From: an uncultured Roseateles sp.
GTDB lineage: Bacteria > Pseudomonadota > Gammaproteobacteria > Burkholderiales > Burkholderiaceae_C
Assembly (NCBI RefSeq): GCF_913777145.1
Contig: NZ_CAJYPS010000024.1
Coordinates: forward strand, 124,001-188,000
Reading direction: 5' to 3'
DNA length: 64,000 nucleotides
The notes under the pieces were generated by a model, which saw nothing but the letters and a program-made list of their open reading frames with translations, had not been told where the DNA came from and ran no database searches. Position 1 is the first letter of the stretch. Each line of letters opens with the position of its first letter. Position numbers and translations under genes: made by a program. Positions 1 to 64,000 of the stretch are shown here, piece by piece.

Positions 1-126
1 AGCGTGGATGTGCGCATCACCCATATCAAGCCCGGCGAAATGCGTGCCGTGATGCAGGGCATTGCCGCACTGAACAGCCCGCACCGCATCAGCGCATTGG
101 CCGCCGGCCAGTCCATGGCGCTCTGA
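1..126 (+). CDS. C-terminal fragment, possibly MBL-fold cyclic-nucleotide phosphodiesterase-like
   Basis: The window opens inside a gene; only the last 41 codons are present, in frame 1, ending with TGA at 124-126. The fragment contains ITHIKPGE and ends RISALAAGQSMAL. The 'THIKPGE' stretch resembles the C-terminal end of metallo-beta-lactamase-fold class II cyclic-nucleotide phosphodiesterase-like proteins of Burkholderiales, but this is recalled similarity on a short tail and no catalytic motif is visible. A strong terminator follows 29 bases after the stop, so this is the last gene of its transcript. Confidence 0.5.
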   Translation, partial: SVDVRITHIKPGEMRAVMQGIAALNSPHRISALAAGQSMAL

Positions 127-154
127 CGCACCGCCGCCTGGCTCCCCATCGCCT

Positions 155-186
155 CAGGCCCGGCATGTCCGGGCCTGACGTTTTTT
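155..186 (+). terminator. Intrinsic terminator after the first partial gene
   Basis: A perfect 9-bp GC-rich stem (155-163 with 169-177), a 5-base loop, and a run of six T at 181-186. It closes the upstream transcript and isolates the pilin gene. Confidence 0.9.
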
Positions 187-316
187 GGCAACCGCACCCG
201 CCGCGATTTGGCGGCCTGACAAGAAACGTCAACCCCAGGTGACCATTTTTGTCAGCCCCACCCGCAGCTGACGCTCCAACCGTGCGGTTTCGCACAGGCC
301 ACCCGCCTCGCCGAGC

Positions 317-332
317 TGGCACGACCCCTGCA
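317..332 (+). promoter_or_regulatory. Sigma-54 (RpoN) promoter of the pilin gene
   Basis: TGGCACG at 317-323, four bases, then CTGCA at 328-332 closely fits the -24/-12 consensus TGGCACG-N4-TTGCA, with the invariant GG and GC ten bases apart. It lies 53 bases before the pilin start codon. Type IV pilin genes in proteobacteria are commonly RpoN-dependent under PilR/PilS, so position and sequence agree. No PilR binding site was identified. Confidence 0.75.
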
Positions 333-384
333 TTCAGGGGGAGTGTTCCCACCCAACAACCTCTTCTCTCGCAGGAGTTACGAC

Positions 385-855
385 ATGAGCCTCAAGCAAC
401 GCGCCCAACAAGGTTTCACGCTGATCGAACTGATGATCGTCGTGGCGATCATCGGCATTCTGGCGGCGGTGGCGATTCCGCAATACAAGGACTACACGGC
501 CAAGGCCAAGGCGTCGTCGGCTTGGTCTAGCCTCGATGCGATGAAGACCGCCATTGGCGTCTGTGCTCAGGAGAGCGGCACGTTGACTGGCTGCAACAGC
601 ACCGGCACGAACGCCCCCGTTCCCCAATTCACCGCTACCAATGAAATCACCTCTGCATCCGCGACGGACGGCGTAATCACCGCCACCCTGGCCGCAGGTA
701 TCGGTGCGGGGACCGCCGTCTCCATCACGCTGACGCCGAGCTTCGCGCAGAACGACACCAAGTCCAACATGGTCTGGACGGTGAACACCACCAACATCAC
801 GAACAACGCCGTAAAGGCCTACTTCGACAAGTACAGCGTCGCGGCCGGCTCCTGA
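385..855 (+). CDS. pilA: Type IV major pilin (PilA-like)
   Basis: A 156-residue prepilin that would be assembled into type IV pili for twitching, adhesion or DNA uptake. The start at 385 is preceded by GCAGGAG at 371-377. A short leader of 10 residues ends in glycine, followed by the prepilin peptidase site G10|F11 ([14 protein letters not shown]) with the conserved Glu5 of the mature protein and the usual hydrophobic N-terminal helix. Only two cysteines, C60 and C70, are present, both in the first half, so the classical C-terminal disulphide D-loop is missing. The protein ends in Gly-Ser. A sigma-54 promoter lies upstream, a terminator follows, and two glycosyltransferase-like genes come next, suggesting a glycosylated pilin. 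Confidence 0.93.
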
Positions 856-875
856 TATACGTATACCAGGCATTA

Positions 876-903
876 CAAAAGGGGCTTCGGCCCCTTTTGT
901 ATT
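876..903 (+). terminator. Terminator after the pilin gene
   Basis: A perfect 10-bp stem (876-885 with 890-899) closed by a TTCG tetraloop, with T-rich sequence after it. It should make the highly expressed pilin largely monocistronic, with limited read-through into the glycosyltransferase gene. Confidence 0.9.
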
Positions 904-945
904 TGCAATTCTCTCCAGACATCGACTGCCCAATCGACCTGTCAG

Positions 946-2385
946 ATGCCAAATCAGCGACTGCTGGGCGTAGCGAGCCCCCTCAGTTCATGGTTCACCG
1001 TTCTGCTTTTATTAATGCTGCCGGTGGTGCCTGCGCTGATTGGATCAGCACATGACAGTGCTCGCGCCCTGCAGCTCCTTTCATTCCCTCTGATCACGGG
1101 ATTGATCCTGCTCAACGGCTGGCAGTCGGGCTTCTCAAGGCACCTTCTCGGTGACGGGGCCCCTGGTTTGATGTGCTTGATCCTTCTTGGTGCTCTTGCG
1201 GTCGTCACCGCTGATCGCCCCGAGATGGCCCTGAGAGAGTGGCTGCTGGGACTCTCGCTGGTGTGCTGCGGCCTGTTTATGGGGCGATCGGCCCAGGCTG
1301 CCGGCCCACCATTGATCGAGCGCCGCATCCTTCCTCTCCTGATCGGTGGAGCCACGCTCTACGCCGCGCTGGAACTTGTGCTGCTCGTCGCAGGCATCGT
1401 TCAAGAGCAGGTACTGGACTACTGGCAGGTCTTTGCCGGCTATTCAAACCCCCGCTTCTTCAACCACGCGCAGACCGTCCTCATTCCGCTGCTTGTCGGC
1501 ATGCTGGGGCTCTCCACGCTGCAAGGCCTGTGGCGCCGCCTGGCTTGGTTTGCACTGATCGCGAATGCCTTCTTTCTGCTCACGCTGATGGGCCGGGCCA
1601 CGGGCCTGGCACTGGTCATCGGCACGCTCGTCGCCAGCGGACTGTTCGGCGCCCAGGGTCATGTGTTTTTGCGCCGCCTTGTGCTGGCCTTCGTAGGCGG
1701 CGCGTTGCTCTATGCACTGATCATTCGCGCACTGCCCCCAGCCCTGGGCATGGAGGAGTTGCCGGCTTTCCGAGACCTGGGCGAACGCACCAGCATCGAA
1801 TCCCGGCTCTACCTCTGGGGCATCGCGCTGCAAGACATTGCGGCCCACCCCTGGCTGGGCATTGGTCCCATGCATTACGCCCACCACTTCAACGGTGAGG
1901 CCGCGCACCCGCACAACATCTATCTGCAACTGGCCGCCGAATACGGCTTGCCTTTTTTTGCGTTGCTGGCGGCCTTGGTCGCCCGCTGGCTCTGGCGCAG
2001 CACCCGGCGTCTGCGCGAATTGATGCAGCAACAACCTGACCCACTGGCCCTGGGCTGCTATGTCGCCATCATCGGGGCTCTGGTGGACGGCGCGTTCTCC
2101 GGCAACTTCGTGATGCCGCTGCCGCAGATGTGGATCGTACTGACCGTCGCACTGTTCCAGGCCCGAGTGCAGCCAGCACCAAGCGAGCCCGTAACGCGAC
2201 CGTCTGCCGCCCACTCCCGTATCGTCTTGGCCACCTGGGGCCTGCTGCTGCTGGGGCAGCTCTGGCTCATCGCTGTATCTCTGCCGGAGTTCCTGCAAAG
2301 CGCACCTCGCATCACGGGCGCGCCTGAGGTACCCGCCACGGCCACCCGTCTCAACCCCCGCTTCTGGCTGGACGGCTGGTTCTGA
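946..2385 (+). CDS. O-antigen ligase family protein, probable pilin O-glycosyltransferase (TfpO/PilO-like)
   Basis: A 479-residue polytopic inner-membrane protein with about ten to twelve hydrophobic segments. Around residues 300-331 it carries the Wzy_C/O-antigen-ligase loop, HPWLGIGPMHYAHHF followed by HPHNIYLQLAAEYG. Family members transfer a lipid-linked glycan to lipid A-core or, in the TfpO/PglL branch, to serine or threonine of exported proteins. Its place directly after a pilin ending in serine fits the TfpO type, which modifies the pilin C-terminal serine in Pseudomonas and Acinetobacter; that assignment is inference. Base composition is visibly less GC-rich than in the next gene, hinting at a different history. 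An LPS ligase or polymerase role is the alternative. Confidence 0.78.
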   Translation: MPNQRLLGVASPLSSWFTVLLLLMLPVVPALIGSAHDSARALQLLSFPLITGLILLNGWQSGFSRHLLGDGAPGLMCLILLGALAVVTADRPEMALREWLLGLSLVCCGLFMGRSAQAAGPPLIERRILPLLIGGATLYAALELVLLVAGIVQEQVLDYWQVFAGYSNPRFFNHAQTVLIPLLVGMLGLSTLQGLWRRLAWFALIANAFFLLTLMGRATGLALVIGTLVASGLFGAQGHVFLRRLVLAFVGGALLYALIIRALPPALGMEELPAFRDLGERTSIESRLYLWGIALQDIAAHPWLGIGPMHYAHHFNGEAAHPHNIYLQLAAEYGLPFFALLAALVARWLWRSTRRLRELMQQQPDPLALGCYVAIIGALVDGAFSGNFVMPLPQMWIVLTVALFQARVQPAPSEPVTRPSAAHSRIVLATWGLLLLGQLWLIAVSLPEFLQSAPRITGAPEVPATATRLNPRFWLDGWF

Positions 2386-2421
2386 TCCGCCGGGTTGGCG
2401 CAAGCCGCCTGCCCGGCACCC

Positions 2422-4137
2422 ATGCCATCATCCCGCCCCATGCCCGAACGCTCCCCTTTCCCCGCCGCCGTGCTGGTGGCGGCCGCGGCCTTGCCGCCCC
2501 TGCTGGCTTTCAACCTGACGCCGGCCACCACGCTGTTCAACCAGTTGCTGGCGCTGGCCGGCTGGGGGCTGGTGCTGGCCTGGTGGGCCGGGGTGGCGCC
2601 CGGCTGGTGGCGTGGGCTGCGCAGCCCGGCGGCGCTGGCGCTGCTGTTGCTGCTGGTGGCCCCGTTCAGTGCCACGCTGTGGCGGGCGCTGCCGGCCTCG
2701 CTGGCCTGGAACGCCACCGCGGTGATCGCCGCCGGGCTGGCCGTGCTGCTGCTGGCCCAGGGCCTCAGCGAAGACGCGCGCCGGCGCGCGGGTGAGGCGC
2801 TGTGCTGGGGGCTGCTGATCGCCGGGCTGGCCAGCGTGCTGATCAGCCTGGTGCAGGTGTTCAAGCCGGACTGGGCCGATGGCACGCTGATCGCGCGCTC
2901 CGGCCTGCCGGGCCGGGCGATCAGCAATCTGCGCCAGCCCAACCACCTGGCAAGCCTGATGATGTGGTCCGCCGTGGCGGCGGTCTACCTGGCCCAGCTG
3001 CGGCGCTGGCGCTGGCAGCTGCCGGTGCTGCTGGCAGCCTTTGTGTTTGCGGTGGTGCTGAGCGCATCGCGCACCGGCTTCATCGGCATCGCGATGCTGG
3101 CGCTGTGGGGCCTGCTGGACCGTCAGCTGCCGCGCGACAAGCGCCTGAGCCTGCTGGCCACGCCGCTGATGCTGGGCCTGGCCTGGTGGCTGATGGCCGA
3201 GTGGGCGCAGCACAGCGGCCATGCCTTCGGCGCGGAGTCGCGGCTGGCCGAGGGCGCGGGCTCGCCGTCGCGGCTGGCCATCCTGCATGACGCCTGGGGG
3301 CTGGTCCAGGCCCACCCGTGGCTGGGCGTGGGCTGGGGCGAGTTCAACGTGGCCTGGAGCCTCACGCCCTTCCCGCACCGCCCGATCGCGTTCTTCGACC
3401 ACACGCACAACCTCGTGATGCAGCTGGTGGTGGAACTGGGCCTGCCCTGGGCCGGCGCCATCCTGGCGCTGCTGGTGGCGGCGCTGTGGCAGGTCTGGCG
3501 CGGCAGCGCGGGCGACGCGCAACCGGCACTGCGCCGCGCGGCCCTGATGATGGTGCTGACCATAGGCCTGCACAGCCTGCTGGAGTACCCGCTGTGGTAC
3601 GCCTACTTCCTGCTGCCGGCCTGCTTCGCGCTGGGCCTGGCGCTGCCCATGCCCGCAGGCGGCCGCGCACCCGGCGTGCCGCTGGCGCTGCTGGGCGGCG
3701 TGCTGGCGGCGGGCAGCGTGTTCGCGGTGTGGGACTACAGCCGCATCGTCGCCATCTACGCCCCCAGCGAGGACGACGCACCGCTGATGCAGCGCATCGC
3801 CACCGGCCAGCGCTCGCCGCTGTTCGGCCACCAGGCCGACTATGCGGCCGCCACCAGCCAGCCGCCAGGCCCGGCCGCGCTGGTCGCGGCGCGGCGCACC
3901 GCCTTCAGCCTGGTGGACGCGCGGCTGCTGAAGCACTGGTCGCAGTCGCTGGAGGTCACCGGCGACGTGGACGGTGCGCGCTACCTGGCGGACCGCCTGC
4001 GCGAGTTCCGCAACCCCACGGGCGATGAATGGTTCGCGGCCTGCGCGCGGGCTGCCGAAGCCGCTTCGGCGCCGGCCATGCCGCAATGCCAGCCGGTGCA
4101 GCAGGCGCACGACTGGATGAGCTTCTTCCCGCGCTGA
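2422..4137 (+). CDS. PglL-type O-oligosaccharyltransferase / O-antigen ligase family protein
   Basis: About 571 residues, inner membrane, with many hydrophobic segments, a Wzy_C loop (HPWLGVGWGEFN near residue 297, then DHTHNLVMQLVVELG near 326) and a soluble C-terminal region of about 150 residues. This architecture matches the PglL/Wzy_C_2 branch that glycosylates pilins and other periplasmic proteins en bloc. The reading frame is open back to a TTG at 2395, nine bases after the previous stop; ATGs at 2422 and 2440 are alternatives, and no strong ribosome site decides between them. It follows the other ligase-like gene by about 36 bases, so the two are probably co-transcribed. Having two such enzymes in tandem suggests different acceptors or glycans. 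Confidence 0.82.
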   Translation: MPSSRPMPERSPFPAAVLVAAAALPPLLAFNLTPATTLFNQLLALAGWGLVLAWWAGVAPGWWRGLRSPAALALLLLLVAPFSATLWRALPASLAWNATAVIAAGLAVLLLAQGLSEDARRRAGEALCWGLLIAGLASVLISLVQVFKPDWADGTLIARSGLPGRAISNLRQPNHLASLMMWSAVAAVYLAQLRRWRWQLPVLLAAFVFAVVLSASRTGFIGIAMLALWGLLDRQLPRDKRLSLLATPLMLGLAWWLMAEWAQHSGHAFGAESRLAEGAGSPSRLAILHDAWGLVQAHPWLGVGWGEFNVAWSLTPFPHRPIAFFDHTHNLVMQLVVELGLPWAGAILALLVAALWQVWRGSAGDAQPALRRAALMMVLTIGLHSLLEYPLWYAYFLLPACFALGLALPMPAGGRAPGVPLALLGGVLAAGSVFAVWDYSRIVAIYAPSEDDAPLMQRIATGQRSPLFGHQADYAAATSQPPGPAALVAARRTAFSLVDARLLKHWSQSLEVTGDVDGARYLADRLREFRNPTGDEWFAACARAAEAASAPAMPQCQPVQQAHDWMSFFPR

Positions 4138-4155
4138 GGCGCGGGGGCACAGGCG

Positions 4156-4638
4156 TCAGAGCTGGGCGACCCAGTCGCCGCTCTTGCCGCCGTGCTTTTC
4201 CAGCACACGCACGCTGGCGATGACCATGCCGCGGTCCGCGGCCTTGCACATGTCGTAGATGGTCAGCAGGCCCACCTGCACCGCGCACAGCGCCTCCATC
4301 TCCACGCCCGTGCGGCCCAGCGTCTCAACCTGGGCGCGGCACAGCACGCGGCTGCCGGCCTCGTCGAGCTCGAAATCCACCGCCACGCGGGTGATGGGCA
4401 GCGGGTGGCACAGCGGCACCAGGTCGGCGCAGCGCTTGGCGCCCTGGATGGCGGCGATGCGCGCGATGCCGATCACATCGCCCTTCTTGGCCGTTCCACT
4501 GGCGATCAACTGGAAGGTGGCCGGCTGCATGCGGATCTCACCGGCCGCCACCGCCACCCGGTGCGTCTCGGCCTTGGCCGACACGTCGACCATGTGGGCC
4601 TGGCCTTGGCCGTCGAAGTGGGTGAGCGGGGAGGTCAT
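4156..4638 (-). CDS. moaC: Cyclic pyranopterin monophosphate synthase MoaC
   Basis: 160 residues, the usual MoaC length. With MoaA it converts GTP-derived 3',8-cyclo-dihydro-GTP to cyclic pyranopterin monophosphate, the first stage of molybdenum cofactor synthesis, in the cytoplasm. Conserved stretches are clear: [53 protein letters not shown] and the C-terminal HGGKSGDW. The start MTSPLTHFD was chosen because it matches the usual family N-terminus; the frame stays open four codons further. It is divergent from the M48 protease gene, a pairing common in Burkholderiales, and convergent with the PglL gene. Confidence 0.96.
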
Positions 4639-4715
4639 ACCAGGAAACAATCAGGCAAAGCGATGGCTGGCATCATAGTGACGCGTCCGCGCTTCGCGGC
4701 CTGCCCTCTGTCACG

Positions 4716-6311
4716 ATGAAAAAGCTGCTCCGCTCCCGCCCCCTGCTGTCCCTGCTGGCCGCGGCCTGCCTGTTCAGTGCCCAGGCCCCGCTGAGTGCGC
4801 AGGTCAACCTGCCGGCCCTGGGCGACTCGGTCTCGCACGACCTCGACGTGGGCACCGAGCGCCGCCTGGGCGACCAGGTGATGCGCCAGATCCGCATCGA
4901 CCCCGACTACGCGCTGGACCCGCTGCTGCAGGAATACCTGGAGGGCACCTTCCGGCCGCTGGTGGAGGCGGCCGAGCGCCTGGGCAACATCAGCGACGAG
5001 ACCCGCAACCGCTTCGGCTGGGAGGTCTTCCTGGTGCGCGACAAGAGCATCAACGCGTTCGCGCTGCCCGGCGGCTTCATCGGCGTGCACCTGGGCCTGA
5101 TCGCGATGACCGACTCGCGCGACGAGCTCGCGTCGGTGCTGGCGCACGAGCTCTCGCACGTGACGCAGCGCCACATCGCGCGCCAGATCGCCGGCGAGTC
5201 GCGCAACAGCATGATCGCGGTGGCAGGCCTGCTGCTGGGCGTGCTGGCGGCGTCCAAGGGCAACATCGACATGGCCAACGCCGGCATCGTCGGCGGCCAG
5301 GCCGCGGCCACGCAGATGGCGCTGAACTTCTCGCGCGACATGGAGCGCGAGGCCGACCGCGTGGGCTTCAACGTGCTGGTGAACGCCGGCTATGCGGGCA
5401 GCGGCATGGTCAGCATGTTCGAGCGCATGGACCAGGCCTATCACCTGATGGACAACGGCGCCTACCCGTACCTGCGCACCCACCCGCTGACCACCGAGCG
5501 CATAGGCGACGCGCGCACCCGCCTGGCGCTGACCAGCTTCAGCCGCCCGCACGGCCTGGCCGTGCACGCGCTGATGGCCGCGCGCTCGCGCGTGCTGATG
5601 GACCCGCGCGTGGACGCCTGGAAGGTGCTGGAGAACTACGACGCCGGCGCCCGCGACCTCAAGGGCGGCGGCAGCGGCTTCGAGCAGCTGGGCGCGCGCT
5701 ACGCGGCCGCGCTCGCCTCCATCAAGCTGCGCAACTTCGACCGCGCCGAGGCCTCGCTGCGCAGTGCCGAGCTGACGCTGCAACTCGTCAGCCCCAACGC
5801 GGCCGAAACCGGGGTGGCCCAGCGCGTGCTGACGCTGCTGCGCGCCGAGCTGGCCCAGGCGCGCGAGCGGCCCGCCGACGGCTTCGCGGCGCTGGACACG
5901 CTCAAGGGCGACAAGTCCCGCCCGGTGCTGATGCAGCGCGTGGCGCTGGCGCTGGTGGGCCCGGCCGGCCCGGCGCTGCGTGACGCGGCGGACACGCTGC
6001 AGACCCATGTGAGCCTGGACCCCAGCGACGCCTATGCCTGGTCGCAGCTGGCGCTGGTGTGGGACAAGCTGGGCCAACCGCTGCGCGCGGTACGCGCCCA
6101 GGCCGAGACCCGGGCCGCGGCCGGCGACATCAACGGCGCCATCGACCGCCTGCGCTCCGGCCTGCGCCAGTCGCGCCGCCCCGATGCCGACCAGGTCGAG
6201 GCCTCGGTCATCGAGTCGCGGCTGCGCACGCTGGTCTACCAGCGCCAGTCCATGCTCGCCGAGATGTACCCCGGCCGCAACATCCCGCCGGATGTCGAGC
6301 TTCCGAATTGA
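4716..6311 (+). CDS. Periplasmic M48 metalloprotease with TPR region, BepA/YfgC-like
   Basis: 531 residues. A signal peptide (about residues 1-28, ending LSAQ) precedes an M48 zinc protease domain with HELSH at 144-148 and the third ligand in EREAD near 212. The C-terminal half is alanine-rich helical repeat sequence of TPR type. This is the BepA/YfgC layout: a periplasmic chaperone-protease that assists or degrades LptD and BAM substrates during outer-membrane assembly. Specificity here is inferred from architecture alone. An Oma1-like or other M48 quality-control protease would be the alternative. A long palindromic repeat starts just after the stop codon. Confidence 0.88.
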   Translation: MKKLLRSRPLLSLLAAACLFSAQAPLSAQVNLPALGDSVSHDLDVGTERRLGDQVMRQIRIDPDYALDPLLQEYLEGTFRPLVEAAERLGNISDETRNRFGWEVFLVRDKSINAFALPGGFIGVHLGLIAMTDSRDELASVLAHELSHVTQRHIARQIAGESRNSMIAVAGLLLGVLAASKGNIDMANAGIVGGQAAATQMALNFSRDMEREADRVGFNVLVNAGYAGSGMVSMFERMDQAYHLMDNGAYPYLRTHPLTTERIGDARTRLALTSFSRPHGLAVHALMAARSRVLMDPRVDAWKVLENYDAGARDLKGGGSGFEQLGARYAAALASIKLRNFDRAEASLRSAELTLQLVSPNAAETGVAQRVLTLLRAELAQARERPADGFAALDTLKGDKSRPVLMQRVALALVGPAGPALRDAADTLQTHVSLDPSDAYAWSQLALVWDKLGQPLRAVRAQAETRAAAGDINGAIDRLRSGLRQSRRPDADQVEASVIESRLRTLVYQRQSMLAEMYPGRNIPPDVELPN

Positions 6312-6313
6312 GA

Positions 6314-6627
6314 CCACCCCCTACCGGCTGACGCCGGCCCCCTCAAGGGGGCGCTGCCGGTGGCCCGGCGAAGCCGGTTCCACGGCAGCTGCTTGATGGG
6401 CGGCGGCGCTGCGCGCGCCTCGTGTCACAAGGCCAGACTCTTCTTAGGCGCGCACAGCGCCGCCGCCCCTCCAGCGACTCCCACGGATCCGGCTCTGCCG
6501 GTCCGTCGGGAGTGCCCCCTTGAGGGGCTGAGGCCGGACACAAACGGCGAGCCGTTTGTGCCTGCCGAAGAGCCGAGCCTTTGGCTCGGCGCGGCCTGCA
6601 AGGCCGGCGTCAGCCGGTAGGGGGTGG
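6314..6627. repeat. Nested palindromic (MITE/REP-like) element
   Basis: This gene-free 314-bp stretch is bounded by a perfect 26-bp inverted repeat (6314-6339 and 6602-6627). Inside are a 22-bp inverted pair with one mismatch (6398-6419 and 6447-6468), matching copies of a CCCCTCAAGGGGGC hairpin (6339-6352 and, inverted, 6514-6527), and three compact perfect hairpins at 6539-6560, 6572-6590 and 6592-6606. No open frame resembling a protein is present. The structure suggests a non-autonomous palindromic element between convergent genes, where it may also stop transcription. No target-site duplication was identified. Confidence 0.75.
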
Positions 6628-6643
6628 GCTGGTCCGGGGTGGC

Positions 6644-6988
6644 CTAATCCATCCTCTCGATGACCACGTCGATCAGCATGCCGCACAGGCTGTAGATCAG
6701 CGAGCCGATCAGCGCGGCCCAGAAGCCGGTGACGGCCAGGCCGCTCAGCAGCGAGGCGGCGGCCCAGAACATCAGCGCGTTGATGACGAACAGGAACAGC
6801 CCCAGGCTCAGCACCGTCACCGGCAGCGTCAGCAGCACCAGCACCGGTCGCAGCAAGGTGTTCAGCAGCCCCAGCACCAGCGCCGCGATCAGCGCCGAGC
6901 TGAAGCTCGTCACCACCACGCCCGAGTAGAGGTGGGCCACCAGCAGCAGCGCACCCGCCAACAACAGCCATCGCACCAGCATCTTCAT
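6644..6988 (-). CDS. Phage holin family (YvlD-type) small membrane protein
   Basis: 114 residues in four hydrophobic segments with short loops, starting MKMLVRWLLLAG. The pattern and the sequence around LGLLNTLLRPVLVLLTLPVT match the Phage_holin_4_2/YvlD family of inner-membrane proteins found in most proteobacteria. Despite the family name these are chromosomal proteins of unknown function. The frame is open 15 codons upstream to 7033; the internal ATG was chosen because it begins directly at the first membrane helix. It is divergent from tonB, and no phage genes are nearby. Confidence 0.85.
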   Translation of the reverse strand: MKMLVRWLLLAGALLLVAHLYSGVVVTSFSSALIAALVLGLLNTLLRPVLVLLTLPVTVLSLGLFLFVINALMFWAAASLLSGLAVTGFWAALIGSLIYSLCGMLIDVVIERMD

Positions 6989-7085
6989 GGGGCCAAGCAT
7001 ACGTGGCCCCGCCCGGTCGGCAGGTGTCGCCAAGGGCCATGCCCCCGTCGGCGGGCTTGCGCCGGGTCAAGATCCTTGTGGAAAT

Positions 7086-7108
7086 TTAATGCGAACAATT
7101 CGCATTAA
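7086..7108 (+). promoter_or_regulatory. Fur-box-like palindrome before tonB
   Basis: A perfect 10-bp inverted repeat, TTAATGCGAA then CAA then TTCGCATTAA, eight bases before the tonB start. AT-rich palindromes built on AATGCGAA/TTCGCATT resemble Fur boxes of Burkholderiales, and the downstream genes are iron-uptake genes. If the tonB start is right, a bound repressor would cover the promoter and translation start. Confidence 0.72.
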
Positions 7109-7116
7109 GTATTAGG

Positions 7117-7926
7117 ATGTCGGTCTCGTTGCCAGCCGTGGTCGCCACCGTGAACACCGCCCTTGCCCTGAACCGCTACTCCCCGGTCCCCGACGCATCG
7201 CCGCGTGGCGCGGCGCCGACCGTGGCGCCGGCCTCGCTGGCACAGACCGAGGCACTGGCCAGTCCCCGCCCGGACTGGAACCCGAGCTCGCCGCGCCGCC
7301 GCGGCTGGCTGCTGGCGATTGGCGCGGCCCACCTGGCGGTGGGCTGGGGCATTGCGCACAGCATGCTGCACACGCCGCCCAAGCCCAAGCCGACGCCGGT
7401 GGAGGTGCGCCTGATCGCGCCGCCCCCACCGCCGCCGCGTCAGGCCACCACGCCGCCCAAGGTGGAGGTCAAGCTGCCGCTGCTGGCGCCGCTGCCGCTG
7501 GTGCCGCCGCCGCCCGTGGCCGTGATCGCACCGCAGGCCATGCCGCTGGAGGCCACGCCCAGCCCCTCGGCCAGCACGCGCACCGAGACCCCGGCCGTGA
7601 CGGCGGCAGCCGCACCCGCCGCGCCCGCCCCCAGCCCGAGCATCCGCGAGCTGCCGCCGGGCAGCGTGCGCTATGCGGTGGAGCCGCATCTGCACATGCC
7701 GCGCATGTCGCGCCGGCTGGGCGAGTCGGGCACGGTGCTGTTGCGCATCGCAGTGGATGCCAGCGGCCAGCTCAAGAGCGCCACGGTGAAGAAGTCCTCC
7801 GGCTTCGAGCGCCTGGACCAGCAGGCGCTGATCGACATCCGCAGCGCCCGCTTCGAGCCCTACCTGGACAAGGGCCAGGCGGTGGAATGGACCGCCGACG
7901 CCGGCCTGCAGTACGAGCTGCGCTGA
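7117..7926 (+). CDS. tonB: Energy transducer TonB
   Basis: 269 residues. A single membrane anchor lies near residues 62-82 (GWLLAIGAAHLAVGWGIAH), then a proline-rich periplasmic spacer (PPKPKPTPVEV, PPPPPP) and a C-terminal TonB domain ending in YEL-R (AVEPHLHMPRMSRRLGESG onward). It couples the inner-membrane proton gradient to the receptor encoded next. A cytoplasmic N-terminal extension of about 60 residues precedes the anchor, longer than in E. coli TonB; no later start codon near the anchor with a good ribosome site was found. No exbB or exbD is adjacent, so these must be supplied from elsewhere. A Fur-like palindrome lies immediately upstream. Confidence 0.93.
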   Translation: MSVSLPAVVATVNTALALNRYSPVPDASPRGAAPTVAPASLAQTEALASPRPDWNPSSPRRRGWLLAIGAAHLAVGWGIAHSMLHTPPKPKPTPVEVRLIAPPPPPPRQATTPPKVEVKLPLLAPLPLVPPPPVAVIAPQAMPLEATPSPSASTRTETPAVTAAAAPAAPAPSPSIRELPPGSVRYAVEPHLHMPRMSRRLGESGTVLLRIAVDASGQLKSATVKKSSGFERLDQQALIDIRSARFEPYLDKGQAVEWTADAGLQYELR

Positions 7927-7963
7927 TGCAAATGCGCAACAGCGGCCAACTCAAGCCCATCGA

Positions 7964-7990
7964 CGCTAATAAGAATTATTATCATTAGCG
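7964..7990 (+). promoter_or_regulatory. Fur box upstream of the siderophore receptor
   Basis: AATAAGAATTATTATCATT at 7968-7986 matches, on its complement, the classical 19-bp Fur box built of GATAAT-type hexamers. It is framed by CGCTAAT (7964-7970) and its inverse ATTAGCG (7984-7990). It sits about 135 bases before the receptor start and is strikingly AT-rich against its surroundings. Confidence 0.88.
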
Positions 7991-8124
7991 TTTTGGGCTA
8001 GAGCAGCCCCGGCAGCCCGCCTGGGGCCGCTGCCCACCGTGCAAGCCAGACGTGATCGACGGCCCAGCCCTGCGGCCGGACAAGAGCGACAGCCAGCGCC
8101 CCCCTATCACCCCTCGGAGCATTC

Positions 8125-10461
8125 ATGTCCTTCATCAAGAGCCGCAAGCACGCCGTCGTGCCTCATGCCCTGGCCGCGCTGGCCGCCAGCCTGAGCGCCC
8201 CGCTGCTGGCCCAGGCCCAGGCCGCCGCACCGGCCCCCGCCGCCAGCGCGCCGACCGCACTGCCCACCGTCAAGACCACCGGCGAACGCGAGGTCGCCAA
8301 CAAGGCCGACACGTCGGCCAACCTCAAGTACACCGCGCCGCTGCTGGACACGCCGCAGTCCATCCAGGTCATCAAGGAGCAGGTGATCCGCGAGCAGGCC
8401 GCCACCACGCTGACCGAAGCGCTGCGCAATGCCGCCGGCGTGAGCACCTTCTTCCTGGGCGAGAACGGCGCCACCAACACCGGTGACGCGGTCTACATGC
8501 GTGGCTACGACGCCTCCAGCAGCATCTTCGTGGACGGCATCCGCGACGTGGGCTCGATCTCGCGCGACACCTTCAACCTGGAGCAGGTGGAGGTCATCAA
8601 GGGCCCGGCCGGCACCGACACCGGCCGCTCCTCGCCCACCGGATACATCAACCTCATCACCAAGAAGCCGCAGCAGGACGACAGCTTCACCGGTTCGGTC
8701 AGCGCCGGCACGGCCTCGTTCAAGCGCACCGCCATCGACTGGAACAAGTTGCTGAGCGAGCCCGGCGGCGCCGGCCTGGCCTTGCGCCTGAACGCGGTCG
8801 TGCAGGACAGCGGCGTCGACGGCCGCGACGAGATCAAGAACAAGCGCTGGGCGATCGCGCCGTCGCTCGCCATCGGCCTGGGCACGCCCACCCGCGTGTA
8901 CCTGGACTTCGTGCACGTGAAGCAGAACAACGTGCCGGACGGCGGCGTGCCCACCCTGGGCCTGCCCGGCTACACCACGTCGGACACGACCCGGCCCTTC
9001 ATCACCAACGCGCCGCGCGTGGACTCGAGCAACTTCTACGGCACGAGCTCCGACTTCGACCATGTGAACCAGAACCTGTTCACCACGCGCATCGAGCACG
9101 ACCTGGGTGGCGACTTCAAGCTCAGCAACACGCTGCGCTACGGCCGCACCGCGCAAAACTACATGCTGACGTCCTGGCTGGCGACCGCGGCCAACCTGAA
9201 GACGCCCAGCACCACCGACCTGAGCACCTGGACGGTGGCGCGCAGCACGCCCACCAACAAGGACATCGTCAACAGCATCTTCGCCAACCAGCTCAACCTC
9301 AGCGGCAAGCTGAAGGCGGGCGGCATCTCGCATTCGATCAGCACCGGCCTGGAGATCAGCCGCGAAGAACAGCAGAGCTGGGGCTACTACGGCTCGGGCG
9401 CGACCGTGTTCAACGTGCCCGGCGTCACCAGCAGCGGTGCCTGGCCCGCGGCCAACCTGTACCACCCCGACCCCAACGTGACGGGCTACAGCCGCATCCG
9501 CAACGGCACCACCACCGACGGTCGCACCACCACGGTGGGCGCCTACCTGTTCGACACGCTGGAACTCACGCCGCAATGGCTGCTGAGCGCCGGCCTGCGC
9601 GTGGACCACTACAAGACCGACTACTACGCGACCACGCTGGTCACCACGACCAGCGCCACCGCGATCGCCGGCAGCTACACGCCCACCACGCTGAGCATGT
9701 CCGACACGCTCTACACCGGCAAGCTGGGCCTGGTCTACAAGCCCAGCGCCAATGGCAGCATCTATGCCGATGTGGCCACCGGCGCCCAGCCCCCGGGCGG
9801 CAGCACCTTCCAGCTGTCGGCCGGCGGCACCGGCAACAGCGCCAACCGGGTGGACTTTGCGCCGCAGAAGACCCGCACCTACGAGCTGGGCACGAAGTGG
9901 GACCTGCTGGACAAGCGCCTGTCACTGACCGGCGCGCTCTACCGCACCGACGTGCTCAACGGCGTGGTGCAGGACCCGGTGACCTCGCTGTACTACCAGA
10001 CCGGCAAGCAGCGCGTACAGGGCGTGGAGCTGGGTGTGGCGGGTCAGGTCACATCGAGCTGGAACCTCAGCGCCGGCCTCACCACCATGGACACCAGCAT
10101 CATCAGCGGCCCGCGCGTGACCAGCGACGGCTCCGACGCGCTGGCCTACACGCCGCGCCAGTCCTTCACCGCGTGGAGCACCTACGAGGTGGGTGGCGGC
10201 CTGACGCTGGGCCTGGGCGCACAGCACAACGCCAAGCTGCACCGCGGCACCGACGGCGCCATCGGCACGCCGGCCTCCGTCGACGCCTACACCGTGTTCA
10301 ACGCGCTGGCCACCTACAAGCTCAACCGCAACGTGGACCTGCAGCTGAACGTGAACAACCTGTTCGACAAGGACTATGTCGCGGCCATCAACAAGAGCGG
10401 CTACCGCTACACCCCGGGTGCGCCCCGCTCGGCCAAGCTGACCGCCACCGTCCAGTTCTAA
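8125..10461 (+). CDS. TonB-dependent siderophore receptor (Fiu/catecholate-type)
   Basis: 778 residues with an N-terminal signal peptide (about 1-31, LLAQAQA), a plug domain (roughly 55-210; DTPQSIQVIKEQVIREQ, VEVIKGPAG) and a 22-strand-type barrel ending in the C-terminal phenylalanine (KLTATVQF) of outer-membrane proteins. The start is preceded by CGGAG. Family members import ferric siderophores across the outer membrane. The nearest recalled relatives, and the piuC gene next door, point to catecholate siderophores as with Fiu or PiuA, but the ligand cannot be read from sequence. The Fur box upstream implies iron repression. Confidence 0.93.
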   Translation: MSFIKSRKHAVVPHALAALAASLSAPLLAQAQAAAPAPAASAPTALPTVKTTGEREVANKADTSANLKYTAPLLDTPQSIQVIKEQVIREQAATTLTEALRNAAGVSTFFLGENGATNTGDAVYMRGYDASSSIFVDGIRDVGSISRDTFNLEQVEVIKGPAGTDTGRSSPTGYINLITKKPQQDDSFTGSVSAGTASFKRTAIDWNKLLSEPGGAGLALRLNAVVQDSGVDGRDEIKNKRWAIAPSLAIGLGTPTRVYLDFVHVKQNNVPDGGVPTLGLPGYTTSDTTRPFITNAPRVDSSNFYGTSSDFDHVNQNLFTTRIEHDLGGDFKLSNTLRYGRTAQNYMLTSWLATAANLKTPSTTDLSTWTVARSTPTNKDIVNSIFANQLNLSGKLKAGGISHSISTGLEISREEQQSWGYYGSGATVFNVPGVTSSGAWPAANLYHPDPNVTGYSRIRNGTTTDGRTTTVGAYLFDTLELTPQWLLSAGLRVDHYKTDYYATTLVTTTSATAIAGSYTPTTLSMSDTLYTGKLGLVYKPSANGSIYADVATGAQPPGGSTFQLSAGGTGNSANRVDFAPQKTRTYELGTKWDLLDKRLSLTGALYRTDVLNGVVQDPVTSLYYQTGKQRVQGVELGVAGQVTSSWNLSAGLTTMDTSIISGPRVTSDGSDALAYTPRQSFTAWSTYEVGGGLTLGLGAQHNAKLHRGTDGAIGTPASVDAYTVFNALATYKLNRNVDLQLNVNNLFDKDYVAAINKSGYRYTPGAPRSAKLTATVQF

Positions 10462-10523
10462 GCCGGCACCGGGTCTTGCCCTGGCGCAATAAACCGGCAA
10501 GACCCGCCCCTTAGGCTCTCCCC

Positions 10524-11204
10524 ATGCTGCTGCACATTCCCGCCGTCTTCACCAAGTCCGAGGTCCAGGCCCTGCGCCAGGAACTGGACGCCGCCGACTG
10601 GAGCGACGGCCGCGCGACCGTGGGTCCGCAGGGCGCCCAGGTCAAGCGCAATCTGCAGCTGCGGGCCGACTCCGCCCTGGCCCAGCGCCTGGGCGAGGTG
10701 GTGCGCCAGCGCGTGCAGCAGCACCCCATGTTCTTCGCCGCGGCCCTGCCTCTGCGCATGCTGCCGCCGCTGTTCAACCGCTACGAGGGCGGCGGCCATT
10801 ACGGCATGCACGTGGACGGCTCGGTGATGCTGCACAGCGGCCATCCGCAGCCGCTGCGCAGCGATGTCTCCAGCACGCTGTTCCTCAGCGAGCCCGACGA
10901 GTACGACGGCGGCGAGCTCATCGTCGCCGACACCTACGGCGAGCACGAGGTCAAGCTGCCCGCCGGCGACCTCATCGTCTACCCCGCCAGCAGCCTGCAC
11001 AGCGTGCAGCCCGTGACCCGCGGCGCCCGCGTGGCCAGCTTCTTCTGGACCCAGAGCATGGTGCGCGACGCCTGGCGGCGCAGCATGCTGTTCGAGCTGG
11101 ACCAGAGCATCCAGAAGCTGCGCACCCGGCTGGGCGACGATGACGACGTGAAATCGCTGACCCACCACTATCACAACCTGCTGCGCGCCTGGGCCGAGAC
11201 ATGA
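10524..11204 (+). CDS. piuC: Fe(II)/2-oxoglutarate dioxygenase, PKHD-type hydroxylase PiuC
   Basis: 226 residues, the usual PiuC/YbiX length. It is a cytoplasmic non-haem iron dioxygenase fold with H96-x-D98 (GMHVDGSVM), H159 (SSLHSVQP) and R169 (GARVASFFW), the metal and 2-oxoglutarate ligands. PiuC is nearly always encoded beside Fiu/PiuA-type receptors and is iron regulated; its substrate is not established. It lies 62 bases after the receptor and overlaps the next gene by four bases (ATGA), indicating one operon. Confidence 0.93.
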
Positions 11205-11821
11205 GCCGATCCGACCGGGCCGGCTGGCTCAAGACCCTGCATCAATGGCACTGGATCAGCTCCGCCGCCTGCCTGGTGGGCATGCTGCTGTTCGCCCTCA
11301 CCGGCATCACGCTGAACCACGCCAGCCAGATCGAGACCGCGCCGCGCGTCACGCCCGCCCAGGCCCAGCTGCCGGCCGAACTGCTGAAGCCGCTGCAGGC
11401 CGGCGAGCATGAGAAGGACCACCGCGCCCCGCTGGCCGAGCCGCTGCGCGGCTGGCTGGCGCGGGCGCTGGGCCGCCCCATCAGCGCCGAGCCGGCCGAG
11501 TGGTCGCTCGACGAGATCTACCTGGCCATGCCCCGTCCTGGCGGCGACGCCTGGGTGCGCATAGACCGCGTCAGCGGCGCGGTCGAGTTCGAGGACACCG
11601 ACCGTGGCTGGCTCTCCTATCTGAACGACCTGCACAAGGGCCGCCACGCCGGCACCGCCTGGAGCTGGTTCATCGACCTCTTCGCCGTCGCCTGCCTGGT
11701 GTTCTGCATCACCGGCCTGCTGATCCTGAAGTTCCACGCCGCGCAGCGGCCCAGCACCTGGCCGCTGGTCGGCTTCGGGCTGGTGCTGCCGGCCCTGCTT
11801 GCCCTCCTCCTGATCCACTGA
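11201..11821 (+). CDS. PepSY-associated transmembrane protein
   Basis: 206 residues. Membrane segments are visible near residues 18-38 ([20 protein letters not shown]), 150-172 ([20 protein letters not shown]) and 185-205. The loop between the first two contains [14 protein letters not shown] followed by [11 protein letters not shown], typical of PepSY_TM inner-membrane proteins. Histidines flank the helices (HQWHW, LNH, LHKGRH) and could bind haem or quinone. Several PepSY_TM proteins in iron-uptake loci act in reductive release of iron from siderophores. It is translationally coupled to piuC and is followed after five bases by the DUF2271 gene. Confidence 0.85.
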
Positions 11822-11826
11822 AGCCC

Positions 11827-12342
11827 ATGAAGCATCACCTGACCCTCGCCGCCGGCCTCGCCTCCCTGGGTGGCACCGCCATGGCGGCCGACGTGCAGCT
11901 CAAGTTCGAGCTGCCGCGCATCAACGTAGCCGAGTACCACAAGCCCTATGTGGCCATCTGGGTGGAGAAGCCCGGCGCCAACACGGCGACCGCGCAGCTG
12001 GCCGTCTGGTACGACCTCAAGAAGCCCAACAACGGCGGCACGAAGTGGGTGCGCGACATGCGCCAGTGGTGGCGCGCCGGCGGCCGCGCGATGACGCTGC
12101 CGGTGGACGGCGTCAGCGGCGCCACGCGCGCGCCGGGCGAACACGTGGTCAACCTCAGCCAGCACCCTGCGCTGGCCAGCCTGCCGGCCGGCAACTACGA
12201 GCTGGTGGTGGAAGCCAGCCGCGAGGCCGGTGGCCGCGAGGTGCGCCGCCTGCCCTTCACCTGGCCGGTGAAGAGCGCGGCCGAGGTCAAGGTCCAGGGC
12301 GACGACGAGCTCGGCGCGCTGCAACTCAACGTCAAGCCCTGA
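11827..12342 (+). CDS. DUF2271 periplasmic protein with an ApbE-type flavinylation motif
   Basis: 171 residues. A signal peptide ends near AMA|AD (residue 20). The rest matches the DUF2271 family by recalled features: VQLKFELPRI, YVAIWVE and the WYDLKKPNNG-type motif with KWVRDMRQWWRAGG. Residues 94-100 read DGVSGAT, which fits D-x-x-[ST]-G-A-[ST], where ApbE enzymes attach FMN through a phosphodiester to the final threonine or serine; here that would be T100. An apbE gene lies two genes downstream in the same operon. I infer a periplasmic FMN-carrying electron carrier; attachment is not proven by sequence. No cysteine or haem motif is present. Confidence 0.85.
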   Translation: MKHHLTLAAGLASLGGTAMAADVQLKFELPRINVAEYHKPYVAIWVEKPGANTATAQLAVWYDLKKPNNGGTKWVRDMRQWWRAGGRAMTLPVDGVSGATRAPGEHVVNLSQHPALASLPAGNYELVVEASREAGGREVRRLPFTWPVKSAAEVKVQGDDELGALQLNVKP

Positions 12343-12353
12343 GGAGCCCGACG

Positions 12354-13169
12354 ATGCGCAAGACCCTGTTGATGGCCGCCATCGCGGCCCTGCTGCCCCT
12401 GGCCGCCCAGGCCCACATGACCTGGCTGCTGCCCAACACCACGCTGGTCACCAACCGCGACGGCGTCGTGTCGGTGGACGCGGCCGTGTCGGAGAACCTG
12501 TTCCAGTTCGAGCGTGCGCTCAAGCTGGAGCAGCTGCGCATCACCGGCCCCGGCGGCCTGGTCGTGCAGCCCGAGGGCCAGAGCGCCGCGCGCCACCACG
12601 AGAGCTTCGACCTCAAGCTGCCCAAGGAGGGCACCTACCGCATCAGCAACACCAGCCGCGCGCTGATGGGCAGCTACAAGCTGGGCGGCGAGACCAAGCG
12701 CTTCCGCGCCACGCCCGACACGCTGGCCAAGGAGTTGCCGGCCGGCGCCGAGCTGCTGGGCCTGGTGGAGACCAGCAACCGCCAGCAGACCTTCGTGAGC
12801 CGCGAGGAGCCCGGCGAGGTCGCGTTCGCGCCCGAGGGCCAGGGCCTGGAATGGCTGCCGCTGGGCCCGGTGACCGACCTGTCCGCCGGCGACAGCATCC
12901 GCCTGCGCCTGCTGCTGGACGGCCAGCCCCAGGCCGACGCCACGGTCACCGTGCGCCCGGGCGGCAACCGCTATCGCTACAAGACCGGCGAGATCACGCT
13001 CAAGACCGATGCCCAGGGCGTGGTCGCCATCCCGCTGGCCGAGCCCGGCGCCTACTGGGTGGGTGCCAGCGCCGGTGAGCGCCCCGGCCCCGGCATGCCC
13101 GCCGGCACGCGCGACAAGCCGGTCAAGCGCGCCCAGGTGAGCGCCACCTTCGAGGCCCTGCCCAGGTAA
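12354..13169 (+). CDS. DUF4198 domain periplasmic protein
   Basis: 271 residues with a clear signal peptide (MRKTLLMAAIAALLPLAAQA|HMTW). The mature protein begins with His, as in many DUF4198/NikM-like proteins whose N-terminal histidine can bind metal. It continues as beta-rich sequence ending PVKRAQVSATFEALPR. DUF4198 proteins are frequent partners of TonB receptors and metal uptake loci, but their molecular role is unsettled. It starts 11 bases after the DUF2271 stop with GAGGAG as ribosome site and ends six bases before apbE, so it is firmly in the operon. Confidence 0.85.
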   Translation: MRKTLLMAAIAALLPLAAQAHMTWLLPNTTLVTNRDGVVSVDAAVSENLFQFERALKLEQLRITGPGGLVVQPEGQSAARHHESFDLKLPKEGTYRISNTSRALMGSYKLGGETKRFRATPDTLAKELPAGAELLGLVETSNRQQTFVSREEPGEVAFAPEGQGLEWLPLGPVTDLSAGDSIRLRLLLDGQPQADATVTVRPGGNRYRYKTGEITLKTDAQGVVAIPLAEPGAYWVGASAGERPGPGMPAGTRDKPVKRAQVSATFEALPR

Positions 13170-13175
13170 GCCTCC

Positions 13176-14138
13176 ATGCAAGCTCGCGTGCTCGTGCCCC
13201 TGCAGATCGCGGGCACGCCCCCCCCCTGGGGTCAGACCTTGCAGACCCTGGCCGGTGACACCATGGGCACGACCTGGTCGGTCGCCTTCATCGCGCCGCC
13301 CGAGCTGCGGCACGAACCGCTGCGCGCAGCCATCGCGGCGCTGTTCGCCGAGATCATTGCGCAGATGAGCCCCTGGGAGCCCGACTCGCTGATCTCGCGC
13401 ATCAACCGCGCGGAGGCCGACAGCCGCTGGGCGCTGCCACCTGGCTTCACCGCCGTGATGGATGCGGCCTGCCGCATCGCCGCGGCCAGCGATGGCGCCT
13501 TCGACCCCAGCAGCGGCGCACTGGTGCGCCACTGGGGCTTCGGCCCACCGGGCGAAGTCCAGCCTACGCGGCCCGACTGGCGCGCACTGGGCTGGGACGG
13601 CGACACGCTGACCCAGCCCGGCGGCCTGCAGCTGGACCTCTCCGCGATCGCCAAGGGCCATGCGGTGGACCGGCTGTCCGAGCTGCTGCACGCGCTGGGC
13701 CTGCCCCACCACCTGGCCGAGATCGGCGGCGAGCTGCGCGGCGCCGGCTTCAAGCCCGAGGGCCAGCCCTGGTGGGTGGACCTCGAGCCGCCCGCGGCCG
13801 ACGCGAATCTGCAGCCGCTGCGCATCGCGCTGCACGGCCTGGCCATCGCCAGCTCGGGCGACTACCGCCGCGTGCGCTTCGACGCGCAGGGCCGGCGCCT
13901 GTCGCACACGCTGGACCCACGCCGCGGCGAGCCCATCGCCCACGGCCTCGCATCGGTCAGCGTGGTGCACGAGAGCGCGATGTGGGCGGACGGCTGGTCC
14001 ACCGCACTGATGGTGATGGGCCTGGCGGATGGCCTGCGCTTCGCGACCGAGCTGGGCCTGGCCGCACGCTTCGTGCAGCGCGACGCCCAGGGCTTCAGCG
14101 AACACTTCAGCCCGGCGCTGCAGGACCTGCTCGCATGA
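13176..14138 (+). CDS. apbE: FAD:protein FMN transferase ApbE
   Basis: 320 residues. ApbE splits FAD and transfers FMN to Thr/Ser of target proteins. Family landmarks are present in order: TMGTTWSV near the N-terminus, DSLISRINR, DLSAIAKGHAVDRL, AEIGGELRG, SSGDYRR, SHTLDPRRGEP and the metal-binding ADGWSTALMV segment. No hydrophobic signal peptide or lipobox precedes the domain (MQARVLVPLQIAG), although many ApbE proteins are exported. The enzyme may therefore act in the cytoplasm or the start may be misplaced. The likely local target is the DUF2271 protein of the same operon. Confidence 0.93.
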   Translation: MQARVLVPLQIAGTPPPWGQTLQTLAGDTMGTTWSVAFIAPPELRHEPLRAAIAALFAEIIAQMSPWEPDSLISRINRAEADSRWALPPGFTAVMDAACRIAAASDGAFDPSSGALVRHWGFGPPGEVQPTRPDWRALGWDGDTLTQPGGLQLDLSAIAKGHAVDRLSELLHALGLPHHLAEIGGELRGAGFKPEGQPWWVDLEPPAADANLQPLRIALHGLAIASSGDYRRVRFDAQGRRLSHTLDPRRGEPIAHGLASVSVVHESAMWADGWSTALMVMGLADGLRFATELGLAARFVQRDAQGFSEHFSPALQDLLA

Positions 14139-14145
14139 GCCGCGA

Positions 14146-15510
14146 ATGAGCCGTGAACTCTGGGCCGGGCTGCTGCTGGCCGCCTACGCACTGCTGTGCG
14201 CCGCCTGCTGGCTGGGCCACCGCCGCCGCCAGCAGCGTGCTGCCGCCGAAGCCGCCGCGCTGCTGCCCGCCGCCGACGCGGGGCCGCCCGTGCTGGTGCT
14301 GCATGCCAGCCAGACCGGCAGCGCCGAGGAGCTGGCCTGGCAAAGCGCCCGCGCGCTGCACCTGGCCGGCCTGCCGGTGCGCGTCGCCGCGCTGGGCGAG
14401 CTCACCGCCGACGAGCTGCTGGCCGCCCGCCAGGCCCTCTTCATCGCCAGCACTTACGGCGAGGGCGACGCGCCGGACAGCGCGGCCCGCTTCGTGCACC
14501 AGCTGATGTCCCGGCAAGACCTGGACCTCGGCCGGCTGTCGGTCGCGGTACTCGCGCTGGGCGACCAGACCTATGCGCAGTACTGCGGCTTCGGCCGCGC
14601 GCTGGACGCCTGGCTGCAGGCGCGCGGTGCTCGCGCGCTGTTCGAGCGCATCGACGTGGACCGCGGCGATACGGCCGCGCTGGCCGAATGGCGCCAGCAC
14701 CTCAGCCACATCGCCGGCAGCGCCGAGGCGCTGGACTGGCAGGAGCAGCCCTTCGAGGCCTGGCGCCTGGTGGCGCGCCGCCACCTCAACCCCGGCAGCG
14801 CGGGCGGCCCGGTCTTCCAGCTCGCCTTCGAACCGGCCGACGGCCGAGCGCTGCCCGACTGGCAGGCCGGCGACCTGGTGCAGCTGCAGCTCGAGGGGCC
14901 CGACCGCACGCCGCGCGAATACACGCTGGCCGCGCTGCCGCGTGATGGCCGCCTGGAGCTGATGGTGCGCCAGCTGCGGCGCGAGGATGGTAGCCTCGGC
15001 CTGGGCTCGGGCTGGCTCACGCAAGGCCTGGCGCTGGGCGAGACCGCGTCGCTGCGGCTGCGCGCCCACAGCGGCTTTCGCATCGCCGACAACGCGCAGC
15101 GCCCGCTGATCCTGATCGGTAACGGCACCGGCCTGGCCGGGCTGCGCGCGCATCTGCAGGCCCGCGAGGCCGCGGGCGGCCCGCCGGCCTGGCTGCTGTA
15201 CGGCGAGCGCCAGGCCGCGCACGACGCGCACTACACCGACGAGATCGCGGCCTGGCAGGCACGCGGCCTGCTCGCACAGGCAGACCTCGTCTACTCGCGC
15301 GACGGCGGCGGTCCGCGCTACGTGCAGCAGCGCCTGGCCGAGCAGCCCGAGCGCCTGCGCCAGTGGGTCGCCGACGGCGCCGCGATCTACGTCTGCGGCA
15401 GCCTCGAAGGCATGGCCGGCGGCGTGCATGCGGTGCTGTGCGAGGTGCTGGGCAGCGCACAGGTGGACGCGCTGATCACGCAAGGGCGCTACCGGCGCGA
15501 CGTGTATTGA
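14146..15510 (+). CDS. Membrane-anchored flavodoxin/ferredoxin-NADP reductase (sulfite-reductase-alpha-like)
   Basis: 454 residues. One N-terminal membrane helix (residues 4-24) is followed by HRRRQQR, placing the rest in the cytoplasm. Next come a flavodoxin domain (about 48-190; HASQTGSAEELA, STYGEGDAPD), an FAD-binding reductase domain with PREYTLAALP near 256 and an NAD(P)H domain (GNGTGLAGLRAHL near 326, CGSLEGMAGGV, ending DVY). This is the cytochrome-P450-reductase/CysJ layout without a sulfite-reductase partner nearby. As the last gene of the iron operon it likely feeds NADPH electrons into the PepSY membrane protein; that path is inference. It starts seven bases after apbE. Confidence 0.88.
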   Translation: MSRELWAGLLLAAYALLCAACWLGHRRRQQRAAAEAAALLPAADAGPPVLVLHASQTGSAEELAWQSARALHLAGLPVRVAALGELTADELLAARQALFIASTYGEGDAPDSAARFVHQLMSRQDLDLGRLSVAVLALGDQTYAQYCGFGRALDAWLQARGARALFERIDVDRGDTAALAEWRQHLSHIAGSAEALDWQEQPFEAWRLVARRHLNPGSAGGPVFQLAFEPADGRALPDWQAGDLVQLQLEGPDRTPREYTLAALPRDGRLELMVRQLRREDGSLGLGSGWLTQGLALGETASLRLRAHSGFRIADNAQRPLILIGNGTGLAGLRAHLQAREAAGGPPAWLLYGERQAAHDAHYTDEIAAWQARGLLAQADLVYSRDGGGPRYVQQRLAEQPERLRQWVADGAAIYVCGSLEGMAGGVHAVLCEVLGSAQVDALITQGRYRRDVY

Positions 15511-15580
15511 TGCAAAGCCACGACAAAGGCCCTATCCAAGGGGCTTTGCGAGGGGTTGATGCTGATGACTTCCCTATGAA

Positions 15581-15648
15581 AGCCTTCTCTTCGCTAGGGG
15601 CGCGCAGTACCATCGCCGCTGCAGGGTGCCTGTAGAGAAAAGAAGGCT
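15581..15648. repeat. Inverted repeat in the leader of the SWIB gene
   Basis: Two 12-bp arms, 15581-15592 (AGCCTTCTCTTC) and 15637-15648 (GAAAAGAAGGCT), are inverted copies with one mismatch and 44 bases between them. They lie 56-123 bases before the SWIB start codon. They could form a long stem in the mRNA leader or be a protein-binding dyad. Confidence 0.45.
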
Positions 15649-15703
15649 CATGCGGCCTTCACCCGGACCCGGCACATCAACAACTTTTGATGGAGTGATT
15701 CAC

Positions 15704-16120
15704 ATGGCAACTGCGAAGAAGGCCGCTGCGCCCGCCAAGAAGGCGGCACCGGCAAAGAAGGCCGCTCCGGCGAAGAAGGCGGCCGCTCCGGTGAAGGCCG
15801 CGGCCAAGAAGGCGGCGCCTGCGAAGAAGGCAGCCGCCCCGGCCAAGAAGGCCGCGGCCCCCGCCAAGAAGCGCACGCCCAACGCGGCCTTCATGAAGGC
15901 CCTGACCCCCAGCGCCGCACTCGCGGCCATCGTCGGCTCGGCCCCGCTGCCGCGCACCGACGTGACCAAGAAGGTCTGGGAATACATCAAGAAGAACAAG
16001 CTGCAGGACGAGCTGCAAAAGCGCGTCATCAATGCCGACGCCAAGCTGAAGGAAATCTTCGGCAAGGCCAAGGCCGACATGTTCGAGATGACCAAGCTGA
16101 TCAACAGCCACCTGAAGTGA
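15704..16120 (+). CDS. SWIB/MDM2 domain protein with histone-H1-like basic tail
   Basis: 138 residues. Residues 3-57 are almost only Ala, Lys and Pro in PAKKAA-type repeats, like histone H1 tails. From about residue 63 a SWIB/MDM2 domain follows (LTPSAALAAIVGSAPLPRTD, KKVWEYIKKNKLQD, ADAKLKEIFG). Such proteins are small, abundant nucleoid-associated candidates common in Burkholderiales, and the basic tail should bind DNA. The start has a good ribosome site (GGAGTG). The repeats make the N-terminal length prone to change by slippage. A terminator follows directly. Confidence 0.92.
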   Translation: MATAKKAAAPAKKAAPAKKAAPAKKAAAPVKAAAKKAAPAKKAAAPAKKAAAPAKKRTPNAAFMKALTPSAALAAIVGSAPLPRTDVTKKVWEYIKKNKLQDELQKRVINADAKLKEIFGKAKADMFEMTKLINSHLK

Positions 16121-16159
16121 GCCCCGGGGCCGCGCAAGCGGCGCTGTCTCTCACCCTGC

Positions 16160-16184
16160 AAAGCCCGGCACCGCCGGGCTTTTT
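16160..16184 (+). terminator. Terminator after the SWIB gene
   Basis: AAGCCCGGC (16161-16169), a three-base loop and GCCGGGCTT (16173-16181) form a perfect stem running into T16180-16184. It ends on the stop codon of the convergent receiver gene. Confidence 0.88.
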
Positions 16185-16564
16185 CATGGGCGCAGGCTTT
16201 GCAGCAACGCGGCCAGGCGCGCGCTGTCCAGCGGCTTGGTCCAGTAGTCGTCGAAGCCCGCGCTGCGCGCTGCCGCCTTGAGGTCGGCCGGGTCGTCGGC
16301 CGACACCGCCACACAGCGCAGGCCCGCCAGCGCCGGGTCGGCACGCAGGCGCTCGATCAGCGCCAGGCCCGTGGTGTCGGGCAGGCGCATGTCGATCAGC
16401 GCCAGCAGCGGGCGCCGCTGCGCCAGCAGCGCCAGCGCCTCGGCCCCGGTCTCCGCGCAGACCAGCTCCCAGCCGGGCAGCCGGCGGAACATCTCCTCCA
16501 CCAGGATCAGCTGGATGCGATCGTCTTCGATGTAGAGCACCAGCGGCGCGGCGGATTCGGACAT
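16184..16564 (-). CDS. Single-domain response regulator (receiver only)
   Basis: 126 residues making up one CheY-type receiver domain and nothing else. The acidic pocket (LYIEDDRIQ), the phospho-acceptor Asp in LIDMRLPD, the Ser of VAVSADD and the Lys in YWTKPL are all present, so it should be phosphorylatable. With no output domain it probably acts through protein contacts or as part of a phosphorelay. No histidine kinase is adjacent; the nearest one is at 27-29 kb and there is no evidence linking them. The start MSESAAP was chosen over an upstream in-frame Met because it sits at the usual distance from the first beta strand. Confidence 0.9.
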   Translation of the reverse strand: MSESAAPLVLYIEDDRIQLILVEEMFRRLPGWELVCAETGAEALALLAQRRPLLALIDMRLPDTTGLALIERLRADPALAGLRCVAVSADDPADLKAAARSAGFDDYWTKPLDSARLAALLQSLRP

Positions 16565-16782
16565 GGGGACTGCAGCAGTACGGGAGTGAGCGGCCCGCAC
16601 GATAGCAGCAATGCGCCCGGGCCCGCCCCCGGGGAAAGCGCCCGCAAAGCTGGCCGGTGCGTGACAAATCTCACCTTTTCATCACCCCCGCTTTGCGGGA
16701 GTACAAGCAGTGCAAACCCGCATGAATCCCTAACATTTAGGCCATGCGCGGGCTGGGGCCGGCGCACCGCCACCAGGAACCC

Positions 16783-17595
16783 ATGCCGCTTCTCACCACG
16801 CTCGCCTTGGCCGCCGCCGCCGGCTCCACGCTGCCGCAATGCAGCTGGGACCGCCCTGGCACCAATCCCTTCATGGGCGACGTGGTCGCGGCCGTGGACC
16901 GCTACCAGGACATCCCGGCCGCCACGCGCGACAAGCTCAAGGCGCGCATGAAGAAGCGCGACTACGACGACATCGCGCTGATCGAGCGCGACAGCATCCA
17001 CGGCCAGGCGCGCTACGACGCCGAGATCCGCGACATGCACTTCGGCCAGGGCAGCGTGTGCCGCACGGTCACGCGCAGCAAGTGGACGCCCACCATGCAG
17101 GAGCGCGGCCTGGTCTATTGCGAGGATGGCCAGTGCATCCTCGTGCCCACGGTGTGCCGCAATGTCAGCCGCATACGCCGCCAGCCCACGGCGATCGCGC
17201 CGGCCCAGGCCGCGGCGGACGAGCCGCAGATGGCCGCCGCCAGCGACCAGACGCCGCTGGAGTTCGACCCGCCAAGCGCCGGTCCGCTGCCGGCCGCCGC
17301 CCCGGCTGCCGCGCCGGGCAGCTTTGCGCAGCTGGCCAGCTTGCCGGCCGACGCCGCACCGTCCGGCGGCCTGCTGGGCGGCGGCACGGCCGCGCCCAGC
17401 ACCGCCCTGCCTTCGGCCGGTGTCAGCCCCGGCGGGCTGGCACTGCCGGGCCTGAGCATCCCGCCGCTGCCGCCGGGCCGCCAGGTGTCCAGCCTGCCCA
17501 CCGACACCCCGCCCATCCCCGAGCCCTCGACCTGGGCGCTGCTGGCGCTGGGTCTGTGGGTGGTGATGGGCCGCGCCCGCGCACGCCGCCGCTGA
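16783..17595 (+). CDS. MHFG family PEP-CTERM protein
   Basis: 270 residues. A short hydrophobic N-terminus (MPLLTTLALAAAAGS) precedes a conserved-looking domain with four cysteines and the stretch RDMHFGQGSVCR, the feature behind the name 'MHFG family'. A low-complexity Ala/Pro region of about 110 residues follows, then the C-terminal sorting tail PIPEPSTWALLALGLWVV with a basic end. PEP-CTERM tails direct proteins to exosortase for cleavage at the inner membrane before export. No exosortase gene is in the window. The exported role is unknown. Confidence 0.85.
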   Translation: MPLLTTLALAAAAGSTLPQCSWDRPGTNPFMGDVVAAVDRYQDIPAATRDKLKARMKKRDYDDIALIERDSIHGQARYDAEIRDMHFGQGSVCRTVTRSKWTPTMQERGLVYCEDGQCILVPTVCRNVSRIRRQPTAIAPAQAAADEPQMAAASDQTPLEFDPPSAGPLPAAAPAAAPGSFAQLASLPADAAPSGGLLGGGTAAPSTALPSAGVSPGGLALPGLSIPPLPPGRQVSSLPTDTPPIPEPSTWALLALGLWVVMGRARARRR

Positions 17596-17601
17596 TCGAC
17601 G

Positions 17602-17625
17602 GCGGGGCGCCCGCGAGCGCCCCGC
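17602..17625. terminator. Hairpin between convergent genes
   Basis: A perfect 9-bp stem, GCGGGGCGC (17602-17610) and GCGCCCCGC (17617-17625), with a six-base loop, fills the gap between the PEP-CTERM gene and uvrA. There is no T tract on either strand, so it may be a weak or Rho-assisted bidirectional stop. Confidence 0.55.
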
Positions 17626-20556
<2,931 letters not shown>

Positions 20557-20607
20557 GATAGGGCGCCACAATCGTCCGGCACCGCACAAGGATTGCAGGA
20601 GGGTCGA

Positions 20608-22590
20608 TTGATACAGCGATTGATGGCTACTGTTGCGTTGGCCAGCGTGGGCTTGGCCATGCCGCCCGCCCAAGCCGAGGCCCCGCCCCTGCGTGACTTC
20701 TTCAAGACTGCGGCGGTACAGGAGCCCAAGCTCAGCCCCAGCGGCCGCTATTTGGCCGTACAGATGGCCGGACCCGATGGACGGGTGAGATTGGCTGTCA
20801 TTGACCTGCAGACCATGCAGCCTGGCAAGGTCATTGCCGGCTTCACAGGGGCCGATGTGGCCAAGCACGCTTGGATCAACGACAAGCGACTGGTATTCCA
20901 GATCCGCAATCTGGTTGACGGAACTCAGAAGGTGATTGCCCCAGGCCTCTGGGCCGTGGATCGCGATGCAGGCAACTTTCGACAGCTGATTTACAGCGAT
21001 TTCGACAACAAGGAAAGCACGACCTCCCACATCAATGACCGGCGCCTGGAAGGCAACTGGGCCTTCTACCGCACCGTGTCCGACGGCAGTGAGGACGTGC
21101 TCGTCGTGCGACGGCCCTGGAGCAACGAAAGAGATACGGTCGGCGTCCAGATGTCGAGGCTCAACACGCAGACCGGCATCAGGCGTGATCTCAGCGAGGG
21201 GCTGCCGGAACACGTCACCTCATGGGTCACTGACCCGCGGGGTGAGCCGCGCGCCGTGACCGCGATCAACCAGGGTGGAAAGAAGATCTACCTGCGCCAA
21301 CAGGATGGGCGCTGGAAGCTCTGGCAAGATTTGAAAAGTTACTACGACCCGCACGCCGCACCCTATTGGTTCAGCAGCGACGGACAGGCCCTCGCGCTGT
21401 CCAGCTTCCAAGGCTTCAATGCGTTGTTCCGGCTCTCGGGTGACGCCATGGAACCCGAGCAGTCCCCGCTGTTGAGTATGAAGGGCTACGACTTCCACGG
21501 CCAGGTGATCGTCGACGAACCGACACAGAAACTGCTGGGCGTGCAGTTCGAGACTGACGCACCTGGCAGCGCCTGGTTCGACGCAGAGATGCGTGCGATG
21601 CAGGCCGACATTGACGCCAAGCTACCGACAACAGTGAACCGGATTGAATGCCTTCGCTGCCTGCAGGCATCGCACATCGTGGTGACCTCGACATCAGACC
21701 GCCAGCCCGATCTGTACTACCTGTACAAGCCAGCCGACAAGAGTCTTCAACTAATTGCCGCGCAGCGGCCGGAGATCAAGGCGGCCGACATGGGCCTGCG
21801 GGATGTCTACCGCTTCAAGGCCAGGGACCAGCTTGAGATCCCGGTGCTGGTGACGCATCCGGTCCCAAAGCACAAAGGCAAGGCGCCTGCAGTCGTGCTG
21901 GTGCATGGAGGCCCCTGGGTGAGAGGCACTCACTGGACCTGGGAGCCAATGGCCCAGTTCCTCGCCAGCCGCGGCTACCTGGTGCTAGAACCCGAATTTC
22001 GAGGCAGCACAGGATACGGCTGGCGCCACTTCCGTGCGGGCTGGAACCAGTGGGGTCTTGCCATGCAGGATGATTTGGCCGACACCGTTGCCTGGGCGGC
22101 CAAGCAGGGATGGATTGATCCGCAACGCGTTTGCATCGCTGGTGCGAGTTACGGTGGCTACGCTGCCCTGATGGGAGCCATACAGCAGGCCGATATCTTC
22201 AAATGCGCCATCGACTGGGCCGGCGTCTCCGATTTGGATCTCCTGTTCAATGCCCGCTGGAGCGACATGTCCGAAGAGTCGCGCAGCTACGGAACCAGAC
22301 AGCTGGTCGGCGACCCCGTAGCGGATGCCGAGCGATTCAAGCTCACCTCGCCTCTACAAAGGGCGGCCGACATCAAGCTGCCGTTGCTGATTGCCCACGG
22401 TGGCCAGGACAACCGCGTGCCCGCCCAGCACGCCACCCGACTCAAGGCGGCGATGCGCCCAGACCAAGCACTGGAATGGGTCGTCTACCCGGAAGAAGGC
22501 CATGGCTGGCATGAACTCAAGACCAACGAGGACTTCTGGGGTCGCGTTGAGCGTTTTCTGGCGAGCCATATCGGCAGGCCGACAAACTGA
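20608..22590 (+). CDS. S9 family (prolyl-oligopeptidase-type) serine peptidase
   Basis: About 660 residues. A signal peptide ([15 protein letters not shown]) is followed by a seven-bladed beta-propeller-like region and a C-terminal alpha/beta-hydrolase domain. The catalytic triad is readable: Ser514 in GASYGG, Asp601 in HGGQDNRVP and His632 in EEGHGWHE. It likely degrades short peptides in the periplasm, as acylaminoacyl- or dipeptidyl-peptidases do. The start is taken as TTG at 20608 because AGGAGGG at 20597-20603 is correctly spaced to it, while ATG at 20623 is too far. Codon use is clearly less GC-rich than in the flanking genes, suggesting later acquisition. Confidence 0.88.
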
Positions 22591-22670
22591 CCTGACCCGC
22601 CACCTTGGCCAGCTCTTGCCATTTATGCGACCAGATACATAAAAATGTAGGCTTCTGTAAGGGAGCCCCT

Positions 22671-23915
22671 GTGAAAGAAGAGTTGCGCAAGCGCCGGTCG
22701 TGGCTGGATGGCTTCATGGCCTATCCGGCGCCCGCCGGCCTCAGCGAGGCCCAGCTGCGCGAGAACATCATCCTGCTGGACCAGGCGCTCTACACGCTCT
22801 GGAACCTCGGCGACAACCTGATCTACGCCTGGACGCCGGAACACCAGGGCCTGCGCGTGCTGGTGGCGCCCCACCCCATGCTGACCGAGTTCCTGCAAGG
22901 CGACGGCCATCTGTCGCCGGCCGAAGTCACGCGGCGCTCGCGCCTGCTGGACAAGCTGCTGTCCAACCAGGAACACCTGGAAACCCAGGCCTTCGACCAG
23001 ATGGCCGCCGAGCTGGGCATAGGCCCCCAGCTGATCGAACTGCCCTTCGACCCGGCGCAGTCGCTGGGCCTGCCGTTGATCGCGGCGATCGCGGCGCGCT
23101 ACGGCATCCGCCTGGTCGAGGACCGTGCGGTCATCCTGTTCGACGCGGTGGGCTTTTCTCGCCTCACGCCGCTGCAGCAGGTGGTGCAGCTGAACTCACT
23201 GTCCTGCTCGGTGAACGCAGCCTACGCCAAGCTGCTGGACCGCGAGATCAACATCAACTTCGCGCGCACCACCACCGGCGATGGCTTCTACATCTGGAAC
23301 CGCATGCGCGGCGTCGAGGCCAATGTGGAGCTGTACCAGCTGATGCAGTTCATCCTGGCCGACAACGCGCTGGCCCGCGAGCGCGCCAGCAACCCCATGA
23401 CGGTGCCGCAGCTGCGGGCCTGCTTCCATGTCGGCTCGCACTACGAGTTCTACCAGTCCGAGGGCCTGAACCCGACCTCGTTCAGCTACCTGGTGGGCCA
23501 GGTCACCATCGAGCTGGCCCGCATGATCGACCACGCGCTGCCGGGCCAGATCCTGGTGGGCAAGTTCAACACGCTGATGCACGACGAGAGCACCGGCGGC
23601 AATGTGCGCATTGACAGCCTGGACTTCGTCGAGCGCACCCGCGCGCCGCTGCGCAGCCTCAACGGCCTCAAACTGGCCGGCGCCGAGGTGGACGAGATCT
23701 CCTGCTACCTGACCGGCCGACGCGACAGCACCGGCCTGTGGGGCATCAGCGAGTACCAGATCGCCGACAAGCACGGCTTCATCCACCGCGTCTACAACGC
23801 CAAGATCAACATCCACCGGCGCCACGGTGAGCCCATCTACCTGGGCCTGCGCGAGGAAGACCTGCCCGAGGATGCCAACCGGCGCGTCGCCGACACCCAC
23901 TACGCGGAGCTCTGA
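22671..23915 (+). CDS. Class III nucleotide-cyclase-like protein, atypical
   Basis: 414 residues from a GTG at 22671 with AAGGGAG upstream. The N-terminal 150 residues are helical and not recognised. A class III cyclase-like domain follows: VILFDAVGFSRLTP holds the first metal Asp (D158) and TTGDGFYIW the second (D204), with normal spacing. The later VGQVTIELARMIDHALPGQ aligns with the usual VNxAARL segment, keeping the Arg but lacking the Asn that orients ribose, so catalysis is uncertain. It may be a divergent cyclase or a nucleotide-binding regulator. A bona fide cyclase gene follows 91 bases downstream. Confidence 0.65.
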   Translation: MKEELRKRRSWLDGFMAYPAPAGLSEAQLRENIILLDQALYTLWNLGDNLIYAWTPEHQGLRVLVAPHPMLTEFLQGDGHLSPAEVTRRSRLLDKLLSNQEHLETQAFDQMAAELGIGPQLIELPFDPAQSLGLPLIAAIAARYGIRLVEDRAVILFDAVGFSRLTPLQQVVQLNSLSCSVNAAYAKLLDREININFARTTTGDGFYIWNRMRGVEANVELYQLMQFILADNALARERASNPMTVPQLRACFHVGSHYEFYQSEGLNPTSFSYLVGQVTIELARMIDHALPGQILVGKFNTLMHDESTGGNVRIDSLDFVERTRAPLRSLNGLKLAGAEVDEISCYLTGRRDSTGLWGISEYQIADKHGFIHRVYNAKINIHRRHGEPIYLGLREEDLPEDANRRVADTHYAEL

Positions 23916-24006
23916 CGCGGCCTGACCGCGCCGATCTGCCGCGCAGATAGAGAGGCAGCACCAAAACCGCCCGCGAGCCCCCTGCCGCCGCCCCTGCCCC
24001 GCTACG

Positions 24007-27006
24007 ATGTCCGGCGCCGTGATGTCCAGTTCCGCTCTCCCTGCCCCACCGCCGCCGCCGGGCGGCCAACGCCGGCTGCTGACGCTGCTGTTCGTCGACC
24101 TGAGCAGCTCCACCGCCATGGCCGAGTGGATGGAGGCCGAGCACTACGCGACCATGCTGGCCGGGCTGCGCGGGCTGTACGAGCAGATCGTGCCGCGCCA
24201 CGGCGGCGTGATCGCCCGCATCCAGGGCGACGGCATGCTGGCGGTGTTCGGCTATCCCGAAGTGCGCGAGGACGACGGCCGGCGTGCCACCGAGACCGCG
24301 CTGGAGCTGCATGCGGCGGTGCGCGGCCTGCTGCCGCCCGGGCCGCGCCCAGCCGACTTCACCGGCCTCACGCTGCACAGCGGCATCCACGCCGGCGTGG
24401 TGCTGATCAACGCCGGCGACGAAATGCGGGGCCGCTTCGAGCTGCTGGGCAATGCGCCCAACATCGCGGCCCGGCTGTCCGAGGCCGCGCGGGCCGACGA
24501 GATCTTCGCCAGCGAGGACAGCCTGGGCCTGCAGGCCCAGTTCTTCGACACCGGCCCGCGCTTCAGCCTGCGCCTGCGCGGCCGCGGCACGCCGCTGTCG
24601 GTCTACCGCGTGGGCGGCCGCGCCGCGGTGGACCGCCGCTTCGACGCCAGCGTGCGCCGCGGCCTGGCGCCGCTGGTGGGTCGCCAGAACGAGCTGGTGC
24701 GGCTGGAGGCCGGCCTGACACGCGCGCTGGCCGGCCAGACCGTTTGGCTGGGCGTGCGCGCCGGCGCGGGCGTGGGCAAGACCCGGCTCATCGAGGAATT
24801 CCTGCGTCGCGCATCCGACCAGCCCTGCCAGATCCTGCGCGGCTACTGCGAGAGCTACCTCAGCGCCGAGCCGCTGCAGCCCTTCCTGCAGATGCAGCGC
24901 GCGCTGCACCTGGACCCCGACGAGCCGGAGGAACCGGTCGCCGAGCTGGAGGCCGCCCGCCAGGCCGCGCCCGGCCAGCGCGCCCAGGCCTTGCTGGCGC
25001 TGCTGCTGGCGCTGGCACGGCGCCGGCCCCAGCTGCTGGTGATCGACGACCTGCAGTGGGCTGACGACGCCTCGCTGCGCCTGCTGCACCAGCTGCGCAC
25101 CGCCGCGCGCCGCGCCGACCTGCCGCTGCTGCTGCTGACCGCCAGCCGCCCGCTGGTGGGCGCCGACCCGCTCACCAGCCCCGACGACCGCGCCCAGCTG
25201 CTGGAGTTGCAGCCGCTGAACGACTACGAGGCCGCGGCGGCGGTGCAGCAGCTGCTGCCGCAGGCCAACCCCTTCGTCACCGCCGAGGTGCAGCGCCACG
25301 CCGGCGGCAACCCGCTGTTCATCGAGGAGCTGTGCCACGCGGCCGCCGATGCCGAGGTGCAGCTGGCCGAGGCCCAGCCCGGCTCGGCCTGGCTGGCCAC
25401 GCTGGTCGAGTCGCGCGTGGCGCGCCTGCCGGCCGAGCAGGCCCAGCTGGTACGGCTGGCCGCAGTCATAGGCACGGTGATTCCGGTGTGGCTGCTGAAG
25501 GCGCTGTCCGGCTGCGACGAGCAGCACCCCGATGTGCAGGCGCTGGCGCTGCAGGACTTCATCTTCCCGGACCGCCAGCCCGGCCAGCTGCGCTTCAAGC
25601 ACGGCATCACGCGCGACGTGGTCTACGAAGCCACCGGCCTGCACGAGCGCCAGGCGCTGCACCGGCGCATCAGCGCGGCACTCAGTGAGCGCGCCGGCCA
25701 GGCGGCCGAGAGCACGACCGCGGCGCTGCACGAGCAGCTGGCCTACCACGACGCCGCCGCGCACGACTGGGTGTCCGCCGCCCGCCACGCCGAGGCCGCG
25801 GGCGACCAGGCGCTGGTCGCTTCCGCGCTGGACCGCGCCAAGAAGCAGTTCCGCGCCGCACTGGCCGCGCTGGAATTCCTGCCCGAGGACGCCGAGCGCC
25901 GGCGGCGCTGGGTGGGCATCGCACAGCGCCTGGGCATGGCCTGCGTGTTCGACGCCTCGCGCGACGACCTGCGCGTGCTGCAGCACGCCACCGCGCTGGC
26001 CCATGCGGACGGCGACCTGGGCCTGATCGCGCGCACCGAATACTGGCTGGCCTACGTCGGCTATGCGCTGGGCGAGACCCGGCACAGCCTGGGCCACGCC
26101 CAGGCCGCGGTCGCGGCCGCCCAGGTCAGCAACGACCAGGCACTGCTGGCCCAGCTGCCGGGCACCATGGGCCAGCTGCATGCGGCGGCGGCGCACTACG
26201 ACGTCGCGCTGCCGCTGCTGGACGAGGCCATCGCCCGCCAGCGGCCGCGCTCGCGCAACCCGGTGAACCAGGTGGGCCTGTCGTTCTCGCTGTGCTGCCG
26301 CGCCTATGTGATGGCCGACCAGGGTCGCTTCGATCTCGCCTACGAGGCTTTCGACGAAGCGCTCGCGCCCTTCGACGGCAGCGGCCACGCGGTGGAAGCC
26401 AGCATCCAGGGCTGGCGTGCGGCGGTGCTGCTGTGGCAGGGCCGCTGGGCCGAGGCGCGTGCGGCCGCCTGGCGCGCCCACCGCGTCGGCGCCCAGGTGC
26501 GCTCCATGTTCACCTGCGCGATGGGTCATGCGGCCGGCGCCTATGGCGGCTGGATGCAGGCCGCCACGCCCACCGCGGCCCGCGACATCCTGGATGCCAC
26601 CGCCTGGCTGGCGCCGCGCGGTGGCGGGCTCTACAGCTCCTTCAACCACGGCTGGCTGGCCGACATCCTGTCGCAGCGCGGTGAGGTGGGCGTGGCGCGC
26701 CGGCACATCGCCCATGCGCTGCGCCGCGGCCGTCAGGACGACTGGCTGGGCGGCGCGATGGCCTACCGCGCGGCCGCCCGGCTCGCGGCCCAGGCCGGCG
26801 ACGGCGCGCGTGCCCGCGCCTGCCTGGCGCAGGCCGGCCGCATCGCGGAGCGCCGCCAGTCCGCCCACGAGGCCGCGGTGAACGCTCTGCTGCAGGCCGA
26901 GCTGCGCCTGGACGCGCACTGGCCCGCCGCGCTGGAGCAGGCCCGCCAGGCCTTCGAGCGCCTGGCCATGCCCGGCTTTCTGGCGCTCTGCCCGCCGCCG
27001 GCCTGA
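24007..27006 (+). CDS. Adenylate/guanylate cyclase fused to an AAA/STAND ATPase with TPR-like C-terminus
   Basis: 999 residues. The N-terminal class III cyclase domain (about 20-205) has metal residues D31 (LFVDLSSST) and D75 (IQGDGML), and the ribose and transition-state segment NAPNIAARL, so it looks active. Next is an ATPase module with P-loop GAGVGKTR (about residue 256) and Walker B LLVIDDLQWAD, typical of large LuxR/STAND-like signal ATPases. The C-terminal half is helical repeat sequence. The layout suggests a ligand- or partner-gated second-messenger enzyme in the cytoplasm; the signal is unknown. Alternative starts at 24007 and 24022 cannot be separated. It ends 16 bases from the convergent histidine kinase. 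Confidence 0.85.
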   Translation: MSGAVMSSSALPAPPPPPGGQRRLLTLLFVDLSSSTAMAEWMEAEHYATMLAGLRGLYEQIVPRHGGVIARIQGDGMLAVFGYPEVREDDGRRATETALELHAAVRGLLPPGPRPADFTGLTLHSGIHAGVVLINAGDEMRGRFELLGNAPNIAARLSEAARADEIFASEDSLGLQAQFFDTGPRFSLRLRGRGTPLSVYRVGGRAAVDRRFDASVRRGLAPLVGRQNELVRLEAGLTRALAGQTVWLGVRAGAGVGKTRLIEEFLRRASDQPCQILRGYCESYLSAEPLQPFLQMQRALHLDPDEPEEPVAELEAARQAAPGQRAQALLALLLALARRRPQLLVIDDLQWADDASLRLLHQLRTAARRADLPLLLLTASRPLVGADPLTSPDDRAQLLELQPLNDYEAAAAVQQLLPQANPFVTAEVQRHAGGNPLFIEELCHAAADAEVQLAEAQPGSAWLATLVESRVARLPAEQAQLVRLAAVIGTVIPVWLLKALSGCDEQHPDVQALALQDFIFPDRQPGQLRFKHGITRDVVYEATGLHERQALHRRISAALSERAGQAAESTTAALHEQLAYHDAAAHDWVSAARHAEAAGDQALVASALDRAKKQFRAALAALEFLPEDAERRRRWVGIAQRLGMACVFDASRDDLRVLQHATALAHADGDLGLIARTEYWLAYVGYALGETRHSLGHAQAAVAAAQVSNDQALLAQLPGTMGQLHAAAAHYDVALPLLDEAIARQRPRSRNPVNQVGLSFSLCCRAYVMADQGRFDLAYEAFDEALAPFDGSGHAVEASIQGWRAAVLLWQGRWAEARAAAWRAHRVGAQVRSMFTCAMGHAAGAYGGWMQAATPTAARDILDATAWLAPRGGGLYSSFNHGWLADILSQRGEVGVARRHIAHALRRGRQDDWLGGAMAYRAAARLAAQAGDGARARACLAQAGRIAERRQSAHEAAVNALLQAELRLDAHWPAALEQARQAFERLAMPGFLALCPPPA

Positions 27007-27022
27007 AGCTCCCGGGCGGGTC

Positions 27023-28738
27023 TCAGGCCGCCACCAGCGCCAGGCGCTCCTCCAACGGCAGATCCAGCCGCACCACGGTGCCTCGGCCCGGCGTGCTGTC
27101 GATCTGGATGCTGCCGCCCAGCAGGCCGCTGACCAGGCTGTGCGCGACGAACAGCCCCAGGCCGCTGCCGCCCTGGCCGAAGGCGGTGGTGAAGAAGGGC
27201 TCGAAGGCGCGCGCCACATCCGCGGCCGGCATGCCGGCGCCGTTGTCGCCCACCTCCATGCGCAGGCGCCGGCCGTCCGCGCTGCGTTGGGCCTGCACCG
27301 TGATCTGGCCCAACCGACCCGCCGGAAAGCCGTGCAGGCAGGCGTTCTCCAGCAGCTGTTCCAGTACCTGCTGCAGCACGTCGGGGTAGCCGTCCAGCTG
27401 CAGCGTCTCGGGCACATGGCAGACCAGCTGCACCCGCCCCACGTCCAGCCGCGTCTGCACCAGCGCCCAGGCCTGCAGCACGGTGGCGCGCGGGCCGAAG
27501 CGGGTTCGCCGCACCTGGCCGGGCCCCTCGGTCAGCTGCTTGAAGCGATTGATCAGGCGCAGCGCCCGGTCCACGTTCTGCTCGATCAGCGCGGTGGAGC
27601 TGTGGGCCTGGTCCAGCCAGTCGGTCAGCATCTGGCGCTTGAGGGGCTGGCGGTCGGCCAGCTGGCCCTGCAGCGCGGCGCTCTGCGCCTGCAATGCATT
27701 GGCCGCCAGCAGCGCATTGCCCAGCGGCGTGTTCATCTCATGCGCGATGCCGGCCACCAGCCGGCCCAGCGCGGCCAGCTTGCGGCTGGCCAGCAGCTCG
27801 TCCTGCGCGGCCGCGAGCGCGGCCGTGCGTTCGCGCACCTGTTCCTCCAGCCACTGCGCATTGCGGCGCCGCTCGGCATCGCGGCGCGCCTGGTCCAGCG
27901 CGATGCCGGCCAGGTGGCTGGCGGTCTGCAGCGCATGCAGCTCGGCCGCACAGGGGCGGCGCACCTGGCGGTAGTACATCGCAAAGCTGCCCACCACGCC
28001 CTGGCCGGCCGCGTGGATGGGCTCGGACCAGCAGGCCCGCAGCCCGTGCGGCAAGGCCAGGTCCTTGTAGGGCGCCCACAGCGGGTCGGTCGCGATGTCC
28101 TCGACGATGACGGTGCGGTCCTCGTGCATCGCGGTGCCGCAGGAGCCCACGCCCGGCCCGATCGCGACGCCGTCCAGCGCCTGCATGTAGTCCGCCGGCA
28201 TGCGCGGGCCCACGCCGCGGCGGATGTGGCAGCCATCGGCGTCCAGCAGCAGCACCGAGCAGTACAGGCCGTCGAACTGCGCCTCGATCAGCCCGGTCAG
28301 CCGCGCCAGCACCGTCTCCAGCGGCCGGCCGGTCGCCACCATTTCCAGCAGCTCGTTGCGGCCGGCATCCAGCAGCCGGGCCAGCTGCAGCGCGCCCAGG
28401 TCCAGCAGGCAGACCGTCACCAGCGTCGGGTCCTCGGCCAGGCTGCTCAGGTGCAGCTCCTGGCGGTGCACCCGGCCCTCGGCGCCCTGCAGACTCCAGA
28501 CCGCCCGGCGCAGCTCGCCGGCTTGCAGCCCGTCGAACAGTTCGGCCAGCGCGGCAGCGGACTCGCGCCCGTCGGGCTGCGTGGGCGGGCACAGCCGGGC
28601 CAGCGGCTGGCCCTGCAGCGCCTCGGCCTCATGGCCCAGCACCCCCGGCTGGCCCGCCGCCGCCACGATGGGCAGGCCGGGTGCCAGCCGCACCGACAGC
28701 AGGGTCACCAGCATCACGTTGTTCATCTCGCCCCCCAT
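27023..28738 (-). CDS. GAF-domain sensor histidine kinase
   Basis: About 571 residues from ATG at 28738; the frame is open to a GTG at 28825, but that would run through a promoter on the other strand. A PAS-like region (1-110) is followed by a GAF domain (about 140-290; GVGSCGTAMHEDRTVIVEDI), a coiled coil, and a kinase core with the H box GIAHEMNTPLGN (His333), N box LLENACLHGF, G boxes EVGDNGAGMP and GGSGLGLFVAHSLV. No membrane helices are visible, so it is a soluble sensor. It lacks a neighbouring response regulator, so its partner is unknown. Confidence 0.9.
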   Translation of the reverse strand: MGGEMNNVMLVTLLSVRLAPGLPIVAAAGQPGVLGHEAEALQGQPLARLCPPTQPDGRESAAALAELFDGLQAGELRRAVWSLQGAEGRVHRQELHLSSLAEDPTLVTVCLLDLGALQLARLLDAGRNELLEMVATGRPLETVLARLTGLIEAQFDGLYCSVLLLDADGCHIRRGVGPRMPADYMQALDGVAIGPGVGSCGTAMHEDRTVIVEDIATDPLWAPYKDLALPHGLRACWSEPIHAAGQGVVGSFAMYYRQVRRPCAAELHALQTASHLAGIALDQARRDAERRRNAQWLEEQVRERTAALAAAQDELLASRKLAALGRLVAGIAHEMNTPLGNALLAANALQAQSAALQGQLADRQPLKRQMLTDWLDQAHSSTALIEQNVDRALRLINRFKQLTEGPGQVRRTRFGPRATVLQAWALVQTRLDVGRVQLVCHVPETLQLDGYPDVLQQVLEQLLENACLHGFPAGRLGQITVQAQRSADGRRLRMEVGDNGAGMPAADVARAFEPFFTTAFGQGGSGLGLFVAHSLVSGLLGGSIQIDSTPGRGTVVRLDLPLEERLALVAA

Positions 28739-28786
28739 GGACACCGCGCGGGCCGCTTCTCGAGGCGCGCGCAGCACACTGCCCAG

Positions 28787-28813
28787 TGTCGCGCCGCCAG
28801 CGCCAGAATCGTG
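28787..28813 (+). promoter_or_regulatory. ECF42-type promoter before the first DGPF gene
   Basis: TGTCGC at 28787-28792, a 17-base spacer, and CGTG at 28810-28813, 26 bases before the ATG at 28840. It has the same layout and spacing as the site at 29208. The known ECF42 signature is TGTCGA at -35 and CGAC/CGTC-like at -10. Confidence 0.6.
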
Positions 28814-28839
28814 GTCATCTTTCACGACCTGAACCGCCC

Positions 28840-29187
28840 ATGCCTCACCTGCTGCTGATCATCGAACCGCCGGGGCAGCGCGCGGCCCGCGGGCGGGCGG
28901 CCGGGGAAGAGGCCTATGCCCGCATGCTGGCCTTCGGCGCCGAGTTGCAGGCCCAAGGCCTGCTGCTGACCAGCCACGCGCTGGGCACGGCCGCGCGGCG
29001 GCTGCAGCGCCGTGACGGCCAGACCACGCTGACCGACGGCCCCTTCGCCGAGGCCAAGGAGATGGTGGGCGGCTTCTTCCTGCTGGACACCGAGGACGCA
29101 GACGTCGCCCAGGCCTGGGCCGAGCGCTGCCCGGCGGCCGAATGGGCGACGGTGGAGATACGCGGCGTGGGCCCCTGCTACCTCTGA
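28840..29187 (+). CDS. YCII-related (DGPF domain) protein
   Basis: 115 residues of the YCII/DGPF family, a small ferredoxin-like fold. The family name comes from the motif seen here as TDGPFAEAKEMVGGFFLLD. Biochemical activity is not established for this branch. DGPF genes are the characteristic neighbours and targets of ECF42 sigma factors, and one is encoded at the end of this cluster. A candidate ECF42 promoter lies directly upstream. No strong ribosome site is visible before the ATG, so the frame could start elsewhere, but MPHLLLIIEP matches the usual first strand. Confidence 0.85.
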   Translation: MPHLLLIIEPPGQRAARGRAAGEEAYARMLAFGAELQAQGLLLTSHALGTAARRLQRRDGQTTLTDGPFAEAKEMVGGFFLLDTEDADVAQAWAERCPAAEWATVEIRGVGPCYL

Positions 29188-29207
29188 CTCGGGGTTTTCA
29201 CCAGGTC

Positions 29208-29234
29208 TGTCGAAAGCCCGCGCGCCGGATCGTC
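29208..29234 (+). promoter_or_regulatory. ECF42-type promoter before the second DGPF gene
   Basis: TGTCGA at 29208-29213, exactly 17 bases, then CGTC at 29231-29234. This is the full published ECF42 promoter signature, placed 48 bases before the ATG at 29282 and ahead of an operon ending in the ECF42 gene itself, which implies positive autoregulation. Confidence 0.75.
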
Positions 29235-29281
29235 GTGCAGGGGAAGGCGGCCACCGGCCGTCCCATCACGAGGAGATCCCC

Positions 29282-29698
29282 ATGCGATTCATGATCCAGG
29301 TCCGCGCCACCGCGGTCAGCGAGCGCGGCGACCCGCCCGGCCCCGAGTACGCGCCGCTGTTCGAGGCCATGGGCGCCTTCCACGAAGAGATGGCGCGAGC
29401 CGGCGTGCTGCTGGACGGCGCCGGCCTGCGCCCCAGCCGCCAGGGCTGGCGCCAGCGCTACACCGCCGACGGCCGCCGCGAGGTGCTGGACGGCCCCTTC
29501 GCCGAAGCCAAGGAGCTGATCGCCGGCTACACGCTGATCCAGGTGCGCGACGAGGCCGAGGCCCGCGCCTGGGCCAGCCGCTTCCCCATGCCCTTCGTCG
29601 GCATCCCCTGCGAGATCGAGGTGCGCCGGCTGTACGAGGAGGCCGACTTCGGGCCCGGCGGCGACATGGCCGTGCCCGGCGTCGGAGGCCCGACATGA
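29282..29698 (+). CDS. YCII-related (DGPF domain) protein
   Basis: 138 residues, a second DGPF protein (LDGPFAEAKELIAGYTLIQV), longer at both ends than its neighbour. It begins MRFMIQVRAT after ACGAGGAGATCC, a good ribosome site. Its stop overlaps the next start by four bases, so it opens a translationally coupled operon running to the sigma factor. Function is unknown for the family; the conserved linkage to ECF42 sigma factors suggests a stress-response role. Confidence 0.9.
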   Translation: MRFMIQVRATAVSERGDPPGPEYAPLFEAMGAFHEEMARAGVLLDGAGLRPSRQGWRQRYTADGRREVLDGPFAEAKELIAGYTLIQVRDEAEARAWASRFPMPFVGIPCEIEVRRLYEEADFGPGGDMAVPGVGGPT

Positions 29699-30135
29699 GC
29701 GCGCGGCACTACGGCGTGGACATCGCCGCGCCGGTGGCCCGGGTGTGGGACTGCATGCTGGACCCGCTGGGCTACCGCGACTGGACCCGCGCCTTCTGCG
29801 AGGGCAGCTACTACGAGGGCCGCTGGCAGGCCGGCGAGCGCCTGCGCTTCCTGGACCCGCAGGGCCACGGCATGGAGGCGGTGGTGGACGACTGCCGCCT
29901 GCACGAGCGCGTCGCGCTGCGTCTGGTGGGCAAACTGCGCGAGGGCCGGCCGCTGGCCGACAGCGCGCTGCTGCGCGAGCCCGCGCACGAGGTCTACCTC
30001 TTCACACGCGGGCCCGGCGACAGCACGCGGCTGGACGTGAGGCTGCAGGGCGTGGACGGCTTTCTGGACTTCCTCGACAGCACCTGGCCGGTCGCGCTGC
30101 AGCGCCTCAAGGCGCTGGCCGAAACCCCGCTCTGA
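29695..30135 (+). CDS. SRPBCC family protein
   Basis: 146 residues with the START/polyketide-cyclase-like pattern: YGVDIAAPVARVWDCMLDPLGYRDW at the N-terminus, a central beta sheet and a long C-terminal helix (VALQRLKALAET). SRPBCC proteins form a hydrophobic cavity that binds lipids or aromatic metabolites. The ligand is unknown. It overlaps the upstream DGPF gene by four bases and lies within the ECF42-linked operon. Confidence 0.82.
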   Translation: MSARHYGVDIAAPVARVWDCMLDPLGYRDWTRAFCEGSYYEGRWQAGERLRFLDPQGHGMEAVVDDCRLHERVALRLVGKLREGRPLADSALLREPAHEVYLFTRGPGDSTRLDVRLQGVDGFLDFLDSTWPVALQRLKALAETPL

Positions 30136-30150
30136 GCATAGGAGACCCCC

Positions 30151-30561
30151 ATGCATCAACAGATCTACGTCAACCTGCCGGTGCGCGACCTGCCCGCCAG
30201 CCAGGCCTTCTTCGCGGCGCTGGGCTACCGCTTCAACCCGCAATTCACCAACGAGCGCGCCGCCTGCCTGGAACTCGGCGAAAACCTCTACGCGATGCTG
30301 CTGCGCGAGGACTTCGCCCGCAGCTTCTCCGCCAAGCCGCTGGGCGATGCGCACGCGCTGACCACCGGCTGGGTCTGCCTCAGCTGCGCGCACCGCGAGC
30401 AGGTCGACACGCTGGTCGCCCGGGCACGCACCGCCGGGGCCCGTGTTCCGGCCGAGCCGCAGGACTATGGCTTCATGTACGGCCACGGCTTCGAAGACCT
30501 GGACGGCCACCACTGGGAGCTGATCCACATGAGCGGCAAGCCCGCCGACACCACCGACTGA
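30151..30561 (+). CDS. VOC family (glyoxalase-like) protein
   Basis: 136 residues forming one vicinal-oxygen-chelate domain: IYVNLPVRDLPASQAFFAALGY at the start and FEDLDGHHWELIHM at the end, the usual last beta strand with a potential metal Glu. VOC proteins include glyoxalases, dioxygenases and antibiotic-binding proteins; nothing here selects among them. It is preceded by AGGAGA and sits inside the ECF42-linked operon, 15 bases after the SRPBCC gene. Confidence 0.87.
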   Translation: MHQQIYVNLPVRDLPASQAFFAALGYRFNPQFTNERAACLELGENLYAMLLREDFARSFSAKPLGDAHALTTGWVCLSCAHREQVDTLVARARTAGARVPAEPQDYGFMYGHGFEDLDGHHWELIHMSGKPADTTD

Positions 30562-30572
30562 GGAGACCCGCG

Positions 30573-31058
30573 ATGCAGATCCAGCACAAGCTGACCCCCT
30601 TCCTCTGGTACCAGCAGGGTGCCGAAGACGCGGTGGCGCATTACCTGCGCGTGTTCGGCAGCGGTCGGGTCACGCACACCCAGCGCTGGGGCGAGAACGC
30701 GCCCGGCCCGGCCGGCAGCGTGATGATCGTGCAGTTCGAGCTGCTGGGCCTGGCGATGACCGCCTTCAACGGCGGCCCGCACTTCAAGCTCAACGAGGCC
30801 TTCTCGATGACGGTGAACTGCAGCGACCAGGCCGAGATCGACCGCCTGTGGGAGCAGCTGCCGGCCGGTGGCGGCCGGCTCAAGTCCTGCGGCTGGCTGG
30901 AGGACGCCTGGGGCCTGTCCTGGCAGCTCACGCCCAGCATCTGGTACGACATGATCCGCGACCCCGATCCGGCCCGCGTGCAGCGCGTGTTCCAGGCGAT
31001 CTGGGCGATGGAGAAGATCGACATCGCCGCACTGCGTCTAGCCTATGACGGAGCCTGA
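30573..31058 (+). CDS. VOC superfamily PhnB-like protein
   Basis: 161 residues. KLTPFLWYQQGAEDAVAHYLRVFGSG, MTAFNGGPHFKLNEAFSMTVNC and LSWQLTP are typical of the PhnB/'3-demethylubiquinone-9 3-methyltransferase' group of VOC-fold proteins, which despite that label are not proven methyltransferases. Such genes are recurrent neighbours of DGPF and ECF42 genes. AGGAGACC precedes the start. The end overlaps the start of the following SRPBCC gene by 14 bases. Confidence 0.87.
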   Translation: MQIQHKLTPFLWYQQGAEDAVAHYLRVFGSGRVTHTQRWGENAPGPAGSVMIVQFELLGLAMTAFNGGPHFKLNEAFSMTVNCSDQAEIDRLWEQLPAGGGRLKSCGWLEDAWGLSWQLTPSIWYDMIRDPDPARVQRVFQAIWAMEKIDIAALRLAYDGA

Positions 31059-31491
31059 CATGCACGACGACCAGACCCTCGCCACCGAACGCCTGCTGAG
31101 CTCGCCGCCCGAGCGCGTCTGGCTGGCGCTGGCCGACCCGGCCCAGCTGGCGCGCTGGTGGGGGCCGGCGGGCTTCACCAACGAGGTCGAGCGCTGCGAA
31201 TTCCGCGAGGGCGGCGACTGGCACTTCACCATGGTGGGCCCGGACGGCCAGCGCTACTGGAACGAGTGCCGCTTCGACCAGCTGCTGCCCGGCCGCCGCG
31301 CGGTGATACGCCATGTGAACGCGCCGCCCTTCTCGCTCACGCTGACGCTGAGCGCCGAGCCCGGCGGCACGCGCGTGGGCTGGGCACAGCGTTTCGACAC
31401 GCCCGAGCTGGCGCGCGCGCTGGCCGGCGTCTGCGAGCCGGCCAACGAGCAGAACCTGGACCGGCTGGCCGTGCTGCTGGCCCAGCCGTGA
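31045..31491 (+). CDS. SRPBCC family protein, AHSA1-type
   Basis: 148 residues from ATG at 31045; ATG at 31060 (MHDDQTLATERLL) is an equally good start. The sequence ERVWLALADPAQLARWWGPAGFTNEVE and the C-terminal EQNLDRLAVLLAQ helix are typical of AHSA1/ATPase-activator-like SRPBCC proteins, which bind hydrophobic ligands. Its stop overlaps the GTG start of the sigma factor gene (GTGA), so the two are translationally coupled. Confidence 0.87.
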   Translation: MTEPDMHDDQTLATERLLSSPPERVWLALADPAQLARWWGPAGFTNEVERCEFREGGDWHFTMVGPDGQRYWNECRFDQLLPGRRAVIRHVNAPPFSLTLTLSAEPGGTRVGWAQRFDTPELARALAGVCEPANEQNLDRLAVLLAQP

Positions 31492-32747
31492 ACCCGGCGG
31501 AGCTGGCCGCCGGGGTCTGGCGCAGCGAGCGCAGCCGGCTGATCGGCGCGGCCGCACGGCTGCTGCGCGACCTGGACGAGGCCGAGGACTGCGCGCAGGA
31601 CGCGCTGCTCAGCGCGCTGGACACCTGGCCCCGCGACGGCCTGCCCACCCACCCCGCCGCCTGGCTGATGACCACCACCCGCCACCGCGCACTGGACCGG
31701 CTGCGCCGCCGCGCGATGCTGGCGCGCGAACATGCCCGGCTGGCCGACGACGACGAGGCGCTGGGCGCCCGGGTCGTGCCCGACTTCAGCGACCGGCTGG
31801 ACGCCGCGCGCGACCAGGCCGAGATCGGCGACGAGCAGCTGCGCCTGATCTTCATCGCCTGCCATCCGGTGCTGTCACGCGAGGCTCAGGTCGCGCTGAC
31901 GCTGCGCCTGCTGGGCGGGCTGGACACGGCCGAGATCGCCCGTGCCCACCTGCTGCCCGAGGCCACCATCGCGCAGCGCATCGTGCGCGCCAAGAAGGCG
32001 CTGCACGGCCAGGCCTTCGAGCTGCCCGGCCCGGCCGAGCGCGCCCAGCGCCTGGATGCGGTACTGGCCGTGGTCTACCTGATCTTCAACGAAGGCCACA
32101 GTGCCGGCCGCGGCGCCCAGCTGCTGCGGCCCGAGCTGTGCGACGAGGCGCTGCGCCTGGCCCGCCAGCTGCAGCACCTGCTGCCCGATGAGGCCGAGGT
32201 GCAGGGCCTGGCCGCGCTGCTGGAGATCCAGGCCTCGCGCCTGCCCGCGCGGCTGGACGCCCAGGGCCGCCCGGTACTGCTGCTGGAACAGGACCGCCGC
32301 CGCTGGGACCGCCTGCTGATACAGCGCGGCCTGGCGGCGCTGGCGCGCGCGCAGGCGCTGGGCGAACCCGGCCCCTACACCTTGCAGGCGCTGATCGCCG
32401 CCCACCACGCGCGCGCGGTGCGTGCCGAGGACACGGACTGGGCCGCGCTGGTGGCCAGCTACGACCAGCTGCTGGCCCGCCACCCGTCACCCGTGGCGGC
32501 GCTGAACCGCGCGATCGCGCTCAGCCACGCCCAGGGCCCGGCGGCCGCGCTGCCGCTGCTGGATGCGCTGGCCCGCGAGCCCGCGCTGCGCGACTACCCT
32601 TTCGTGGCCGGCGCCCAGGCCGATGTGCTGGAACGCCTGGGCCGCACCGCCGAGGCCTGCGAGGCCTATGAGCGGGCCGCCGCGCTGACCGACAACGAAG
32701 TCCAACGTGCGCTGCTGCTGGCGCGGGCACGGCGCCTGGCCGACTGA
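31488..32747 (+). CDS. ECF42-type RNA polymerase sigma factor with C-terminal TPR-like domain
   Basis: 419 residues from GTG at 31488. Sigma region 2 covers about residues 10-75 (DLDEAEDCAQDALLSALDTW, WLMTTTRHRALDRLRR) and region 4 about 115-170 (LTLRLLGGLDTAEIARAHLL, EATIAQRIVRAKKAL). A long extension of about 240 helical residues follows (VVYLIFNEGHSA, then TPR-like repeats). This extended layout with linked DGPF genes defines group ECF42, which lacks an anti-sigma factor and is thought to be controlled through the extension. Two matching promoters lie in this cluster. Confidence 0.9.
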   Translation: MNPAELAAGVWRSERSRLIGAAARLLRDLDEAEDCAQDALLSALDTWPRDGLPTHPAAWLMTTTRHRALDRLRRRAMLAREHARLADDDEALGARVVPDFSDRLDAARDQAEIGDEQLRLIFIACHPVLSREAQVALTLRLLGGLDTAEIARAHLLPEATIAQRIVRAKKALHGQAFELPGPAERAQRLDAVLAVVYLIFNEGHSAGRGAQLLRPELCDEALRLARQLQHLLPDEAEVQGLAALLEIQASRLPARLDAQGRPVLLLEQDRRRWDRLLIQRGLAALARAQALGEPGPYTLQALIAAHHARAVRAEDTDWAALVASYDQLLARHPSPVAALNRAIALSHAQGPAAALPLLDALAREPALRDYPFVAGAQADVLERLGRTAEACEAYERAAALTDNEVQRALLLARARRLAD

Positions 32748-32772
32748 TACGGGTCTGGAAGACAGTCGGGAC

Positions 32773-33414
32773 TCACGGCCGGCGCGCATCACGCAGCCGC
32801 GCCGCCAGGCAGAACCACAGGGCCGCCCAGCCCGCCCCGAAGGTCCAGCCGGCCAGCACGTCGCTGGCCCAGTGCACGCCCAGCACCACGCGGCTGGCGC
32901 CGACGAGCGCCGCCAGCAGCACCCCGACGGCGAGCAGGTAGAAGCGCTCCGGCCGGCGGCCATGGCGCTGCGCGAGCAGCACGCCCAGCGTCAGGTAGAA
33001 CAGCGCCGACATGCTGGCATGGCCGCTGGGAAAGCTCAGGCCCTCCTGCACCAGTGCGGCCAGGGCCGGATCGGGCCGGGCCCGCTCGAACACGCCCTTG
33101 AGCAGCGACAGCATCAGCACACCGCTGACCATGGCGGCCGCGACCGCCCCGGCGCGCGCCGGGCGGCCCACGCTGCACAGGTAGCCGGCGGCCAGCAGCG
33201 TGAACAGCGTCAGCACCGGCGTGCCGCCCAGGGCGCTGAACTCCTGCATCGCATGCGCCACGGCCGGATGCGCGGCACGCCACTGCTGCGCGAGTTGCAG
33301 CGCGGCCTGGTCCCAGCTGGCCGTGGCGCCGTGGCCCATGGCCAGCGCCAGCACGGCGAACAGCGCCAGCGCCGCGATCGGCAGCCCCCAGCGGCTGTGT
33401 GCCGTGGTGCTCAT
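32773..33414 (-). CDS. PAP2 family phosphatase
   Basis: 213 residues with about five to six membrane helices. The three phosphatase motifs are in order: KGVFERARPD, FPSGHASM and SRVVLGVHWASD. The enzyme likely dephosphorylates lipid pyrophosphates or phosphatidic acid at the periplasmic face; undecaprenyl pyrophosphate recycling is one possibility. Its ATG overlaps the stop of the upstream unknown gene by four bases, making it the last gene of a four-gene coupled operon. Confidence 0.92.
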   Translation of the reverse strand: MSTTAHSRWGLPIAALALFAVLALAMGHGATASWDQAALQLAQQWRAAHPAVAHAMQEFSALGGTPVLTLFTLLAAGYLCSVGRPARAGAVAAAMVSGVLMLSLLKGVFERARPDPALAALVQEGLSFPSGHASMSALFYLTLGVLLAQRHGRRPERFYLLAVGVLLAALVGASRVVLGVHWASDVLAGWTFGAGWAALWFCLAARLRDARRP

Positions 33415-34127
33415 CGGTGCTGCAGCAAGGCGCGGGCCGCATCCACCCGCAGCGCCAGCGGGGCCGACTCGTCGTTCAGCACACGTTGCAGGAACTGCCG
33501 CGGATCCAGGTCGGCCGTGGCGGCGGGCGCGGACGCGGGCACAGCCGGCGGCACCGGCATGTCGGCCTGCCGGGCCTGCAGGGCCTGCAGTGCGGCTTCG
33601 AGCGCGGCGGGCGGGATGCTGTCCAGCCGGGCCAGCAGCTCGGCCTGGCCTTCGGGGCTGGGCGGGATGTCCAGCCAGGGCGTGTCGGCAAACACCGGCG
33701 CCAGGTCCGGCGCGACAAAGGCGGACCACTGCTCGGGCAGGGCCAGCGGCGCCGGCACCAGGGGCGCGCAGGCGGTGGGGGCGGTCAGCGCCGGCAGGCA
33801 CTGCACGCGATGCGGCTCGACCTCGGCCAGGTAGCGCGCCTGCAGCCCGGCCAGCAGCGCGGCCGCGCGCTCGGCCGGCAGCGGCTGCTGCAGCGAGAAC
33901 CACAGCTGCAGGCCCTCGCCCGACACCGCGATGGCCGGCGCCGGCCACTGCAGGTCCAGCTGCACGCCGCGCCACAGCGGCGCCAGCGCGGCCCAGCCGG
34001 CCGGCCGGCCCAGGGCCAGCACCGGCGCGCGGGTCTCGCCCGCCGGGCCGCGCAGCGCGGGCGCGCCATCGGCCTGGGGCAGCAGGTAGAGGCGCCGCAG
34101 CTCGGCGGCGAGGCGGTCGGCGCTCAT
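33411..34127 (-). CDS. Hypothetical protein
   Basis: 238 residues, not recognised. It is soluble, without a signal peptide, and starts MSADRLAAELRRLYLLPQ. Its middle has strand-like sequence (GVQLDLQWPAPAIAVSGEGLQLWFSL) and its C-terminal third is alanine- and proline-rich helical sequence ending LRVDAARALLQHR. Support for it being real comes from four-base overlaps with genes on both sides and from codon use like its neighbours. Nothing points to a function beyond co-expression with the peptidase and phosphatase. Confidence 0.7.
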   Translation of the reverse strand: MSADRLAAELRRLYLLPQADGAPALRGPAGETRAPVLALGRPAGWAALAPLWRGVQLDLQWPAPAIAVSGEGLQLWFSLQQPLPAERAAALLAGLQARYLAEVEPHRVQCLPALTAPTACAPLVPAPLALPEQWSAFVAPDLAPVFADTPWLDIPPSPEGQAELLARLDSIPPAALEAALQALQARQADMPVPPAVPASAPAATADLDPRQFLQRVLNDESAPLALRVDAARALLQHR

Positions 34128-35884
34128 GGGGCGGGCCGGCTGTCCACGCGCAGCACCGGGTAGAGCCGGTAGCGCTCGTCCCAGCTGGGGCTGCGGCGGT
34201 AGAAGAAGTCCAGGCGCTGGCGCGGGCTGGCGGCAAAGACGGGGTCGCTCTGCAGGCGGGCGGCGAATGCCTCGCGCAGCGCCGGGCTGGCCGCCAGTTG
34301 CTCGCGCGCGACCTGCTCGGCTACATAGGGCTCCATGTATTCCTTGGCCTCGAAGGCGTTCGCGAAACCGCCCCAGGCGGCCAGCGAGTCCGGCGCGTCG
34401 GGCTCCAGCAGATTCATCACCAGGCGGGCCAGCGGCTGGGCGATGGGCACGAACAGGCTGCCGGCCGGCACGGCGCGGCTCTCGGGCGCCCAGTCGCCGC
34501 TGATCTCGGCCATCTGGTGGCCCTCCACGCTGTGCGTGCCCAGCTTCACCTGGGTGGCGCGGAAGGCCTGCACGGCCAGCGCGTCGGCGCCGGTCTTCAG
34601 GCGCTCGAAGCGCACGCCGTGCACGCTCAGCTTGGCGGCCACCACCTCGGCGTATTCCGCCGGCACCAGATAGCCGGCGCGCGGTGCGGCACGCACGCGG
34701 TCCGGCACGACGCGGTCTCGCAGCGGGATCTTCCAGACCTCGGGGCGGCTTTCGTCGTAGCGGGTCATCAGCGCGCCGGAGATCTCGCTGGGCGTGCGGG
34801 TGTAGGCATAGCCCAGGAAGTCGATCTCGCGCGCCTCGTCCAGCGTGCGCCAGGCCAGCGGCAGCTCGGTGAGCCGCGCGGCGCGCGCATCGGCCTCGTG
34901 GGCGATCTGCAGCCAGGTCTTGCCCTGCTCGGCCACCTGGGCCAGCACCGCGTCCACGGCCTGGCGGGTCTGGGTCACGCGATGCGGATAGTCGCGCCAG
35001 GAGTGGGTCTCCACCAGCAGGCTGAGGCGGTTGCGCAGCGCGAAATAGCCGTTGGAGAAACGCGGCGTCGGTACCGCATCCTCGATGCCGCTGGCCGGGT
35101 TGTCGGCCTCGATGAAGGACGGGTAGAAGGTCAGCGGCAGCCCGCCCTGGGCGGCCAGCGCGACGGCCACACCGTCGCGCCAGGCGCGGCCGACCTGGCG
35201 CAGCGCCTCGTCACCGGACTGCAGCGGCTCCACCATCACCGCGATGTCGTGCTGGAACTGCGCACCGTCCGTGGTGTGCAGGTCCACCGCGACCAGCGGC
35301 TCCCAGTCGCGCACCAGGCCCAGCATGGCCTGCATCTCGGGCGCGTCCGCCTTCATGTAGTCGCGGTTGAGGTTGATGTTCTGCGCGGTCACGCGCCAGC
35401 CCATCTGCTCGGGGCCGCGCTGGTTGGGGCGGTTCCAGGCGCCGAAGCGCTCGTGGCCGTCCACGTTGAACACCGGCACGAACAGCAAGACCTGGCGCTT
35501 GAGCGCGCCGGGTTGCTTGAGCTGCTCGCGCAGCGCGATGAAGGTGGCGTCCTTGCCCTCGATCTCGCCGGCATGGATGCCGCCCTGCACCAGCGTGACC
35601 GGCAGGCCGGCGCGGCGCGCGGCCGCGGGCGTGAGGGCGCCGCTCTGACTGGCCGCCAGCGCCCACATGGTGCGGCCCTGGGGCGTGCGGCCGAACGCGA
35701 AGCAGCGCACCGCGCGCGGGTAGGCGCGGGCGAAGTCGTGGCACAGGCGCTCGACCTCGTCGTAGCGGCCGGTCTGGCGCAGGCCGCTGCGCTCGGCCAG
35801 CGTGGTCAGGTCAGGCATCGGCGCGGCGGCCAGGGCCAGGGCTTGCGCGCCGGCAAGCGCCAGCGCGGTCCACAGGCGGCGCAT
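34124..35884 (-). CDS. M14 family metallocarboxypeptidase, exported
   Basis: 586 residues. A signal peptide (LWTALALAGAQALALAAA) is followed by an M14 carboxypeptidase domain with zinc ligands H104 and E107 (GGIHAGEIEGKD) and H203 (DLHTTDG), a substrate-binding NLNRD and the catalytic Glu292 (LLVETHSWRDY). The last 250 residues form an accessory region. It should trim peptides in the periplasm; specificity is not predictable. Its start codon overlaps the previous stop by one base (TGATG) and its end overlaps the next gene by four bases. Confidence 0.92.
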   Translation of the reverse strand: MRRLWTALALAGAQALALAAAPMPDLTTLAERSGLRQTGRYDEVERLCHDFARAYPRAVRCFAFGRTPQGRTMWALAASQSGALTPAAARRAGLPVTLVQGGIHAGEIEGKDATFIALREQLKQPGALKRQVLLFVPVFNVDGHERFGAWNRPNQRGPEQMGWRVTAQNINLNRDYMKADAPEMQAMLGLVRDWEPLVAVDLHTTDGAQFQHDIAVMVEPLQSGDEALRQVGRAWRDGVAVALAAQGGLPLTFYPSFIEADNPASGIEDAVPTPRFSNGYFALRNRLSLLVETHSWRDYPHRVTQTRQAVDAVLAQVAEQGKTWLQIAHEADARAARLTELPLAWRTLDEAREIDFLGYAYTRTPSEISGALMTRYDESRPEVWKIPLRDRVVPDRVRAAPRAGYLVPAEYAEVVAAKLSVHGVRFERLKTGADALAVQAFRATQVKLGTHSVEGHQMAEISGDWAPESRAVPAGSLFVPIAQPLARLVMNLLEPDAPDSLAAWGGFANAFEAKEYMEPYVAEQVAREQLAASPALREAFAARLQSDPVFAASPRQRLDFFYRRSPSWDERYRLYPVLRVDSRPAP

Positions 35885-36471
35885 CAGTTCTCGGGGCCGC
35901 TGGCGGCGGTGGCGGCGGCGCTGCTATTGGTGTCGCGCAGCATGCGCTGCATCAGCACGAAAAAGCGGTCGTAGAAGGTGTGGGCAGTGATGGTCTCGGA
36001 CGCGACCTTGACCAGCGAGTCGTCGGTGGACGACAGCGGCACCGAGATGGACCCTATCGCGCTGACGCCCAGGCTGGCCGCGGTGGAGCTCTTCTTCAGC
36101 GCGTACTTATCCTGCTGCGCACTGACATAGGCGGTGGCGACCTGCTGGTCCGGCCCGTCGCCCACGCACACCACGTGAAAGCCCAGCTCCACATGCAGGT
36201 CGCCCGCCGGCTGGAAGCTCTTGGTGCCCTGCACCACGCCGCCGCCGGACTTGCTGATCACATAGCCCTGGCTCAGCAGCGCGCGCCGCGCGGCCTCGCA
36301 GGTGTTGTCCACGCTGGCATCGAACAGGCGCGAGAAGGTCTCGTCGGCGCTGAAGCTCTCGCCCTGGTAGACGGACTTCTTGGCGACGTCCTTGGAGTTC
36401 GGGGTCATTGCACAGCCCGCCAGCAGGGCGCCGGCCAGGGCCACAAGGGGGATCAGGAACGCACGGTGCAT
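35884..36471 (-). CDS. DUF2242 lipoprotein
   Basis: 195 residues. The N-terminus MHRAFLIPLVALAGALLAGC is a lipoprotein signal with lipobox LAGC. The body, with SVDNTCEAARRALLSQGYVI and the C-terminal helix TFYDRFFVLMQRML, fits the DUF2242 family of proteobacterial outer-membrane or periplasmic lipoproteins of unknown function. The start was chosen at the signal sequence; the frame is open seven codons further. It is the first gene of the operon with the M14 peptidase. Confidence 0.85.
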   Translation of the reverse strand: MHRAFLIPLVALAGALLAGCAMTPNSKDVAKKSVYQGESFSADETFSRLFDASVDNTCEAARRALLSQGYVISKSGGGVVQGTKSFQPAGDLHVELGFHVVCVGDGPDQQVATAYVSAQQDKYALKKSSTAASLGVSAIGSISVPLSSTDDSLVKVASETITAHTFYDRFFVLMQRMLRDTNSSAAATAASGPEN

Positions 36472-36671
36472 TGCGCCATTATTCAGCCGCACGGCCAGGG
36501 TTTTCTTTCAGGCTTGTGTCGCCCGCGGGGAAATCCCTTGCCCGCGCGCCCTGACCCCAGGCAAGCCCGGCGCTGCCCATGACCAACGGCATGCCCCCCT
36601 GGCCCAACGAGGGTGGGCCACCGCACCGACAACCTGCAGAATCGCCCGGTCAAATTCCCCCAGGAGATCCC

Positions 36672-37145
36672 ATGTCCGCGCCCGAAGGCTCCCCCAGCGT
36701 CGTCCTCGTCCAACGCCAGGACTACCAGTTCGAGCACCACTACGCGCCCGAGCTGCCGGTGCTGCTGGCCGACGAACCGGCACCGCTGGGCACCGGCCTG
36801 GGGCCGGATCCGGTGGAACTGCTGGCCTCGGCCGTGGGCAACTGCCTGAGCGCATCGCTGCTGTTCGCGTTCCGCAAGTACAAGCAGGCGCCGGACCCGC
36901 TGCGCACCGAAGTGCGCGCCCAGGTGGGCCGCAACGAGCGCAACCGCATGCGCGTGCTGGGCCTAGACGTGCAGCTGACGCTGGGTGTGCCGGCCGCCAG
37001 CCTGGAACATGTGGAGCGCGTGCTGGGCAGCTTCGAGGACTACTGCACCGTCACGCAGAGCATCACCGGCTCGGTGCCGGTGGCGCTGACCGTGATGGAC
37101 AGCACCGGCGCGGTGCTCAAGGCGCCGGACACCGCCGCGGGCTGA
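36672..37145 (+). CDS. OsmC family protein
   Basis: 157 residues of the OsmC/Ohr fold, which reduces organic hydroperoxides with two cysteines. Both are present: C58 in LASAVGNCLSASLLFAFRKY and C125 in EDYCTVTQS, the OsmC spacing. The start follows CAGGAG at 36661-36666. The Ohr subgroup and the OsmC-like YhfA group cannot be told apart by eye. It is divergent from the DUF2242 gene and convergent with glutamate dehydrogenase. Confidence 0.9.
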   Translation: MSAPEGSPSVVLVQRQDYQFEHHYAPELPVLLADEPAPLGTGLGPDPVELLASAVGNCLSASLLFAFRKYKQAPDPLRTEVRAQVGRNERNRMRVLGLDVQLTLGVPAASLEHVERVLGSFEDYCTVTQSITGSVPVALTVMDSTGAVLKAPDTAAG

Positions 37146-37148
37146 CGC

Positions 37149-37172
37149 AAAAAAGCCCGCGCGTGGCGGGCT
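37149..37172 (-). terminator. Terminator of glutamate dehydrogenase (minus strand)
   Basis: A 7-bp stem (37154-37160 with 37166-37172) followed, on the minus strand, by six T. It lies between the convergent osmC-type gene and gdhA and would also fold in the other direction, without a T tract. Confidence 0.85.
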
Positions 37173-37229
37173 GGGTGTCGGTCGCGGCTGGCCTCGCCCG
37201 CGTGCAGCGAGGCGAGGCCAGACGAGGGG

Positions 37230-38501
37230 TCAGGGATAGAGCCCACGCTCCTCGCGAGCCTGCAGCACGCGCGAGCAGGCCACGGTGAAGGCCGCGGTGC
37301 GCAGCGGGATCTTGTGCTGCTCGCCGGTTTCCCAGATGTGCTTGAAGGCACCGATCAGGATCTTGTCCAGGCGGACATTGATCTCGTCCTCGGTCCAGAA
37401 GAAGCTGGAGAAATCCTGCACCCACTCGAAGTAGGACACGGTCACGCCGCCGGCGTTCGCAATCACGTCCGGCACCACGACGATGCCGCGGTCGGCCAGC
37501 ACCGCCTCGCCGTCCGGCGTGGTCGGGCCGTTGGCGCCTTCCAGCACCAGGCGGGTGCGGATACGGGCGGCACGGTCGGCGGTGATCTGGCCTTCCAGGG
37601 CCGCCGGGATCAGCACATCGCTCTGCACATCCCAGAAGTTCTCGTTGGCGATCTCCTCGCCGCCCTTGAAGCCGCCGATGCCGCGGTACTTGGCGACGTG
37701 GTCCAGCAGCGCGGCCATGTCGAAGCCGTTCTCGTTGAGCAGCGTGCCGGTGTGGTCCTGCACGACGACGACCTTGGCACCGTTGGCAGCGAACAGCTTG
37801 GCCGCGATGGAGCCCACATTGCCGAAGCCCTGCACCGCGACGCGCGCGCCTTCCATGTTGATGTTGAGGCGGCGCATCGCCTCACGGCCCACGACGAACA
37901 CGCCGCGGCCGGTGGCGGCCACGCGGCCCAGCGAGCCCCCCAGTTCGATGGGCTTGCCGGTGACGACGCCGGTCGCGGTGGCGCCGGTGTTCATCGAATA
38001 CGTGTCCATCATCCAGGCCATGATCTTGCCGTTGGTGTTCACGTCCGGCGCCGGGATGTCCTGCTGCGGGCCGATGATGATGCCGATCTCGCTGGTGTAG
38101 CGGCGCGTGACCTTCTCCAGCTCCTTCATGGACAGCAGCGACGGATCCAGGCGGATGCCGCCCTTGGCACCGCCGTAGGGCAGGTTGACCGCGGCGTTCT
38201 TGATGGTCATCCAGGCCGACAGCGCCATCACTTCTTCCAGCGTCACATCGGGGTGGTAGCGCACGCCGCCCTTGCCCGGGCCCCGGGTCAGGCTGTGCTG
38301 CACACGGTAGCCCTCGTAGTGGGCGATGGTGCCGTTGTCCAGCTCGATGGGGATGTCCACGATCAGCGCGCGCTTGGGGCGGCGCAGGGTCTCGACCCAA
38401 CGGCTGAGGCGGCCCAGGTAGGGCTCGACCGCGTCGATCTGCGACAGATAGGTGCCCCAGGGGCTGTTGCGCGAGGGCGTGATGAACGAAAGATTGGGCA
38501 T
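37230..38501 (-). CDS. gdhA: Glu/Leu/Phe/Val dehydrogenase (NAD(P)-glutamate dehydrogenase)
   Basis: 423 residues. It catalyses reversible oxidative deamination of glutamate to 2-oxoglutarate and ammonia. The catalytic lysine region [15 protein letters not shown], the substrate segment [14 protein letters not shown] and the Rossmann motif [12 protein letters not shown] are intact. The start [12 protein letters not shown] follows GGAGCAG and gives a length like other Burkholderiales enzymes of this hexameric class; upstream in-frame starts exist. Coenzyme preference cannot be read reliably. Confidence 0.95.
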
Positions 38502-38696
38502 CAACTGCTCCGAAACTTTGAAGTGGGGCGAACGGTAGCCCGAAGGGTGGCTTCGTCTCAACAACTTGTCTAGCCAAGTGTTCATGCGCCTATGCGCGGC
38601 TTGCATGGCCCCGGCGGCGTGGGGCGGATTTCACATCCGGCCGTTCGCCCCGGGCTGCCATCATGCCTTTGCGGCATCACCGCATACCATCCGTCG

Positions 38697-40691
38697 ATGA
38701 CCTCGCTGGACCTCGCCCTGCTGTATCTGATGGCTGCCGTACTGGGCGTGGTGGTCTGCCGCTCGCTGAAGCTGCCGCCCATGCTGGGCTATCTGGCGGT
38801 GGGCGTCGTGATCGGGCCGAACGCGCTCGCGTTCGCGCACGATTCGGCCGGCATCCGCTATCTGGCGGAGTTCGGCGTGGTGTTCCTGATGTTCTCCATC
38901 GGCCTGGAGTTCAACCTGCCCAAGCTGCGCGCGCTGCGCACCGCGGTGTTCGGCATCGGCATGGCCCAGGTGCTGCTGACCGTGCTGGGGGCGATCGCCG
39001 GCAACGGGTTGCTGGTGCTGCTGTTCGGCTGGCTGGGCACGACCTGGCAGCTGGGCTGGCAGGGGGCGCTGGTGCTGGGGGCGGCGGTGGCCATGAGCAG
39101 CACGGCCATCGTCGTGAAGCTGATGGCCGAGCGGCTGGAGCTGGAGAGCCCGCACGGCAAGCTGGTGGTGGGCGTGCTGCTGTTCCAGGATCTGGCCGTG
39201 GTGCCGCTGCTGGTGCTGATCCCGGCGCTGAACAGCAGCGGCGCCGAGATGGCCACCGCGCTCGCACTGGCCGGCCTCAAGGCCTGCGTGCTGCTGGGCC
39301 TGCTGCTGTACGGCGGCCAGCGCCTGATGCGCTGGTGGCTCACGCTGGTGGCGCGGCGCAAGAGCGACGAGCTGTTCATGCTCAACCTGCTGCTGGTGAC
39401 GCTGGGCCTGGCCTGGCTGACCGAGCATTTCGGGCTGAGCCTGGCGCTGGGCGCCTTCATCGCCGGCATGCTGATCTCGGAGACCGAGTACCGCCACCAG
39501 GTGGAGACCGACATCCGGCCCTTCCACGATGTGCTGCTGGGCCTGTTCTTCATCACCATCGGCATGCGGCTGGACTGGCGCCCGCTGTGGGACCAGTGGC
39601 CGCTGGTGGCGCTGCTGCTGATGCTGCCGGTGCTGGCCAAGTTCGCGCTGATCGCAGCGCTGGCGCGGCTGTTCAAGGCCGAGCCGGGCGTGGCGCTGCG
39701 CACCGGCCTGTATCTCGCGCAGGCCGGCGAGTTCGGCTTCGTCGTGCTGACGCTGGGCGCCGAGCACGGCCTGGTGGCGGCCCAGTGGGTCAGCCCGGTG
39801 CTGGCCAGCATGGTGCTGTCCATGCTGCTGACGCCGCTGATCGTGATGAACGCCAACCGCATCGTGATGAAGCTGTCCAGCAGCGACTGGCTGATGCAGT
39901 CGGTGGCGCTGACCAGCATCGCGAAGAAGGCGATCAAGAAGGAGGCCCACGTCATCATCTGCGGCTACGGCCGCAGCGGGCAAAACCTGGCCCGGCTGCT
40001 GGGCGGCGAGGGCATTCCCTACATGGCGCTGGACCTGGACCCCGACCGCGTGCGCCAGGCCGCCGCGGCCGGCCAGAGCGTGGTGTTCGGCGACGCGGCC
40101 AAGGTGCAGAGCCTGATGGCGGCCGGCCTCGCGCGCGCCAGCGCGGTGGTGGTGAGCTACCACGACACCCCCTCGGCGCTGAAGATCCTGCATCTGGTGC
40201 AGACCCACGCGCCGCAGGTGCCGGTGATCGTGCGCACCATTGACGACAGCGACCTGGAGCGGCTGCGCGCGGCCGGCGCCACCGAGGTCGTGCCCGAGGC
40301 CATCGAGGGCTCGCTGATGCTGGCCTCGCACGCGCTGGTGCTGGTGGGCGTGCCCATGCGCCGGGTGATACGCATCACACGCGACGCGCGCGACCGCCGC
40401 TACAGCCTGCTGCGCGGCTACTTCCACGGCGCCGACGACGGCAGCGGCGACGAGCTGGAGCAGGAGCGTCTGGCCTCGGTCACGCTGGCCCAGGCCAGCC
40501 CCTGGGCCGGCCACCAGCTGGGCGAGCTGGCGCTGCACGCGGTGGGCGTGCAGGTGGTGACGGTGCGACGCGCCAGCGGCGGCGTGGCACCGGCCTCGGA
40601 CGAGCTGGCGCTGGCCGGCGGCGACACCCTGGTGCTGGCCGGCCTGCCGGCGGCGCTGGGCGCGGCCGAGGCCAAGCTGCTGGGCGGCTGA
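38697..40691 (+). CDS. CPA2 family potassium/proton antiporter (KefB/KefC-like) with TrkA domains
   Basis: 664 residues. About 12 to 13 membrane helices (residues 1-385) form a CPA2 exchanger with FLMFSIGLEFNLPKLR and LGAFIAGMLISET. Then come a TrkA-N Rossmann domain (VIICGYGRSGQNLARLL; NAD-binding) and a TrkA-C domain to the end. Such proteins export potassium in exchange for protons and are gated by nucleotides or thiol conjugates. No KefF/KefG partner is adjacent. It is divergent from gdhA with a 195-bp gap. Confidence 0.92.
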   Translation: MTSLDLALLYLMAAVLGVVVCRSLKLPPMLGYLAVGVVIGPNALAFAHDSAGIRYLAEFGVVFLMFSIGLEFNLPKLRALRTAVFGIGMAQVLLTVLGAIAGNGLLVLLFGWLGTTWQLGWQGALVLGAAVAMSSTAIVVKLMAERLELESPHGKLVVGVLLFQDLAVVPLLVLIPALNSSGAEMATALALAGLKACVLLGLLLYGGQRLMRWWLTLVARRKSDELFMLNLLLVTLGLAWLTEHFGLSLALGAFIAGMLISETEYRHQVETDIRPFHDVLLGLFFITIGMRLDWRPLWDQWPLVALLLMLPVLAKFALIAALARLFKAEPGVALRTGLYLAQAGEFGFVVLTLGAEHGLVAAQWVSPVLASMVLSMLLTPLIVMNANRIVMKLSSSDWLMQSVALTSIAKKAIKKEAHVIICGYGRSGQNLARLLGGEGIPYMALDLDPDRVRQAAAAGQSVVFGDAAKVQSLMAAGLARASAVVVSYHDTPSALKILHLVQTHAPQVPVIVRTIDDSDLERLRAAGATEVVPEAIEGSLMLASHALVLVGVPMRRVIRITRDARDRRYSLLRGYFHGADDGSGDELEQERLASVTLAQASPWAGHQLGELALHAVGVQVVTVRRASGGVAPASDELALAGGDTLVLAGLPAALGAAEAKLLGG

Positions 40692-40787
40692 TCGGGGCGG
40701 TGTCTCGAATGCGGCAGATTGCCGCCTCGGTGACAAGCGCCGGCGCAACGCTGCGACACACTGCGGCCATCCGATTGCGGAGCCACC

Positions 40788-42050
<1,263 letters not shown>

Positions 42051-42105
42051 TCGCGCGGGGAGCGCTGACAGAATCGGCGCATCCCCACCCCCGCCCGCCT
42101 GCTGC

Positions 42106-43404
42106 ATGCTGAAGCGCCGCTCGGCCCTGGTTCTCCTGTCCACCCTGCCGGCCCTGGCCACCGTCGGCTGCAGCGACCCCCAGGGCCAGGCCCGCAGCGC
42201 GATCAACGCCGCCTGGCATCGCCGTGACCTGACGGACGGTCTGCTGACCCCCTGGCTCACGCACGCGCCGCGCCCCGACGGCAGCTTCCAGCTCGCGTTC
42301 GAGCGCCACTGGCAGCCCCGCGGCGACGCCGGGCAGACGCTGGCCGGCCAGGCGCGCTTCATCCACGCGCTGGCGCTGGGCCACGAGGCCACGCAGGACG
42401 CCCGCATGCTGGAGCTCGCGCGCCGCGGTGCTGACCAGCTGCTGGCGCGCTTCCGAGACACCGAGCACGGCGGCTTCTTCCCGGTGCTGGGGCCCGACGG
42501 CCAGCCACCACGCACGCCGCTCAAGCGCGCCGAAGACCACGCGCTGGCCACACTGGCGCTGGCCGAGCTCTACCGCGTGGGCCGCGACGAGCGCTTCCGC
42601 GAGGCCGCGCTGCAGGCCTGGCGCCAGGGCGGTGCCCGCCTGCGCGACCCGCTGGGCGGCCTGGCCGACGAGGCCTCGCGCGAGTTCCAGCCCCGGCCCG
42701 GCCCGCGCACGCTGCAGCCGCTGCTGCACATGTTCGAGGCGCTGCAGGTGCTGCATGCGATCAGCGGCGCCGAGGACGTGCGCGACGCCGCCCGCGGCCT
42801 GGGCGACTTCGTCAGCTACAAGCTGCTGCAGGGCCTGCCCGAGACCAGCGGCGGCGGTGCACGCCTGCCCGAGGCCTTCGACGAGGCCTGGGTGGCCCGG
42901 CCCGGCAAGGCCGCCGGCGGCTACTTCGACCTGGGCCACCAGTTCGAGTGCAGCCATCTGCTGGCCCGCGGGGTGGCGGTGTCGCCGGTCTACGCCCAGG
43001 TGTCCGAGCGGGTGCTGGCCTATGCGCTGGCCGAGGGCTATGACGAGGTCGACGGCGGCTGCCTGGCCCGCACCTTCCCCGACCCCGGCCTCAAGCCCGA
43101 CCCCGCCAAGGGCTGGTGGCAGCAGGCCGAATGCCTGCACGCGCTGGTGGTGGCGGCCCAGGCCAGTGGCCGCGCCGACCTGTGGCGCCGCTACGAGCAG
43201 ACGCTGGACCTGGTCCGCAACGAGCTGGTGGACGACGAGGCCGGCGGCTGGCGCGCCGCCGACGCGCTGCCCTGCCAGGCCAGCAGCTGCCGCGACGAAC
43301 AACCCGAGCCCTGGCACATGGTCAGGCTGCACCACACGGCGCTGCGCCTGGCCGGGGCGCTGCCCGCACCCGGCGGCGCGTCCGCGGCGGCCTCGGCCGC
43401 CTGA
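42106..43404 (+). CDS. AGE family epimerase/isomerase-like protein, probable lipoprotein
   Basis: 432 residues. The (alpha/alpha)6-barrel of N-acylglucosamine 2-epimerase/aldose-ketose isomerases is suggested by FQLAFERHWQPRG, MFEALQVLHAISG, FDLGHQFECSHLL and KGWWQQAECLHALV. The N-terminus MLKRRSALVLLSTLPALATVGC looks like a lipoprotein signal with lipobox TVGC, unusual because characterised AGE enzymes are cytosolic. A periplasmic sugar isomerase or a non-catalytic relative are both possible. Confidence 0.8.
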   Translation: MLKRRSALVLLSTLPALATVGCSDPQGQARSAINAAWHRRDLTDGLLTPWLTHAPRPDGSFQLAFERHWQPRGDAGQTLAGQARFIHALALGHEATQDARMLELARRGADQLLARFRDTEHGGFFPVLGPDGQPPRTPLKRAEDHALATLALAELYRVGRDERFREAALQAWRQGGARLRDPLGGLADEASREFQPRPGPRTLQPLLHMFEALQVLHAISGAEDVRDAARGLGDFVSYKLLQGLPETSGGGARLPEAFDEAWVARPGKAAGGYFDLGHQFECSHLLARGVAVSPVYAQVSERVLAYALAEGYDEVDGGCLARTFPDPGLKPDPAKGWWQQAECLHALVVAAQASGRADLWRRYEQTLDLVRNELVDDEAGGWRAADALPCQASSCRDEQPEPWHMVRLHHTALRLAGALPAPGGASAAASAA

Positions 43405-43487
43405 GACCGGGCGGGGCCAACCCTTTGGCGGGATGCAGCGGCCGGCCGCAACCCTTAGGATGCGCCGCTTGATCTGACGAGGACACG

Positions 43488-43964
43488 ATGGACCTGCCTG
43501 CCCACCAGCTCACGATGACGGTGCTGATGACGCCCGACACCGCCAACTTCTCCGGCAATGTGCACGGCGGCAACCTGCTGAAGCTGCTGGACCAGGTGGC
43601 CTATGCCTGCGCCAGCCGCTACGCCGGGCGCTACGTGGTGACGCTGTCGGTGGACCGCGTGATCTTCCGCCAGCCCATCCACGTGGGCGAGCTGGTAAGC
43701 TTTCTGGCCAGCATCAACCACACCGGCAAGTCCTCGATGGAAGTGGGCATCAAGGTGGTGGCCGAGAACATCCGCACCCAGGAGGTGCGGCATGTGAACA
43801 GCTGCTACTTCACCATGGTGGCGGTGGACGACAACAACAAGCCGGTGGCCGTGCCGCCGCTGCGGCCCTTCACGCCCGAGGAGCGCCGCCGCCACGACGC
43901 CGCGATCGCGCGCAAGCGTGCCCGCGAGGCGCTGGAGCGCGCCGAGCCGCCCGCGTCGGCCTGA
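43488..43964 (+). CDS. Acyl-CoA thioesterase, hotdog fold
   Basis: 158 residues of the YciA/acyl-CoA hydrolase type: TPDTANFSGNVHGGNLLKLLDQ with the catalytic Asp region, then VVTLSVDRVIFRQPIHVGELV and a basic C-terminal tail. It hydrolyses acyl-CoAs to free acid and CoA in the cytoplasm; chain preference is not predictable. Ribosome site GACGAGG precedes the start. It lies in a run of same-strand metabolic genes. Confidence 0.92.
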   Translation: MDLPAHQLTMTVLMTPDTANFSGNVHGGNLLKLLDQVAYACASRYAGRYVVTLSVDRVIFRQPIHVGELVSFLASINHTGKSSMEVGIKVVAENIRTQEVRHVNSCYFTMVAVDDNNKPVAVPPLRPFTPEERRRHDAAIARKRAREALERAEPPASA

Positions 43965-44000
43965 GCGCCCGGGCAGGCGCCGCAACGGGGACAATGGCCC

Positions 44001-44234
44001 ATGGCCAAGACCCCACCCCGCCTCAGCCCGGACGAGATCCAGCGCGTCATCGCGACCGCCTGGGAAGACAAGCCGCCCTACAACAAGGTGCTGCTGGAGC
44101 ACGGCATAGGCCACGGCGCGCTGGTGGCGCTGCTCAAGCGCGAACTGACCCCCGCGGCCTTCAAGCTCTGGAGCGCCCGCGGCAAGGCGGCCAAGCCCGA
44201 CACCCGCAAGTCCACCTTCCCCTACGGCCGCTGA
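44001..44234 (+). CDS. Small DUF2805 / TIGR03643 family protein
   Basis: 77 residues. LSPDEIQRVIATAWEDKPPYNKV, GHGALVALLKRELTPAAFKLW and the short basic end match the conserved pattern of the DUF2805/TIGR03643 family, which has a helix-turn-helix-like look but no known function. The gene ends four bases before the GTG of the lactonase gene, so the two are probably co-transcribed. Confidence 0.82.
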   Translation: MAKTPPRLSPDEIQRVIATAWEDKPPYNKVLLEHGIGHGALVALLKRELTPAAFKLWSARGKAAKPDTRKSTFPYGR

Positions 44235-44238
44235 CCCC

Positions 44239-45153
44239 GTGAACACGCCCACCGCACTCCGACTCGCGCTGCCCCAGACCGCCACGCTGGGCGAAGGCCT
44301 GCACTGGCACCCGGCCAGCGGCCGCTGGTGGTGGACCGACATCGAGGCCCGCGCGATCTACGCCTGGACGCCCGGCGCCGCCGACACGCTGCGCGTGCAC
44401 CTGCCCGAGCGCGTGGGCTGCTTCGTGCACAGCCGCTCGGGCGCGCTGCTGCTGGGCATGGCCGGCCGGCTGGCCCGCCTGCATCTGCCCGACCTGCAGG
44501 CCGTGGGCGAGCTGAAGCTGCAGCCCCACACGCTGGAGCCGGTGGAGCAGCAGCTGCCCACCACCCGCGTGAATGACGGCCGCTGCGACCGCGCCGGCCA
44601 GCTGGTGTTCGGCACGCTGGACGAGGCCCGGCCGCGCCAGCCCCTAGGCAGCTTCTACCAATACTCGCTCACCCACGGCCTGCGCCGCCTGGCGCTGGAC
44701 GGCGTGGCCATCGCCAACAGCATCTGCTTCAGCCCGGACGGCCGGCGCATGCACTACTGCGACACGCTGACCCGCCGCCTGATGGTGTGCGACTACGACG
44801 CCGCCAGCGCCGAGGTGAGCGCGCCGCGCCTGTTCGCGCAGAAGGACCTGGCCGACGCCTGGCCCGACGGCTCCACCATGGACGCAGACGGCCACCTGTG
44901 GAACGCCGAATGGGGCCATGGCAGCGTGGCGCGCTATGCGCCCGACGGCAGCCTGGTGGCGCGCTACACGCTGGCCGCGCCCCACGTGACCTGCCCCGCA
45001 CTCGGCGGCCCGGCGGGCGACGAGCTGATGGTGACCACCGCGCGCGAGGAGATGAGCCACGAGCAGCTGGCCGCCTGGCCGCTGGCGGGCAGCCTGTTCG
45101 GCCTGCGGCTGCCGGCCGGGCTCTACCTGCCCGAGGTGCTGTTCGCGGATTGA
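44239..45153 (+). CDS. SMP-30/gluconolactonase/LRE family protein
   Basis: 304 residues from a GTG at 44239. It is a six-bladed beta-propeller lactonase with metal-site segments LGEGLHWHP (Glu), TRVNDGRCDRAGQL (Asn-Asp), IANSICFSPDGRRMHYCD (Asn) and WPDGSTMDADGHLWNAEWG (Asp). Family enzymes open sugar lactones such as gluconolactone or arabinolactone with a divalent metal. No sugar pathway genes are adjacent to fix the substrate. It is convergent with mnmE. Confidence 0.9.
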   Translation: MNTPTALRLALPQTATLGEGLHWHPASGRWWWTDIEARAIYAWTPGAADTLRVHLPERVGCFVHSRSGALLLGMAGRLARLHLPDLQAVGELKLQPHTLEPVEQQLPTTRVNDGRCDRAGQLVFGTLDEARPRQPLGSFYQYSLTHGLRRLALDGVAIANSICFSPDGRRMHYCDTLTRRLMVCDYDAASAEVSAPRLFAQKDLADAWPDGSTMDADGHLWNAEWGHGSVARYAPDGSLVARYTLAAPHVTCPALGGPAGDELMVTTAREEMSHEQLAAWPLAGSLFGLRLPAGLYLPEVLFAD

Positions 45154-45171
45154 GCGTGGCGGGGGCGTCGG

Positions 45172-46542
45172 CTACTTGCCGATGCAGAAGCTGCTGAAGA
45201 TCACGCCCAGCAGCTCGTCCGCCGAGAAGGCGCCGGTGATCTCGCCGAGCGCGTCATGCGCCAGGCGCAGCTCCTCGGCCAGAAGGTCCAGCGCGGCGTC
45301 GCGCTGCGCGGCCACCTCGCGCGCCAGCGCCAGGTGCTCGGCCGTGCGGGCCAGCGCCTGCACATGGCGCTCGCGGGCGATGAACAGGCCCTCGGGCACG
45401 GCCTGCCAGCCCGCGGTGGCCAGCAGGCGCTGGCGCAGCGCTTCCAGGCCCTCGCCGGTCTTGAGGCTGAGCGCGATCTCGCCGGCCGGCGGCTCGCCCA
45501 GATCGGTCTTGTTGAACACCTGCACGATGCGGCCCGCGTCCACAGGGGCCAGCCGCGCACGTATGCGCTCGTCCTCGGCCTCGTAGTCGGCCTGGCCCAC
45601 ACGGCCCAGGTCGTGCAGGAACAGCACCACGTCGGCCTCGGCAATCGCGTCCCAGCTGCGTGACACGCCGATGCGCTCCACCTCGTCGGCCGTGTCGTCG
45701 CGCAGGCCGGCGGTGTCGGTGATGTGCAGCGGCACACCTTCGATCTGAATCGTCTGGCTGACCTTGTCGCGCGTGGTGCCGGGGATGGGCGTGACGATGG
45801 CCAGCTCGGCACCGGCCAGTGCGTTCAGCAGCGAGCTCTTGCCCACATTGGGCTGGCCGGCCAGCACCACCTTGAGGCCGTCGCGCAGCAGTGCACCCTG
45901 CCGGGTGCGCGCCTGCACCGCGCCCAGTTGGGCGGTCAGGCGATCCAGCCGACCGAAGGCGTCGGCCTTCTCCAGGAAGTCGATCTCCTCCTCGGGGAAG
46001 TCCAGCGTCGCCTCGACCAGCATGCGCAGCTGGATCAGCTGGTCGCGCAGCAGGCCCACCTCGTGGCTGAGCGCGCCGCCCAACGCGCGGCTGGCGCTGC
46101 GCGCGGCGGCCTCGGTGCTGGCGTCTATGAGGTCGGCCACGGCCTCGGCCTGGGCCAGGTCCAGCTTGCCGTTCAGGAACGCGCGCTGCGTGAACTCGCC
46201 CGGCTCGGCCAGGCGCACGCCCAAGTCCGCGCCGGCCTCGATGACACGCGCCAGCAGCAGCTGCATCACGACGGCGCCGCCATGGGCCTGCAGCTCCAGC
46301 ACATGCTCGCCGGTGTAGGAATGCGGCGCCGGGAAGTGCAGCGCCAGGCCCTGGTCTATGGGCGCACCGGCCGCATCGCGGAAGGGCAAATAGTGGGCCT
46401 CGCGCGGGCGCAGCGGGCGGGCGCAGACCGCTAAGATCAACGGGGACAGGTCTTGCGGTGAAGACACGCGCACGATGCCCACCGCGCCCCGACCGGGAGC
46501 GGTGGCGATGGCAGCGATGGAGTCGGCATGGCGAGACAGCAT
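45172..46542 (-). CDS. mnmE: tRNA uridine-5-carboxymethylaminomethyl(34) synthesis GTPase MnmE
   Basis: 456 residues. With MnmG it modifies the wobble uridine of several tRNAs. The tetrahydrofolate-binding N-terminal domain ([21 protein letters not shown]), helical domain and inserted G domain are present: G1 [10 protein letters not shown]2 TTRD, G3 DTAGLRD, G4 NKTD. The C-terminus is the essential CIGK. The start MLSRHADS was chosen because it matches family N-termini; the frame is open 23 codons further. In this order of bacteria it commonly sits in the yidC/rnpA neighbourhood; here about 7.4 kb of kinase and lipoprotein genes separate them. Confidence 0.97.
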
Positions 46543-46601
46543 GGCCCTATTGTCGAACCAGGCGCCGCCCCGGCCCTTCCCTTTCCCGCCGCCGTTCACC
46601 C

Positions 46602-47138
46602 GTGAGTTCATCGCCTAACGCTGACCCTCCTCTACCGGCCGTCGACGCCGGCCTGCGCGAAGAGCTCTACCGGGAGCTGCGCCAGATGGCGCGCCAGCGG
46701 CTGCGACGCAGCGGCCCCCTGACCCTGTTGGACACCACGGCGCTGGTGCACGAGAGCTGGCTCAAGCTGGAGCGCCAGGCCACCTGGCAGGGCATGGCGC
46801 GTGATCACTTCCTGGCCTATGCCGCCACGGTGATGCGCTCCATCGTGGTGGACTATGCGCGCGCGCGCCTGGCCCAGCAGCGCGGCGGCGGCGCCACCCA
46901 TGTGCCGCTGGACGAGCTGCCCACGCTGGCGCACCGCGACGAGGAGTACCTGCAGATCCACGACGCGCTCAGCGCGCTGGAGCGTCATGACCCGCGCCTG
47001 GCGCGTCTGGTCGAGCTGCGCTTCTTCGTCGGACTGGAAGAGACCGAGTGCGCCGAGGCGCTGGGGCAGTCGCGTCGCACCGTGCAGCGCGACTGGCAGA
47101 AGGCCCGTGCGCTGCTGTGGGACGCCCTGCAGCCATGA
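46602..47138 (+). CDS. ECF-type sigma factor (TIGR02999/ECF43-like) linked to a Ser/Thr kinase
   Basis: 178 residues from a GTG at 46602 (the frame continues upstream into antisense mnmE; no good ribosome site is visible). Region 2 is [18 protein letters not shown] through [19 protein letters not shown]; region 4 is [20 protein letters not shown] and [17 protein letters not shown]. The length and the SIVVDYAR and LPTL features recall the TIGR02999 (Sig-70_X6) group. Such sigma factors are typically encoded beside receptor-like Ser/Thr kinases that activate them by phosphorylation, as shown for a Vibrio relative. Its stop overlaps the kinase start (ATGA). Confidence 0.9.
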
Positions 47139-49945
47139 ACCCCGCGCTGCTGGCGCACTGGGCCGAGCTGGAACCCCTTCTGGATCACGCGCTGACGCTG
47201 CCGCCCGAGCAGCGCCAGCAGTTTCTGGACACCCTGCCAGCTGAGCAGCAGCGCTGGCGGGACGCGCTGCAGCGGCTGCTGCGGGCCGAGGCCGAGGCGG
47301 TCGAGGCCGGCTTCCTGGAGCACGCCGCCACCCTGACCTCGGGCACGAGCTCGGGGAGCCCCGGCGGCGCGACCGCCTGGCAGGCCGGTCAGCAGGTGGG
47401 CCCCTGGGTGCTCATCGAAGAACTGGGCCGCGGCGGCATGGCCAGCGTGTGGCGGGCGCGCCCGCACAGCGGCGACTTCCAGCGTGAGGTGGCACTCAAG
47501 CTGCCGCACAGCCCCGCGCCCGGCTGGCTGGAGCGCCTCAAGCGTGAGCGTGACCTGCTGGCGCGGCTGCAGCACGCGGGCATCGCGCGGCTGTACGACG
47601 CCGGCGTGGATGCCCAGGGCCTGCCCTGGCTGGCGATGGAATGCGTGCAGGGGCGCGACATCCTGGCCTGGTGCGACACCCGGCGGGCCGACCTGCACCA
47701 GCGCCTGGACCTGCTGCTCCAGGCCGCCGATGCGCTGCAGTACGCACACAGCCGCCTGGTGCTGCACCGGGACATCAAGCCCGCCAACGTGATGGTGCAG
47801 GACGACGGCCAGGTGCGGCTGCTGGACTTCGGCATCGCACGCAGCCTGGCGGCCGCCGACGGCGAAGCCGCGCTGACACAGCTGGGCCAGCGCCCCATGA
47901 CACCGGAATACGCCTCGCCCGAGCAGGTGCGCGGCGAGGAGCCCGGCATCGCCAGCGACGTCTACGCCTTTGGCGTGCTGGCCTACCGGGTGCTTGCCGG
48001 CGCCAGCCCCTACGCAGCGGCTGCGCCGACCTCGCGCCACGCGCTGGAACGCGCCGTGCTGGAGACCGAGCCCTCCGCGCCCTCCGCTGCGGCGGGGGAG
48101 GCGGCCACCGCCCGGGCGCTGCGCGGCGACCTGGACGCCATCGTGCTGAAGGCGCTGGCCAAGGAGCCCGCGCGCCGCTACCCGACGATGGACGCACTGG
48201 CCGCCGACCTGCGCCGCCATCTGGCAGGCGAGCCTGTGCAGGCGCGCCCGCCGAGTTGGCGCTACCGTGCCGGCCGCTTCGTCGTGCGCCACCGCTGGGC
48301 GGTCGCGGCGTCGACGCTGGCGGTGCTGGCGCTGGCGGGGACGGCCGGCTGGGCCTTGCGCAATGCGCACGACCGCGCGCTGGCCGCACGCCGGGCCGAG
48401 GCGCAGTACGCCTTCTTCCGGCAGCTGATCGTCCACGACGAATCCGAGATGTCCGACGTGGCCCACCGCGATGAACGCGTGCAGGATCTGCTCGAGCGCG
48501 CGGCCGTCCGCCTGCCGGACTCGCTGGGTGACGCGCCCGAGGCCCGCTATCAGCTGATGCGCGACCTGGCGCCCATGCTGGACGCGCTGGGAGACGGCGA
48601 GGCTGCGATACGCCTGCTGCAGACCCAGCGCGATCAGGCGCGCAGCAGCCACGGCGAGCACAGCGTCGAGGCGGCCAAGCCGCTGCTGATGCTGGCGCAG
48701 CTGCAGTGCGAGCAACGCAACGACTTCCGCTGCGCGCACGCGCTGGTGCTGCAGGCTTGGCACGCATTCCGTCAGGCCGGCTTGGGCGATGCCGAATGGC
48801 TGGCGGGCAGCGAGGCGCTGGTCGGCTACTTCGGCTGGCGTGCCCGAGGCCGCATAGAGCCGGAGGACATCGAGCATGTGGAGCACGCGGCCGCGCTGCT
48901 GCGCGCCCATCCGCAGACCAAGAGCCTGGCCAATGATGCGCTGGCCCTGCTGTCCGAGATGCAGCTGGCCGCCGGCCACCCCGAACAGGCGCAGGCGGCC
49001 GCCCGGGAGGGCGTGGCCTTCAACCTGCGCTGGCTGGGGCGCGACAACTGGCATACCGCCGAACTGATGAGTCAGGCCAGCAACGCCGCGCTGGCGCGGG
49101 GCCAGTTGGACGAGGCGCTGGACTGGCGGGAACAGGCGCTCGCGATACACGACCGGGTCTGGCCTCGCGGACACCCCTTCCAGGTGCGGGATCGCGCGCT
49201 GCTGGCACGGCTGCTGGTGCTGGGCCGCGACCCCGGCCGGGCGATGCAACTGCTGGCCGAGGCGCGCCGCCTGTCCGGCCAGAGCGGCAGCTCCCTGGGC
49301 CAGCGGCAGCTGCAGCGCCTGCGCCTGGCCGAGCTGATGGTGGCCAACGTGCTGGGTCGCTGGCCGACGGCCGAACCCGACTGCCGGCCCGACATCACGC
49401 CGGCCGAAGACGCGCTGCGCGCGAGCTGGTGGCAGTCCTGTGCGCAGCGCGCACTGCTGGCGGGCGACCCCGGCGCGGCGGATGCCCTGCTGGCCAAGGC
49501 CGAACAGCTGCCACCGCCAGCCGCGCCGGGCTATGTCGAGCTGCGTCGCGCCGAATGGCGGGTCGCACGGGGCGACGCGCCGGCCGCGCAAGCCGCGCTG
49601 AACGCCCTGTTGCGCGAAGCGCCCAGACCCGATGTGCTGCTGCGTGCCGACATCTGGCTGGCGCTGAGCCTGGTCGCGCCGCAGGCCGTGGAGCAGGCGG
49701 CGCTGGCGGCCGAACGAGCGGCGCTGCCCCCCGGCGCTGAGGAAGCAGGCGCCAGGATGGACGAGGCCCGTGCGCGCGCGCTGTGGGTGGCGGGCGAACC
49801 GGAGGACGCCCGCCGCGCACTGGCCGCGGCGCTGCGCTGGCGCGAGAGTCAGCCGACTCAGTCGGGCGGGCTCTGGCTGGCGCGCGTACAGCGCCTGCAG
49901 CGGGACTGGCGCCCGCCCCAGGCCCCGGCGCCGGGCATGCGCTGA
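47135..49945 (+). CDS. Transmembrane Ser/Thr protein kinase with extracytoplasmic TPR-like domain
   Basis: 936 residues. A cytoplasmic N-terminal segment of about 80 residues is followed by a PknB-type kinase domain (about 87-350; GRGGMASVW, VALKLP, LHRDIKPANVM, LDFGIARS, TPEYASPEQ). One membrane helix lies near 390-410 (WAVAASTLAVLALAGTAGWAL), then more than 500 residues of helical repeats that should lie in the periplasm. All catalytic residues are intact. It is translationally coupled to the ECF sigma gene, so the likely flow is periplasmic signal, kinase, sigma phosphorylation, new transcription. The signal is unknown. Confidence 0.92.
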   Translation: MNPALLAHWAELEPLLDHALTLPPEQRQQFLDTLPAEQQRWRDALQRLLRAEAEAVEAGFLEHAATLTSGTSSGSPGGATAWQAGQQVGPWVLIEELGRGGMASVWRARPHSGDFQREVALKLPHSPAPGWLERLKRERDLLARLQHAGIARLYDAGVDAQGLPWLAMECVQGRDILAWCDTRRADLHQRLDLLLQAADALQYAHSRLVLHRDIKPANVMVQDDGQVRLLDFGIARSLAAADGEAALTQLGQRPMTPEYASPEQVRGEEPGIASDVYAFGVLAYRVLAGASPYAAAAPTSRHALERAVLETEPSAPSAAAGEAATARALRGDLDAIVLKALAKEPARRYPTMDALAADLRRHLAGEPVQARPPSWRYRAGRFVVRHRWAVAASTLAVLALAGTAGWALRNAHDRALAARRAEAQYAFFRQLIVHDESEMSDVAHRDERVQDLLERAAVRLPDSLGDAPEARYQLMRDLAPMLDALGDGEAAIRLLQTQRDQARSSHGEHSVEAAKPLLMLAQLQCEQRNDFRCAHALVLQAWHAFRQAGLGDAEWLAGSEALVGYFGWRARGRIEPEDIEHVEHAAALLRAHPQTKSLANDALALLSEMQLAAGHPEQAQAAAREGVAFNLRWLGRDNWHTAELMSQASNAALARGQLDEALDWREQALAIHDRVWPRGHPFQVRDRALLARLLVLGRDPGRAMQLLAEARRLSGQSGSSLGQRQLQRLRLAELMVANVLGRWPTAEPDCRPDITPAEDALRASWWQSCAQRALLAGDPGAADALLAKAEQLPPPAAPGYVELRRAEWRVARGDAPAAQAALNALLREAPRPDVLLRADIWLALSLVAPQAVEQAALAAERAALPPGAEEAGARMDEARARALWVAGEPEDARRALAAALRWRESQPTQSGGLWLARVQRLQRDWRPPQAPAPGMR

Positions 49946-49960
49946 TCTTTCCCTCGTGCG

Positions 49961-49987
49961 ATGGCGCTCGCGGGTGCTGCTTCTCGT
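49961..49987 (+). promoter_or_regulatory. Putative ECF promoter, copy A
   Basis: ATGGCGCT at 49961-49968, 12 bases, TTCTCGT at 49981-49987. The same two blocks at identical spacing occur at 51044 and 52082. The second block contains CGT, as in many ECF -10 elements. Between it and the lipoprotein gene at 50305 lies the palindromic element. Confidence 0.65.
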
Positions 49988-50009
49988 CTATGCAGGCAAG
50001 GCCCTCCCT

Positions 50010-50279
50010 AGGGAGGGTCTGCAAAACCCCTGTAGGCCGCGGCGAGGTCTTTGCCGGATGCGGGGCAAGGCGCGGACCGCCGCCCAGGCTCGTGCCTGGG
50101 CAAGGTTCGCAACGCCGAACCGCGCCGGCAAAGCCACGCCCCGAAGGGTTGGCGAGAACACCGGCCCGCGCGGGTGTTGCGTCGCTCGCTGGGGCGCCCA
50201 GCCCCAGCTTCGCGACACGCCTACTCGCGGGCCGGTGCTCTCGCCAACGCGGCCTGCAGGGGTTTTGCAGGCCCTCCCT
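50010..50279. repeat. Nested palindromic element in the leader of the metzincin-like gene
   Basis: This stretch holds no plausible gene. An outer inverted repeat of 32 bp with two mismatches (50010-50041 and 50248-50279) encloses a 23-bp pair with one mismatch (50148-50170 and 50226-50248), a perfect 9-bp pair (50049-50057 and 50125-50133), a perfect 8-bp hairpin (50082-50101) and a perfect 7-bp hairpin (50189-50207). A further CCCTCCCT/AGGGAGGG hairpin overlaps its left edge. It is organised like the element at 6314-6627 but differs in sequence. As RNA it would fold into a branched structure in the 5' leader. Confidence 0.7.
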
Positions 50280-50304
50280 GGCAACCTGAATGGAGAAGCA
50301 ACGA

Positions 50305-51015
50305 ATGAGGCCCATGATTTCGACCCTGCCCCTGGTGGCCGCGCTGGCGGCCTGTGGCGGCGGTGGCAACGCGACCGACCGCGCCGACCCGGCCCCCGAC
50401 GTGAGCGTGAGCGACGCCCAGGTCATGGCCGACCTCAAGTCCAGCAACATCGACTTCCTGCCGACCAACCGGCCCGCGGGCACCTGGCGCTGGCCGAGCA
50501 CCCCGGCCCAGCACATCCCGGTGCTCGTGACGCCGCCCACCGCCGGCAACGCGACGGAGCAGGACTACGCGGCCAAGACGCAGACGGCCATCACGACGAT
50601 CAACCGCCGGCTGACCGGCCTGCTGGTGCTGGATGCGGTGACCGTCGCCCCGGCCAGCGGCAACTACATCCACGTCACCTACGGCACGTCCTATGTGCCG
50701 CCGGGCTCCAGCGACTACCAGAGCTACTGTGCCAATGTCGCGACGGCGCCCGGCGTGGGCAACCCCATACAGCCGGGCAGCGACAACGGCATCGCGTCCC
50801 GCCCCGTCCATGTGAATCTCGGCAACGGCCATTGCGATGTCACCCAGGCCATCGTGACCCATGAGTTCGGCCACGCGCTGGGGCTGGCCACGCACTTTGC
50901 CGGCTTCGGCAACGACGGCCCGGAGTCGGCCTTCTGGGACGTGCTCAGCACGCTCTACGCCAATCCGGCGGGCACGCCGGCGGGGAATGTGCTCATTCGA
51001 CGCGCGGCACGCTGA
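50305..51015 (+). CDS. Putative metzincin-like zinc metalloprotease lipoprotein
   Basis: 236 residues. The start at 50305 is favoured by GGAGAAG at 50292-50298; ATG at 50290 is in frame. The signal ends at lipobox LAAC followed by GGGG. Near residues 186-196 it reads HEFGHALGLATH, the HExxHxxGxxH zinc motif of metzincins such as matrixins. The expected Met-turn methionine is not seen; the matching segment reads WDVLSTLYANP. It could be an active surface protease or a degenerate relative. A copy of the shared promoter motif lies upstream, separated by the palindromic element. Confidence 0.8.
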   Translation: MRPMISTLPLVAALAACGGGGNATDRADPAPDVSVSDAQVMADLKSSNIDFLPTNRPAGTWRWPSTPAQHIPVLVTPPTAGNATEQDYAAKTQTAITTINRRLTGLLVLDAVTVAPASGNYIHVTYGTSYVPPGSSDYQSYCANVATAPGVGNPIQPGSDNGIASRPVHVNLGNGHCDVTQAIVTHEFGHALGLATHFAGFGNDGPESAFWDVLSTLYANPAGTPAGNVLIRRAAR

Positions 51016-51043
51016 CCACCAGGTCGAGCGGCAAAGGCGCCGC

Positions 51044-51070
51044 ATGGCGCTTGTCGGCGCCGGTTCTCGT
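51044..51070 (+). promoter_or_regulatory. Putative ECF promoter, copy B
   Basis: ATGGCGCT at 51044-51051, 12 bases, TTCTCGT at 51064-51070, 64 bases before the start at 51135. A perfect 7-bp hairpin (51087-51093 with 51100-51106) lies between them in the leader. Confidence 0.68.
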
Positions 51071-51134
51071 GAATGCAGAAGGACATCCCCGGCAAGCACG
51101 CCGGGGTCTCTTGAGCAAACAAGGAGAACAGACC

Positions 51135-52049
51135 ATGACTCGTGTTTCAACCCTGGCCCTGAGCCTGGTGATGGCGGCGGCCCTGACGGCCTGCGGCGGC
51201 GGCGGCGATGACAGCAGCACGCCCAACAGCGGCGGCACCTCGTCGGGGGGCTCGTCCGGCAGTGGGTCTTCAGGTAGCGGCTCCACGGGCAGCAGCGGCG
51301 CCGCGCCCGTCACCGCCGCGCTGGCATCCAGCATCTGCGGCGGCAGCAGCTCCGCCAACGCGTCGTTCGACGTGGTGTTCCCGGGGGCCAATGGCATCGC
51401 GCGTCGCTCGTCCCGCGCCGTGGCGGTCCATGGCCAGCCCACCGACGCCCAGCAATGCCTGGCCATGGCCGGCTCCACCGCGCAGAACGATCTGAACCAG
51501 CTGGGCATCGTCACCACCGACGCGTGGGCCAACAACATCGGCTACTTCGAGTGGGTGATCAACAGCCTGGGCAACCTGAGCGCCACCAACCCGGTGTCCG
51601 GCGCGATCAAGCTCAACCAGCAACTCTTCATCGCCTGCTCCACCAGCTCCGACGCGATCAAGTACCTGGGCGTGAAGTCGTCCACGCTGGTCAACACCGA
51701 CATCTACGGCACCAAGGAGGCCGCCACGGTGGCCCGCGGCACGGGCTTCACCTCGCTGGAATGCCTGTCCGACGGCAAGGGCGGTTACCAGGTGGGCAAC
51801 GGCGGCGCCGTGGCCACCTTCGCAGCCGACGGCAGCCTGAGCGTGACCGAGGCCGGCAAGACGGCACTCAGCGTCAGCGCCGCCAGCGTGCCGGCGCTGT
51901 TCTCCGACGACGGCTACACGGTGAACGGCACGACCTTCCGCTGGGGCCTCTACCAGGTGCCGGCAGGCGGTGGCAGCAAGCAGGTCATCGTGCACACCAC
52001 CAAGAAACCTGACGGCAGCTACGGCGTGCTGGCCTTCGTGCAGCCCTGA
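51135..52049 (+). CDS. Hypothetical lipoprotein with Gly/Ser-rich linker
   Basis: 304 residues, not recognised as a named family. The lipoprotein signal (LALSLVMAAALTAC) is followed by GGGGDD and a long Gly/Ser linker, then a domain from about residue 60 with three further cysteines and strands such as GYFEWVINSLGNLS and the ending GSYGVLAFVQP. The start has AAGGAGA seven bases upstream. The linker suggests a domain held away from the membrane. It belongs to the group of three genes sharing the ATGGCGCT...TTCTCGT motif. Confidence 0.8.
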   Translation: MTRVSTLALSLVMAAALTACGGGGDDSSTPNSGGTSSGGSSGSGSSGSGSTGSSGAAPVTAALASSICGGSSSANASFDVVFPGANGIARRSSRAVAVHGQPTDAQQCLAMAGSTAQNDLNQLGIVTTDAWANNIGYFEWVINSLGNLSATNPVSGAIKLNQQLFIACSTSSDAIKYLGVKSSTLVNTDIYGTKEAATVARGTGFTSLECLSDGKGGYQVGNGGAVATFAADGSLSVTEAGKTALSVSAASVPALFSDDGYTVNGTTFRWGLYQVPAGGGSKQVIVHTTKKPDGSYGVLAFVQP

Positions 52050-52081
52050 CACCGCGCCAGACGCGGACGATGCCTGCGCGC

Positions 52082-52108
52082 ATGGCGCTTGGCGCCCGGA
52101 CTTCTCGT
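52082..52108 (+). promoter_or_regulatory. Putative ECF promoter, copy C
   Basis: ATGGCGCT at 52082-52089, 12 bases, TTCTCGT at 52102-52108, 54 bases before the start at 52163. A 6-bp hairpin (52119-52124 with 52130-52135) sits in the leader, as in copy B. Confidence 0.68.
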
Positions 52109-52162
52109 TAAGCGGATCGAGCCCCTCGTGGGCTCTGTCTGCAACCCGTCCCGGAGCCCCGC

Positions 52163-52975
52163 ATGAGCCTCGCCCCGCCCGTCGCCGCCGCCACCCCGCA
52201 GCGCGGCACCATTCTTCGTGACACCCAGGCCGGCCCTGGCCTGATCAGCGTGGGCGGCCGCCAGCTGGCCTTCACGCTGGAGCAGCACTGGGCGTCGGAG
52301 CGCCCCCCGGTCACCGGCGCGCGCGTGGACGCCACCTTCGACGGTGAAGAGCTGCGTCAGCTGCGCCTGGTGGACGATACCCAGATCGCCAAGGAGCTGG
52401 CCACGCAGGCCGCCGGGCAGGTGGCCGCCCAGGGTCAGGCTTTGCTGGGCCGTGCGCTGGCCGAGTTTGGCAGGCTGCCGCTCGTAGCCCTGGTGGCCCT
52501 TTGGCTGGGCTGGTGGGTGTTCGACTGGGTGTCGGTGCGCGTCATCGGCACCCATGTCGCCAGTTACAGCTTCTGGGACATGCTGAAGATGCTGGCCAGC
52601 GGCAATGCGCTGGAGGCCATGCAGTATTCGCGCAGCAGCCTGGGCTTCTGGAACTTCGTCGCCCTGCTGTGCGCCGTGGCGCCGCTCGCGCCGCTGCTCA
52701 CCCGCCACCGCCTGGCCAGCCTGGGCCTGGCCGCACCGCTGGCCTTCATGGCATTGCAGGGCGCCCGGCTGTATTGGGGCATCTCCAGCGCAGTCAGCGA
52801 GATGCAGCAGCAGATGGCCGGCTTCGGCGGCCAGATGGGTCGCATGTTGCGCGACGTCGGCAGCGAGATGCAGGCCGAGATCTTCAAGTCCATCACCCTG
52901 GGCCTCGGCCTGTATCTGTCGCTGGCCGCCGCCGCCGTGCTGGCCTTCTTCGCCCTCGTGCGCCTGCGCCGCTGA
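52163..52975 (+). CDS. Hypothetical membrane protein
   Basis: 270 residues, family not recognised. The N-terminal 95 residues are soluble and contain repeated short strands (GTILRDTQAGPGLISVGGRQLAF, GARVDATFDGEELRQLRLVDD), resembling small OB- or NfeD-like segments. Four hydrophobic segments follow (LPLVALVALWLGWWVFDWV, FWNFVALLCAVAPLAPLL, LASLGLAAPLAFMAL and LYLSLAAAAVLAFFALV). CCGGAG precedes the ATG. It probably forms a transcription unit with the lipoprotein gene 45 bases downstream. Confidence 0.78.
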   Translation: MSLAPPVAAATPQRGTILRDTQAGPGLISVGGRQLAFTLEQHWASERPPVTGARVDATFDGEELRQLRLVDDTQIAKELATQAAGQVAAQGQALLGRALAEFGRLPLVALVALWLGWWVFDWVSVRVIGTHVASYSFWDMLKMLASGNALEAMQYSRSSLGFWNFVALLCAVAPLAPLLTRHRLASLGLAAPLAFMALQGARLYWGISSAVSEMQQQMAGFGGQMGRMLRDVGSEMQAEIFKSITLGLGLYLSLAAAAVLAFFALVRLRR

Positions 52976-53020
52976 ACGCCACTCGCGCTCCAACACATTC
53001 ACTGCTGACCGGAGATTCAC

Positions 53021-53791
53021 ATGAAGCAAGACCTGTCCCCCCTGGCCCTGGCCGCCTGCGCCGTCCTGTCCCTGGGCCTGTTGAGCGCCTGCAGCAAGAA
53101 GGACGAGGCCAGCTCGTCCGCCGCTGCTGACGCCGCCCCAAGCCTCGCCAGTGCCCGCGACCCCGAGGCACTCAAGAAGGCCGCCGAAGCCCAACGCGTG
53201 GCCAGCCTGCCGCAGGCCAACCCGGCCACGCCGGCCGAGGCCTACAAGCTGATCGACTCGGGCAACCAGCTGATGTACCTGTACTACGCGGTGTCAGCCA
53301 TGCCCGCGGACATGGGCCAGATCGCCGAGGCGCTGTCGCAGGACTACCGCGCCACGCAGGATCAGTTCAAGCGCCAGGACATCCTGAAGGTGCTGGAGCC
53401 GCGCGTGAAGGCCGAGGTCGCCGCCGCCGGCGAGCACCGCTACGTGATCTGGGAGGCCGACAGCAACCTGATCGACCACTACGATTTCGAGCGCAAGCGC
53501 TTCCCGGTGCGCGACGGCTTCTGGAAGGGCAACAGCCGCAGCTACTACAGCGACAACAGCCGCTACCAGATCAGCTTCACGGGCGCCGAGAAGCTGCAGA
53601 GCCTGCCCGTGGCCGACGAGGCCATGGCCCGCGAGATCGAGGACAAGGTGAACAAGTACGGTGCGCTGACGCTGCGCGTCTACGCGTTCGCGCAGGACGC
53701 CGACCTCAATGAGAAGGTCGTCAAATCTCAGGTGGTGAAGCTGGAGCTGCTCGATAAGAAGGGCAAGCTGCTGGCCAGCACGGCACTCTGA
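53021..53791 (+). CDS. Hypothetical lipoprotein
   Basis: 256 residues. The signal MKQDLSPLALAACAVLSLGLLSAC ends in lipobox LSAC, followed by charged and Ala/Ser-rich sequence and a soluble domain (EAYKLIDSGNQLMYLYYAVSAMP, RYVIWEADSNLIDHYDFERKRFP, RYQISFTGAEKLQSLP). The family is not recognised. A good ribosome site (CCGGAG) precedes it. It has no copy of the shared promoter motif of its own, so it is likely co-transcribed with the membrane protein upstream. Confidence 0.82.
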   Translation: MKQDLSPLALAACAVLSLGLLSACSKKDEASSSAAADAAPSLASARDPEALKKAAEAQRVASLPQANPATPAEAYKLIDSGNQLMYLYYAVSAMPADMGQIAEALSQDYRATQDQFKRQDILKVLEPRVKAEVAAAGEHRYVIWEADSNLIDHYDFERKRFPVRDGFWKGNSRSYYSDNSRYQISFTGAEKLQSLPVADEAMAREIEDKVNKYGALTLRVYAFAQDADLNEKVVKSQVVKLELLDKKGKLLASTAL

Positions 53792-53903
53792 GCGCCGCCC
53801 CGCTGGCGCGGGGGAGGCTGGGGGCGGCAGCTCTCATGAGCCCGCCCGCCAGCCATTGGATCTCTGCCCCGCTGGCGCTCATTGAAGCGCGGCGAGCGGG
53901 CAC

Positions 53904-53929
53904 AAAAAAGCCCCCGAGACCGGGGGCTT
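53904..53929 (-). terminator. Terminator of the rpmH-yidC transcript
   Basis: On the minus strand a perfect 9-bp stem (53921-53929 with 53908-53916) and four-base loop run into six T. It lies 17 bases after the yidC stop, between convergent genes. Confidence 0.92.
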
Positions 53930-53945
53930 CTTCATGGGGTGTGAA

Positions 53946-55685
53946 TCAGTTCACGCCCAGGCGCTTGTTGATCAGCCACTGCTGAGCGATGGACAGGATG
54001 TTGTTCGTCAGCCAGTACAGCACCAGGCCGGACGGGAACACGAAGAACATCACGCCGAACACCACCGGCATGATCCACATCATCTTCTGCTGCATGGGGT
54101 CGGCAGCCGGCGGGTTGAGCTTCACCTGCAGCAGGCTGGACGCCATCATCAGCAGCGGCAGGATGAAGTAGGGATCGCGTACCGACAGGTCGGTGATCCA
54201 GCCCAGCCACGGCGCCTGGCGCATTTCCACCGTGGACAGCAGCACCCAGTACAGCGCGATGAAGAAGGGCATCTGCAGGAAGATGGGCAGGCAGCCGCCC
54301 ACCGGGTTGACCTTCTCTTCCTTGTAGATGCGCATCATCTCCTGCTGCATCTCCTGCGGCTTGTCCTTCAGGCGCTCGCGCAGCTCGTTGATGCGCGGCG
54401 CCACGGACTTCATCTTGGCCATGGAGCGGTAGGCGCTGGCGTTAAGCCAGTAGAACGCGATCTTCAGCAGCACCACCAGACCGATGATGGACCAGCCCCA
54501 GTTGCCGATGAAGCCGTGCAGCTTGTCCAGCAGCCAGAACAGCGGCTCGGCCAGGATGCGCAGCCAGCCGTAGTCCTTCACCAGCGGCAGGCCCGGGGCC
54601 AGCTTGGCGAGCTTGTTCTCTTCCTGCGGGCCGGCGAACAGCGTGGCCTCGTGGGCCTCGCTGGCGCCTGCGGCCAGCGTGGGCAGCGTGAACACCATGC
54701 CGGTGGCATAGGTGTCGGCCTTCACGCCCGGCTGGCCGGGCAGCTTGCGCACGAAGAACTCGCGGGCCTGACTGTCGTTCTGCAGCCAGGCACTCGCGAA
54801 GTAATGCTGGACCATCGCGACCCAGCCGTCGTTCGCGCGCTTCTCGATGTCCACCTCGCGGTTCTCGGCCGCGCGCTTGTCGATGTCCTTGAACTCGATC
54901 TTCTGGAAGTGCGACTTGTCGGTGTAGAGCGCCGGGCCGGTGAAGGTGGGCGTGAAGCCCGCGCCGCCGGCCACATGGCTGCCGTCGCGCACCAGCTGCA
55001 GGTAGACCTGCGGCGTCACCGGCGCGCCGCCGACGTTGACGATCTCGTGCTTGACGCCCACGGTATAGGCGCCGCGCGTGAAGGTGAAGGTCTTGACCAG
55101 CTTGACGCCACCGACCTCGGCCGACTCCAGGCGCAGCTGCACCTGGCTCTGGCCGGCCGCCAGATCGCGCGGGCCGGGCACGGCCGTCATGGGCGTGGTG
55201 TGGGCGGGCAGCGCGGCGCCGCCGGCCTGCGCATTGACCAGGCCGGTCTGCGCGCGGTAGCTGTTGGCGGCGTCGAACAGCACGACCGGCTCGGGCGTGA
55301 ACGGCGGCTTCTTCTGCAGACCCACCATCTGCATCAGCTGGTCGGTCACCGTGGGATCGGGCGCCGTCAGGTACTTGGGCAGCTCGGCCCGCACCACGTC
55401 ACCGCCCAGCGTGTCGACCGTGACGGTCAGCACGTCGGTGTGCACGACGATCTTCTCGGACGGCGCAGCCGCGGCCACCGCGGCGGGCTGGGCGCCCGGC
55501 GTGGCCGCCGCCGGCGCGACACCGGCCTGCGGAGCCGGCGTAACCGACGGCGCGCTGGCGGCCGGACGCGGGGCGCCGGGGCTGAACAGCGAAGGCTGTC
55601 CGTTGTGCTTCTGCCAACCGTCCCAGAGCAGGACGAGGGACATGGTGAACACCACCCACAGCACGGTGCGGCGAATATCAGTCAT
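53946..55685 (-). CDS. yidC: Membrane protein insertase YidC
   Basis: 579 residues. It inserts and folds inner-membrane proteins, alone or with SecYEG. An N-terminal membrane helix (RRTVLWVVFTMSLVLLWDGWQ), a Pro/Ala-rich linker, the large periplasmic beta domain and five C-terminal helices are present, with the conserved EEKVNPVGGCLPIFLQMPFF and FPSGLVLYWLTNN. Length is normal for gram-negative YidC. It overlaps the yidD end by eight bases, the standard rpmH-rnpA-yidD-yidC arrangement. Confidence 0.97.
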   Translation of the reverse strand: MTDIRRTVLWVVFTMSLVLLWDGWQKHNGQPSLFSPGAPRPAASAPSVTPAPQAGVAPAAATPGAQPAAVAAAAPSEKIVVHTDVLTVTVDTLGGDVVRAELPKYLTAPDPTVTDQLMQMVGLQKKPPFTPEPVVLFDAANSYRAQTGLVNAQAGGAALPAHTTPMTAVPGPRDLAAGQSQVQLRLESAEVGGVKLVKTFTFTRGAYTVGVKHEIVNVGGAPVTPQVYLQLVRDGSHVAGGAGFTPTFTGPALYTDKSHFQKIEFKDIDKRAAENREVDIEKRANDGWVAMVQHYFASAWLQNDSQAREFFVRKLPGQPGVKADTYATGMVFTLPTLAAGASEAHEATLFAGPQEENKLAKLAPGLPLVKDYGWLRILAEPLFWLLDKLHGFIGNWGWSIIGLVVLLKIAFYWLNASAYRSMAKMKSVAPRINELRERLKDKPQEMQQEMMRIYKEEKVNPVGGCLPIFLQMPFFIALYWVLLSTVEMRQAPWLGWITDLSVRDPYFILPLLMMASSLLQVKLNPPAADPMQQKMMWIMPVVFGVMFFVFPSGLVLYWLTNNILSIAQQWLINKRLGVN

Positions 55686-55992
55686 GAGAGGGCTCGGAGG
55701 GAGAGGACGACGGCACCAGGGGCGCCGCGGGAGAGGAAATCAGACGGCTGAACAGCCGCGGCGGCTGGGCCGGCACCGGGTCGTGCCCGCCCGCGCAGAA
55801 CGGGTGGCAGCGCAGCAGGCGGTGCACGGTCAGGGCGCTGCCGGCCAGCGCGCCATGGCGCTCCAGCGCGGTCAGCGCGTAGCGCGAGCAGGTGGGCTCG
55901 AAGCGGCAGGACGCCCCCAGCCAGGGGCTCAGCATCAGGCGGTAGCCGCGCACGGCGGCCATCAACAGGCGTGCGACCAGGCCCGGCTTCAT
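55678..55992 (-). CDS. yidD: Membrane protein insertion efficiency factor YidD
   Basis: 104 residues. The family core AVRGYRLMLSPWLGASCRFEPTCSRY and LRCHPFCAGGHDPVP is complete, with the three conserved cysteines. It is a peripheral inner-membrane protein that assists YidC-dependent insertion. It starts at 55992, overlapping the rnpA stop by four bases, and ends inside the yidC start. The C-terminal tail after the core is Pro/Ser-rich and probably disordered. Confidence 0.95.
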   Translation of the reverse strand: MKPGLVARLLMAAVRGYRLMLSPWLGASCRFEPTCSRYALTALERHGALAGSALTVHRLLRCHPFCAGGHDPVPAQPPRLFSRLISSPAAPLVPSSSPSEPSHD

Positions 55993-56462
55993 GAGGCCTG
56001 GCGAGCCGGCGCGCGCTCCAGCACGCGATCCAGCAGTTGCGCCAGCTCCGCGCGCGCCGCGGCGCGCAGCGCGTCGGAGGCGGCGCTGGGGAACTGCTCG
56101 CGATCGAAGGGCGCACGCAGGCGCACCACCCACAGACCCGGCGGCATGGCGGCACGGGCCTGGAAGGCGGCGCGGATCTGACGCTTCAGCAGTGCGCGGG
56201 TCACCGAGCGCTTCGCAAAGCGCTTGGGCACGACCATGCCGAGCCAGCGGCCGCGGGGCGGCTGGTGTTCCACAGGCGGCTCCGCCGGGGGCGGGGCGCT
56301 TGTTGATAACTCGGCGGCATCGGCCGGCCCATGCTTTTGAGACCACACGGGCGGCAGGGGCTCGGCCGCGAGATGGTGCAGCACGAAATGCGTGCTGCGC
56401 ACGCGACCCGAGCGGGCAAGCACCCGCTCGAAATCCGCCGGGCGCAGGAGGCGACCGATCAT
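55989..56462 (-). CDS. rnpA: Ribonuclease P protein component
   Basis: 157 residues, longer than the usual 110-130 because of an Ala/Pro-rich insertion near residues 40-70. The RNA-binding signature KRFAKRSVTRALLKRQIRAAF and the N-terminal RLLRPADFERVLARSGR are typical. It binds the catalytic RNase P RNA and aids 5' maturation of tRNAs. It lies 42 bases after rpmH with a hairpin between, and overlaps yidD. Confidence 0.94.
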   Translation of the reverse strand: MIGRLLRPADFERVLARSGRVRSTHFVLHHLAAEPLPPVWSQKHGPADAAELSTSAPPPAEPPVEHQPPRGRWLGMVVPKRFAKRSVTRALLKRQIRAAFQARAAMPPGLWVVRLRAPFDREQFPSAASDALRAAARAELAQLLDRVLERAPARQAS

Positions 56463-56479
56463 CGGGCAGCCCGGCGATC

Positions 56480-56498
56480 GACGACGCTTGGCGTCGTC
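56480..56498 (-). other. Hairpin between rpmH and rnpA
   Basis: GACGACGC (56480-56487), TTG, GCGTCGTC (56491-56498) form a perfect 8-bp stem in the 42-base gap. There is no T tract. It may be a partial terminator or RNA-processing site lowering rnpA output relative to abundant L34. Confidence 0.55.
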
Positions 56499-56504
56499 AG
56501 CGGC

Positions 56505-56639
56505 TTAGACGGCCAGACGCTTGCGGCCCTTGGCGCGGCGAGCGGCGATGACGGCACGGCCGCCACGGGTCTTCATACGCACGAGGAAGCCGTGGGTACG
56601 GGCGCGGCGGGTCTTGGAGGCTTGGTAGGTACGCTTCAT
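56505..56639 (-). CDS. rpmH: 50S ribosomal protein L34
   Basis: 44 residues, [20 protein letters not shown] to KRLAV, the canonical L34 sequence and length. It is a small basic protein of the large ribosomal subunit. Its start is preceded on the minus strand by GCAGAGG. It is divergent from dnaA across the candidate origin. Confidence 0.98.
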
Positions 56640-56892
56640 GGAAAACCTCTGCGGAGGGTTTGTTCAGGACTGGGCACAGCGGTTGGCGCCCGTCGAAGTG
56701 GCGCACGGCAAAGCGACTTCGCCGGCTGCGAAAAGCCCGTGATTACAGCAGATGCCGCGCCGGCGGTCAATAACTCATGGCCGCCAAGCCGGGTTTGCCA
56801 GGGATTGACCCCCTTGGCTTTACTGTGGATAACCTGCCCTCAGAGACAGGCCGGCTCGTACAATCCGGGCGCTCAAGAACAAGTTTTCCACA
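56640..56892. other. Candidate oriC / rpmH-dnaA intergenic region
   Basis: This 253-bp gap separates leftward rpmH and rightward dnaA, the usual origin location in this group. It contains one perfect DnaA box, TGTGGATAA at 56824-56832 (TTATCCACA on the minus strand), and a one-mismatch box, TTTTCCACA, at 56884-56892 touching the dnaA start. No clear AT-rich 13-mer array is visible, so the placement rests mainly on gene order. Confidence 0.55.
56805..56833 (+). promoter_or_regulatory. dnaA promoter overlapping a DnaA box
   Basis: TTGACC at 56805-56810, a 17-base spacer, and GATAAC at 56828-56833 fit a sigma-70 promoter. The perfect DnaA box (56824-56832) covers the -10, consistent with dnaA autoregulation. 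Confidence 0.65.
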
Positions 56893-58374
56893 ATGAGCCA
56901 AGAACAATACGGGGCGGGCACCGCCGCCGCCGCGGACGGCGCCAGCTGGGCGGCCGACCTGTGGCGGCGCGGTTGCGAGCGCCTCGCCAGCGAACTGCCC
57001 GAGCAGCAGTTCAACACCTGGATACGCCCGCTGCCGCCGGCCTCGGTGGCCGGTGACGCCCAGGCGGCCGAGCTGGTGGCCACGCTGAAGGTGTCCAACC
57101 ACTTCAAGCGCGACTGGATACGCCGCCAGTACGCGTCCCGCATCGAAGCCATCCTGACCGAGCTGGCCGGCCGGCCGACCCGCCTGGAGCTGGCGCTGGC
57201 CGCCCGCGAGGCCTCGGCGCCCGCGCCCCGCGCCGCCGCACCCGCGCCGGCCCAGCCGGTGCAGCAGTCGCTGATGCCCGAGGCCGCGCCCCAGCCCGCA
57301 CCGGCGCCGCAGGCGCCCACGGTGATCCTGCCTTCGCAGGCGCCGGCCGCCAGCAAGCACCGCATCAACCCCGCACTGACCTTCGACAGCCTGGTGCCGG
57401 GTCGTGCCAACCAGATGGCCCGCACCGCCGCGCTGCACGTGGCGGGCGCACCGGGCGTGACCTACAACCCGCTGTTCATCTATGGCGGCGTGGGCCTGGG
57501 CAAGACCCACCTGATCCATGCGGTGGGCAATGCGCTGCTGCACGACCGCCCGGACGCCCGCGTGCTGTACCTGCACGCCGAGCAGTTCATCTCCGACGTG
57601 GTGAAGAACTACCAGCGCAAGACCTTCGACGAGCTCAAGGCCAAGTACCACTCGCTGGACCTGCTGCTGATCGACGATGTGCAGTTCTTCGCCGGCAAGG
57701 ACCGCACGCAGGAGGAGTTTTTCAACGCCTTCGAGGCCCTGCTGGCCAAGCGCGCGCACATCATCATGACCAGCGACACCTACCCCAAGGGGCTGGTGGA
57801 CATCGACGAGCGCCTGACCTCGCGCTTCGACGCCGGCCTGACGGTGGCCATCGAGCCGCCGGAGCTGGAGATGCGGGTGGCCATCCTGATCAAGAAGGCC
57901 ATCGCCGAGCAGGCGCCCATGCCCGAGGACGTGGCCTTCTTCATCGCCAAGAACGTGCGCGCCAACGTGCGCGAGCTGGAGGGGGCGCTGCGCAAGGTGC
58001 TGGCCTATGCGAAGTTCTCGCACAAGGAGATCAGCATCAACCTGGCGCGCGAGGCGCTGAAGGACCTGCTGTCCATCCAGAACCGCCAGATCGGCGTGGA
58101 GAACATCCAGAAGACCGTGGCCGACTTCTACAAGATCAAGGTCGCGGACATGTACTCCAAGAAGCGCCCGGCCAGCATCGCGCGGCCGCGCCAGATCGCG
58201 ATGTACCTGGCCAAGGAGCTCACGCAGAAGAGCCTGCCCGAGATCGGCGAGCTGTTCGGCGGCCGTGACCACACGACCGTGCTGCACGCGGTGCGCAAGA
58301 TAGGCGGCGAGCGCCAGAAGAACACCGAGTTGAACCAGCAGCTGCATGTGCTGGAGCAGACGCTGAAGGGTTGA
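56893..58374 (+). CDS. dnaA: Chromosomal replication initiator DnaA
   Basis: 493 residues. Domain I (about 1-95; [17 protein letters not shown]) is followed by an Ala/Pro linker of about 60 residues. The AAA+ domain has Walker [10 protein letters not shown] at 198-206 and Walker [11 protein letters not shown]. Domain IV has the DNA-binding signature [15 protein letters not shown]. It binds DnaA boxes to melt the origin. The linker is longer than in E. coli DnaA, as in other high-GC betaproteobacteria. Confidence 0.98.
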
Positions 58375-58565
58375 GCCAGCGCGGCCCGCCGCCATGCAGG
58401 GCGGCAGGCATGAGCCGGACCCGCGGCGGGCCCGAGAACTCGGGTTGACCCTGAGCGCGCGGCGCAGGCGCCGGATCCGACCCCATTTCCGGGCGACAAT
58501 CGCAGCTTCACGCGCGCGCGCGTTTTGCCGGCGACGCTCCCGCCAGTTTCCCCCAAGAGGTCCTC

Positions 58566-59678
58566 ATGATCGTTCTGAAAGCTCCCCAGGATCAGGTGCT
58601 CACCGCGCTGCAGGCGGTGTCGGGCATCGTCGAGCGGCGTCACACGCTGCCGATCCTGGCCAATGTGCTGATCCGCAAGACCGGCCACCGGGTGGAGCTC
58701 ACGACCAGCGACCTCGAGATCCAGGTGCGTACCGCGGTCGAGTTCGACGGCGATGCCGGCGACCTCTCCACCACGGTGGGCGCCCGCAAGCTGATCGACA
58801 TCCTGCGCTCGCTGCCCAGCGACCAGACGGTCAGCCTGACCAGCAACCAGAGCAAGCTGACGCTGCAGGGCGGCAAGAGCCGCTTCACGCTGCAGACCTT
58901 GCCGGCCGACGACTTCCCGCTGGTGCAGGAAGCCGCCGACTTCGGCCCCGCGTTCAGCGTGCCGCAGAAGGTGCTCAAGGGCCTGATCAACCAGGTGCAC
59001 TTCGCGATGGCGGTGCACGACATCCGCTACTACCTGAACGGCATCCTGTTCGTCGCCGAAGGCAAGACGCTGACCCTGGTAGCCACCGACGGCCACCGCC
59101 TGGCGCTGGCCCAGTCCGAGCTGGAGACCGACATCCCCAAGCAGGAAGTCATCCTGCCGCGCAAGACCGTGCTGGAGTTGCAGCGCCTGCTGAAGGACGG
59201 CAAGGAAGACGACGCGATCGAGATGCGCTTTGCCGGCAACCAGGCCAAGTTCTCGTTCAGCGGCATGGAGTTCGTCACCAAGCTGGTCGAAGGCAAGTTC
59301 CCCGACTACAACCGCGTGATCCCCAAGAACCACAAGTTCCGCCTCACGCTGGGCCGCGCGCCGCTGCTGGCCTCGCTGCAACGCGCCGCCATCCTGACCA
59401 GCGAGAAGTTCAAGGCCGTGCGCCTGACCTTCGAGCCGGGCCTGCTGTCCATCGCGTCCAGCAATGCCGAGCAGGAAGAGGCCAAGGAAGAGATCGAGAT
59501 CGACTACGGCGGCGACAAGATCGAGACCGGCTTCAACGTGACCTATCTGATGGACGCGCTGGCCAATATGAGCCAGGACATGGTCTGCATCGACCTGAAC
59601 GACAGCGCCTCCAGCGCGCTGATCACCATCCCGGAGAACAACGGGTTCAAGTACGTTGTCATGCCAATGCGGATCTGA
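58566..59678 (+). CDS. dnaN: DNA polymerase III beta subunit (sliding clamp)
   Basis: 370 residues, usual clamp length. It starts MIVLKAPQDQVLTALQ and ends with the conserved YVVMPMRI. Three repeated clamp domains are discernible, with typical ATDGHRLALAQ and EGKFPDYNRVIP. It tethers polymerase III to DNA. The 191-bp gap after dnaA holds no DnaA box that I can see. The stop codon sits in the loop of a perfect 15-bp hairpin. Confidence 0.98.
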   Translation: MIVLKAPQDQVLTALQAVSGIVERRHTLPILANVLIRKTGHRVELTTSDLEIQVRTAVEFDGDAGDLSTTVGARKLIDILRSLPSDQTVSLTSNQSKLTLQGGKSRFTLQTLPADDFPLVQEAADFGPAFSVPQKVLKGLINQVHFAMAVHDIRYYLNGILFVAEGKTLTLVATDGHRLALAQSELETDIPKQEVILPRKTVLELQRLLKDGKEDDAIEMRFAGNQAKFSFSGMEFVTKLVEGKFPDYNRVIPKNHKFRLTLGRAPLLASLQRAAILTSEKFKAVRLTFEPGLLSIASSNAEQEEAKEEIEIDYGGDKIETGFNVTYLMDALANMSQDMVCIDLNDSASSALITIPENNGFKYVVMPMRI

Positions 59679-59694
59679 CGATCCGCATTGGCAT
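59661..59694 (+). other. Perfect 15-bp hairpin enclosing the dnaN stop codon
   Basis: ATGCCAATGCGGATC (59661-59675) encodes the last five residues of DnaN; its exact inverse follows at 59680-59694, leaving the loop TGAC that contains the TGA stop. There is no T tract directly after it. Confidence 0.8.
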
Positions 59695-59720
59695 CCTGCC
59701 TGACCGTTGAGCACCCCCTG

Positions 59721-59745
59721 CCCCCGCCAAGCGGGGGTTCTGGTT
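59721..59745 (+). terminator. Weak terminator-like hairpin between dnaN and gyrB
   Basis: CCCCCGC (59721-59727), a three-base loop, GCGGGGG (59731-59737), then TTCTGGTTT. The interrupted T tract suggests partial termination, leaving some read-through into gyrB. Confidence 0.5.
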
Positions 59746-59755
59746 TGAGAGTTGA

Positions 59756-62302
<2,547 letters not shown>

Positions 62303-62313
62303 CGCCCGGGCGT

Positions 62314-62338
62314 TACGGCTGGGTAATACCCGGCCGTA
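62314..62338 (+). terminator. Hairpin after gyrB
   Basis: An 11-bp stem with one G-U pair (62314-62324 with 62328-62338) and a three-base loop begins 12 bases after the gyrB stop, preceded by the palindrome ACGCCCGGGCGT. It lacks a T tract. The rest of the gap to 62550 holds a smaller AACGGAAA hairpin near 62350 and no recognisable gene; its base composition is lower in GC than the core genes. Confidence 0.5.
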
Positions 62339-62550
62339 TCACATTCAAAAACGGAAATCAGACGTTTTCCGTTCCAGATCAGGCAGTTGCCATCACATGC
62401 GATTGCTCTGGCAGCGGACCTGGTGGCGGCTGGGGCCACGTCTCCGATGGAATGATCTGGCCGCCGCCTCGAAAACTGCGCCTGGTTTTGACATGTTCGC
62501 CAAACGTGCCGATCAAGCGCCGCAGGTTCGACAGCCCGTTAGGCGGTCGA

Positions 62551-64000
62551 TCACATCGAGCTTGACCAAATCTCGGACAAGTTCTCCGCCTGTTTCAGCA
62601 CCAACTCCACCGCATGGAGTTGCTGATCTGGCGGGTACTTCCACTTTTGCAGGCATCGACGCACCAGGATGCGCAGCTTGGCGCGCACACTCTCGCGCAC
62701 CTGCCAGTCCACCGTTGTGCTGGCGCGCAGCTTCTCGGTGATCTCGACGGCGATCTTCTTCAGGACCTCGTCGCCCAGTTCCCGCACGGCGCTCTCGTTG
62801 TTAGCCAACGCGTCGTAGAAGGCAATCTCATCCTGTCCCAGCCCGAGGGCCGCCTCCCGCTCCAGCGTGGCCTGGAACTCCTTGGCCATCTGGATCAACT
62901 CTTCGATGACTTGGGCCGTCTCGATCGCCCGGTTGTGATACTTGCGCAGGGTCTCCAGCAAACGATCGCCGTACTTGCGCTCCTGCACGACGTTGTTGCG
63001 CGCACGCGCCTTGATCTCGTCGCGCAGCAGCTTCTCCAGCAGTTCAATGGCCAGGTTGCGGCTGTCCATGCGCCGCACATCCTCCAGAAACTCGTCGGAC
63101 AGCAAACCGATGTTGGGCTTGTCCAGCCCCGCCAGCGCGAAGACATCCGCTACGCCGTCGGCAATGATGGCGTTATCCAAGATCTGTTTGAGCGCGCTGT
63201 TCTTCTCCGCATCGCTGCGCTTCTTGTCCACGGTCGTGAACTTCGCGATGGCCGCCTTGATGGCCGAGAAGAAGGCGATCTCCTTGCGCAGCGCTGCCGC
63301 TTCATCCAGCGTGCCGCACAACGAGAACGCCTTCGCCACAGCCACCATCGTGTCCAGAAAGCGCGCCTTGCCATCCTTCAAGCCCAGGATGTGATTAGCC
63401 GCGGGGACCAGCAGCGGCAGCGCCTGCGTCTCGAACGCGCTGTAGTCAAAGCCGTGCATCAGGCCGCGCACCACGTCGAGCTTCTCCAGCAACACCGCCA
63501 GCGCTTCGGCGGCGCCGTGCGTGGGATCGCCCTTGCCCTTGGCTTCCGTGTAGTCCTTCAGCGCGGCCTTCAGCTCGTTGGCAATGCCGATGTAGTCCAC
63601 CACCAAGCCACCCGGCTTGTTCTTGAACACCCGGTTCACCCGTGCAATGGCTTGCATCAGGTTGTGCCCCTTCATGGGCTTGTCGATGTACATGGTGTGG
63701 CAGCACGGCGCGTCAAAGCCCGTCAGCCACATGTCGCGCACGATCACCAGCTTCAGCGGGTCGTTGACGTCCTTGAAGCGAGCCTCCAGCCGCTTCTTCA
63801 CCAGCTTGCTGTAGAGGTGTGGCTGCAGCAGCGCCTTGTCCGCCGCAGAGCCCGTCATGACGATCTTGATCGCGCCTTGCTCCGGGTCGGCGCTGTGCCA
63901 GTCAGGTCGCAATGCAACGATGGCGTTGTAGAGCTGCACGCAGATGTCCCGGCTCATGCAAACGATCATGCCCTTCCCGTCCACCACCGAGACCCGTGCC
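62551..64000 (-). CDS. hsdR: Type I restriction endonuclease subunit R, C-terminal part (runs off the window)
   Basis: The C-terminal 483 or so residues of a type I R subunit; the start lies beyond 64000. Present are the second helicase lobe ([39 protein letters not shown] with its arginine finger, [11 protein letters not shown]) and the helical DUF3387-type C-terminal domain ending [11 protein letters not shown]. With HsdM and HsdS it translocates and cuts unmodified DNA. The frame is intact in this part. Codon use is less GC-biased than in gyrB, fitting the mobile nature of such systems. Confidence 0.93.

Follow-up and report, generated by a model that had tools for sequence, protein, structure and literature searches.

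The window analysed here is a 64,000-nucleotide stretch of the genome of an uncultured Roseateles sp. (contig NZ_CAJYPS010000024.1, positions 124,001 to 188,000), in which an island bordered by mnmE and yidC carries genes for a sigma factor, a kinase, several lipoproteins and a membrane protein. Its features are as follows.

45172-46611, minus strand: mnmE, left border of the island
46617-47138, plus strand: ECF43-type sigma factor (TIGR02999, E 2.5e-50; PF07638, E 2e-37; DTTA in sigma2.2)
47135-49945, plus strand: Hanks-type Ser/Thr kinase, PknS-like, probably membrane-anchored (Pkinase, E 1.6e-34)
49961-49987, plus strand: predicted promoter copy 1, ATGGCGCT-N12-TTCTCGT, for gene 50305 (exact match, profile)
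50008-50281, no strand assigned: 274-bp palindromic repeat within the target 1 leader (second full copy, inverted ends)
50305-51015, plus strand: target 1, lipoprotein-like secreted protein with the zinc-protease-like HEFGHALGLATH (sequence)
51044-51070, plus strand: predicted promoter copy 2, for gene 51135 (exact match; position kept in orthologs)
51087-51106, plus strand: GC-rich stem-loop in the target 2 leader (z -3.5)
51135-52049, plus strand: target 2, lipoprotein with a Gly/Ser linker (sequence comparison)
52082-52108, plus strand: predicted promoter copy 3, for gene 52163 (exact match; counterpart in Pelomonas aquatica)
52163-52975, plus strand: target 3, membrane protein (68% identical P. 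aquatica ortholog, behind the same motif)
53021-53791, plus strand: lipoprotein gene, 45 bp past target 3 (gene order the same in P. aquatica)
53946-55685, minus strand: yidC, right border of the island

Across 20 genomes of the genus the island is absent in 14, where yidC adjoins mnmE.

By its sequence the sigma factor looks ECF43-like. A Hanks-type kinase gene adjoins its own, and the DAED/DxxD motif of sigma2.2 is replaced by a threonine-bearing one of the QTTA/STTA type, DTTA occupying the DAED position (placed by eye). Among ten close orthologs this motif is DTTA in eight, DTTS in one (L064) and HTTD in one (L061), with one acidic residue retained. Where the sigma gene starts is uncertain, and a GTG in frame near 46602 is a possible alternative. 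As in PknS, an N-terminal extension precedes the domain of the kinase, which here bears the catalytic motifs HRDIKPANVM and DFG; the best PDB match is 9EED, PknS of Xanthomonas citri, residues 7-363 aligning on 7-363. PknS-like receptor kinases carry a membrane helix and a periplasmic TPR region; in the window kinase the most hydrophobic stretch, at residue 390, averages 1.7 on a simple hydropathy scale, and a TPR_12 match at 641-713 scores 25.5 bits, below the Pfam cut-off of 30.1. An earlier note made from the sequence had placed a coupled ECF sigma/Ser-Thr kinase pair upstream of the motifs, and both family matches and a 4-base overlap of the two genes bear this out.

The putative target genes vary among the orthologous loci. 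The earlier note had called target 1 metzincin-like, a loose label for its zinc-protease-like motif. The metzincin signature is HExxHxxGxxH; in target 1 the third His falls at position 12 rather than 11, and the Pfam matches to M6, M43 and M57 are weak and below cut-off. The mature part of target 2 is 33-35% identical to its R. oligotrophus counterpart and strongly divergent in other orthologs, and the lipoprotein gene behind target 3 is perhaps co-transcribed with it. Leader and signal peptide are sometimes better conserved than the mature lipoprotein (L063 versus L065). A swap of mature lipoprotein domains was considered and rejected: the bodies that follow the conserved leader differ strongly, yet two groups have a common C-terminal layout (hhalign E 0.0043, probability just 8%), so that divergence of a single lipoprotein family is possible. 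AlphaFold models of two lipoproteins (mean pLDDT 39 and 32) are too poor for a fold search. The 274-bp repeat has inverted ends that are 94% complementary, another full copy at G000:C5:20088-20361 (95% identity), and partial copies. A conserved leader RNA hairpin was also discarded, as z falls below -2 in just two of 12 folded leaders (51076-51134 and L064), with values from +0.07 to -3.48.

The three motif copies have no mismatches, their coordinates agree with those first reported, and each precedes the gene named for it. A scan of the whole 4.39-Mb genome (35 contigs, 92% complete assembly, up to two mismatches) returned three exact matches, every one in this window, together with one 1-mismatch match (C6) and one 2-mismatch match (C14), both within long ORFs; at these mismatch levels a reversed-pattern control gave 3+1 matches against 4+1 for the real motif. 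Allowing up to three mismatches in the window yields four matches versus 1.5 expected, a number reached in 7 of 100 shuffles, which leaves the exact matches as the only remarkable ones. The claim that recurrence at fixed spacing exceeds chance is upheld by a post-hoc count of 8-mer plus 7-mer dyads occurring at least three times within 5 kb (gap 4-30, plus strand): the window has one, this motif, and each of eight first-order shuffles has none. In the upstream 60 bp the copies agree pairwise at 13/60, 25/60 and 16/60 positions (the 25/60 of copies 1 and 3 being slightly elevated), in the spacer at 3-6/12 and in the downstream 60 bp at 17-21/60. Comparison of flanks and spacers thus reveals no extended similarity among the three gaps of the kind that a duplicated non-promoter repeat, named beforehand as a refuting outcome, would leave.

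The position of the motif is conserved in related loci: it follows the kinase in each of the 10 orthologous loci extending past that gene (window included; an eleventh, L059, ends inside the kinase and is outside this count), for a total of 13 sites. These sites were found through motif likeness and identity inside the blocks is therefore partly selected, so that the independent evidence is site position and leader length; L065, L067 and, nearly, L063 are close copies, leaving fewer than 13 independent sites. A profile built from 12 sites scores them at 25.8-34.7 and everything else in those loci at no more than 13.0, an in-sample figure. Out of sample, using the window pattern alone on both strands, the first post-kinase site ranks first, alone or jointly, in five of nine loci; in the remaining four it is among the top 2, 3, 3 and 6. 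Some sites are degraded (the second block is partial in L066, and L064 matches at 11/15 positions), and spacer and flanks have drifted between ortholog groups. Exact TGGCGCTT-N11-TTCYCGT occurs in three of the 20 genus genomes (the window genome, G003 and G006), always at the island, and a fourth, G012, has a 1-mismatch copy there; other 1-mismatch matches number eight, against seven for the reversed control. The 16 genomes lacking an intact sigma ortholog contain no exact match. One exact match falls in another family, in G094. Neither a sigma nor a kinase homolog lies within about 10 kb of it, and it presumably arose by chance. As had been reported for the window, the motif does not precede the sigma gene: a profile scan finds it there in 0 of 11 loci, and the usual check by autoregulation fails.

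ECF promoters typically combine a GGAACTT-type -35 element with a CGT-type -10 element. The window motif has this layout as GGCGCTT-N15-CGT, with GGCGCTC in copy 1; GGCGCTT agrees with the familiar GGAACTT at 5/7 positions, the central AA being CG here, and the spacing is preserved. The leaders, from the end of CGT to the start codon, are 64 nt for gene 51135, 54 nt for 52163 and 317 nt for 50305. At 11 of 12 sites with a computed start codon a leader of 45-68 nt precedes a lipoprotein or membrane-protein gene, and the sole exception is window copy 1, whose leader contains the 274-bp repeat. A spacer of 15-17 nt is used for ECF promoters in PMC10880074.

A sister clade of kinase-paired sigma factors provides a second motif. 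Of 62 paralogous loci, 53 match ATGTCGGGTT-N14-CGTTTTA at no fewer than 14 of its 17 positions (reversed control maximum 13), with a 24-nt ATG-to-CGT distance, the same as in the window motif; at 50 of these 53 loci the motif points towards a GGDEF-like gene. All 62 distant loci have a kinase domain downstream of sigma. The sigma-4.2 helix differs between the clades, with TER-TVQRDW in 53 of the 62 and a different 12-letter sequence in the 11 close loci. In the window genome itself the closest match to the sister motif, with 2 mismatches, is found some 150 bp ahead of a paralog of the window sigma. Read on the sigma strand, the sister motif would be the sister sigma's own promoter; we considered this and prefer the reverse reading, towards the GGDEF-like gene, because the 24-nt distance to CGT then recurs and the motif points at a conserved gene. 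Near the 62 distant loci the window motif itself shows no enrichment: its best profile scores there average 12.2, versus 11.0 (sd 1.3) for 40 column permutations, nine of which scored as high, and TGGCGC-N14..18-CGT occurs there six times against 3.05 expected. A post-kinase dyad at these loci, AAGGGCGT-N10-TTCTC, appeared promoter-like at first; inspected by eye it proved to read as protein-coding sequence that is conserved (KGVVLLFS), and it was rejected. A recognition code for ECF43-type sigmas can be sketched, in which we place somewhat less than even confidence: the -35-to-CGT distance would be fixed, the -35 would be GGCGCTT or GTCGGGTT (the latter farther from the general -35 consensus) along with the change in sigma-4.2, and each sigma would have essentially one local target set, as a self-contained kinase-sigma-promoter cassette whose cargo is fast-changing lipoproteins in the window's clade and a GGDEF-like protein in the sister clade.

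Sequence comparison makes it highly probable that RNA polymerase with the adjacent ECF43-type sigma uses the three motifs as promoters; the regulon of this sigma is apparently local. Locus conservation, restriction of exact matches to the island within the genus, ECF geometry and the sister motif at the same 24-nt distance together support this reading, which the earlier note had proposed. The motif could instead be an operator at which an unrelated transcription factor co-regulates the island from nearby housekeeping promoters, and fixed-spacing two-block motifs are indeed also typical of dimeric regulators, with a GGCGC..GCGCC dyad visible in some copies. The spacing of that dyad varies between copies, however, whereas TGGCGCT..CGT is constant; the motif is asymmetric and oriented towards the gene every time, the sigma and kinase are the only two of six scanned island proteins to match regulatory families, exact motif and island co-occur, and the sister clade keeps the CGT distance, all of which make an operator improbable. 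A search of 46000-54500 for sigma-70-like promoters came up empty, a result of little weight as shuffles gave only 0.3.

That another cellular sigma factor reads the motif, its proximity to this one being incidental, is very improbable. Two further relatives of the window sigma are encoded in the genome and CGT-type -10 elements are common to many ECF groups, but within the genus exact matches are confined to genomes with an intact ortholog, and the nearest paralogs carry a different motif. We give almost no credence to the copies being a non-promoter repeat, whether dispersed or duplicated, or sites of recombination through which lipoprotein genes move in and out; the variable targets, and a leader and signal peptide that are sometimes better conserved than the mature protein, would suit such an element, but the dissimilar flanks, the lack of further exact copies in the genome and the drift of spacer and flanks argue against it.

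Under the adjacent-sigma reading, the -35 element would be GGCGCTT (GGCGCTC in copy 1) and the -10 core CGT, 15 bases apart. The membrane kinase would be activated from the periplasm, where it plausibly senses a signal by analogy with PknS/EcfK and PknT/EcfP, and would phosphorylate the sigma factor, most simply at the DTTA threonine pair, perhaps with additional sites as is the case for EcfK. The phosphorylated sigma could then bind core polymerase, transcription would begin a few bases past CGT, and the lipoprotein and membrane-protein genes of the island would be switched on. For this island we infer sigma dependence, sigma phosphorylation and start sites alike.

Kinase-activated ECF43 sigma factors are many, yet little studied; 1032 ECF43 sequences are aligned in PMC13147305. 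A literature search that included TGTCGGGTT as a string found no known promoter motif for ECF43 sigmas in the text it covered, and the parts consulted of PMC13147305 and PMC6653060 give none for EcfK. Two motifs with equal CGT distance, one per sigma clade, offer ready reporters for what the kinases sense, and the two clades form a natural pair for dissecting -35 specificity. The local regulon also singles out envelope lipoproteins, whose function should explain the signal.

The window pair can be likened to two described systems. EcfP/PknT of Vibrio parahaemolyticus has STTA where the window sigma has DTTA, a likeness of motif; phosphorylation of the STTA threonine gives EcfP the negative charge needed for polymerase binding, and the system differs in responding to polymyxin and controlling polymyxin resistance (PMC8999054, PMC8103513). 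In EcfK/PknS of X. citri, likewise, an ECF sigma adjoins a Hanks-type kinase whose catalytic domain is cytoplasmic (PMC13147305, PMC6653060), and the alignment of the window kinase with PknS includes the N-terminal extension. EcfK's QATE and the window's DTTA both depart from DAED and keep one acidic residue, as judged by motif. An earlier study found EcfK functional with Ala at the equivalent Thr, and linker residues of EcfK are also phosphorylated (PMC13147305), so that even by analogy phosphorylation at DTTA is not certain. EcfK/PknS is encoded within a type VI secretion cluster, which it activates, whereas the window pair lies between yidC and mnmE with lipoprotein genes as its neighbours.

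The sigma, kinase and target genes form an island between mnmE and yidC, arranged as follows.

45172-46611, mnmE
46617-47138, + strand, ECF43-type sigma gene
47135-49945, + strand, PknS-like Hanks-type kinase gene, overlapping the sigma gene by 4 bases
49961, start of motif copy 1, ATGGCGCT-N12-TTCTCGT, zero mismatches
50008-50281, 274-bp palindromic repeat in the leader that separates motif copy 1 from target gene 1
50305, target gene 1
51044, start of motif copy 2, zero mismatches
51135, target gene 2
52082, start of motif copy 3, zero mismatches
52163, target gene 3
53946-55685, yidC

The three motif copies described in the earlier note are borne out without a mismatch, and the whole-genome search it proposed finds exact matches only at these copies (4.39 Mb, 35 contigs, 92% complete); allowing up to two mismatches adds two matches, carrying 1 and 2 mismatches, and both lie within long ORFs. 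As a control for post-hoc choice of the motif, all 8+7 dyads with gaps of 4-30 repeated three times in 5 kb on the + strand were considered; the window motif alone passes in the real sequence, and none in 8 first-order shuffles. The copies might instead have been duplicates of a single non-promoter repeat, as the same note allowed, but no extended similarity was found between their flanks or spacers, so they are not one recently duplicated segment. For 12 sites the distance from CGT to the start codon was calculated; it is 45-68 nt at 11 of them, and 317 nt at the exception, site 49961; this leader minus the 274-bp repeat is 43 nt, near the others. A full second copy of the repeat (G000:C5:20088-20361, in the window's own genome) is 95% identical, and partial copies occur elsewhere.

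With the sigma protein as query, a scan of genome contigs recovered at least 72 loci with relatives, the locus counts being lower bounds since the scan was seeded by peptide patterns, TVQRDWQK among them. Ten of them, L058-L067, are close orthologs with 70-85% identity and carry the labels Roseateles, Pelomonas, Paucibacter, Rubrivivax or Burkholderiales; 62 belong to a distant, paralogous sister clade (43-58%; L068-L129). L059 ends within the kinase, and in all nine other close loci the motif occurs shortly past the kinase gene, ahead of a lipoprotein gene; Pelomonas aquatica (L060) has a second copy ahead of the target 3 ortholog. With the window included, the motif is thus kept in all ten orthologous loci reaching past the kinase, at 13 sites that are partly dependent, L065 and L067 being nearly identical there and L063 close to both. 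Its absence before the sigma gene, also reported previously, holds in 11 of 11 loci.

A profile built on 12 sites, L067 excluded, scores 25.8-34.7 at those sites (in-sample values), 30.4 at L067 and at most 13.0 elsewhere in those loci. When the window pattern alone is ranked on both strands (25,872-40,954 positions per locus), 1 to 6 positions per locus score at least as high as the first post-kinase site, itself counted. Between ortholog groups (window copy 2, L058, L060 and L061 against L063-L066; L062 and L067 excluded) identity is 96% in the first block and 68% in the second, values partly selected because sites were chosen by the motif; in the spacer it is 41%, and in the upstream and downstream flanks 26% and 31%.

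The motif is largely restricted to the island. Exact TGGCGCTT-N11-TTCYCGT occurs in 3 of 20 genus genomes (the window's, G003 and G006), at the island every time, and the fourth island-bearing genome, G012, has it there with one mismatch; across the 20 genomes there are 8 one-mismatch matches off the island versus 7 for the reversed pattern. Of 149 genomes of the order, three match the full 15-position pattern exactly: the window's, G003 (at the island) and G094, a member of another family in which no sigma or kinase relative was found within about 10 kb of the match. The island is present in 4 of the 20 genus genomes, yidC directly adjoins mnmE in 14, and in one (G001) a contig end makes its presence undecidable. 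Among close loci mnmE is upstream in 10/10 and yidC downstream in 8/10, the L059 and L067 sequences stopping short of yidC; close sigma relatives occur in 7 of 399 family genomes, window counted. In G015 a decayed sigma fragment (L161, about 2915-3115; 52% over 67 residues) lies between mnmE and yidC; that locus gives no match to the kinase and none to the motif even with 3 mismatches allowed, probably reflecting loss of the island.

In all 62 distant loci the sigma gene is followed by a gene with a kinase domain, and the window motif is not enriched at them. A search for dyads that presupposed no motif, with follow-up, led to ATGTCGGGTT-N14-CGTTTTA, a promoter-like motif that lies ahead of the sigma gene, on the other strand; under a first rule permitting three spacings, all 40 loci found share one. 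At least 14 of its 17 fixed positions match in 53/62 loci (reversed pattern, maximum 13), the nine below 14 being L077 and L096 (13), L086 (12) and six titled outside Betaproteobacteria (L114, L115, L120, L124, L127 and L128). It faces a divergent gene that is a GGDEF-type relative in 52/62 loci; seven sampled proteins reach the GGDEF Pfam cut-off, and by eye the signature is degenerate. The motif scores at least 14 in 50 of these 52 loci, and three loci have it without such a gene. Both clades share an ATG-to-CGT distance of 24 nt.

In a 20-genome scan allowing one mismatch, the sister-clade motif has 12 matches and the control none; nine adjoin sigma genes and three do not. Two of these three, in two genomes and with 1 mismatch, stand ahead of genes whose products start MDSTSD (L200, G009:C3:528646; L201, G017:C110:18942), with no sigma or kinase relative found within about 10 kb; these genes are possible distal members of its regulon. 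The best match in the window genome, at G000:C23:37058-37088 with 2 mismatches, precedes a paralog by about 150 bp, and its significance rests on position, as 3 allowed mismatches give 2 matches versus 2+2 in the control. In the recognition helix, TVQRDW is preceded by SRR (5) or ARR (6) at the 11 close loci and by TER at 53/62 distant ones, in a locus set biased by the use of TVQRDWQK as search peptide. TAGAGT is found upstream of sigma in 41/62 distant loci, 24 of which have it 7-8 nt ahead of an ATG/GTG, and in 0/10 close orthologs within 330 bp; it is possibly a housekeeping promoter yielding a leaderless sigma mRNA.

Common to target 2 and its counterparts are a lipoprotein signal and a linker of low complexity, but their mature parts divide into groups. 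Five orthologs are 58-79% alike, with the L063 counterpart weakly related to them; the window and R. oligotrophus proteins are 33% alike, and these two groups may form one family. Target 1 had been described as metzincin-like; it is not a canonical metzincin. In L066 the target 2 counterpart behind the conserved promoter (9316-10305) is a lipoprotein with a protease-like HETTH motif, and with window gene 50305 this hints that proteases recur as cargo.

ECF promoters have the -35 consensus GGAACTT. The GGCGCTT-N15-CGT spacing in the motif fits ECF promoters, for which PMC10880074 uses a range of 15-17 nt. We consider it highly probable that the motifs are promoters of the adjacent sigma factor, as first proposed, a confidence lowered very slightly by what EcfK showed for the equivalent Thr and by the fact that some sites are close copies. 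What makes the finding more than routine is the sister clade's second motif. An ECF43 promoter motif was not found by literature searches or in the consulted portions of PMC13147305, PMC8999054, PMC8103513, PMC6653060 and PMC10880074; one may be described elsewhere, above all in the 2021 ECF classification or the 2020 EcfP paper.

Both TIGR02999 (E 2.5e-50) and PF07638 recognise the sigma factor, whose sigma2.2 region has DTTA, retaining the first D, at the place of the acidic DAED/DxxD of ordinary ECF sigma factors. Replacement of that motif, with a phosphorylated Thr present, is given as typical of ECF43 in PMC13147305 and PMC8999054, the former adding that further phosphorylated linker residues matter in EcfK. 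The kinase has catalytic HRD and DFG motifs and is most strongly hydrophobic at residue 390. The following chain is the most likely one, shown at the level of sequence and drawn by analogy with EcfK/PknS and EcfP/PknT in its chemical steps: a periplasmic signal would act on the kinase, which would phosphorylate the sigma factor; this would then bind polymerase and drive transcription of the lipoprotein and membrane genes. The top PDB match of the window kinase, residues 7-363 aligned on 7-363, is 9EED, the PknS kinase of Xanthomonas citri and partner of the ECF43 factor EcfK.
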